From: a virus
IMG/VR virus record: IMGVR_UViG_3300031600_000017
Coordinates: 1-30,229 of that record
DNA length: 30,229 nucleotides
Direction: 5' to 3' (one strand)
Shown piece by piece: positions 1-30,229 of this stretch. The stretch's first letter is position 1. Each line of letters starts with the position of its first letter. A model generated the notes under the pieces. The model had not been told where the DNA came from. It did no database searches and saw nothing but the letters and a program-made list of their open reading frames with translations. A program made the position numbers and the translations under genes.

Positions 1-187
1 CGACGCGCAGATCGATCCGGGTCGTTTCCGACCAGAGCCGCGCGTCGCCGAAGTCGGTGATGGCATCAGCCTGCCGGGAGACGACGCGCACCAGCACGGG
101 CGCACCGCCGTCAGAGGTGTAGACCGCCTCTCGCCCGATATTGGGGTCCGCGAAAAGCGCATCAACGACGGCGGTAAATGCCGTCAT
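1..187 (-). CDS. Head-completion / head-tail joining protein, FII-like (3' end beyond window)
   Basis: Reading leftward from the ATG at 187 the frame stays open to the window edge, giving 62 residues that begin MTAFTAVVDALFADPN and contain VYTSDGGAPVLVRVV and WSETTRIDLRV. The start overlaps the stop of the upstream DUF2190 gene in a TGATG junction, so translational coupling is likely. The pattern of an N-terminal helix followed by beta strands resembles small lambda gpFII-type attachment proteins that cap the head after packaging, and the position just after capsid and DUF2190 genes fits that role. The identification is by pattern and position only. The C-terminus lies outside the window. Confidence 0.5.
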   Translation of the reverse strand, partial: MTAFTAVVDALFADPNIGREAVYTSDGGAPVLVRVVSRQADAITDFGDARLWSETTRIDLRV

Positions 188-522
188 CAGAAGCTGCCGT
201 TCAGGCGCACCCGGCCTATCAAGTCGCCCGCGCCGCCAGCAACAGCTTCGGTCGCCACGCCGATCAGCGTATTCGCCGTGGCGGTCTTGGTGGCTTCCTT
301 GTTGGTGTTGTCCCAATAGATCTTGTCGCCCGCCGACCAGGCTTGGGAGGCGACCTTGTTCAGGTCGAAGATGCCGACAAGCGCGGCCTCGACCGTCTCT
401 CCATCTTCGGCGTGCCCGGCGGCAACGCCGAAGATGGAGCCGACGAGCAAGCCATCGCCGGATGTGACCGCATAGGGCGCGGTCAGGGTGATGGTGTTGC
501 CGGGCTGGACGTAGTTTTTCAT
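187..522 (-). CDS. DUF2190 family phage capsid-associated protein
   Basis: A 111 aa protein beginning MKNYVQPGNTITLTAPYAV, with VGIFDLNKVASQAWSAGDKIYWDNT and GRVRLNGSF. This is the typical look of DUF2190 proteins: small, beta-rich, glycine- and alanine-rich, and encoded immediately after the major capsid gene in many alphaproteobacterial prophages. Members are thought to be head decoration or stabilisation proteins, but that role is not visible in this sequence. The start has a good Shine-Dalgarno (AAAGGA, about 8 nt upstream of the ATG). The gene is separated from the capsid gene by a 77 bp gap holding a hairpin, which may tune the ratio of capsid to this product. Confidence 0.85.
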   Translation of the reverse strand: MKNYVQPGNTITLTAPYAVTSGDGLLVGSIFGVAAGHAEDGETVEAALVGIFDLNKVASQAWSAGDKIYWDNTNKEATKTATANTLIGVATEAVAGGAGDLIGRVRLNGSF

Positions 523-545
523 TGCGGGATCCTTTGCAAACAGGA

Positions 546-571
546 ACGGGCGGCCCGATTGGACCGCCCGT
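546..571 (-). terminator. Hairpin in the capsid-DUF2190 gap, possible partial terminator
   Basis: ACGGGCGG (546-553) and CCGCCCGT (564-571) form a perfect 8-bp stem with a 10-nt loop. Read on the minus strand it follows the capsid stop by about 28 nt and is followed by TCCTGTTTG, a weak U-rich run. This could be a leaky terminator, or an RNA 3'-end stabiliser for the abundant capsid message. A direct repeat TCAGAGGTG (571-579 and 585-593) lies beside it. No function has been shown. Confidence 0.45.
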
Positions 572-599
572 CAGAGGTGAGATTTCAGAGGTGGCCCGG

Positions 600-2654
600 T
601 CACGCGCCCGGGTTCTTGTAGAGGCCGCGCCAGTCAATGGCCTTGGCCCCGAAGTCGAGGCGGCACTTGATCTCGACGCCATCGACGTCGAAGCCGTTGC
701 GGGTCTCGATGTACGCGCCCTGCTGGCCTTCGAGATAGGCGTATTCGATGGTGTCGATCTGGTTCGGGCTGGCCGCCAGATACCAGGCGGTTTCGCTGAC
801 CGCATCGAGCCGGGGCTCGCTGATCGGAGCGAGCGTCCGGATCGATTGTGGCACCACGTTGGAGGTTGCGGCGGGCACGAGGTTCTGGGCGACCATCTGC
901 TCGGCCTTCAGTTCCAGCGACGCGGGCACGATCAGGAAGGCAGGCCGCACGTTCAGGACCGTCTTTTTGTCGAGGCCCGTCTGCTTGGCCATGGCGGCGC
1001 GGGCCGCACCGACCGCCTCGACGGCCAGCGCCGCACCGGTTCCTGCGAGATTCTTGTGGGTGGTGTGGAACAGCGCGTTGCCGTCGGCCATGGCCGGGTT
1101 TGCGGTGATGACACCCCAGACCACGTCCGACTCCAGTTGTGCGATGGAATTGCCGTACATTGCCGGGATCCGGGTGAAGGCGTCGAGATCGTCGTTGATC
1201 AGCGTCTGGCGGGTGATGGCGACCACCCGGCCATAAGTCTTGACCTTGTAGCTCTCCTTCCTCTCGCCCAGCGTGCCGCGTTTGAACTCGCCGCTTTCGC
1301 CCACCTCCAGCAGTTGCGGGGCTTCGCCGAGCTGCACCCGGTGCATCGCCTTGAAGTCGGTGGCGAGCACCTGGCGGCAGAACAGCATGAAGGTGCGTGG
1401 ATAGGCCTCGTAGGCCTGCCGCAGGGTCTTGTTGGTGACCGCCGAGAGAATCTCGGGGAAGTCCGACGTCGAATGCAGGGCACGCGTCGCCACCTCATCA
1501 CGCGACAGGCCGCGGGTGTTCACGCCCACATTGCCGAGGCTTTCCCGGGCCAGTTCCAAAAGCGTCATGCCGCGATACTGGCGCGCGGCGTCTTCCAACT
1601 GGAACAGCGTCGGGCTGTAGCGGTGCAGCAGCGCATTCGCCACCGCGTCGCGGCGGGTGATCGCCTCATTGCGGCCGCCAAGTGGGATCGACACCTGGCT
1701 GAAGGTGCGGGTTTCCTCGGATTTCGCGGCAACCTGATCGAGGATCAGACGCCGGGCCTCACCGATATCCGTGCCGCGTTTGACCAGATCCTCGGCAAAA
1801 CTGCGCTCGAGGTTCAGGCGACCTGCCAGATCGTAGATTGTGGACACGCGATCCCGCTCGCCCTCGCGTGCGCGGGTCGCGACAGCTTCGGTATCAGGTG
1901 CAACGGGCATGTTCGGATTCTCGGGCTTCGGCTGCGCGCGGGTTTCGCTGGAGACAACCTTCGGCTCGGCCACAGGCGTCTTCGGTTCAGTCATGGTGGT
2001 GTCCTCGGTCGCGACAGTGTCGCTGGGTTGGTCTGTGGCCTCTGCGGCCGGGGCGTTGGGTTTGTCCGTCATCGGGATGGCTCCTGTGTTTGTGGGTGGG
2101 ACGTCCCGGCGGTGAAGGACGCAAGTTGCAAGGTCGGATTGGGCGCGGAAGCCTGCGGCGGGGTCGGCGCCAACGGGCACGGCGGACACCTCGAAGGGAG
2201 TCCAGTCCACCGCGCGCCAAAGCTCGCGGGCAGCATCGGGTTTGGAGACCTCGAAGCGGTGAACCTGGTAGCCGATGGAGACCGCACGGATGTGTCCCGC
2301 CTGAATGTCGCGCCAGATCGGTTCGACATCGGCGCGCTCAGAAATCCGAACCTGCGCAACGCCCCGGCCGTTTTCGATGCGCGCCGAACCAGGCACGACC
2401 GAGCCAATCACAGCGTCGAGCGTGTCGATCTCATGCACCTTCAGGAACGGCGCGCCCGCATTAAGCCGATCCAGCCGCACATGGGTCGGATCGAGGCTGA
2501 GCTCTTCGTCATAAGGCTCGCCGAACAGGGTCGACCGGCGAACGCGCGCCCCCGCTGACCAGATCACCTCGACGGTGCGGGCGTCGGTATCGGCTGAGTT
2601 CGGCGCAAGCTCCGCCGACCGGCGCAGGGCCGGTAGTTCGATCATCGTGTCCAT
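600..2654 (-). CDS. Prohead protease / major capsid protein fusion
   Basis: One 684 aa frame carries two functions that are usually separate genes. Residues 1-175 look like an HK97-type prohead protease, with His74 (FLKVHEID) and Ser126 (HIRAVSIGYQ) in the expected relative positions for the catalytic pair. Residues about 190-260 are a low-complexity Pro/Ala/Thr/Glu linker. Residues 270-684 are a capsid domain with VRPAFLIVPASLELKAEQ, YLAASPN and a C-terminal FGAKAIDWRGLYKNPGA. The family is annotated elsewhere as a protease/capsid fusion, with the protease expected to cut itself away and trim the scaffold-like segment. An AGGA box precedes the ATG. The gene begins 5 nt after the portal stop, so the two are probably co-translated. 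Confidence 0.92.
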   Translation of the reverse strand: MDTMIELPALRRSAELAPNSADTDARTVEVIWSAGARVRRSTLFGEPYDEELSLDPTHVRLDRLNAGAPFLKVHEIDTLDAVIGSVVPGSARIENGRGVAQVRISERADVEPIWRDIQAGHIRAVSIGYQVHRFEVSKPDAARELWRAVDWTPFEVSAVPVGADPAAGFRAQSDLATCVLHRRDVPPTNTGAIPMTDKPNAPAAEATDQPSDTVATEDTTMTEPKTPVAEPKVVSSETRAQPKPENPNMPVAPDTEAVATRAREGERDRVSTIYDLAGRLNLERSFAEDLVKRGTDIGEARRLILDQVAAKSEETRTFSQVSIPLGGRNEAITRRDAVANALLHRYSPTLFQLEDAARQYRGMTLLELARESLGNVGVNTRGLSRDEVATRALHSTSDFPEILSAVTNKTLRQAYEAYPRTFMLFCRQVLATDFKAMHRVQLGEAPQLLEVGESGEFKRGTLGERKESYKVKTYGRVVAITRQTLINDDLDAFTRIPAMYGNSIAQLESDVVWGVITANPAMADGNALFHTTHKNLAGTGAALAVEAVGAARAAMAKQTGLDKKTVLNVRPAFLIVPASLELKAEQMVAQNLVPAATSNVVPQSIRTLAPISEPRLDAVSETAWYLAASPNQIDTIEYAYLEGQQGAYIETRNGFDVDGVEIKCRLDFGAKAIDWRGLYKNPGA

Positions 2655-2659
2655 TTGTG

Positions 2660-4231
2660 TCAGTCCTGTTGGTCGGGGTCAGGCTGCGCCACACCCGTTT
2701 CGGAGACGTCGGCCGGATCGCTCGCCGGGTCATTGGCTGGGTCGTCGTCGACGAGATCGTTCGCCTGATCGCTTGTTTGGGCGCTGCCGGTCTTGGTGAC
2801 TCGTCGCGGATCGCTGTCGAGCACCAGCCCGAGCGCATCGAGTTTGGCGTTTGTAGCTGCGATTTCGGCCAGCACGGCGTCCGGATTGCGGCCCTGTTTC
2901 GCGATCACCTCGGCCAGCGTCATGGTGCCTGAGCGGATCGACAGCAGGTTCGCCATCGCGTCCTTCTGCGGATCGACGGCCTCGAACTTCGGTGGAGACC
3001 ATTCGACCGGTACATCCGGCGTCGGGATCTGGCCCGCCGCCCATGCGGCCTCGGTGAACCAGCGCCAGACTGGTGCACAGAACATCGGGATGAATAGCTG
3101 CCACTGCACGGCGTCGATCTGGCGGCGGAACTCGACGAGCCCGGCGCGGATCGAGGAATAGTTCACCTGGGACAAATCGCCCGTCAGCAATTCATAGGGC
3201 ACCCGGAACCCTGCCGAGATCGTGTGCAGGCTCGCCCGCTTGTATTCGCCATAGCCGCCGGTGGCCGACGGCTGGTTGAAACGGATGTCTTTGCCTCCGC
3301 GCGCATAGGCGATGAGGCCCGGTTCGAACTGCTCAACCCGGTTGCCGTCGGCATCGACCACCGAAGGCGCGATGCCCTGCTGGGCCTCGTCGTCACCGAA
3401 GACGATTGCGGTGACGCAGGCCTCGGTCTTCTTGCGGACCAATTCGGCTACTTCGTAATCGTCGAGATCACGCAAACTGCGGATCACTGGCGCGCCCCAG
3501 GGAACGCCCCGGGCCTGCGTGCGCTGCTTTTCATAGATGTGGGCAATCTCGGTTGCCGGGACAGGGCGGCTCTGCAATCCATTCTGCATCGCACCATAGG
3601 CATCGCCGGGGTGTTCGGCGTGCAGCCAATAGGCCCGGCGTTTCCCGACCGGATCGAACTCGATCCCCTGCACCAGCCGACCCGCGCCGTTGGCACCGGA
3701 TTTCGTGGCGTCTAGGAAGTCGGCTTCCAGCACCTGCAATTGCAACGGGACGGGCAAGCCATCCGCTGCGCGGCGCAGCCTGCGGCGTACCAGCACCTCG
3801 CCAGCCTCGACCATTTCCCGGCAGATCAGGGTCTGGAGCCCGTAGAAGTCGAGTTGGCCGTCGGCATCAGCGGCATCTGACCACCGTGCGAACAGCGCAT
3901 CGACCTTGCGGTCCAGCTTATCATTGCCGCTCGCCGCGCGCGGCATGATGCCCGCACCGACAATGTTGTTCACCAGCACCGCCACGGCCTTGGCCGCATG
4001 CGGGTTGTTGCGGACCAGATCTCGCATCCGATCCCGCAAAAGCGCCCCGGCCACGCCAACCTCGGTGTCAGCGGAGGTGCCCGGCGCGCGCCAGCCGTCG
4101 GTGCGCCGCCCCTTGGCCGCACCGTCATAGCCACGCGTCAAGGTTTCGAACGCCTGCCTGGCGAGTACGCGCCGTGCCGCAGTGCGCGGGGCCACCGTGG
4201 CAATCGCATGGTCAAACCAGTTGGCTGACAT
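2660..4231 (-). CDS. Portal protein, lambda GpB family
   Basis: A 523 aa protein of normal length for the lambda-type portal family. Recognisable elements include RDRMRDLVRNNPHAAKAVAVLVNNIVGAG near the N-terminus, IYEKQRTQARGVPWGAPV in the middle, and ISAGFRVPYELLTGDLSQVNYSSIRAGLVEFRR, the most conserved portal segment. The last roughly 40 residues are acidic and disordered. The portal forms the ring at the capsid vertex through which DNA is packaged and to which the tail attaches. The ATG overlaps the upstream gpW-like stop (TGATG). The capsid/protease gene follows after 5 nt. Confidence 0.95.
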   Translation of the reverse strand: MSANWFDHAIATVAPRTAARRVLARQAFETLTRGYDGAAKGRRTDGWRAPGTSADTEVGVAGALLRDRMRDLVRNNPHAAKAVAVLVNNIVGAGIMPRAASGNDKLDRKVDALFARWSDAADADGQLDFYGLQTLICREMVEAGEVLVRRRLRRAADGLPVPLQLQVLEADFLDATKSGANGAGRLVQGIEFDPVGKRRAYWLHAEHPGDAYGAMQNGLQSRPVPATEIAHIYEKQRTQARGVPWGAPVIRSLRDLDDYEVAELVRKKTEACVTAIVFGDDEAQQGIAPSVVDADGNRVEQFEPGLIAYARGGKDIRFNQPSATGGYGEYKRASLHTISAGFRVPYELLTGDLSQVNYSSIRAGLVEFRRQIDAVQWQLFIPMFCAPVWRWFTEAAWAAGQIPTPDVPVEWSPPKFEAVDPQKDAMANLLSIRSGTMTLAEVIAKQGRNPDAVLAEIAATNAKLDALGLVLDSDPRRVTKTGSAQTSDQANDLVDDDPANDPASDPADVSETGVAQPDPDQQD

Positions 4232-4440
4232 CAGCGATCCCCGCGCGAGAAGCTCGCGAGACCAGCGACCGGCAATGGCCGGGTCGTGCCCGCGATGGCG
4301 CGCTCGATGGTGCGAATGCGCGCCAGCAGATCCTCTGCAGAGCCGTAATCGATGGATTTGCCGTCATAGCTGACGCGCGTCGTGCCGCTTGCATAGGCCC
4401 GCCGCAGCGCCGAAAGCTCGGTTTCCGTCCAATCTGCCAT
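4231..4440 (-). CDS. gpW-like head-tail joining protein
   Basis: A 69 aa protein beginning MADWTETELSALRRAYASGTTRVSYDGKSIDYGSA. The pattern of a helix, a short beta hairpin containing VSYDGKSI, then a long helix matches the small gpW family, which joins the portal region to the tail and is encoded between terminase and portal in lambda-like modules. I chose the ATG at 4440, not the one three codons upstream, because it forms a TGATG overlap with the terminase stop, the same junction type used at the portal start. Confidence 0.82.
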   Translation of the reverse strand: MADWTETELSALRRAYASGTTRVSYDGKSIDYGSAEDLLARIRTIERAIAGTTRPLPVAGLASFSRGDR

Positions 4441-6437
4441 CAAAACCATCCTCCACGCCGTCCAAGCCAGTCAGACCGCCGTTTCCCCTGCGACGCCTGC
4501 GCCTGTCGATTGATCTGCCCCGCGGGATCCGCCGAGGTATCGGCAACCCCAAGCTGATCCTCGAGGTCGCGCCATTTCTCGTCGGTCCACCGATCCGCGC
4601 CCGCGATCCAGGCGGCGGCGCGGGCATAGACCCGGCAGTCGAGCGCCTCGTTACGTTCCCGAAGCTTCTGCCATTCCAGCCGGGCGAAGCCGCGCTTGGT
4701 GCGCACGGTGACCAGCTGCTCAGCGACGAACTGCTTCAGCCATTCATTCTCGACCCAATGTGGCAGGTGCACGGTGCCAGGCTGGCTTTGTGCCCCTTCC
4801 GCACGTTCCTCGTCGGTCGGCCGTTCGAGCCGCAGGAACCGATAGGTCTCTGCCTTGAATGTCGAAACAGCCACGGTCCAGAGGCGCGCGCCACGCCGCA
4901 GACGTTTGCCGCCCTCGGTCGCGTCCACATAGGTCGGCCCGGACACCGGACTCGCGCGATTGAACCCTTCGACGCCTTTCACCGGGGCCACCTGCGCGAA
5001 GCCTTGAGCCCGCGACCAGCCATAGACTGCCGGGGCCTCGTATCCGGTATCGATAGCGAGTTGCGCGATCTTCAAATGCGCGCCACGTTCATGCGGCCAT
5101 GTCCGGTTCAACAGCGCAGTCAGGTCGCCCCAGGCTTCATGTCGGTCCGGTCCGCCCTCGATCACGATGTGATCGACCAGCCAGCTTTCCAGCCCTCGAC
5201 CCCAGGCCCAGACATCGACCTCAATCCGGTCTTTCTGGACGTCACCGCCTGCCGTCAGGAACAGCCCACCCGCAGGGACAATACCCGGTTTCCAGCGTTC
5301 GCGCCGGTCATAGAGCCGTTGCCAGTCCGGTGCGTCGCCGGTTTCGACCCATGTCTCGCCGAGGATCGTGTTGCGGAACGCCTTGATTGCCTCGTCCGAC
5401 CCCTGCGCCGCGTCCCATGCCCGCACGATCCGCTCCCAACTGAGCCAGCCGATCGGCGAATAGAGCGCTGAGAGGTGATAGCCGACTGTGCCGGGATCGG
5501 CGGCGACGGCGGTCGCCCGCCATTCGCCCCCCTCCAGCATCGCCGTCTTGTGGTGTTCCGCGATGGGCGTGTCGCAGCCCTCGCAGTGATATTCCGCCGT
5601 CTCCGGGCGACCTTTCTGCCAGCGCAGCCGGTCGAATTTCAGCCACTGTGCGTGGCCACAGTGAGGGCACGGCACGAAGTAGCGGCGCTGGTCGCTTGCC
5701 TCGAACTCGCGCTCGATCCGGCTGAGCCCCCGGATCGTCGGCGTCGAGACCAGGAACACCTTTCGCCGATGGGCAAATGTCAGCGACCGCGCTTCGGCCA
5801 GCGTGACCGGATCGCCTTCGTCGTCAGCGGAGGCCGGATAGGCATCAACCTCATCGAGGAAGATGTAACGCGCGGGCGTCGAGCGAAGCCCGACCGCCGA
5901 GTTTGCCCCCGTCATGATCAGGATGCCGCCCGCGAACTCCTTGGACAGCATGGTATTCCCGGCGTCGCGGGATCGCGCCGGTTTGACCCGCTCGCGCAAT
6001 TCCGGACTCTCGTCGATCAGCGGATCGATTCGCTGCCGCGAGTTGCGTTTCGCCAGTTCCACAGTTGGCTGGACTGCGAGCATCGGCCCCGGCGCCTGGT
6101 GGATCGCGAACCCGATCCAGTTGTTTCCGGCCTCGGTCGCGCCGACCTGCGCGGCCTTCATAAACACGATCCGCTGTGTTGGATCGCCGGGCGACAGCCG
6201 GTCCATGATCTCACCCATGTAGGGCGTGCGGGCGGTACGATACCGACCCGGTTCTGCCGATGCGCGACCGGAGAGCATCCGGTGCCGGTCCGCCCATTCC
6301 GACACGGTCAGGTCTGGATCCGGCGTGAGGCCTGCGCCCCAGGCACGCAGGATCTCTGTCGCGCCGTCGAAATCAAAGGCATCATCACCGGAGATCAGGT
6401 TTGATCTCTGCAAGATCGTCGAGCTGGGCACGGACAT
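4440..6437 (-). CDS. Terminase large subunit, GpA family
   Basis: A 665 aa packaging motor and nuclease. Near residues 94-102 is KAAQVGATE, the variant Walker A-like motif of GpA terminases. YIFLDEVDAYP (Asp195-Glu196) is Walker B. Four cysteines at about 257, 260, 285 and 288 (CPHC, CEGC) form a predicted zinc-binding insert. The C-terminal half holds the RNase H-like nuclease, with GGDVQKDRIEVDVWAWG and LAIDTGY. The start at 6437 is supported by a GGAG box four bases upstream and gives a roughly 50 nt overlap with the small subunit. A further in-frame ATG at 6476 exists but has no better signal. Confidence 0.95.
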   Translation of the reverse strand: MSVPSSTILQRSNLISGDDAFDFDGATEILRAWGAGLTPDPDLTVSEWADRHRMLSGRASAEPGRYRTARTPYMGEIMDRLSPGDPTQRIVFMKAAQVGATEAGNNWIGFAIHQAPGPMLAVQPTVELAKRNSRQRIDPLIDESPELRERVKPARSRDAGNTMLSKEFAGGILIMTGANSAVGLRSTPARYIFLDEVDAYPASADDEGDPVTLAEARSLTFAHRRKVFLVSTPTIRGLSRIEREFEASDQRRYFVPCPHCGHAQWLKFDRLRWQKGRPETAEYHCEGCDTPIAEHHKTAMLEGGEWRATAVAADPGTVGYHLSALYSPIGWLSWERIVRAWDAAQGSDEAIKAFRNTILGETWVETGDAPDWQRLYDRRERWKPGIVPAGGLFLTAGGDVQKDRIEVDVWAWGRGLESWLVDHIVIEGGPDRHEAWGDLTALLNRTWPHERGAHLKIAQLAIDTGYEAPAVYGWSRAQGFAQVAPVKGVEGFNRASPVSGPTYVDATEGGKRLRRGARLWTVAVSTFKAETYRFLRLERPTDEERAEGAQSQPGTVHLPHWVENEWLKQFVAEQLVTVRTKRGFARLEWQKLRERNEALDCRVYARAAAWIAGADRWTDEKWRDLEDQLGVADTSADPAGQINRQAQASQGKRRSDWLGRRGGWF

Positions 6438-6945
6438 GTTTCTCCAGAACCTTCTGCATAACCGCGGGCTCCACACCCAGATCCGCCGCCATCAACGCCG
6501 CCGACCGTGCAGGCCAGTTGACCCAAACGTCGCGTTCCTGCCGCGCCAGCCGAAACACCAGCGACAGAGCGCGGGCCCGGTCGATCAACTCGCCTTTCAG
6601 CTTCTGCAGCCGGAGGCGGCGTTCCTGCGCCTTCAGCACTTCGTTCGCTGTCTTTGCCTGCAGGAACGTGGTGCCGCTGCCGACAGGCGGGGCTGCCATT
6701 CCCTGTTCGCGCAGCGTTTCGCCTACGGCGGATACCGCCGCCTCCGGGACGGGTTTGAGCTTTGGCTGCGGCGTTTTGCGGGTCTTCGACGGATCCGTGG
6801 CTTGAGCGCGCAGGGCGTCGCTGGCCACCGCGTCGATGCTGCCATCGGCGTGCAGTACCAGCCGCCCCGTCGCCTTGGCCTTCTGGATTGCCCCGCGCGA
6901 GAGGCCAACGCGGGCGGCATACTGGCGCTCGCTCAGACCCTCCAT
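6385..6945 (-). CDS. Terminase small subunit, Nu1-like
   Basis: A 186 aa protein. Residues 1-40 (MEGLSERQYAARVGLSRGAIQKAKATGRL) form a winged helix-turn-helix like that of phage Nu1, which recognises the packaging site. A Pro/Lys-rich linker (about 50-75) follows, then a charged helical region (about 100-186) with KAQERRLRLQKLKGELIDRARAL for oligomerisation and contact with the large subunit. The start has a GGAG box seven bases upstream. It is the first gene of the leftward packaging/head operon and overlaps the large subunit. The DNA-binding role is family knowledge. The actual cos or pac site is not identifiable here. Confidence 0.88.
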   Translation of the reverse strand: MEGLSERQYAARVGLSRGAIQKAKATGRLVLHADGSIDAVASDALRAQATDPSKTRKTPQPKLKPVPEAAVSAVGETLREQGMAAPPVGSGTTFLQAKTANEVLKAQERRLRLQKLKGELIDRARALSLVFRLARQERDVWVNWPARSAALMAADLGVEPAVMQKVLEKHVRAQLDDLAEIKPDLR

Positions 6946-7056
6946 TGTGCGCTCCGATTATCATTCAAACTCATGTGCTTATGTAGTTGATAAGCCTCCG
7001 AAGCAGAGCGAACGTTGTCTCAAGAAAACGATGCAACTCACCACGGAGCCGCCACG
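6946..7056. promoter_or_regulatory. Divergent promoter region with a small inverted repeat
   Basis: This 111 bp gap separates the leftward terminase operon from the rightward small genes. It is visibly more AT-rich than its flanks. GCTTAT (6977-6982) and ATAAGC (6990-6995) form an inverted repeat with a 7-nt spacer that could be an operator. On the minus strand a TGATAAT box lies close to the terminase Shine-Dalgarno, but no convincing -35 partner is seen. The region must hold promoters for at least one direction. I cannot fix their exact positions. Confidence 0.4.
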
Positions 7057-7326
7057 ATGACCCGCCTGAACCCGATCACCACACCCCGCCACCAACTGCG
7101 CGCCGAGAAGGCTGCGCGGAACAAGGAGGCGGCCTTGAACGCCTTCATCGGCAAGAAAGCCCAAATCGACGAGATGCTCGCCCGCTTGGCAAGCCTCAGC
7201 GACGACCACTTCAACGCCCACCCCGACGAGATCAACTGGGGCCATGTCGGCACCCTTGAGCATTACGCCAACCTCCTGAAGCGCATCACCGACAGCGCCT
7301 TCAGCGAGGGCGAGCACGCGGAATGA
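7057..7326 (+). CDS. Small hypothetical protein
   Basis: An 89 aa protein beginning MTRLNPITTPRHQLRAEKAARNKEAALNAF. It is helical and charged, with no cysteine, signal peptide or membrane segment. I do not recognise a family. The start at 7057 is preferred over an upstream ATG at 7015 because CGGAG lies eight bases before it. The stop overlaps an ATG (ATGA), but the next gene more likely starts a little further on. It is the first of three rightward genes that point away from the packaging module and read against the otherwise leftward phage genes. Confidence 0.7.
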   Translation: MTRLNPITTPRHQLRAEKAARNKEAALNAFIGKKAQIDEMLARLASLSDDHFNAHPDEINWGHVGTLEHYANLLKRITDSAFSEGEHAE

Positions 7327-7340
7327 AAGGAGCAAACACC

Positions 7341-7559
7341 ATGGAAGCCAGCACCATCCGCATCGCCATTCGCAGCCTGAACGAGCCTTGGGACACCAGC
7401 CGAGTCCCCGTCGTCCTTGACGAGATCGCAGCATCGCTCCGCGAGGAAGCCGACATTCCCGCGCGCCTCACCGCCGACAGCATGACCATCGCCATCGACG
7501 TCGCCACCGACCAACTGCCCGCCGCCGCAGCGCTCTTGCACGAACTTGGGCTGATCTGA
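7341..7559 (+). CDS. Small hypothetical protein
   Basis: A 72 aa acidic protein, MEASTIRIAIRSLNEPWDTSRVPVV... ending AAALLHELGLI. An AAAGGAG box eight bases upstream of the ATG at 7341 fixes this start over the in-frame ATG at 7323 that overlaps the previous stop. The predicted fold is a mixed alpha/beta domain with no recognised motif. It probably shares a transcript with the preceding gene. Three tight palindromes separate it from the DUF3489 gene. Confidence 0.65.
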   Translation: MEASTIRIAIRSLNEPWDTSRVPVVLDEIAASLREEADIPARLTADSMTIAIDVATDQLPAAAALLHELGLI

Positions 7560-7562
7560 CCT

Positions 7563-7633
7563 CGGGCGTACGCCCGAACTCCGGCCGCGCACTGCGCGGC
7601 TTGGGGTCGTAGAAGACCGCGACGGTCGCGGTC
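7563..7633. repeat. Three consecutive perfect inverted repeats
   Basis: In the 93 bp gap between two rightward genes there are three near-contiguous palindromes. The first is CGGGCGTACGCCCG (7563-7576, a perfect 14-mer). The second is GCCGCGCA/TGCGCGGC around one base (7584-7600). The third is GACCGCGAC/GTCGCGGTC around one base (7615-7633). They differ in sequence, so this is not one repeated unit. They could fold as RNA hairpins regulating the downstream DUF3489 gene, or act as protein-binding palindromes. None has a T-tract, so simple termination is unlikely. Confidence 0.75.
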
Positions 7634-7652
7634 CGAACACGGAGACGACCCT

Positions 7653-8195
7653 ATGACCAAACTTTCCGATACCCAGACGATCATCCTGTCCCGCGCAGCT
7701 CAGCACGAGGACCGCTTTGCCTTGCCACTGCCCGACAGCCTGCGCGGTGGAGCCGCCACCAAGGTGGTCGGCGCGATGCTCGCCAAGGGCTTCCTCGAAG
7801 AGGCCGAGGCCGACATGCGCAAGGGCGAGCCCGTCTGGCGCGAGACCGGCGACGGCCATGGCGTCACGCTGATCGCCACCGCCGCAGGCCTCGCCGCCAT
7901 CGGCGTCGAGCCCGAGGACGCGAACACCGCGCCTGCGGGCGCGGCGGACGCGCCGACCGAGGAGCCCGCGCCCAAGGCGCGCACCCCGCGCGAGGGCACC
8001 AAGCAGGCAACGCTGATCGCCATGCTACGCGCGCCAGACGGCGCGACCATCGAGGAGATCAGAGCTGCGCTCAATTGGGCATCTCACACGGTCCGGGGCG
8101 CGATGTCCGGCGCGCTGAAGAAGAAGCTGGGCCTCGACGTCACCTCGGAGAAGGTCGAGGATCGGGGGCGCGTTTACAAACTCCCCGCCGCCTGA
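7653..8195 (+). CDS. DUF3489 domain-containing protein
   Basis: A 180 aa protein. The N-terminal half (MTKLSDTQTIILSRAAQH to about residue 85) reads like a winged-helix segment, with KVVGAMLAKGFLEE and TAAGLAAIGVEP. A Pro/Ala/Glu linker spans about 90-110. The C-terminal half, TKQATLIAMLRAPDGATIEEIRAALNWASHTVRGAMSGALKKKLG, is the typical DUF3489 segment and resembles a second winged helix. A DNA-binding or regulatory role is therefore plausible but unproven. A GGAGACGACCCT leader precedes the ATG, and a strong terminator follows 25 nt after the stop, which closes this rightward unit. Confidence 0.85.
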   Translation: MTKLSDTQTIILSRAAQHEDRFALPLPDSLRGGAATKVVGAMLAKGFLEEAEADMRKGEPVWRETGDGHGVTLIATAAGLAAIGVEPEDANTAPAGAADAPTEEPAPKARTPREGTKQATLIAMLRAPDGATIEEIRAALNWASHTVRGAMSGALKKKLGLDVTSEKVEDRGRVYKLPAA

Positions 8196-8220
8196 CGCAT
8201 CCATGCCCGGCAAAATGATG

Positions 8221-8249
8221 ACCGCCGTCCCATTGGGGCGGCGGTTTTC
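8221..8249 (+). terminator. Intrinsic terminator after the DUF3489 gene
   Basis: ACCGCCGTCCC (8221-8231) pairs with GGGGCGGCGGT (8235-8245) in an 11-bp stem with one G-U pair and a 3-nt ATT loop, followed by TTTCC. Orientation and position (26 nt after the stop at 8195) fit termination of the plus-strand unit. It lies just before the 3' end of the converging leftward methyltransferase gene, so it may also limit read-through from that side. Confidence 0.8.
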
Positions 8250-8252
8250 CTC

Positions 8253-8882
8253 TCAGGGGACCGTCTTCCGAAACACGCTGTACTGAAAGCTCTGCCGGTT
8301 ACCCTTCGGCGTGATGTGCATGTGTCGTCTGGCATCGATGGTCTCGAACTGGCCCGGCAGCAGGCGCGCGAGTTCCCGCGCCAGATCCTCCGGCGCGTAG
8401 CGCGCAATCGGCAACCCCGAGCACTTTTCGGGCCCGTCATCGGCGAAGGTTGCGATGATCGCGATCCCACCCGGACGGAGGGCCTCGGACATCGCGCGCG
8501 CGTAACCGGCGCGATCCTCGGCCCGGATCAGAAAGTGAAACACCGCGCGGTCGTGCCAGACCGCATAGTCCCGTTCAGGCACCCACGTCGCGATGTCCGC
8601 TTCGATCCATGTCACGTCGCTACCTTGCGGGCCGAGACGCCGCCTGCTGACAGCCAATGCAGCCCCGGAAAGATCAAGCACAGTGAGAGGGCCGAGACCC
8701 GCCTCGAGCAGCGCGTCCACGAGCCGCGACGCGCCAGCGCCGATGTCGATGAACGCTTCGCCGGGATGAAGATGGGTTCGGACGAGATAGAGCGACACTG
8801 ACGGCGTCGCTTCGAACCATGTCAGTTCATCTTCCGAGCGCGCGCCGTAGACCTCGTCCCAGTGATCCTGTCCACCTGCCAT
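8253..8882 (-). CDS. Class I SAM-dependent methyltransferase
   Basis: A 209 aa Rossmann-fold methyltransferase. FIDIGAGASRLVDALL (about 44-59) is motif I for SAM binding. VLDLSGAAL follows as the motif II acidic strand, DVTWIEADI supplies the adenine-contacting acid, and HDRAVFHFL is the post-motif region. The N-terminus HWDEVYGARSEDELTWFE is common in small-molecule methyltransferases of the thiopurine/tellurite type, so the substrate is probably not DNA. There is no target-recognition domain. A GGGGAGG box precedes the start at somewhat long spacing. It is the last gene of the leftward early region and may be cargo. Confidence 0.85.
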   Translation of the reverse strand: MAGGQDHWDEVYGARSEDELTWFEATPSVSLYLVRTHLHPGEAFIDIGAGASRLVDALLEAGLGPLTVLDLSGAALAVSRRRLGPQGSDVTWIEADIATWVPERDYAVWHDRAVFHFLIRAEDRAGYARAMSEALRPGGIAIIATFADDGPEKCSGLPIARYAPEDLARELARLLPGQFETIDARRHMHITPKGNRQSFQYSVFRKTVP

Positions 8883-8961
8883 CTTGGTCGCAACCTCCCC
8901 GTGAGTCCGAGCCTAATGCATCAATGTCATTGAGGACACCGAGATTGTAGTCTTGGAAGCC

Positions 8962-9183
8962 TCAAGATCTCCGTGCCCGGATCGTCTCGAACAGCCGCCG
9001 CAAGGCGAAGGAACGGGCGATGCTCACGAATGAGAAAATGGCGCCCATCTTCAGGTTCTGCGCCAGTGTCGTGTGGAGCCCGAAGATCGGGAAGATCAGG
9101 ATCTGCGTCACGACCGCAACGCCGTAGCCGACGATCACGTTGGCGATGGACTCGACCAAGGACATGGCGCGCGACTGCTTCAT
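8962..9183 (-). CDS. Small two-helix membrane protein, DUF2061/DUF7220-like
   Basis: A 73 aa protein, MKQSRAMSLVESIANVIVGYGVAVV... It has two hydrophobic segments (about 12-32, IANVIVGYGVAVVTQILIFPIFG, and about 44-58, MGAIFSFVSIARSFALRRL) and a basic C-terminus, RLFETIRARRS. The pattern is that of small DUF2061-type inner-membrane proteins often found beside DNA methyltransferases in rhodobacterial prophages. The DUF number is from memory and uncertain. Its start lies within 10 nt of the stop of the cytosine methyltransferase, so the two are likely co-transcribed. No holin or lysis genes are nearby. Confidence 0.75.
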   Translation of the reverse strand: MKQSRAMSLVESIANVIVGYGVAVVTQILIFPIFGLHTTLAQNLKMGAIFSFVSIARSFALRRLFETIRARRS

Positions 9184-9192
9184 GCGGCGGCG

Positions 9193-10374
9193 TCATCCAT
9201 CGGCCAGCAGTTCAGCCGCGAGAGTTCGCAGCGCATGCGCCGCAACCAAGGGGACCACGCCGTTGCCACAGAGGCGAAGCCGGTCCACCCGGTGGGCCAG
9301 CCCATCAGCGCCTCGACAAACAGCGGGTTCAAGGTCCGGCGCACATCGGAGGTATCGCTCCCAACCATCGGCGTCACCAGGACCTGGCGGCCAAGCAGGC
9401 CATTCACCGGCGTGTTCGCCAATGTCGTCGCCCCATCCTTGTGATCCCGCGCCGTCGGCGTCATCCACATTCGGCTGGCATGGGTCAGATCGGCCGTCTT
9501 GCGGTTGCCGGAACTCGGCTTGCAGCCGTCGTTGGCCATCGGTGTTGGCCAGTCCCGCGCCATACCGTCCAGACCCTTCTCGTCTTTCCGCGCGCCGCCC
9601 CGGCTCCGGAAACTGTCGGTCTGCGGCGTGGGCCACATCGCGGCCGTCGTCGCCAGGTTCATTCCATGCTTGCCCGCCTCCTGCGACGGCGTTGGTTTCG
9701 TCTGCCGGTTTTCGTTGGCGCTGGCCCTCGGCGTCGGCCAGAGCCGGAGCAGTTCCGTCCGATTGCCGCCACTCGACCGGGTTCCAGAGCAGGCGCGCGG
9801 GGTTGGCCAGTTTGTCGCCTTCGCGGATGGCGAGGATGAACAGCCGCTCGCGCTTGTGGGGCGCACCGACTTCCGCCGCAGTAAAGAGGCCTGCCGCAAG
9901 GCGGTAGCCCATACAGACCAGTCCGCTGGCGACTTCGGAGAAGCCGAGGCGGAGATGATGGGCGACATTCTCGAGGAACACGAACGACGGCTCAACCTCG
10001 CCGATGATGCGGGCGACATGGGGCCAGAGGTGGCGCGGGTCATTCGCGCCCCGGCGTTTGCCCGCGACGGAGAACGGCTGGCACGGATAGCCCGCAGTGA
10101 CGATGTCCACCGCGCCGCGCCACGGGCCGCCGTTGAAGGTTCCAACGTCGTCCCAGACAGGCGCGCTATCCAGGGACGCGTCTTCCATCCGCGCCACGAG
10201 AGTGGCTGCGGCGAAGGTTTCCCGTTCGACATGGCCCACAGCACGATATCCGGGGATGGCGATGGCAAGCCCGAGGTCGAGTCCGCCGGCGCCGGAACAA
10301 AGGGAGAGGCCGAAGAGGCATGCGTCTCCGGCTCCGGAAGCGCGTCCGGAGGGATGTAAAGCCAGGTCATGCAT
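9193..10374 (-). CDS. DNA cytosine-C5 methyltransferase (motif IX out of frame)
   Basis: A 393 aa phage-type C5 methyltransferase. It shows motif I FGLSLCSGAGGLDLGL (about 21-36), motif IV GYPCQPFS with catalytic Cys98, motif VI ENV (135-137), motif VIII RERLF (175-179) and motif X GNGVVP (about 370-375). Between VIII and X the frame gives low-complexity LADAEGQRQR/LANTDGQRR-type sequence with no motif IX. The +1 frame over 9279-9335 instead encodes LNPLFVEALMGWPTGWTG, a clear motif IX. The gene may therefore carry two compensating frameshifts or be genuinely dual-coding. I start it at the ATG at 10374, one base after the upstream stop. No clear Shine-Dalgarno is visible. It probably protects phage DNA from host restriction. 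Confidence 0.85.
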   Translation of the reverse strand: MHDLALHPSGRASGAGDACLFGLSLCSGAGGLDLGLAIAIPGYRAVGHVERETFAAATLVARMEDASLDSAPVWDDVGTFNGGPWRGAVDIVTAGYPCQPFSVAGKRRGANDPRHLWPHVARIIGEVEPSFVFLENVAHHLRLGFSEVASGLVCMGYRLAAGLFTAAEVGAPHKRERLFILAIREGDKLANPARLLWNPVEWRQSDGTAPALADAEGQRQRKPADETNAVAGGGQAWNEPGDDGRDVAHAADRQFPEPGRRAERREGSGRYGAGLANTDGQRRLQAEFRQPQDGRSDPCQPNVDDADGAGSQGWGDDIGEHAGEWPAWPPGPGDADGWERYLRCAPDLEPAVCRGADGLAHRVDRLRLCGNGVVPLVAAHALRTLAAELLADG

Positions 10375-10375
10375 G

Positions 10376-11749
10376 TCACGCGGCGGATTTGGGTTTGCGG
10401 GCGGGTTCTGGGTCGGCGTCAGTGTCGGGCGCATCGGCGGGGGCGTCAGCATTGTCGCCCAGCCGCTCGGTTCTCACCTGCGCAAACGTGCGGCCATCGC
10501 CGTCAAGGATCGCGTCGCGACCGGTTTCGGCCTGCCAACGTTCAGCGGCGATGTCGATGTATGCTGGGCTGATTTCCATCGCGAACACCCGCCGCCCGTT
10601 GGCTTCGCCGGCCATGATCTGCGAACCCGAACCACAGAACGGCTCATAGCAAAGCCCGCCGCGCGCCACATGCTGGCGCATCGGGATCCCGAACGCGTCG
10701 AGCGGTTTCGGCGTCGGATGGTCGGGCCGCTCATCCTTGGTGAAGCTCGGCAGCGCCCATGTCGATGGCAGCGTTTCCTCGGCGACCTTCGGCGGTCGGT
10801 TTGGGCGGCGCCAGCCCATGAAGCAGGGCTCGTGTTTCCAGAGGTAGTGCGACCGGGTCAGGACCCCGCGGTCTTTCACCCAGATGATCTGCTGGTGAAC
10901 GAAGGCACCGGCCTTTTCCCAGCAGGCCTCCAGCATCGCCTGGCGACGAGAGGCGTGCCAGCAATACCATGCCGCGTTTTCAGCAACCGCCTCAGCGACG
11001 GCAGCGGCGATGAAACCGTCGTAGAGTTCGGCACCTTGGCTGCTGTCATCCCAGGTCGTGCCATAGGACGCCGACCAGTCCTTGTTCCGCGTTGGGTGGT
11101 TCGAGCCATCATAGTCGACGAGATACGGGGGGTCGGTGGCGAACAGGATCGCCCGCTCACCGTTCATCAGGCGACGCACATCGTCGTTGCTGGTGCTGTC
11201 ACCGCACAGCAGACGGTGGTCGCCAAGGATCCAGAGATCGCCCGTTTGCGATGCTGGATTGCGCGGCGGCTCGGGGATGGTCACCGGCGGGACGTTGGCA
11301 CCGCCGCCAGCATCCCCGTCCCCCTCCGGCACGTAAGCCAGCAGTTTGTCCAATTCGCCGTCGGAAAAACCGACCAGCGACAGGTCGTAATCATCGGCCA
11401 GCAGGTCGTTCAGTTCCGCCGACAACAGAGCTTCATCCCAAGTGCCGAGTTCCGTGAGCTTATTGTCCGCGATCCGGTAAGCCCGGCGCTGCGCCTCGGT
11501 CAGATGCCCAAGCACGATCACCGGCGCTTCGGTCAGCCCGAGCTGCGCCGCCGCCAGCACCCGCCCATGGCCTGCAATCAGTTCTCCGTCGTCCGCGACC
11601 AGGCAGGGCACCGTCCAGCCGAACTCCGCCATGCTGGCAGCGATCTTCGCGACCTGGTCTGCGCCATGCGCCTTCGCGTTTTTCGCGTAGGGCTGGAGCA
11701 TGGCCAGCGGCCAGGTCTCGATCGCGTCCGGGGCAAAGCTGAGCGTCAT
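10376..11749 (-). CDS. ParB-domain site-specific DNA methyltransferase (N6/N4 type)
   Basis: A 457 aa two-domain protein. Residues 1-135 form a ParB/Srx-like nuclease-fold domain, with LQPYAKNAKAHGADQVAKIAASMAEFGW and LIAGHGRVLAAAQLG. Residues 165-430 form a beta-class amino methyltransferase with DPPY at 206-209 and a later EPFCGSGSQ SAM-binding motif at about 369. Such ParB-methyltransferase fusions are typical orphan phage enzymes that modify adenine or cytosine N-positions. The start at 11749 (MTLSFAPDAIETWPL) is chosen because the in-frame upstream extension to 11818 runs into the repeat-bearing intergenic region. The C-terminal tail is acidic, then basic. It directly precedes the C5 methyltransferase. 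Confidence 0.9.
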   Translation of the reverse strand: MTLSFAPDAIETWPLAMLQPYAKNAKAHGADQVAKIAASMAEFGWTVPCLVADDGELIAGHGRVLAAAQLGLTEAPVIVLGHLTEAQRRAYRIADNKLTELGTWDEALLSAELNDLLADDYDLSLVGFSDGELDKLLAYVPEGDGDAGGGANVPPVTIPEPPRNPASQTGDLWILGDHRLLCGDSTSNDDVRRLMNGERAILFATDPPYLVDYDGSNHPTRNKDWSASYGTTWDDSSQGAELYDGFIAAAVAEAVAENAAWYCWHASRRQAMLEACWEKAGAFVHQQIIWVKDRGVLTRSHYLWKHEPCFMGWRRPNRPPKVAEETLPSTWALPSFTKDERPDHPTPKPLDAFGIPMRQHVARGGLCYEPFCGSGSQIMAGEANGRRVFAMEISPAYIDIAAERWQAETGRDAILDGDGRTFAQVRTERLGDNADAPADAPDTDADPEPARKPKSAA

Positions 11750-12150
11750 GATTTCGGTTCGCCTCAATGGGGTGGACCCCTGGACTCCGGACACCCGCAG
11801 CCAGCCTGGACTCCGCAAAGGGTCCAGCGGCCGCCGGACGCGTCCGGTTCCAAAGCTTTGTTTTGTTTAGGTTTTCAGCAGGTCGCGGGTGGATGCCCGC
11901 CGGGGTGGCTTCCCAAAAAACCGGCCCTGTCGCTGGCGATATTGCGCGCTTCGCCCGCCAGCATACGAAAGTCGCCCAGAAGGAACCAAGAATTCAATGG
12001 GTTAGGCAATTGGACCCCGGCTGGACCCTTACTGGACCCCGGAAACCAGCGGCGCGGCGTCTGCCTGCGCGCTCCTCTCCCGAGTATATCCCGTTTCTAA
12101 CGCTCTCGACGAAATGTGTAAGGGCCTGCGATGTACACCCGAAAATTCCC
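11750..12150. other. 401-bp non-coding gap
   Basis: No protein gene can be supported here. The gap lies between the end of the DUF6362-like gene and the start of the ParB-domain methyltransferase, both leftward. It holds the TGGACCC-type repeats, a 14-bp palindrome, an AT-rich stretch around 11855-11880, and on the minus strand a TATACT box (12083-12088) that could be a -10 element, though no good -35 is visible. It probably contains a separate promoter for the methyltransferase genes. Confidence 0.5.
11773..12040. repeat. Cluster of TGGACCC-type repeats in the intergenic region
   Basis: Repeats lie in two patches. TGGACCCC is at 11773-11780, TGGACTCC at 11781-11788 and 11807-11814, and an inverted GGGTCCA at 11820-11826. 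TGGACCCC is at 12011-12018, TGGACCCT at 12022-12029 and TGGACCCC at 12033-12040. The last three are spaced 11 bp apart, about one helical turn. A perfect 14-bp palindrome, CCGGACGCGTCCGG, is at 11834-11847. Face-aligned repeats in a non-coding gap upstream of the ParB-domain methyltransferase look like operator sites. The ligand is unknown. Confidence 0.65.
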
Positions 12151-12597
12151 TCAGAGGACGATTTTCCTTGACAGGTAATTGGCGTTCTCGATGACGAACT
12201 GCTGCGACCGCCGGGGCGACGGCACGCGCCCGTTCAGCCGCCAGGTGATCAGTGCCAGACCGTACTGCCAGCGCTTGGTCGCCGCGGTGCGCGACAGACC
12301 GAACTGCCAGCAGATCGGCTTCCATGCCATGCCGTCCGCGCGGGCCCAGACCAGACGCGCATCGTCCTTCTCCAGCCAGCGCAGCCACAGCATCGCCTCT
12401 TCGGCCTGCGTGATCTGACGCGGGCTGGGCCTCGGCCGGCGCATCTGCGGTTCCTGACCGACCTTGTCGGCGAAGCTGTGGAAATACTCCGGCCAGGCGT
12501 TGAAGAAGCCCTGCGGCATCACGCCCGGCATCTGCCGCATCCCGCCCGCCGCGAGTTCCAGCCGATCCTGCACCTGCGATGTGGTCCACTCAGTCAT
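12151..12597 (-). CDS. DUF6362-like phage protein
   Basis: A 148 aa protein, MTEWTTSQVQDRLELAAGGMRQMPG..., with ITQAEEAMLWLRWLEKDDARLVWARADGMAWKPICWQFGLSRTAATKRWQYGL. The segment WKPICWQFGLSRTAATKRW resembles a helix-turn-helix. The family is common in rhodobacterial prophage early operons, and I place it in DUF6362 from memory. Its function is unknown. The start at 12597 has GGAGG six bases upstream and overlaps the previous gene's stop by 8 nt. A longer frame upstream lacks such a signal. Confidence 0.75.
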   Translation of the reverse strand: MTEWTTSQVQDRLELAAGGMRQMPGVMPQGFFNAWPEYFHSFADKVGQEPQMRRPRPSPRQITQAEEAMLWLRWLEKDDARLVWARADGMAWKPICWQFGLSRTAATKRWQYGLALITWRLNGRVPSPRRSQQFVIENANYLSRKIVL

Positions 12598-12799
12598 GGC
12601 GAACCTCCCGGACCGCAGGGAGCTTGCCATACAGCTTCTCGCCAAGTTGGCGAACCAGCTCGCGCTCGGGCCAGGTCAGGCGGTCGTCGTCGATGGCGAC
12701 GGCCAGCAGACCCTGTTCCTTCCAGCCGTCGCGCTTGACCTCGTCGGGGTTGCGGCGGTGCCCGCCGTAGCCCTTCGGCGTAAACCGCATACCGCTCAT
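12590..12799 (-). CDS. Small hypothetical protein
   Basis: A 69 aa basic protein, MSGMRFTPKGYGGHRRNPDEVKRDGWKEQGLLAVAID..., with LTWPERELVRQLGEKLYGK. It is coupled at both ends: its ATG overlaps the resolvase stop in an ATGA junction, and its own stop overlaps the next start by 8 nt. It shows no cysteine motif or membrane segment. I do not recognise a family. Tight packing between two conserved early genes supports it as real. Confidence 0.75.
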   Translation of the reverse strand: MSGMRFTPKGYGGHRRNPDEVKRDGWKEQGLLAVAIDDDRLTWPERELVRQLGEKLYGKLPAVREVRHD

Positions 12800-13314
12800 T
12801 GCACACCTCCCCGGGTCTCCAGCGCCCAGAGCAGGATCGCGATGGCGTCAGCCTCGTTGTCGTCGGCGGGCGAGAAGCCGCGCGCACGGGCGGCCGCCAT
12901 CATGGCGTCCTTGTTCGCGTTGCCCTTGCCGGTGGCATGGCGCTTGATGGTGCCGACCGGGACGCCCTGATAGGCGATACCCGCGGTCTCCGCCCATGCC
13001 GTCAGTGTGGCGAGCAGCCCGCCATAGACATGCGCGGCATCCGTGCCGACGTGTCTGCGCACCTCCTCGAAGTGGATGGCGGTGATCGCTCCGACATCGT
13101 GGGCGAGCTGGTCGAGCCAGCCCCGGAACCGCAGGTAGCGCATGCCGCCGCCATCGTAGCGGCTGGGTCGGAAGGACACGGTGCCGCTGGTGATCAGACC
13201 GTCCACCGCCCGCAGGGCCCAGCCAGTGGTTGTGCCGAGATCGAGGGCGAGGACGACAGGCACGCCGGGGAACGGCGCGCTCATGGGTGTCGGTGTGAGA
13301 GATACGTGGGCCAT
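12796..13314 (-). CDS. RuvC-like Holliday-junction resolvase
   Basis: A 172 aa RNase H-fold protein. VVLALDLGTTTGWAL carries the first catalytic acid (Asp25). IHFEEVRRHVGTDAAHVYGGL supplies Glu83/84, and DDNEADAIAILLWAL (about 151-165) supplies the last acids. This arrangement matches RuvC/YqgF-type crossover-junction nucleases encoded by phages, which cut branched DNA made during recombination or before packaging. The start at 13314 has AAAGGAG seven bases upstream. An alternative ATG ten codons later would also keep the fold. It sits just after the primase in the same operon. Confidence 0.88.
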   Translation of the reverse strand: MAHVSLTPTPMSAPFPGVPVVLALDLGTTTGWALRAVDGLITSGTVSFRPSRYDGGGMRYLRFRGWLDQLAHDVGAITAIHFEEVRRHVGTDAAHVYGGLLATLTAWAETAGIAYQGVPVGTIKRHATGKGNANKDAMMAAARARGFSPADDNEADAIAILLWALETRGGVQ

Positions 13315-13370
13315 GATGGGCTCCTTTCCGGTTTGCTACTCAATGGAGTGATGGGCAGGGCATGCGGGGC

Positions 13371-16298
13371 TCATGGATCGAGCTCCCGCAGCCAATCGGG
13401 GATCGGTGAACCTCGGGAACCTGCCGCGGGAGGTTCACACCGAGGTTCACACGCGCAACGCTCTGACTTCACGGGGCTTTGTGAACCTTGTGAACCTTGT
13501 GAACCTTTTCCGGCATCATCCTTCGCATGTGCGTGCGCGCGCGTGTGCGTAAGGGTTGGGAGAGGTTCACAAGGTTCACAAGGTTCACATTTACCATTCC
13601 GATCAATGACTTGATTGTGTGAACCTCGGTTTTGGAGGTTCACACCGGAACCCCGAGGTTCACACGTGCCGGGCTCGCGCGCGCCCGATTGCGGCCGCGA
13701 CGGTTGCTCCGAGACCTTCAGCTGCCATTTGACCGCGCGCCGAAACGTGCCCGCCTGCACCAGACGGAGGGTCAGATCGCCCACCCGGAACACCCGGTCC
13801 CGCATCTTCTTGATGGCGATCCCGAAGCTGGTCTTCTGCGCGCGGTCCGTGTGGCCGGTGATGGGCGGCGCCGGATCACAGAACAAGGCCACGTCGAAAA
13901 GATCGGCCGCGCCCACCTCGGCGGTCCCGAAACGGTCCCACCAGGCGCCGATGAAGGCGCTCCAGCCCGCGCCCTCGCTGTCGGAGGCCTCCATCATCTC
14001 GTCGAGATTGCCGAGGAAGCCGGGAATGCACGCGACCTCGAGCACGCCGCCGACGACATGCGCCCAGTTCTCGAAGGAGCCGATGGTGCGCGCGCCGCGC
14101 GGCTTTCCGGCGGCGATCCACGCCTGGCAGAGCGTGAGGCAGGCGGCGACCAGCTTGGGGCGGTTCGCGCGCACCCACGTCATCAGATCGGGATGGCGAA
14201 AGCCGGTGCGCTGCCAGGGGCGCTCCTCGTGGGGGTCGAGCCGGATGCGCAGGAGGCGGCGCGCCATCTCGTTGGAGAACTCAGGGTTGTTGCCGGTGGC
14301 GATCCAGAGGCAGCGGATCGGCAGTCGCGCCATCTCGGAAGCGCCAAGGATCCGGTCCTCCCAGAAGGGCGCCGTCAGGGCGGCCGCGACGGCGGAGCTG
14401 TCGAGCTTGGCGCGCAGGTTGTCGATCAGCACGATGGCGGGGATCTGGCGCAGCTTGGCGGTGACGCGCTTGCGCCATTCGTCGTCGTCGCGCCCTTCGG
14501 TCATGACGCTCGCGCCCGAGCCAGTGAGGATGGTGGCAACGGCATCGACCATCAACGTGGCGCCGGAGCCAGGGCTGGGCTTCTCGATTAGGTGCAGCGG
14601 CGTCGGCCCGTCGATCATGCCGCGCAGGAAACCCAGCAGCAGAAGCGCGATCACATGGGCCATCTCGGCGGGGCCGACGAAGGGGAAGTCCCCGAGCAGA
14701 TCCTCGCACAGAAGGCTGCGCGCGGCCGCGATCTCGGCGACGGACGGCTTGGCCGGGATCGTGGGTACGACAAAGCCGGGCGTGGGGGCATAGAGGAGCC
14801 GCGCGTCGGGGTGATAGCCCGGCGTGGTCAGCAGCGTGCCGCCGCGACCGAATACCGGCGTGTTGACGATGCCCACCAGCACCGGCAGCGCCGGATCGGG
14901 CGTGGCCAGCACGGATTTGACAACGGCGATCGGTGGCGGGGCCGCGACCAGCTCGCCCTTGCCGTTCAGCTTCTTCCAGTGCGCCAGCCGCGCCAGCATG
15001 TGACGCAGCCGTTCCTCGGTGATCGCAGTGGCGACCGGGCGGCCCTCGTCGTCTGGCACCACCCATGTCGGCTGCCCGGCGAAACGGAACACCCACGGCG
15101 TCCGGTTGGAGGCCATGAGCAGGCTCCAGACCCGCTCGACGGAGCGGGCCAGATCGCCCTCATCGGCGCGCAAGGTGGGAATGGCCTCGCCGCTGCCCTG
15201 ATAATTGATCGGCCGGTGCTGCCCGATCAGCAGCGTGGGCTCGGCCTCGGTCATGGCCTCCGCGTCGGCGATCAGGGCGGCGATGGCCTCAGCCCCTTCG
15301 CGCAGCAGGAGGTCGTTGAAATCCTCGCCCGCCTCGGGCGGCAGGACGACGGCCACGTCGCGCCCCTGCGCGCGCAATCGCCGGGCGGCGGCCTCGGCAG
15401 CCCGCAGCCCGGCCCCGGAGGTGTCGTTGTCGGCCAGGATCAGCACGCGCCGGACGCCAGGCGGCAGATCGACCTGTTCAAGGCCCGACGTCGATAATGT
15501 AGCCCAGACCGGCAGATCGGGACATGCGGTCATCACCGCGAGGCCGGTCTCGATGCCTTCCGAGAGCGCCAGCCGATCGCCGTCGCCGAGCGCGGCCAGA
15601 CGCACTGCGCCGCCCGCTACCCGGCCCAGCATCTTCTTCGCCTTGTCGAGCGGCGCCTTGGTGACCGCCTCCTCATCGATGGCGAGGTAGCTGCGATGCA
15701 GGCCGATGACTGCGCCATCGCGATCGCGGACCTGTCCCAGCATGGCCGGATAGCCGGTCTTCGGCTCCCAATGGGCCAGGTCAGGGTGAAACAGGAGATC
15801 GGCTGCCTCAGGCACGGTCAGGCCGCGCCCCGTGAGATACTGCGCGACCGGGGTGCCCTCGATCGACGTTGCTGCCGTCAGGATATGCGCAATCTCGAGC
15901 GTGGGATCACGCTTCACTGGTGGGGGCGTCGGCGGTACACGGCGTTCCGGTGCGCCGGGCGCGATACCCGCCATGTCTGCCGCCTCGATGATCAGCGCGC
16001 GGCCGTCGAGCCCTGTCGCCTCCTCGATGGCGCTGATCGGGCCGCCGCCCAGATTGCCGTCGAAGTCGATCCAGTCGCCGGCATGCGCGCCGCGCAGGGT
16101 GATGACGCAGGAGCCGGTATTGCGCGGCGCATCTCCCCGGATGTTGGCGAGCCGCCATTCCTCGCCCGACTTGCGCCCGCGCGGAAAAAGGCGCGGCACC
16201 CAGACTTCAGCGGTCTCGCGCAGGCGAGCCACCACCAGATCGAGATCGTAGCGCAGGGGCTCGCCACCGAGCGGTTTGGCGTCGTTGAGGTCAAGCAA
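13371..16298 (-). CDS. TOPRIM DNA primase / helicase-like replication protein
   Basis: A 975 aa replication protein. Residues 1-110 resemble a zinc-free primase N-terminal region (WRLANIRGDAPRNTGSCVITLRG, GDWIDFDGNLGGGPISAI). Residues about 140-340 contain a TOPRIM domain with SEGIETGLAV (Glu247) and LADND (290-292). Residues about 480-800 look like an AAA+/SF3 helicase core, with PSPGSGATLM (574-583), where the usual Walker lysine is absent, PAIVLIDNL as Walker B and CLWIATGNNPEFSNEMARR. The last roughly 100 residues are low-complexity (CEP and GSQ triplets) because they are encoded by a repeat array. It overlaps the helicase gene stop by 8 nt and probably primes or initiates element replication. 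Confidence 0.88.
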   Translation of the reverse strand: MLDLNDAKPLGGEPLRYDLDLVVARLRETAEVWVPRLFPRGRKSGEEWRLANIRGDAPRNTGSCVITLRGAHAGDWIDFDGNLGGGPISAIEEATGLDGRALIIEAADMAGIAPGAPERRVPPTPPPVKRDPTLEIAHILTAATSIEGTPVAQYLTGRGLTVPEAADLLFHPDLAHWEPKTGYPAMLGQVRDRDGAVIGLHRSYLAIDEEAVTKAPLDKAKKMLGRVAGGAVRLAALGDGDRLALSEGIETGLAVMTACPDLPVWATLSTSGLEQVDLPPGVRRVLILADNDTSGAGLRAAEAAARRLRAQGRDVAVVLPPEAGEDFNDLLLREGAEAIAALIADAEAMTEAEPTLLIGQHRPINYQGSGEAIPTLRADEGDLARSVERVWSLLMASNRTPWVFRFAGQPTWVVPDDEGRPVATAITEERLRHMLARLAHWKKLNGKGELVAAPPPIAVVKSVLATPDPALPVLVGIVNTPVFGRGGTLLTTPGYHPDARLLYAPTPGFVVPTIPAKPSVAEIAAARSLLCEDLLGDFPFVGPAEMAHVIALLLLGFLRGMIDGPTPLHLIEKPSPGSGATLMVDAVATILTGSGASVMTEGRDDDEWRKRVTAKLRQIPAIVLIDNLRAKLDSSAVAAALTAPFWEDRILGASEMARLPIRCLWIATGNNPEFSNEMARRLLRIRLDPHEERPWQRTGFRHPDLMTWVRANRPKLVAACLTLCQAWIAAGKPRGARTIGSFENWAHVVGGVLEVACIPGFLGNLDEMMEASDSEGAGWSAFIGAWWDRFGTAEVGAADLFDVALFCDPAPPITGHTDRAQKTSFGIAIKKMRDRVFRVGDLTLRLVQAGTFRRAVKWQLKVSEQPSRPQSGAREPGTCEPRGSGVNLQNRGSHNQVIDRNGKCEPCEPCEPLPTLTHTRAHAHAKDDAGKGSQGSQGSQSPVKSERCACEPRCEPPAAGSRGSPIPDWLRELDP
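13405..13664. repeat. Eleven-copy GGTTCACA iteron array within the primase 3' end; candidate replication origin
   Basis: Exact GGTTCACA occurs at 13432, 13444, 13564, 13573, 13582, 13637 and 13657. Its complement TGTGAACC occurs at 13480, 13489, 13498 and 13618. A near copy, GGTGAACC, is at 13405. Three tandem copies at 9-bp pitch on each side (13480-13506 and 13563-13589) make a perfect 27-bp inverted repeat with a 56-bp spacer. The spacer holds a 28-bp strictly alternating purine-pyrimidine tract (13524-13551). Iteron arrays beside initiator genes are hallmarks of phage and plasmid origins. That this one is an origin is an inference. Confidence 0.85.
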
Positions 16299-17574
16299 GG
16301 ATCACCAGACCTTTCTCGGCCCGCGTGATCGCGGTGTAGAGCCAGCGGTTGCGGTCGGCGGCGGTGCGCCCGAACCCGTCGTCGAAGACGACGACGTTCT
16401 CCCATTGCGAGCCCTGGGACTTGTGGCAGGTGATGGCGTAGCCCCAGCTGGACTCGATCAGCCCGCGCCGGATCTGCCATTCCCGCCGCCCGCGCTCGGG
16501 ATCGAAGGCGACATGATCGGCGTATTCGCCGCGCCAGAAACTCTGCCGCCCACCGATGCTGATCCCGTCCTCGGTCTCGACCATGGCGCTGAAGGCGAAG
16601 GCGTCGTCCGGATCCTGCCGCACCTCGGTGAGGGTCAGGAACATGCCGTTGATCAATCCGAGATCGTGGCGGTTCTTCAGGCAGATGATCTTCTCGCCGT
16701 GGCCTGTCGGAAAATCGGCGCCGAACCCGGCCGCGCGCTTTATGGCGGTGTTCAGCCAGCGCCGCGTCGCGTTGGTGCCGCAGATCACCTGGCCGCCCTG
16801 CAGCATCTGCCCGGGGCCGATCTCGTGGCGCGACATCTTCCAGACATGGTCGTCATGCGCGCCGGGAGGGATCGGCAGCCCCTCGCGAGCCAGCGTCGCG
16901 AGCCGCAGGATGGCGCTGTCGCCCGCCTGGCGATGCACCTCGGTCAGCATCACGTCCGGTGCGGTCTCGGTGAAGAAGCCCGTGCCCTTCACGGGCGGCA
17001 GCTGGCCCGGATCGCCCAGCACCAGAATCGGCTTGCCGAAGGCCATGAGATCGCGGGCCATCTCCTCGCCCACCATCGAAACCTCGTCGAGGACCAGCAG
17101 GTCCGCGTCGCGCAGGATCGACTGCTCGTTGATCAGGAACTTCGGCTGGTGGATGTCCTCGAGCCGCAACTCGAGCTGGGCGATGCGCGTCATCGCGAAG
17201 CCGCGCTCGGCCGGACCCATGCGCGGCAGGTCGCGCCGCAGCGCCGCCAGATCCTCGGTCGCGCGCGCGATTTCCTCGGGGGTCGCCTCGGAGACCCGGT
17301 AGATCAGGCTGTGAATGGTCTGGGCGGGCGTGCCCTTGCGCGTCATGACGAGCGCCGCCTTGCCGGTGAAGGCCGCGAAGAGTACCCCGCCAAGCCCGCC
17401 CGGGGTCATGGGCTCCAGCCCCAGCGCCTCGATCGCCATTGCGGTGATGGTGGTCTTGCCGGTCCCGGCATAGCCGAACAGTCGGAAGATCTGCTGGTCG
17501 TGCCGCCGCGTCTCGTACCAGTCGCGGATTGCGGCGATGGCGCGGCCCTGGGTATCAGAAAGGGTGATGGTCAT
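16291..17574 (-). CDS. SF1 DNA helicase, RecD2/Dda-like
   Basis: A 427 aa helicase with the full SF1 motif set. Motif I is GYAGTGKTT (34-42), motif II LLVLDEVSMVG (Asp163-Glu164), motif III LGDPGQLPPV, motif V YAITCHKSQGSQWENVVVF and motif VI RWLYTAITRAEKGL. It is short for RecD2 and close in size to phage Dda-type helicases, which unwind DNA 5' to 3' at forks and in recombination. Its ATG overlaps the nuclease stop (ATGA) and its stop overlaps the primase start, so nuclease, helicase and primase are translated together. Confidence 0.93.
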   Translation of the reverse strand: MTITLSDTQGRAIAAIRDWYETRRHDQQIFRLFGYAGTGKTTITAMAIEALGLEPMTPGGLGGVLFAAFTGKAALVMTRKGTPAQTIHSLIYRVSEATPEEIARATEDLAALRRDLPRMGPAERGFAMTRIAQLELRLEDIHQPKFLINEQSILRDADLLVLDEVSMVGEEMARDLMAFGKPILVLGDPGQLPPVKGTGFFTETAPDVMLTEVHRQAGDSAILRLATLAREGLPIPPGAHDDHVWKMSRHEIGPGQMLQGGQVICGTNATRRWLNTAIKRAAGFGADFPTGHGEKIICLKNRHDLGLINGMFLTLTEVRQDPDDAFAFSAMVETEDGISIGGRQSFWRGEYADHVAFDPERGRREWQIRRGLIESSWGYAITCHKSQGSQWENVVVFDDGFGRTAADRNRWLYTAITRAEKGLVILA

Positions 17575-18344
17575 GCGCGGTCCTCCCAGCAGCGGGTTGC
17601 GAACGGGCAGAACCGGCAGAGATAGAAGTCAGGGCTGGTCGCGATGCGGGGCAGCAGATCGCCCGCGTCGGCGGCACGCAGCACGTCGACCGCCTTGTCC
17701 GACAGCGCCTGCGCGGCAGCGGGATCGAACGGCACGTGCTCGTGGTAGAGCTCGCAGGTGTCCTTGTTCAGCGCGGTGAAGAGCGCGGACCCGAGGCCCA
17801 TGTAGGCCATGTAGATCTGCATCTGGCCGAAATAGACGGGCTTGGAGAGCTGCACGCCCTTCTTCGCCGTGTCCGACCAGGAGGACGCTTTCAGCGCCTT
17901 GTGTTCCCAGAGAACGGGCCATTCGAGGCCGATCTCCGGGCCATCGACGATCACGCCGTCCACATGGCCGCGAATGCGCCCGCCCGCCGTCTCGAAACCG
18001 AACTGGCCGCCAGCTTGCGTCTGCGTGCGCAGATCGAACCCGGCCTGCCGGAGCCAGCTGATCGCCAGATCCTCGAAGACATGCCCGGCCGCGAAGATGC
18101 GAAGAACGCGCCCCTCGAAATCTTTGCCGGGATCGGGCGGCGTGTGGGTGACCTCGTAGACCAGCCGCCGCGCGCAGGGCTCGCCGATGCGGCTGGCGCC
18201 AAGATAGTCACGCGGGCGATGCCCCTCGCGTTCGGCAACCAGCGCAGCGTCGATGTGGCGGTTGATCCGCGCCGCGAGGGGTTCGGGGTCCGAGGCGTCG
18301 CGACCGTAGACGAAGCCCGACCCGTGATTGAAATCTACCAGCAT
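17571..18344 (-). CDS. PD-(D/E)XK exonuclease with Fe-S cysteines, Cas4/RecB-like
   Basis: A 257 aa nuclease. Residues showing the fold are Glu91 (GHVFED), Asp129 (GHVDGVIVD) and the EHK motif at 147-149 (LWEHKALK), followed by QMQIYMAYMG, the RecB-type motif III helix. Cys57 plus Cys243, Cys246 and Cys252 (LCRFCPFATRC) are arranged like the four cysteines that hold an Fe-S cluster in Cas4 and AddB. The start at 18344 has a GAGGGGG box and lies 10 nt after the previous stop. There is no CRISPR array or cas1/cas2 nearby, so this is a phage recombination/processing nuclease and not adaptation machinery. Confidence 0.88.
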   Translation of the reverse strand: MLVDFNHGSGFVYGRDASDPEPLAARINRHIDAALVAEREGHRPRDYLGASRIGEPCARRLVYEVTHTPPDPGKDFEGRVLRIFAAGHVFEDLAISWLRQAGFDLRTQTQAGGQFGFETAGGRIRGHVDGVIVDGPEIGLEWPVLWEHKALKASSWSDTAKKGVQLSKPVYFGQMQIYMAYMGLGSALFTALNKDTCELYHEHVPFDPAAAQALSDKAVDVLRAADAGDLLPRIATSPDFYLCRFCPFATRCWEDRA

Positions 18345-18354
18345 CCGCACCCCC

Positions 18355-18783
18355 TCAGAACGGCACGTCGCCATTGTCGGACTGGCGCTGCATCGAGGCC
18401 TGAAAGCCGTCCACGCAGGCCTCGATCACGCGGTCGATGTCCGCGGCCGGGCGGTCGAAGAAGGGCTCCATCAGGCCCATCTCCGTCAGCGCCTCGGCGA
18501 GCATCCGGCGGGCCTCCACGATGGCGCGCGTCTCCATGTCGGTCTTGTCGATCATGCCGTGGTTCCTTTTGGCGTTGGCCGAGCCCGCCATCAGGCAAGC
18601 CATCGAGCAGAAGCGGTAATGAGGATGGCGGTCCCAGCGCAGGCCATGGCAGTAGCCGAAGCCCCGAGCTTCACGGCCGCACTGGGCGCAGGGCACGCGC
18701 CGGGCGAGGTCCGCGCGCGAAGGAGGGCTCCGCCCGTTCGCGGCTGAAACGCTCCCACGGAGCCTTTCCGAGACGCCGCTCAC
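18355..18783 (-). CDS. Zinc-ribbon hypothetical protein (DUF6511-like)
   Basis: A 142 aa protein with GTG start overlapping the previous stop (GTGA). Residues about 30-65, CAQCGREARGFGYCHGLRWDRHPHYRFCSMAC, carry CxxC...C...CxxxC cysteines typical of a small zinc ribbon. The C-terminal half is helical and acidic (ETRAIVEARRMLAEALTEMGLMEPFFDRPAADIDRVIEACVDG). I associate it with DUF6511 from memory. The function is unknown, and nucleic-acid binding is plausible. A longer frame reading upstream overlaps the neighbouring gene and looks like a shadow, so the GTG start is preferred. Confidence 0.75.
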   Translation of the reverse strand: MSGVSERLRGSVSAANGRSPPSRADLARRVPCAQCGREARGFGYCHGLRWDRHPHYRFCSMACLMAGSANAKRNHGMIDKTDMETRAIVEARRMLAEALTEMGLMEPFFDRPAADIDRVIEACVDGFQASMQRQSDNGDVPF

Positions 18784-19013
18784 CCCATGAGCAGCAGGTC
18801 CAGCGCGTCGCGTTCCTCCTTGTCCGGCGCGGCGGTCCGGCGCTCGGAGGACAGCACGATGAACCGGCTGATGGCGTTCGAAGCCATGCATTCCAGATCG
18901 CGCCGGGTCAGGCTGGCGATGGGACGGTCGAGACGCCCGCGCGCCTCGAGCCAGCGCCCCATCGCCAGTGCCGCCTCCGTGGTGACATGCGCCTGCCATT
19001 CGTCCGGGCTCAC
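18780..19013 (-). CDS. Small hypothetical protein, GTG start
   Basis: A 77 aa protein reading VSPDEWQAHVTTEAALAMGRWLEARGRLDRPIASL... and ending KEERDALDLLLMG. GTG at 19013 overlaps the SSB-like gene's stop (GTGA), and its own stop overlaps the next GTG in the same way, which makes a chain of coupled genes. LTRRDLECMASNAISRFIVLSSER is an amphipathic helical segment. No family is recognised. Upstream residues in the same frame are shadow sequence of the SSB-like gene and are excluded. Confidence 0.75.
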   Translation of the reverse strand: MSPDEWQAHVTTEAALAMGRWLEARGRLDRPIASLTRRDLECMASNAISRFIVLSSERRTAAPDKEERDALDLLLMG

Positions 19014-19735
19014 GGGTTCAGCCAGGCCGGGCCGTTGCCGGGTTTGGCAGTGGGCTGGCTCTGGGTGGCGGGCTGGGCGGGAGCCGACGGAGCGCCCCAG
19101 GCAGGTGCCGCGGGCGCGGTGGCCGCCTGCGGCTGACCCCAGGCCGGGGTCGCGGGCTGCGCGGGCGCGGCGGCTGGCCGGGGCTTGTTCGACGGCTGTG
19201 CGGGCACGGGCTCGCCCGCCATCACCTTCTGCCACTCGGGCGCCGTGGGCAGCACGACATGGTCGAGCTTGTTGGCGTCCTTGTAGGCGGGGTTGCGGCT
19301 CGGCTCGATCTGGATCTTGGCCACGAAGCTGATCCCGTCGAGATCGGCGAGCCCGCGCAGCACACGCTTGGCCTTCGCCGCCTCGCTCATGTCCTCGGGG
19401 TTCAGCCCCAGCGCGCTGTCGATCATCGCGCGGAAGGTCGATTTCGAGATCTTCCAGCCGATCGACTGGCCCTGCTCGTCGAGCTTGCCGCCCTGCACGG
19501 TGAAGTTCTGCCAGAACTTGCGCCGGGCATGCGGGCCCTCGGCGACGGTGAACTCGGCATCGAGCATCAGCACGTCGCTGCCGGGCTGGTTCGAGGCCTT
19601 GAGCAGCCCGCGATCCGCGTCGCCCGTCCCGTCGGTGCCGCCCTTGCGCAGAGTCATCACCAGCTTGGCGAAGGTGCCGTCGGGGAGCAGGTCGCCGGAC
19701 TGTTGCGGCTCCACGTCGTTCATGTCGAAGGTCAT
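19010..19735 (-). CDS. Single-stranded DNA-binding-like protein (DUF669-type)
   Basis: A 241 aa protein. Residues 1-165 are a compact beta-rich domain, with GTFAKLVMTLRKGG, SDVLMLDAEFTVAEGPHARRKFWQNFTVQGG and ISFVAKIQIEPSRNPAYKDANKL, resembling DUF669-like proteins that replace SSB in many phages. Residues about 175-241 are a disordered Pro/Ala/Gln tail with repeated PAWG and a terminal PAWLNP, like the protein-interaction tail of SSBs. It directly follows the Sak4-like annealase gene, the usual partner. AAAGGA lies seven bases before the ATG. The assignment rests on pattern and context. Confidence 0.7.
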   Translation of the reverse strand: MTFDMNDVEPQQSGDLLPDGTFAKLVMTLRKGGTDGTGDADRGLLKASNQPGSDVLMLDAEFTVAEGPHARRKFWQNFTVQGGKLDEQGQSIGWKISKSTFRAMIDSALGLNPEDMSEAAKAKRVLRGLADLDGISFVAKIQIEPSRNPAYKDANKLDHVVLPTAPEWQKVMAGEPVPAQPSNKPRPAAAPAQPATPAWGQPQAATAPAAPAWGAPSAPAQPATQSQPTAKPGNGPAWLNP

Positions 19736-19739
19736 GTCG

Positions 19740-20594
19740 TCATCCTTTCCGGGGTTGGTTGATCTTGGTGAGCAGCGCGCCGAGATCGGGCGGCTCGGTC
19801 ATGTCGAGCCTGCCGCTGCGGTCCTTGGCCGGCAGGCCGAACGGATTGCCGGACTGGCAGACGAGGCGGCGCGCATTGCCCTTGTCGGGATCGTGCCGCC
19901 AGGTCGGGGGCGCATCGGGGCCCGCACCGGGATCCTGCGTGAACAGGCTCATCGTCAGCACCTGGTCGACGATGCCGGGCAACTCGCGGGCGACCTTTCC
20001 GCCGTCCATCTGCGGCTGCCAGGTCACCCGGTTCATGTCGTCGACGACCTTCTCGAGAATGCCGACGAAGATGACGGTGCGGCCGGGTGCATGCTGAAGG
20101 TGCTTCAGGAGCCCGATAACCTCGCGCGCCAGAAGCCCGTAGGCGCCGCGCGTGTCCGGTTTGCCGGTGCGTTCCGACAGAGCCTCGGGCCGGGTCTTGG
20201 CCCATGCCATGGCCTGACGCGTTAGATCCGTGATGCTGTCGACGAAGATGATGCGCTTGGTGTCGATCTTCTCGGCCAGCTCGGGATGCTGCGCCCGGAG
20301 ATGCGCGTGGTGCGCCTCCGAGAAATGCTCCTCGGGCTGGGTGGCAGGGTTCGCGCCGCCGATCAGGCAGGCGATGTCCACCGCATCGGAGAAGCGGCGG
20401 ATCGGGATGCTGTCGCCCGGCCAGTCCTGGACGGACTTGAGGCCCGCCTCCAGATCGATGCAGAGCGTCTCGGCGGGCGGCAGGGTCTTCAGCAGCGTGG
20501 TCTTGCCCGCGCCACTCGGCCCAAACAGCGCCATAGTGGTCTTGCCCTGCGCCTCACGCAGCCGGTCGTCGGCGGAGATGATGCGCAGGCTCAT
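19740..20594 (-). CDS. Sak4-like RecA-fold single-strand annealing ATPase
   Basis: A 284 aa P-loop ATPase. Walker A is GPSGAGKTT (25-33) and Walker B is KRIIFVDSITD (Asp119). RGAYGLLAREVIGLLKHLQHAPGRTVIFVG is typical of the short RecA-like Sak4 family, which anneals single strands in phage recombination with the help of a phage SSB, here the next gene. Length and motif order fit the family. The start overlaps the upstream stop (ATGA). Confidence 0.88.
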   Translation of the reverse strand: MSLRIISADDRLREAQGKTTMALFGPSGAGKTTLLKTLPPAETLCIDLEAGLKSVQDWPGDSIPIRRFSDAVDIACLIGGANPATQPEEHFSEAHHAHLRAQHPELAEKIDTKRIIFVDSITDLTRQAMAWAKTRPEALSERTGKPDTRGAYGLLAREVIGLLKHLQHAPGRTVIFVGILEKVVDDMNRVTWQPQMDGGKVARELPGIVDQVLTMSLFTQDPGAGPDAPPTWRHDPDKGNARRLVCQSGNPFGLPAKDRSGRLDMTEPPDLGALLTKINQPRKG

Positions 20595-21124
20595 TGATCG
20601 CCCCCCTGCGGGACGATCTCGATCTTCAGCGTGCCGGGCCGGACCGTGCGCGCGGGCTCGAAACCGGCGCGGATGGCATCGGGCCAGGCGGCGTATTTAC
20701 GCTCGGGCACCTTGAACCCGATGTCGACATACTGCGCGGGATCGTCCCCGGCGGCGCGGATGCGCTCGACCATGGCCGCGAGGCGATCCTGATCCCAGTC
20801 GACCCGTTTGGGCAGATCGGCGACCACGGTGAAATCGCCGTCGTCGAAGCGGATCGTGCCTGTGTCCTTGCCTGCGGCCTGCCGTTCCTCGGCGGCGCGG
20901 GTGGCGTAGCGGACCGTCAGTGCGCCATCGAGGCGGGCCTTCGCGGCCTTGTCGCGCTTGATGCGCTCGTCCACATCGCGCTGCAGGATGGCCAGCAACT
21001 CGACGGGCAGCTGGGCGATATCCTGCAAGCCGAGGCCCGGCAGGTCATCGACGGTGGGGGTGTTCGCGGGGAACGGCATGTAAGGGTCTCCATGATCGGC
21101 AAAAAGGGATTGGAAGGCGGTCAT
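20591..21124 (-). CDS. Hypothetical protein of the early operon
   Basis: A 177 aa protein, MTAFQSLFADHGDPYMPFPANTP..., with DVDERIKRDKAAKARLDGALTVRYATRAAEERQAAGKDTGTIRF, a long charged helix, then a beta-rich C-terminal part (FTVVADLPKRVDWDQ, TLKIEIVPQG). It shows no catalytic motif. The ATG at 21124 overlaps the previous stop (TGATG), and its stop overlaps the annealase start. The position directly before the annealase, together with the coiled helix, suggests an accessory recombination protein, but this is only a guess from context. Confidence 0.8.
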   Translation of the reverse strand: MTAFQSLFADHGDPYMPFPANTPTVDDLPGLGLQDIAQLPVELLAILQRDVDERIKRDKAAKARLDGALTVRYATRAAEERQAAGKDTGTIRFDDGDFTVVADLPKRVDWDQDRLAAMVERIRAAGDDPAQYVDIGFKVPERKYAAWPDAIRAGFEPARTVRPGTLKIEIVPQGGDQ

Positions 21125-21513
21125 CACGCGGCAGCCCGACCACTCGAACCGGTGGCGTGGTCGGGCTGCCCCTGCTCGGCGAGCAGAAGCGCGGACAGCG
21201 AGACGGCTGCGGCCTTCGGCTTGGGGCGGGCGACGGCGATGTAGGCGAACTGGTCGGGGCCCGTGCGCTCCTGCACCAGGTGCACGAGACCCTGTTCGGC
21301 GGCCCAGAAGGCGCGCGACCCGATCCGGGCCAGTTCCGCGCGCTGCTGATCCGGCAACCGGGCGAACATCGGGAAGATGTCGAGAACCAGAAAGCCGCGA
21401 TGGTATTCCAGCCGGTCGCCCGGCACGGCCTGCGCCACCCAGGCGCAGAACTCGATCTCGGTGAGCGGTCGGCGGGCGCGGACCGTGATGAAGGGGGTGG
21501 TGCCCATGAACAT
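21124..21513 (-). CDS. Hypothetical protein of the early operon
   Basis: A 129 aa protein, MFMGTTPFITVRARRPLTEIEFCAWVAQAVPGDRLEYHRGFLVLDIFP..., followed by RLPDQQRAELARIGSRAFWAAEQGLVHLVQERTGPDQFAYIAVAR and an Ala-rich tail. GGAGGAG stands before two in-frame ATGs two codons apart, and I keep the first. No family is recognised beyond frequent occurrence in such operons. It lies 22 nt after the sigma-factor gene and is coupled to the next gene. Confidence 0.75.
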   Translation of the reverse strand: MFMGTTPFITVRARRPLTEIEFCAWVAQAVPGDRLEYHRGFLVLDIFPMFARLPDQQRAELARIGSRAFWAAEQGLVHLVQERTGPDQFAYIAVARPKPKAAAVSLSALLLAEQGQPDHATGSSGRAAA

Positions 21514-21535
21514 GATCTCCTCCTTTCGCCTCTAC

Positions 21536-22129
21536 TCAGGCCGCCGCGAGATCGTCCCAGGCGGGACCGAGTCCGTGGGAGGCGAGGACGTGGCGGAGAT
21601 CGGCGAGGCGGCGGTAGAGCGCGGACCGGCTCCCGAACCCCTCGGCCGCGAGCGCGGTGACGGGGCGATGAGCCAGCGCCGCGCAGAAGCGGCGATCCTC
21701 GACCGGGAGCCGCGCGAGGGCGGCCTGCAGGGCGTGGTACAGTTCGGTGGCGGCCGCGGCGCAGGAGGCCTGGCCGTGCCAGGCGGCAAGCCCGTCGTCC
21801 TCGGCCAGCGTGTCGCCGACCGGCTCGCGGGTTCCTGCCAGCGGCACCTCGAGCGATAGCAGCGATCCACCCTGCGCCCGGCGCTTGCGGTGATGACGCA
21901 TCGCGATCCGCGACGACTGGTTGCGCAGCACGATGTTGGCGAAAGCGCCGATGCTGCCTCGGCGCGCGTCGAAGCCCGGAAGCCGGCAGATCAGGTCGAC
22001 GAGCAGGTCCTGGCGGAGATCGTCGAAATCGGCGGCGGGCAGAACCAGCTTGCGGCGCAGACGGCGCGCAGCGGCATCGGCTTCAGCGATCAGCGTGGAA
22101 AGGTCGGCGGGGGTAATCGGGGGATGCAT
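21536..22129 (-). CDS. Sigma-70 family RNA polymerase sigma factor-like protein
   Basis: A 197 aa protein. DFDDLRQDLLVDLICRLPGFDARRGSIGAFANIVLRNQ (about 35-72) is a good sigma region 2, where core-binding and -10 recognition lie. RLPVEDRRFCAALAHRPVTALAAEGFGSRSALYRRLADLRHVLA (about 148-190) reads as region 4, a helix-turn-helix for the -35. It lacks regions 1 and 3, so it resembles a small ECF-type factor. As the first gene of the leftward early operon it may direct transcription of phage genes. A replication-linked role is also possible. Confidence 0.78.
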   Translation of the reverse strand: MHPPITPADLSTLIAEADAAARRLRRKLVLPAADFDDLRQDLLVDLICRLPGFDARRGSIGAFANIVLRNQSSRIAMRHHRKRRAQGGSLLSLEVPLAGTREPVGDTLAEDDGLAAWHGQASCAAAATELYHALQAALARLPVEDRRFCAALAHRPVTALAAEGFGSRSALYRRLADLRHVLASHGLGPAWDDLAAA

Positions 22130-22246
22130 GTCGTTCGGTCCTGGTCGTTTCTGGTGACCAGTCGAAGATGCAACCTGCTGAAACTATTTATCTCTCGAGC
22201 TTCTCCCGAAAACCTCCCGAAAACCTCCCGGTGCCGGAGAACAGGT
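22130..22246. promoter_or_regulatory. Upstream region of the early operon with palindrome
   Basis: This gap holds the likely promoter for the sigma-factor operon. CTGGTGACCAG (22151-22161) is an 11-bp palindrome centred about 27 bp upstream of the start. A second CTGGTC half-site lies at 22141-22146. An AT-rich run around 22180-22195 (ACTATTTATCTC) could supply a -10 on the minus strand. CTCCCGAAAAC is repeated in tandem at about 22204-22225. Exact promoter elements are not resolvable by eye. Confidence 0.45.
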
Positions 22247-22633
22247 CTACGCCATGAATCCGATCTCGGACGTGGCGAGGGTAAGGCGGTAGCCAACTTT
22301 CGGCTTTGTCTCGACGAGTGCGTGCCTCGGCATCTCGGTCAAGCCGGCCGAATTCCTGAACGCGGCGCGCAACCGGCTGATGCAGCGATCTACCTGCTCC
22401 GGATTGCCGTCTCGCCTCGTGCTGGCTCGAAGCGTCGCTGAAATGCTGTCGCGCAAGACCCAGCCGCCGGCATCCGCTGCCTCATCGGCCATCAGGACGA
22501 ACACATCGAAGTCCCTCGGCTCTATGGACAGTTCGACCCCGTCGAAGATCGCGCGCCGTCCTGTCCGGTCGACGACCAGGCGAGTCTCGACAGCGGGCAT
22601 CGACGACGCGAGGCGAATTCGGTCAAGGTTCAA
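22247..22633 (-). CDS. OmpR-type winged-helix DNA-binding protein without receiver domain
   Basis: A 128 aa protein. Residues about 20-122 match the winged-helix output domain of response regulators: a short N-terminal beta sheet (TRLVVDRTGRRAIFDGVELSI), RDFDVFVLMADEAADAGGWVLRDSI, then NPEQVDRCISRLRAAFRN as the recognition-helix region and LVETKPKVGYRLTL as the wing. The phospho-receiver domain is absent, so control must come from elsewhere, most simply from the two proteins encoded upstream. Its start overlaps the preceding gene by 11 nt. It is the last gene of a three-gene operon. Confidence 0.85.
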   Translation of the reverse strand: MNLDRIRLASSMPAVETRLVVDRTGRRAIFDGVELSIEPRDFDVFVLMADEAADAGGWVLRDSISATLRASTRRDGNPEQVDRCISRLRAAFRNSAGLTEMPRHALVETKPKVGYRLTLATSEIGFMA

Positions 22634-23243
22634 CGCTAAAAGGCGATCCTGGCACCTGACCCATCAGATCCTCCGCTACCACAACGGTCATGCGCATCGC
22701 GTCAAGTTGGCGGGCAACTGCGGTAGGCATATCGATGCGAGCAAGACTGATCAGGGCGACAGAGGTCTCGGTATCGATAGCTCCCCTGACATGGTCCACG
22801 ACCTCCTGCGCCGTTGCCTCGCGAAGCCGCCGCACGAGGCAAATTTCGGCGGTCCGGCCATGACCGACGTAGCGTCCGAGCCGCCAGACCCTCGTCGTGA
22901 TTGCTGACGGGCCCGGCCCCTCCAGCCCAGACTGCTCGCGTATTGCCCGGCAGATCGCACCGATGTCGATGTCGAACGCCTGGATATCCAGTGCATCCCC
23001 GCCGCTTTCGCAGGCCCCGGTCTCCGGATCGACGGCGATCAGCGCGTCGTCGACGACCTGGAAAACCGATGCTCCGTCGTCCCGTAGATCCTCTCGCTCC
23101 GTCAGGATCCCCGAGTTCCGCAGCGTCCGAACGAAACGCGGATCGTAGGGCTGCAGGTCCGCGGCCCCGATGGAACGGATTGGATGGCGATCACTCTGCT
23201 GCAGCAGCAGCCTGATCAGTCCTGCGGCGCTTGCGAATTTCAT
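22623..23243 (-). CDS. Unrecognised 206 aa protein, middle gene of three-gene cassette
   Basis: Starts MKFASAAGLIRLLLQQSDRHPIRSIG. Residues 1-65 suggest a winged-helix-like fold (RFVRTLRNSGILTERED). The middle contains FQVVDDALIAVDPETG and an acidic segment. The C-terminal half, TRVWRLGRYVGHGRTAEICLVRRL and SVALISLARIDMPTAVARQLDAMRMTVVVAEDLM, looks alpha/beta, like a Rossmann-type or nuclease-like fold, but no catalytic motif can be named. The ATG at 23243 lies 53 nt inside the upstream gene and its stop lies inside the next. I do not recognise the family. Confidence 0.75.
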   Translation of the reverse strand: MKFASAAGLIRLLLQQSDRHPIRSIGAADLQPYDPRFVRTLRNSGILTEREDLRDDGASVFQVVDDALIAVDPETGACESGGDALDIQAFDIDIGAICRAIREQSGLEGPGPSAITTRVWRLGRYVGHGRTAEICLVRRLREATAQEVVDHVRGAIDTETSVALISLARIDMPTAVARQLDAMRMTVVVAEDLMGQVPGSPFSVEP

Positions 23244-24429
23244 TGTCTTCCAGCATCTCGAGTATAAGCCGTTCGTGCGAGTGATCGCGCATGCTGACCG
23301 TTCGCGGCGGTCTGATCGTGACCGGCACGACAATCTCGCTGTCGTCGACTTCGATGGTCACGTCGATCTTGGCATGCACGATCCGCACATCCGCGACGTC
23401 GATCTCAGGGGCCACATCCTTCAAGCGTCTGAGCGCATTCTCGGAATCCCCAAGCGTCAAATGCCAGGGCGACCGACGCAGACGGCCTGTGGTGGTCAGC
23501 TGCGCCTCGTCGACGCGAACCTCCCTCAGGGCGACATGGGTGATCTCCCCTTCGGACTCGAAGGTGAACCTGAAAGCCGCGCTACGCCTTTGCAGCGGCG
23601 CGAGTGTGTAGAGCTCTTCCTTCGCAGACGCCTCGAAGAGGTCCCCATCGCCGAGAATGTGGTCGCCGAATAGCTTGACCAGCTTCTTGGCATCGGTTGC
23701 GGACTTGGAGCCCACCGCGATCGCGCTCCGCCGCTGGTCGTACTCGATGGTCGACTGCACGATCTCGCGGAACTTCAGCGTGTCCTCGGTGCCCTCCTGG
23801 TCGACGTTTTTCGTCTCAGCTTTCGAGCCGTGCAGGATCAGCACGCGCAGCAGGTCTTCCTCCTCAAACCATCGGACCTCGCAATAGTGGCCGTTGTATC
23901 GGCTCGCGAAATGCAGCCGCGCAGCTTCCGCGAAACCATCCTGCACTCCAGCATCGTGGTGCCGAAGCTCGACATCCTCCCGTTCCGCATCGCGTTCGAG
24001 CTTGGTCGAATGGGCAAGAAAGGCCGCTGCACTGATGGCGCGTTCAAAGATGGGCCGGTGATCGAGCCAGGTGATCAGCGCGATGAAACGGGGCGTGAAG
24101 CGCAGATCATCAGCCCCGTCTTCCGCCCGAAACGCCGCCAAGACGTCGGTGCCAGCGTCCGAAGCGATCTCCTGGATGATCCGTGCACCGACATCCGTGG
24201 AAAGCGTAGAGATATTGTAGAGGGCAAACTGCAGCTTCGCCGGAAATCGCATGTCAGCCTTGGCGAAGAGGTCGAAAATCGCATCGCGCCTCTCCCCATC
24301 GTCTTCCGGCAATCCATCCCAATCGAAGTCGATGTGGGGGAGATAGGGCGCCAATAGGCGGTGGAGCAGTTCGAGATCGACGGTCCTCGAAAAGGCGCGA
24401 TCGACGAAATTTCTGATCCTCTTTGGCAT
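23191..24429 (-). CDS. Unrecognised 412 aa protein, first gene of three-gene cassette
   Basis: Starts MPKRIRNFVDRAFSRTVDLELLHRLLAPYLPHIDFDWDGL. AAGGAG six bases before this ATG makes it better than an in-frame ATG 20 codons upstream. Residues 1-200 are mainly helical and acidic. Residues about 200-400 alternate strands and helices (VRWFEEEDLLRVLILHGSKAET, AAFRFTFESEGEITHVALREVRVDE, KIDVTIEVDDSEIVVPVTIRPPRT). The end is a basic RKRRR segment. It has no membrane span, P-loop or known nuclease motif. As the large partner of a winged-helix protein it could be a sensor or effector. Its function is unknown. Confidence 0.8.
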   Translation of the reverse strand: MPKRIRNFVDRAFSRTVDLELLHRLLAPYLPHIDFDWDGLPEDDGERRDAIFDLFAKADMRFPAKLQFALYNISTLSTDVGARIIQEIASDAGTDVLAAFRAEDGADDLRFTPRFIALITWLDHRPIFERAISAAAFLAHSTKLERDAEREDVELRHHDAGVQDGFAEAARLHFASRYNGHYCEVRWFEEEDLLRVLILHGSKAETKNVDQEGTEDTLKFREIVQSTIEYDQRRSAIAVGSKSATDAKKLVKLFGDHILGDGDLFEASAKEELYTLAPLQRRSAAFRFTFESEGEITHVALREVRVDEAQLTTTGRLRRSPWHLTLGDSENALRRLKDVAPEIDVADVRIVHAKIDVTIEVDDSEIVVPVTIRPPRTVSMRDHSHERLILEMLEDNEIRKRRRTDQAAAAAE

Positions 24430-24715
24430 GTGAACTCCTTTTTGTCCTGTAACCCTCTCGCCGACCTGCGGCAAAACCGCATTGCGCATCTGCAGTCCGT
24501 CTTACCTTGCGCAAAATACTGCGCAGCCAGCATTGGCTGAAGCAACAGCTCAGATTCACCGCGCAAAGGTGAAGTCTGTTCTGATTATGTTCTACCCGAC
24601 AGATCAACTGTGAGTCGAGTCCAGCAACCCGCATGTCCATCGGATCGGGGGCCGGTGGGACAGCTCGCAATCACGGTGAGTAGAGGCCCAAGGAGACGAC
24701 TGCTCCGAGGCCCGC
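24430..24715. promoter_or_regulatory. Divergent intergenic region with repeated TGCGCA palindromes
   Basis: The region between the leftward three-gene cassette and the rightward recombinase operon is 286 bp and contains no supportable gene. TGCGCA occurs at 24483-24488, 24508-24513 (inside the 8-bp palindrome TTGCGCAA) and 24520-24525 (inside CTGCGCAG). Two of the copies are 12 bp apart. This is a plausible operator for the winged-helix protein. Promoters for both directions must lie here, but I cannot assign the hexamers. Confidence 0.5.
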
Positions 24716-24919
24716 ATGAAACGCCCTAACCCGCTCCCACCCGACCAGATGACCCCCGCCGAGCGCCGCACCGATCTGTGCGGTCTGTTGGCGCTCGGGC
24801 TGGTTCGGTTGCGGCTGCGTGAGCGCGGCGAAGTATCTGACGATACCGGAGAAAGTTGCCTACACTATCCGCCCGACCAATGCCGTCATGCAACTCCAAC
24901 TCACCGGAGAAACGCATGA
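24716..24919 (+). CDS. Small protein preceding DUF2924
   Basis: A 67 aa protein, MKRPNPLPPDQMTPAERRTDLCGLLALGLVRLRLRERG..., ending in THRRNA. MTPAERRTDLCGLLALGLVRLR is a helical segment I recall from small proteins often found just before DUF2924 genes, and the tail LHYPPDQCRHA recurs there. Its stop overlaps the DUF2924 ATG (ATGA), which supports it as the first gene of the recombinase operon. The function is unknown. Confidence 0.75.
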   Translation: MKRPNPLPPDQMTPAERRTDLCGLLALGLVRLRLRERGEVSDDTGESCLHYPPDQCRHATPTHRRNA

Positions 24920-25371
24920 ACAAGCCCGATCCCATCCCCGCGCGACTGGCCGCGCTGAAGACCATATCGACGCCCGAACTGAAGAAGCAGTGGCGTGACC
25001 TGTTCGACAGCGAGCCGCCGCCGTTCAACCGGCGCTACCTCGAATCCCGGCTGGCCTACCGCATCCAGGAGCTGGCCTATGGCGGGCTGAAGCCCGAGAC
25101 GACCCGGCGACTGGAACGGCTGGGCGAGGAACTGGACGGTGGCGACAAGAGGAAGCGCGGCATCCGCGCCGACCGCGACCTTCCCATCACCGGCACGCGC
25201 CTCCTGCGCGAGTGGCAGGGCGTCGAGCAGGTCGTCACGGTCACCGCCGACGGCTTCGAATGGCAGGGTCGGCCCTACAGGTCGCTGTCGGCCATCGCGC
25301 GCGCGATCACCGGCACGCGCTGGAACGGCTGGGTCTTCTTCGGCCTCAAGAACCATAGGGCGCGGACATGA
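24916..25371 (+). CDS. DUF2924 domain-containing protein
   Basis: A 151 aa protein. Its N-terminal part, ARLAALKTISTPELKKQWRDLFDSEPPPFNRRYLESRLAYRIQELAYGGL, and C-terminal part, GTRLLREWQGVEQVVTVTADGFEWQGRPYRSLSAIARAITGTRWNGWVFFGL, are characteristic of DUF2924. The C-terminal part resembles the RAMA-like fold proposed to bind modified or damaged DNA. DUF2924 genes are regular neighbours of large serine recombinases in alphaproteobacterial mobile elements. A role as recombination partner is an inference from that linkage. Both ends overlap neighbours by 4 nt. Confidence 0.92.
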   Translation: MNKPDPIPARLAALKTISTPELKKQWRDLFDSEPPPFNRRYLESRLAYRIQELAYGGLKPETTRRLERLGEELDGGDKRKRGIRADRDLPITGTRLLREWQGVEQVVTVTADGFEWQGRPYRSLSAIARAITGTRWNGWVFFGLKNHRART

Positions 25372-26693
25372 CGAAACCGCCTGAAAAATCGAAGGTCGTC
25401 CGCAAGTTGCGGTGCGCGGTCTACACCCGGAAATCCTCCGAGGAAGGGCTGGAGCAGGAGTTCAACTCGCTCCACGCCCAACGCGAAGCCTGCGAGGCTT
25501 ACATCGTCAGCCAGCGCTCCGAGGGCTGGGTGCTGGTCCGAGATCAGTATGACGACGGCGGCATCTCCGGCGGCACGCTGGAACGCCCCGGCCTGAAGCG
25601 GCTGGTGGAGGACATCGAGGACGGGCTGGTCGATGTGGTCGTGGTCTACAAGATCGACCGCCTCAGCCGGTCGCTGGCGGATTTCGCCAAGCTGGTCGAA
25701 GTGTTCGACCGGAACGGCGTGACCTTCGTCTCGGTGACGCAAAGCTTCAACACCACCACGTCGATGGGGCGGCTGACGCTGAACATCTTGCTCAGCTTCG
25801 CCCAGTTCGAACGAGAGGTCACCGCCGAACGTATTCGCGACAAGGTCGCGGCAAGCCGGAAGAAGGGGATGTGGATGGGCGGGGTGCCGCCCTATGGCTA
25901 CCGAGTCGAGAACCGGAAGCTGCTGGTCAACGAAGATGCTGCCGCGGATGTGCGCTGGATCTTCTGCCGCTTCCTCGAGATCGGGTCCTGCACGGAACTG
26001 GCGCGGGACGTCGGCACGCGTGGCATCCGCACGCCGCGCGGCAACCGGATCGACAAGAAGTATATCTACCGGATGCTCAGAAACCGCGCCTACATCGGCG
26101 AGGCGGTCCACAAGGGCGACAGTTACCCCGGCGAGCAAGACGCCATCATCGACCGCGAAATGTGGGACAAGGTTCACACCATCCTGCAGGAGAGCCCCCG
26201 CAAACGCGCCGCGCGCACCCGCGCCGACATGCCCGCCTTGCTGAAGGGGCTGCTGTTCGGCCCAGATGGCGCGGCGTTCTCGCCGACCCACACGCGTAAG
26301 GGCAGCAAGCTCTACCGCTACTATGTCAGCCAGACGGTGCTGAAGCATGGCGCCGGATCGTGTCCCGTCGGCCGGGTGCCCGCGGGCGAGATCGAGGCCG
26401 CCGTCGTCGACCAGCTGCGCGCCGTCTTCCACCAGCCCGAGATCGTGGCGGGGACATTGAAGGCGGCGCGCGCCTACGTAGACGATATCGCCGAAGCAGA
26501 GGCCCGCGCGGCGCTGCGGCAACTCGATCCACTGTGGGACGAACTCTTCCCCGCCGAGCAGGCGCGTATCGTGGCGCTGCTGGTCGAGCGCGTGGACATC
26601 GCCACGGATGGGCTCAACGTCCGGCTTCGCGTCGATGGACTTATGGGCCTCGCGCGCGAGGTGCTGGCCGGCGGCATCGGAGAAGCGGCGTGA
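25368..26693 (+). CDS. Large serine recombinase (integrase/invertase family)
   Basis: A 441 aa protein. The resolvase domain (about 14-160) contains YTRKSSEEG with Ser23 as likely nucleophile, YKIDRLSRSLADF and FAQFEREVTAERIRDK. The recombinase domain (about 175-290) begins GGVPPYGYRV and includes YIYRMLRNRAYIGEAVHKG. The zinc-ribbon region at about 285-330, where a CxxC pair is usual, reads LLFGPDGAAFSPTHTRKGS, so the first cysteine pair is gone and only one cysteine (GSCPVG) remains. It catalyses strand exchange at attachment sites, and is probably the integrase of this or a nested element. It is short for the class, with a reduced coiled-coil end. The start is coupled to DUF2924 (ATGA). 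Confidence 0.93.
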   Translation: MTKPPEKSKVVRKLRCAVYTRKSSEEGLEQEFNSLHAQREACEAYIVSQRSEGWVLVRDQYDDGGISGGTLERPGLKRLVEDIEDGLVDVVVVYKIDRLSRSLADFAKLVEVFDRNGVTFVSVTQSFNTTTSMGRLTLNILLSFAQFEREVTAERIRDKVAASRKKGMWMGGVPPYGYRVENRKLLVNEDAAADVRWIFCRFLEIGSCTELARDVGTRGIRTPRGNRIDKKYIYRMLRNRAYIGEAVHKGDSYPGEQDAIIDREMWDKVHTILQESPRKRAARTRADMPALLKGLLFGPDGAAFSPTHTRKGSKLYRYYVSQTVLKHGAGSCPVGRVPAGEIEAAVVDQLRAVFHQPEIVAGTLKAARAYVDDIAEAEARAALRQLDPLWDELFPAEQARIVALLVERVDIATDGLNVRLRVDGLMGLAREVLAGGIGEAA

Positions 26694-27082
26694 CCCGCGC
26701 CACGCCGATCCCAGATACCGTGACGCTGCATGTCCCGCTAACGTTGGTAAAGCGCGGCGGACGAAAGGAGATGCAGCTACCCGAGGGTGCCGCGCAGCCG
26801 CGCAGGACCGACAACACGCTGGTCAAAGCACTGGCCCGGGCATTTCGCTGGAAACGCATGCTGGAATCCGGCGACTTCATGACCATCACCGAACTGGCCG
26901 AGCGAGAAGGCGTAGCGGTTTCCTACCTCACCCGTGTACTTCGCCTGACACTTCTAGCCCCCGAAACAATTGCGGTGATCCTAGACGGCCTGCAAGGACC
27001 AGAACTGACCACCACGAACGTGACGGGCCCGTTTCCGCTCGAATGGGCACTTCAGCGCCGGTACTTTCAATCGTTAAACTAG
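26690..27082 (+). CDS. HTH protein downstream of the recombinase, GTG start
   Basis: A 130 aa protein. The GTG at 26690 overlaps the recombinase stop (GTGA). Residues about 64-95, MTITELAEREGVAVSYLTRVLRLTLLAPE, form a clear helix-turn-helix. RWKRMLESGDF lies just before and GPFPLEWALQRRYF near the end. Proteins of this shape often follow DUF2924-recombinase pairs and may act as recombination directionality or regulatory factors. That role is a hypothesis. An earlier in-frame start would overlap the recombinase heavily, so the coupled GTG is preferred. Confidence 0.82.
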   Translation: MTRATPIPDTVTLHVPLTLVKRGGRKEMQLPEGAAQPRRTDNTLVKALARAFRWKRMLESGDFMTITELAEREGVAVSYLTRVLRLTLLAPETIAVILDGLQGPELTTTNVTGPFPLEWALQRRYFQSLN

Positions 27083-27084
27083 CC

Positions 27085-27112
27085 CCTCGGCGCCCGGAGG
27101 CCTGCGCCGAGG
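27085..27112. terminator. Stem-loop between convergent genes
   Basis: CCTCGGCGC (27085-27093) and GCGCCGAGG (27104-27112) form a perfect 9-bp stem with a 10-nt loop. It lies 2 nt after the recombinase-operon stop and 20 nt before the stop of the converging protease gene. There is no strong T-run on either strand (TTAAAAGG on plus, TAGTTTAAC on minus), so it is a modest bidirectional terminator candidate. Confidence 0.6.
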
Positions 27113-27132
27113 TTAAAAGGATCAATTACCGG

Positions 27133-28278
27133 CTAGTCGCGATTGGCGACGAGGCGCAACTTTGGCTTCTCCCTTGCCCTTAGCTTGCCTTCCGGAACCG
27201 CGAGCCCATGCATTATCGCGAATTCCACAGGATCAGTCCGAAGTCCTTCGGCCAGTTCGTCCAAACTGTACCCGAGGTCGTTTATGTGCAAGTTCAGAAG
27301 CTGCGCAGCTAGTTTGCCGGTCTCCGGAGCAATGTCGAACTCATGCGGCTCCCGGGTGCGGTACCCGAATGCGCTCATTCTTTTATAGAGCGCAGTGGCG
27401 TTCTCGTCCGTGATAGCGCCAAGTGATTTGGCTCTGTAGATCAGGGCCGACATTGCTGTCCGCCACTTCTGCTTCAGCTGGCCGAGTCGCGGAATAGAAA
27501 GTCCGCGCTTCAGATCAGGCAGGACGCCCGTCTTTGGCATCAACAGTTCCGCCGCAAAATCGTTGGCCTCCTTTTCCATCGCATCGTAGGGGAAGGCATG
27601 CAGGACGACATGGCCATATTCATGCGCGAGGCTGAATCGCTTACGGTCGGCAGGGCGCGCATGGTTCAGCACAACCACCGGCTTCATGCCAGGAGGGCGC
27701 AGGGTGACGCCGTCGATGTCGGCTTGGCCGAAGTCTCCCTCCACGACAAGAATGCCACTCGCCTCAACAAAGCGGACGAGATTCGAAATCGGTCCGTCAC
27801 CAAGTTGCCAGGATGCCCTGATCTTTTGAGCAGCCTCACTAGCAGATGTGACGGCGTTGGCGTTGTCGCTGACGCTGGATTTATCGCTAACCACCTCGAA
27901 CTGAAGCAGCGAAAACTCGGGTTCCAAGTCCACGGCATCCAGAAGCTTTCGGAAATGGAGGACATAATGGTTGGCGAGTGCCACCACCCCCTCCTGATCC
28001 CTTTTCGACACTGCTGCTTTTCTTCGGAAAGCAGCGCCATGGAGGCTCAACGGCGTCCTATAAAGCGGCTCTTGCTCATAGAAGAAGCTCACAGGTAATC
28101 CCAAAAAACGCGCAATCGACTGGATTTCCTCCTGCGAGAGCGCGTCCCGGGTGCCGTTCTCGATTCGGGAGATTGCAGCCTGCGCAACCCCAGTTTCGGC
28201 GGCCAATTCTGTCTGTGTCTTCCGGCGTCTATTTCGAGCTAGGAGCAGCATCCCCCCGTTTATCGGTCGTGCTGCCAT
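27133..28278 (-). CDS. XRE-family regulator with ImmA/IrrE metallopeptidase domain
   Basis: A 381 aa protein. Residues about 8-65 are an XRE helix-turn-helix (LLLARNRRRKTQTELAAETGVAQAAISRIENG). Residues about 170-250 form the zinc protease: HEYGH (His219, Glu220, His223), then EKEANDFAAELLMP with Glu237 as third ligand. Such fused proteins bind DNA and cut a partner repressor, as ImmA does for ImmR in ICEBs1 and IrrE for DdrO in Deinococcus. It overlaps the upstream gene by 50 nt and is probably co-expressed with it. The upstream product may be its substrate or toxin/antitoxin partner, which is a hypothesis. Confidence 0.92.
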   Translation of the reverse strand: MAARPINGGMLLLARNRRRKTQTELAAETGVAQAAISRIENGTRDALSQEEIQSIARFLGLPVSFFYEQEPLYRTPLSLHGAAFRRKAAVSKRDQEGVVALANHYVLHFRKLLDAVDLEPEFSLLQFEVVSDKSSVSDNANAVTSASEAAQKIRASWQLGDGPISNLVRFVEASGILVVEGDFGQADIDGVTLRPPGMKPVVVLNHARPADRKRFSLAHEYGHVVLHAFPYDAMEKEANDFAAELLMPKTGVLPDLKRGLSIPRLGQLKQKWRTAMSALIYRAKSLGAITDENATALYKRMSAFGYRTREPHEFDIAPETGKLAAQLLNLHINDLGYSLDELAEGLRTDPVEFAIMHGLAVPEGKLRAREKPKLRLVANRD

Positions 28279-28945
28279 TTTCGGTTTCTTCTCCCTTGGG
28301 TCTCTTGATTGTCAACTTCGCGCCTGCTGGCTCATTTACTGGCGCGTTATCCATGGCCCCAGCAGCCACGAACGGTGTGGAGCGATGAATCTCGATCATT
28401 CTCTGATCTATCCCGTCAGCGAACTTTATGAAGACTTTCGAGACGGACACTCCCGTGCCACTCAAGTGGCAGGCGATAAAAAACAGCAGCTGATCAGGCG
28501 CTTCGACGTCGTAAGGAAAGAGTGATCGTTGCTCTTCAATGTCGCAGACAGAGAAGTCGGATTTCGCGAACTGATGAGAAGATTTCGAGGTTCCGCCGCG
28601 GGGCCCTGACAGATGAAGCTCGAAACTGAAAGATCGTTCCTCGCCACCGAGATCGACAACACCTGTAACTTTGTTGCTCCGGCCGTCATTGACATGAGTA
28701 ACTTCCAAGCCGCGATCGGAGAGATTGACAGCAGATGCCGCATCAGTCAGGGCGCTGTTCAGCACCGAGCCAACAGCTCGCGGGTCGGAAATGTTGATGT
28801 GCTTCACCCGACCGAGATCCGCTAAGGTCGCTTCCAGCTGCCCTATGAGCGTCCAAAGAGGTTCCTCGAACCTTTCCCGGGCTACCTGCAGTGCTGCATC
28901 TCTGTCCAAACTCGATCCACCTCTTGCCGCCTCACGCTGCTGCAT
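28229..28945 (-). CDS. Unrecognised partner gene of the XRE-ImmA protein
   Basis: A 238 aa protein, MQQREAARGGSSLDRDAALQVARERFEEPLW..., with SDRGLEVTHVNDGRSNKVTGVVDLGGEERSFSFELHLSG and APDQLLFFIACHLSGTGVSVSKVFIKFADGIDQRMIEIHRS. It is mixed alpha/beta, with a Lys/Glu/Ser-rich disordered tail from about residue 205. It shows no signal peptide, membrane span or known catalytic motif. GGAG lies seven bases before the ATG. Its end overlaps the protease gene by 50 nt. Base composition looks more AT-rich than the phage region, which suggests a separate origin. Confidence 0.8.
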   Translation of the reverse strand: MQQREAARGGSSLDRDAALQVARERFEEPLWTLIGQLEATLADLGRVKHINISDPRAVGSVLNSALTDAASAVNLSDRGLEVTHVNDGRSNKVTGVVDLGGEERSFSFELHLSGPRGGTSKSSHQFAKSDFSVCDIEEQRSLFPYDVEAPDQLLFFIACHLSGTGVSVSKVFIKFADGIDQRMIEIHRSTPFVAAGAMDNAPVNEPAGAKLTIKRPKGEETENGSTTDKRGDAAPSSK

Positions 28946-29144
28946 AGCACGGCTCCAAGGTGCCTGTCAAAAATATTCATCACCCTATTCAGCATGTGAA
29001 TATTTTGCGCCGTCGTTCCTTGCCGCACCTGCCTCCGCTGCCAGTGATCGGTGCCGACCGATGAAGGGGCTCCTCAGACCAAACGCTGAGCGGTCGCAGA
29101 TACGGCGCAGAAACGGCGCAGAGCTCCAGTTTGAACAGCAGGTA
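28946..29144. other. 199-bp intergenic region
   Basis: This holds the promoter and operator for the two-gene XRE-ImmA operon and the 3' flank of the restriction-type gene. Apart from the AT-rich inverted repeat it contains an 11-bp-period direct repeat at 29096-29124 (GCAGATACGGC, GCAGAAACGGC, GCAGAGC). No small gene or clear terminator can be supported. Confidence 0.5.
28970..29006. promoter_or_regulatory. AT-rich inverted repeat, candidate operator of the XRE-ImmA operon
   Basis: AAAATATTCA (28970-28979) and TGAATATTTT (28997-29006) are a perfect 10-bp inverted repeat with a 17-bp spacer, placed 25-61 bp upstream of the first gene's start. On the minus strand it ends next to TTGACA (28963-28968), which could be a -35 or coincidental. 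An XRE dimer binding such a site would give autoregulation. The pairing with this regulator is inferred. Confidence 0.6.
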
Positions 29145-30229
29145 TCATGACGACCTTTGGAGCGTATTGACCATCTGAGCCCGCATGTCTCTGCCGTCGA
29201 CGGTCTTCTCAACCACGACGAACAAGCCCTTGCCGCCGCTCTTCCTCTCCCACAGCTGGCCGATGGTCCGCTTTTCGGCGGTGTCGGGGCCATCGGCGAT
29301 GTGGGCGCCCTTGTACTCTACGACGAGCAGCCGACCGTCCTCCAGCTGAGCCACAAAATCCGGATAGAACTTGTCCGTGGCCGTCGGTAACCAGAACGAG
29401 TTGGGGTGTCGTGCGACGTTGCGGATCCAGAACTTCAGGCCCGGAAGGCTGTCGATGGCCTGCGCGCACTGGAACTCTTCACCGTTCTCGGCCCCATCGA
29501 AAGCAGGCACATGGTCCGGCCCAAGGAAGTGCTTGCGAGGTTTCCAGCGCCCACGATACCGGCGCTGATCCCAGTACATGCCGTCCTTGAACGCGAAAGC
29601 CTGGTCGAAGGACACCTCGACCTTGGCCTCCGGAGCGAAAAGATACCGCTGGTAGACGCCATCGCGTTCCTGCTGGCGGATTGCGGCGAGCTTCTCGCGG
29701 ACCTTGCGGGCGAGGATGAACTTGCACCGCATCAGCGCCGCGATGTGCATACCGCGTGTGGTGATCAGGTGGCCGACCAGGTCGCGCAGCCAGCGCAGCA
29801 GTACGCTCTGATGAATGTCCGGCTGCCGCACCTGCCGGTCGAGCCAGAGCACGAGCGCCTCCGGTGTCCAGCCTTCGACATCGACGTCGAGCGCCAGTTG
29901 TTCTTCTTCGTCCGCGAACTGGTAGGTGATGCGGTTGCCGTCGAGGTCGATTTCGAAGCTGCGTGCCGTCTCGCGGATCGCGAACTCGCCTTCACCCAGT
30001 TTCCACGAGTGGTCGAGCAGCGACCAGTCGTGGAACTCCATGAACACGTCGGTGTCAGCGAACTCGAACTCGCCCTGGATCTCGGAGAACAGGCGAGGGA
30101 CCTCGAACGCCTCGCCCTGTTCTGCAGGCGATAGCTGGTCCTTCACTTCGACGCGATACTTGGTGACGGCCGCCGAGAACCCAGTTCGTTCGGTCTCGGG
30201 GAGGGCCTCGACGATTGCCCTTTCGAGGC
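29145..30229 (-). CDS. Restriction-type endonuclease, type III Res-like C-terminal part (5' end beyond window)
   Basis: The frame is open from the right edge (361 codons seen), reading ...ERAIVEALPETERTG and on past a GTG at 30146, so it is the 3' part of a longer gene. The visible part has WDQRRYRGRWKPRKHFLGPDHVPAFD, FWIRNVARHPNSFWLPTATDKFYPDFVAQ and then the PD-(D/E)XK site, PDF followed by LLVVEYKG, near residue 310 of the visible part. This arrangement is typical of the C-terminal nuclease domain of DEAD/DEAH-type type III restriction subunits. The helicase part would lie outside the window, and no partner methyltransferase is visible on this side. It may belong to a host defence island or to the mobile element. 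Confidence 0.82.
   Translation of the reverse strand, partial: LERAIVEALPETERTGFSAAVTKYRVEVKDQLSPAEQGEAFEVPRLFSEIQGEFEFADTDVFMEFHDWSLLDHSWKLGEGEFAIRETARSFEIDLDGNRITYQFADEEEQLALDVDVEGWTPEALVLWLDRQVRQPDIHQSVLLRWLRDLVGHLITTRGMHIAALMRCKFILARKVREKLAAIRQQERDGVYQRYLFAPEAKVEVSFDQAFAFKDGMYWDQRRYRGRWKPRKHFLGPDHVPAFDGAENGEEFQCAQAIDSLPGLKFWIRNVARHPNSFWLPTATDKFYPDFVAQLEDGRLLVVEYKGAHIADGPDTAEKRTIGQLWERKSGGKGLFVVVEKTVDGRDMRAQMVNTLQRSS

Follow-up and report, generated by a model that had tools for sequence, protein, structure and literature searches.

A putative replication origin of co-diversifying iterons inside the initiator-primase gene of alphaproteobacterial prophages

Introduction

The placement of a replication origin at the gene of its initiator is a known principle, with examples in plasmid pWTY27, phage P4, the SaPIs and phage lambda. 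RepA of the Streptomyces plasmid pWTY27 binds GTGGGAAC iterons adjoining its gene, according to EMSA and footprinting, and these iterons, within a 300-bp segment, are required for replication (PMC3583192). The alpha protein of P4 combines a Toprim primase, a helicase and a C-terminal winged helix that binds origin repeats (PMC4234260), while the C-terminal domain of SaPI Rep and SCCmec Cch2 recognises short iterons located directly downstream of the helicase gene (PMC7581432). The lambda ori lies within gene O, which encodes the initiator that binds its iterons (PMC6022878, PMC7466680). In the PLE of Vibrio cholerae, the DNA-binding domain of RepA and the origin covary and are swapped as a module, and an origin-directed nuclease has been proposed as the selecting force (PMC8263062).

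In this work, we analysed a stretch of 30,229 nt (the window) of a virus contig displaying the gene layout of a temperate phage, in which an array of 9-bp iterons lies inside the 3' end of a primase gene. Homologues of this primase at ~30% identity are plasmid and virus replication proteins, among them pWTY27 RepA (tblastn, 31.5% identity over residues 373-837, E=1e-49; profile match, E=4e-78), whose sequence similarity covers the AAA+ domain and extends into the beginning of the C-terminal domain. Both systems have an inverted iteron array of the same form (GGTTCCCAC in pWTY27) at the 3' end of the gene; however, the pWTY27 array is outside the gene, with its first copies ~50 bp past the gene end, whereas that of the window is inside. 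Further, the primase of pWTY27 is a separate protein of another type (RepB, a primase/polymerase), and a single specificity has been studied there, without a residue-to-base code. P4 alpha has the same domain order, according to the literature (PMC4234260). The P4 iterons (CTGTTCACC) fit the general shape of the units described below apart from base 1, and crr, just 3' of the alpha gene, has facing groups, one pair of them at 9-bp pitch; conversely, only the primase part of alpha matches the window-family profile by sequence (E=1e-11), P4 needs a distant ori plus crr whereas the window has one array, and the P4 arrays are annotated outside alpha. SaPI Rep and Cch2 differ in having a separate primase, another helicase lineage and an origin outside the gene. 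Lambda resembles the window in that the iterons are part of the gene encoding their initiator, a putative one in the window (ORF 13371-16298), but carries four 18-bp iterons and an AT-rich region in the middle of O, a protein that is unrelated and not a primase; among the Pfam and PHROG matches of the window primase (DUF7146, Toprim and primase families), none named lambda O. The PLE differ in their RepA_N domain, their ~30-bp intergenic iterons and the two specificity groups described. Literature searches returned primers and unrelated papers only for the window repeat itself, and nothing for the P4 iteron combined with phage or primase terms. As far as searched, this family of proteins, an array located within the gene of a primase, the central tract and the residue-to-base code reported here are undescribed.

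Results

The iteron array and its gene

The initial annotation of this DNA had described eleven exact copies of GGTTCACA/TGTGAACC within 233 bp, a near-copy at 13405 and two facing triplets forming a perfect 27-bp inverted repeat, an array judged to exceed chance and translated as part of the 3' end of the primase gene. All of these points were reproduced: the eleven copies start where it had placed them, the near-copy is GGTTCACC on the minus strand, the inverted repeat is perfect over 27 nt and extends to 32 nt at 94%, and the whole array lies inside the TTG-started ORF. Including one isolated copy at 26171, the window holds 12 exact copies against 0.46 +/- 0.63 expected from 100 shuffles of the whole 30 kb, none of which reached 12. 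The repeat is better described as a 9-bp unit, AGGTTCACA, and since the degenerate AGGTTCCCG matches a site position in relatives, the array was counted as 13 sites (Table 1). A copy scan of all 30,229 nt revealed no second array.

Table 1. Coordinates of the iteron array, its central elements and the domains of the gene that contains it.
Feature	Position	Strand	Basis
Primase/initiator gene, 975 aa, TTG start	13371..16298	-	Pfam, PHROG, AlphaFold, Foldseek
C-terminal winged helix, residues 779-862, proposed iteron reader	13713..13964	-	predicted models, covariation
Predicted recognition helix, residues 818-832; 819, 823 and 827 covary with bases 4, 3 and 2	13803..13847	-	
Wing tip, residues 851-855; 855 with base 5, 853/854 with base 7, 852-854 with base 9	13734..13748	-	
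C-terminal tail with low model confidence, probably disordered; its codons contain the array	13374..13706	-	pLDDT
Iteron AGGTTCACA	13656..13664	+	exact copy
Iteron AGGTTCACA	13636..13644	+	exact copy
Iteron AGGTTCACA	13618..13626	-	exact copy
AT-richer block outside triplet, candidate opening site (weak)	13590..13617	.	mean profile, 65 relatives
Iteron triplet, 9-bp pitch, right arm of 27-nt perfect inverted repeat	13563..13589	+	
Alternating purine-pyrimidine tract, 28 nt, centre of inverted repeat	13524..13551	.	read from sequence
Iteron triplet, 9-bp pitch, left arm of inverted repeat	13480..13506	-	
Iteron AGGTTCACA	13443..13451	+	exact copy
Iteron AGGTTCACA	13431..13439	+	exact copy
Degenerate iteron AGGTTCCCG	13414..13422	-	position conserved in relatives
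Degenerate iteron AGGTTCACC	13405..13413	-	near-copy

The encoded protein consists of a DUF7146 plus Toprim region, an AAA+/SF3-like domain, a predicted C-terminal winged helix and a probably disordered tail. The Toprim primase domain was recognised by Pfam (Toprim_3) and by Foldseek matches to DnaG and T7 primase, the latter search also returning NrS-1, AsfvPrimPol and poxvirus E5 helicases. In the AAA+ domain, the Walker A motif (14556-14579, residues 574-581) reads PSPGSGAT, that is, GxGAT instead of GxGKT, and every one of the 26 relatives in the full-length alignment has alanine where the lysine would stand; the role of the domain as a motor for DNA opening is therefore uncertain, and a pseudo-ATPase is possible.

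The conserved core of the primase stops at about residue 866, and the array occupies the final 110 codons. Immediately before it, AlphaFold predicted helices at 797-805 and 818-832 and strands at 842-852 and 855-862, the secondary structure of a winged helix. Sequence searches of this C-terminal domain against solved structures gave nothing significant, and a Foldseek search with the winged helix alone gave no match below E=1. Residues 865-964 were modelled with pLDDT <50. The extreme end of the tail is conserved, with W followed by L, W, R or M within the last 12 aa in 68 of 75 tails (PDWLRELDP in the window), which indicates that the reading frame through the array is used. This terminal peptide, encoded at 13374-13400 after ~100 disordered residues and reading PPDWLKEVL or WLDGVP elsewhere, is perhaps a docking motif for a replication partner.

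Relatives share the plan of the array and differ in its unit

Scans of viral contigs and bacterial genomes provided 181 relatives reaching the C-terminal end, belonging to the alphaproteobacterial Rhodobacterales, Rhizobiales, Rhodospirillales, Acetobacteraceae and Sphingomonadales; the matches listed from the tandem-unit scan of viral contigs include many unclassified ones. In almost every one of them, an array occupies the position seen in the window and is arranged as singletons, three minus sites at 9-bp pitch, a centre of 53-69 bp, three plus sites at 9-bp pitch, and singletons. The unit itself occurs in about 29 forms of the general shape ANNYYCMCN. Sites within an array are 0.92 identical, whereas a given site is 0.65 identical when arrays of different units are compared. 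The plus-site and minus-site consensus coincide at 651 of 666 positions; with shuffled arrays, 445 would be expected. All units in an array thus change jointly on both strands, which points to selection on the DNA rather than on the CEP/GSQ peptide; moreover, plus and minus sites encode different peptides (e.g., CEP and GSQ), so the uniformity of the unit does not derive from peptide selection. The initial annotation had anticipated arrays with divergent units at the same place in related primases, as found here, and had named a peptide tail preserved while the nucleotide repeat decays as contrary evidence; the opposite was observed, the unit being uniform within each array and the peptide variable.

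In one relative (L186), the tail has GGTTCCCC units with CEP-type units at the far end, which looks like recombination inside the array. Six host genomes contain two copies of the locus, the pairs having the same unit in three (L198/L201, L256/L267 and L223/L264) and different units in the other three; same-unit pairs in one genome argue against strict prophage incompatibility, and incompatibility between co-resident prophages as the driving force found no support in this informal look at six hosts.

Arrays were also observed directly 3' of distant homologues (L299:5536-5870, L303:4209-4541, L305:4368-4489, L306:4060-4292, L307:3921-4118, L308:4002-4222 and L309:4083-4341), which come from the archaeal virus vir525, Streptomyces and Saccharopolyspora plasmids, and an Azospirillum plasmid whose array has two facing triplets at 9-bp pitch. 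No array was found near the gene in RpAliso, RcXuper and phiCbK, large lytic phages with a homologous domain.

Residues of the winged helix follow bases of the unit

When each of 864 primase columns was evaluated as a predictor of the unit bases in 76 non-redundant sequences, the best predictors were residue 827 for base 2, 823 for base 3, 819 for base 4, 855 for base 5 and 854/853 for base 7, with base 9 mapping more weakly to 854/852/853. As relatives are non-independent samples, 37 edge-disjoint sister pairs were drawn from a tree built without the winged-helix domain, a procedure that corrects for kinship in part; the associations persisted for base 7 with R853 (p=2e-8), base 4 with R819 (p=1e-6), base 3 with T823 (p=1e-5) and base 5 with A855 (p=8e-5), while for base 2 residue 827 was tied with residue 814 and base 9 was weak.

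The correspondence approaches a code. His853 goes with C7 in 46/47 sequences and Arg or Gln853 with A7 in 29/29; Ala855 goes with T5 in 59/59, and Thr or Val with C; at base 4, Arg or Lys corresponds to T, and Gln, His, Thr or Asn to C; Lys or Arg827 was found with G2 in 0/42. Holding out groups of >80% identity, residue 853 gave the right base 7 for 75 of 76 cases, over a baseline of 61%; when deeper groups are excluded, few differences are left to predict at bases 3, 4 and 5, the set being dominated by a single large group. A simple transfer of the code to pWTY27 RepA (~31% identity) was unsuccessful. In the model, residues 819, 823 and 827 are spaced i, i+4, i+8 on a single helix face, and residues 852-855 form the wing tip. 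The proposed contact order of helix and wing fits the established way in which winged helices read DNA. Considering the covariation and the predicted structure together, the reader of the array is probably the C-terminal winged helix of the primase itself, which would dock on each unit.

The centre of the array, its flanks and the GC skew

SaPI-type origins have two symmetric iteron sets flanking an AT-rich core. The window also has two symmetric sets, but its core, an alternating purine-pyrimidine tract, is rich in G+C, and the blocks of higher AT content are found beyond the triplets. Across 69 loci, not all of them independent, the mean tract length is 24.3 nt, and synonymous codon choice would account for 12.2 +/- 0.55 nt. 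In the mean profile of 65 relatives, AT content reaches 53-55% at the place matching the AT-richer block of Table 1 and 59% at the mirror place, compared with ~35% around. Between the upstream singleton and the first triplet (window 13590-13617), a CAACCCATTGAAAACATTGG-like motif recurs in many relatives, including fairly distant ones, and may serve DNA opening or the binding of a host protein.

The initial annotation had read the array as an initiator-bound origin and proposed GC skew as a check. Its reading is supported by the divergent arrays and by the skew, which is of opposite sign on the two sides of the array in 28 of 29 related loci, a small shift that could partly reflect coding composition; that initiation takes place here is what we infer. 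The replication-block genes of the window are all on one strand.

The proposed reader and its array are exchanged together

Two relatives with different units, L174 and L137, are 92-98% identical on both sides of a ~450-bp stretch in which identity falls to 58-78%, and this stretch comprises the 3' part of the winged helix plus the array. Several further pairs show similar cassette swaps in genes that are otherwise ~95% identical. In very close pairs with different units, the winged helix and array are the sole diverged stretch from about -2.6 to +1.3 kb, which indicates that the reader and its sites were exchanged together.

Phage context

Portal, terminase and head genes are on the left of the window, a replication and recombination block is in the middle, and a serine integrase is on the right. 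A Dda-like helicase gene (16291-17574) lies upstream of the primase, near genes for a Cas4-like exonuclease and a Sak4-like annealing protein (17571-20594). Further, a ParB-like domain fused to an N6/N4 DNA methyltransferase is encoded beside a C5 cytosine methyltransferase (10376-11818 and 9193-10452). At 25368-30229, the serine integrase is on the plus strand and is followed by a drop in G+C to ~55%, which suggests a prophage edge or another insert.

Discussion

With a probability that we put at about 0.83, judged from sequence comparison, the locus represents an initiator-primase with an intragenic iteron origin that is read by its own winged helix and exchanged as a cassette. Comparison among relatives documents the co-diversification of array and winged helix, the position within the gene and the cassette swaps, while binding, opening, initiation and its direction at the array are what we infer. 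In the mechanism proposed, the array would be the prophage replication origin inside the 3' end of the initiator-primase gene, with the winged helix binding each 9-bp unit, its recognition helix reading bases 2-4 and its wing bases 5, 7 and 9. Primase copies on the two inverted triplets would form facing complexes around the alternating tract, and the DNA would open in this tract or in the flanking AT-richer blocks, which would place primase and phage helicase ready for replication in both directions. A location within the gene may be tolerated because the array encodes a disordered tail, and having the reader domain beside its sites would allow both to move between phages as a ~450-bp specificity cassette. 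With somewhat less assurance, we favour a broader proposal, namely that the family holds a near-deterministic natural recognition code in which about 29 origin specificities arise from changes at about six positions of the winged helix, with one base of the 9-bp iteron assigned to each; that reader and sites overlap as an exchanged ~450-bp segment; and that the core is a selected alternating purine-pyrimidine (Z-DNA-prone) tract instead of a classical AT-rich opening element.

Several other explanations were weighed. The primase might bind the array for autoregulation, partition, copy-number control or phage exclusion instead of initiation, an unlikely option in our assessment. Iteron arrays are often regulatory, ectopic origin copies were reportedly tested as a block to lambda growth (PMC4488673), and the window array lies upstream of a RuvC-like gene; against this, the array of the pWTY27 homologue is essential for replication (PMC3583192), and that of the window is single, symmetric and in a coding region inside an operon, with a primase as its proposed binder and a GC skew that turns at the array.

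It is very unlikely that the array is read by some other protein, of phage or host, and that the primase domain covaries merely as a neighbour. The codons of the winged helix adjoin the array and are swapped along with it, so their linkage is complete; however, in close pairs with different units, divergence within about -2.6 to +1.3 kb is limited to these two elements, the covarying residues are the expected winged-helix contacts, one per base in helix order, and the same residue-base pairs recur in independent lineages.

Selection of the CEP/GSQ-rich tail as protein, leaving the DNA repeat as a by-product, would account for the open frame and for the C-terminus conserved in 68/75 tails, yet it is highly improbable: the peptide varies freely (CEP, GEP, GGP, GER, GEH, GEC, WGP, CEV), each change being matched in the reverse-strand peptide at the opposite sites, and a site read in another frame follows as well (VNL, GNL, GDL), while the tail is predicted to be disordered and synonymous choice preserves the alternating tract. 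Finally, that the repeats act as an RNA hairpin or attenuator within the primase transcript is scarcely credible, for although the triplets would pair as a 27-32 nt stem and Rfam returned sub-threshold matches only, to long hairpins, singletons beyond the stem follow the triplets in their changes, and the link of the unit to residues of the DNA-binding domain would be left unexplained.

An initiator-primase that reads iterons within its own gene would provide a large natural data set in which initiator and origin co-diversify and single residues are mapped to single bases, and would make testable how an origin shifts its specificity without killing the replicon. It also offers an explanation for an origin inside a coding region, by means of a disordered tail and a 9-bp pitch equal to three codons, and would render origins predictable from sequence alone in many alphaproteobacterial prophages, related plasmids and an archaeal virus. 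Taken together, these findings suggest that phages swap origin specificity as a cassette, as PLE satellites do under attack by an origin-directed nuclease.
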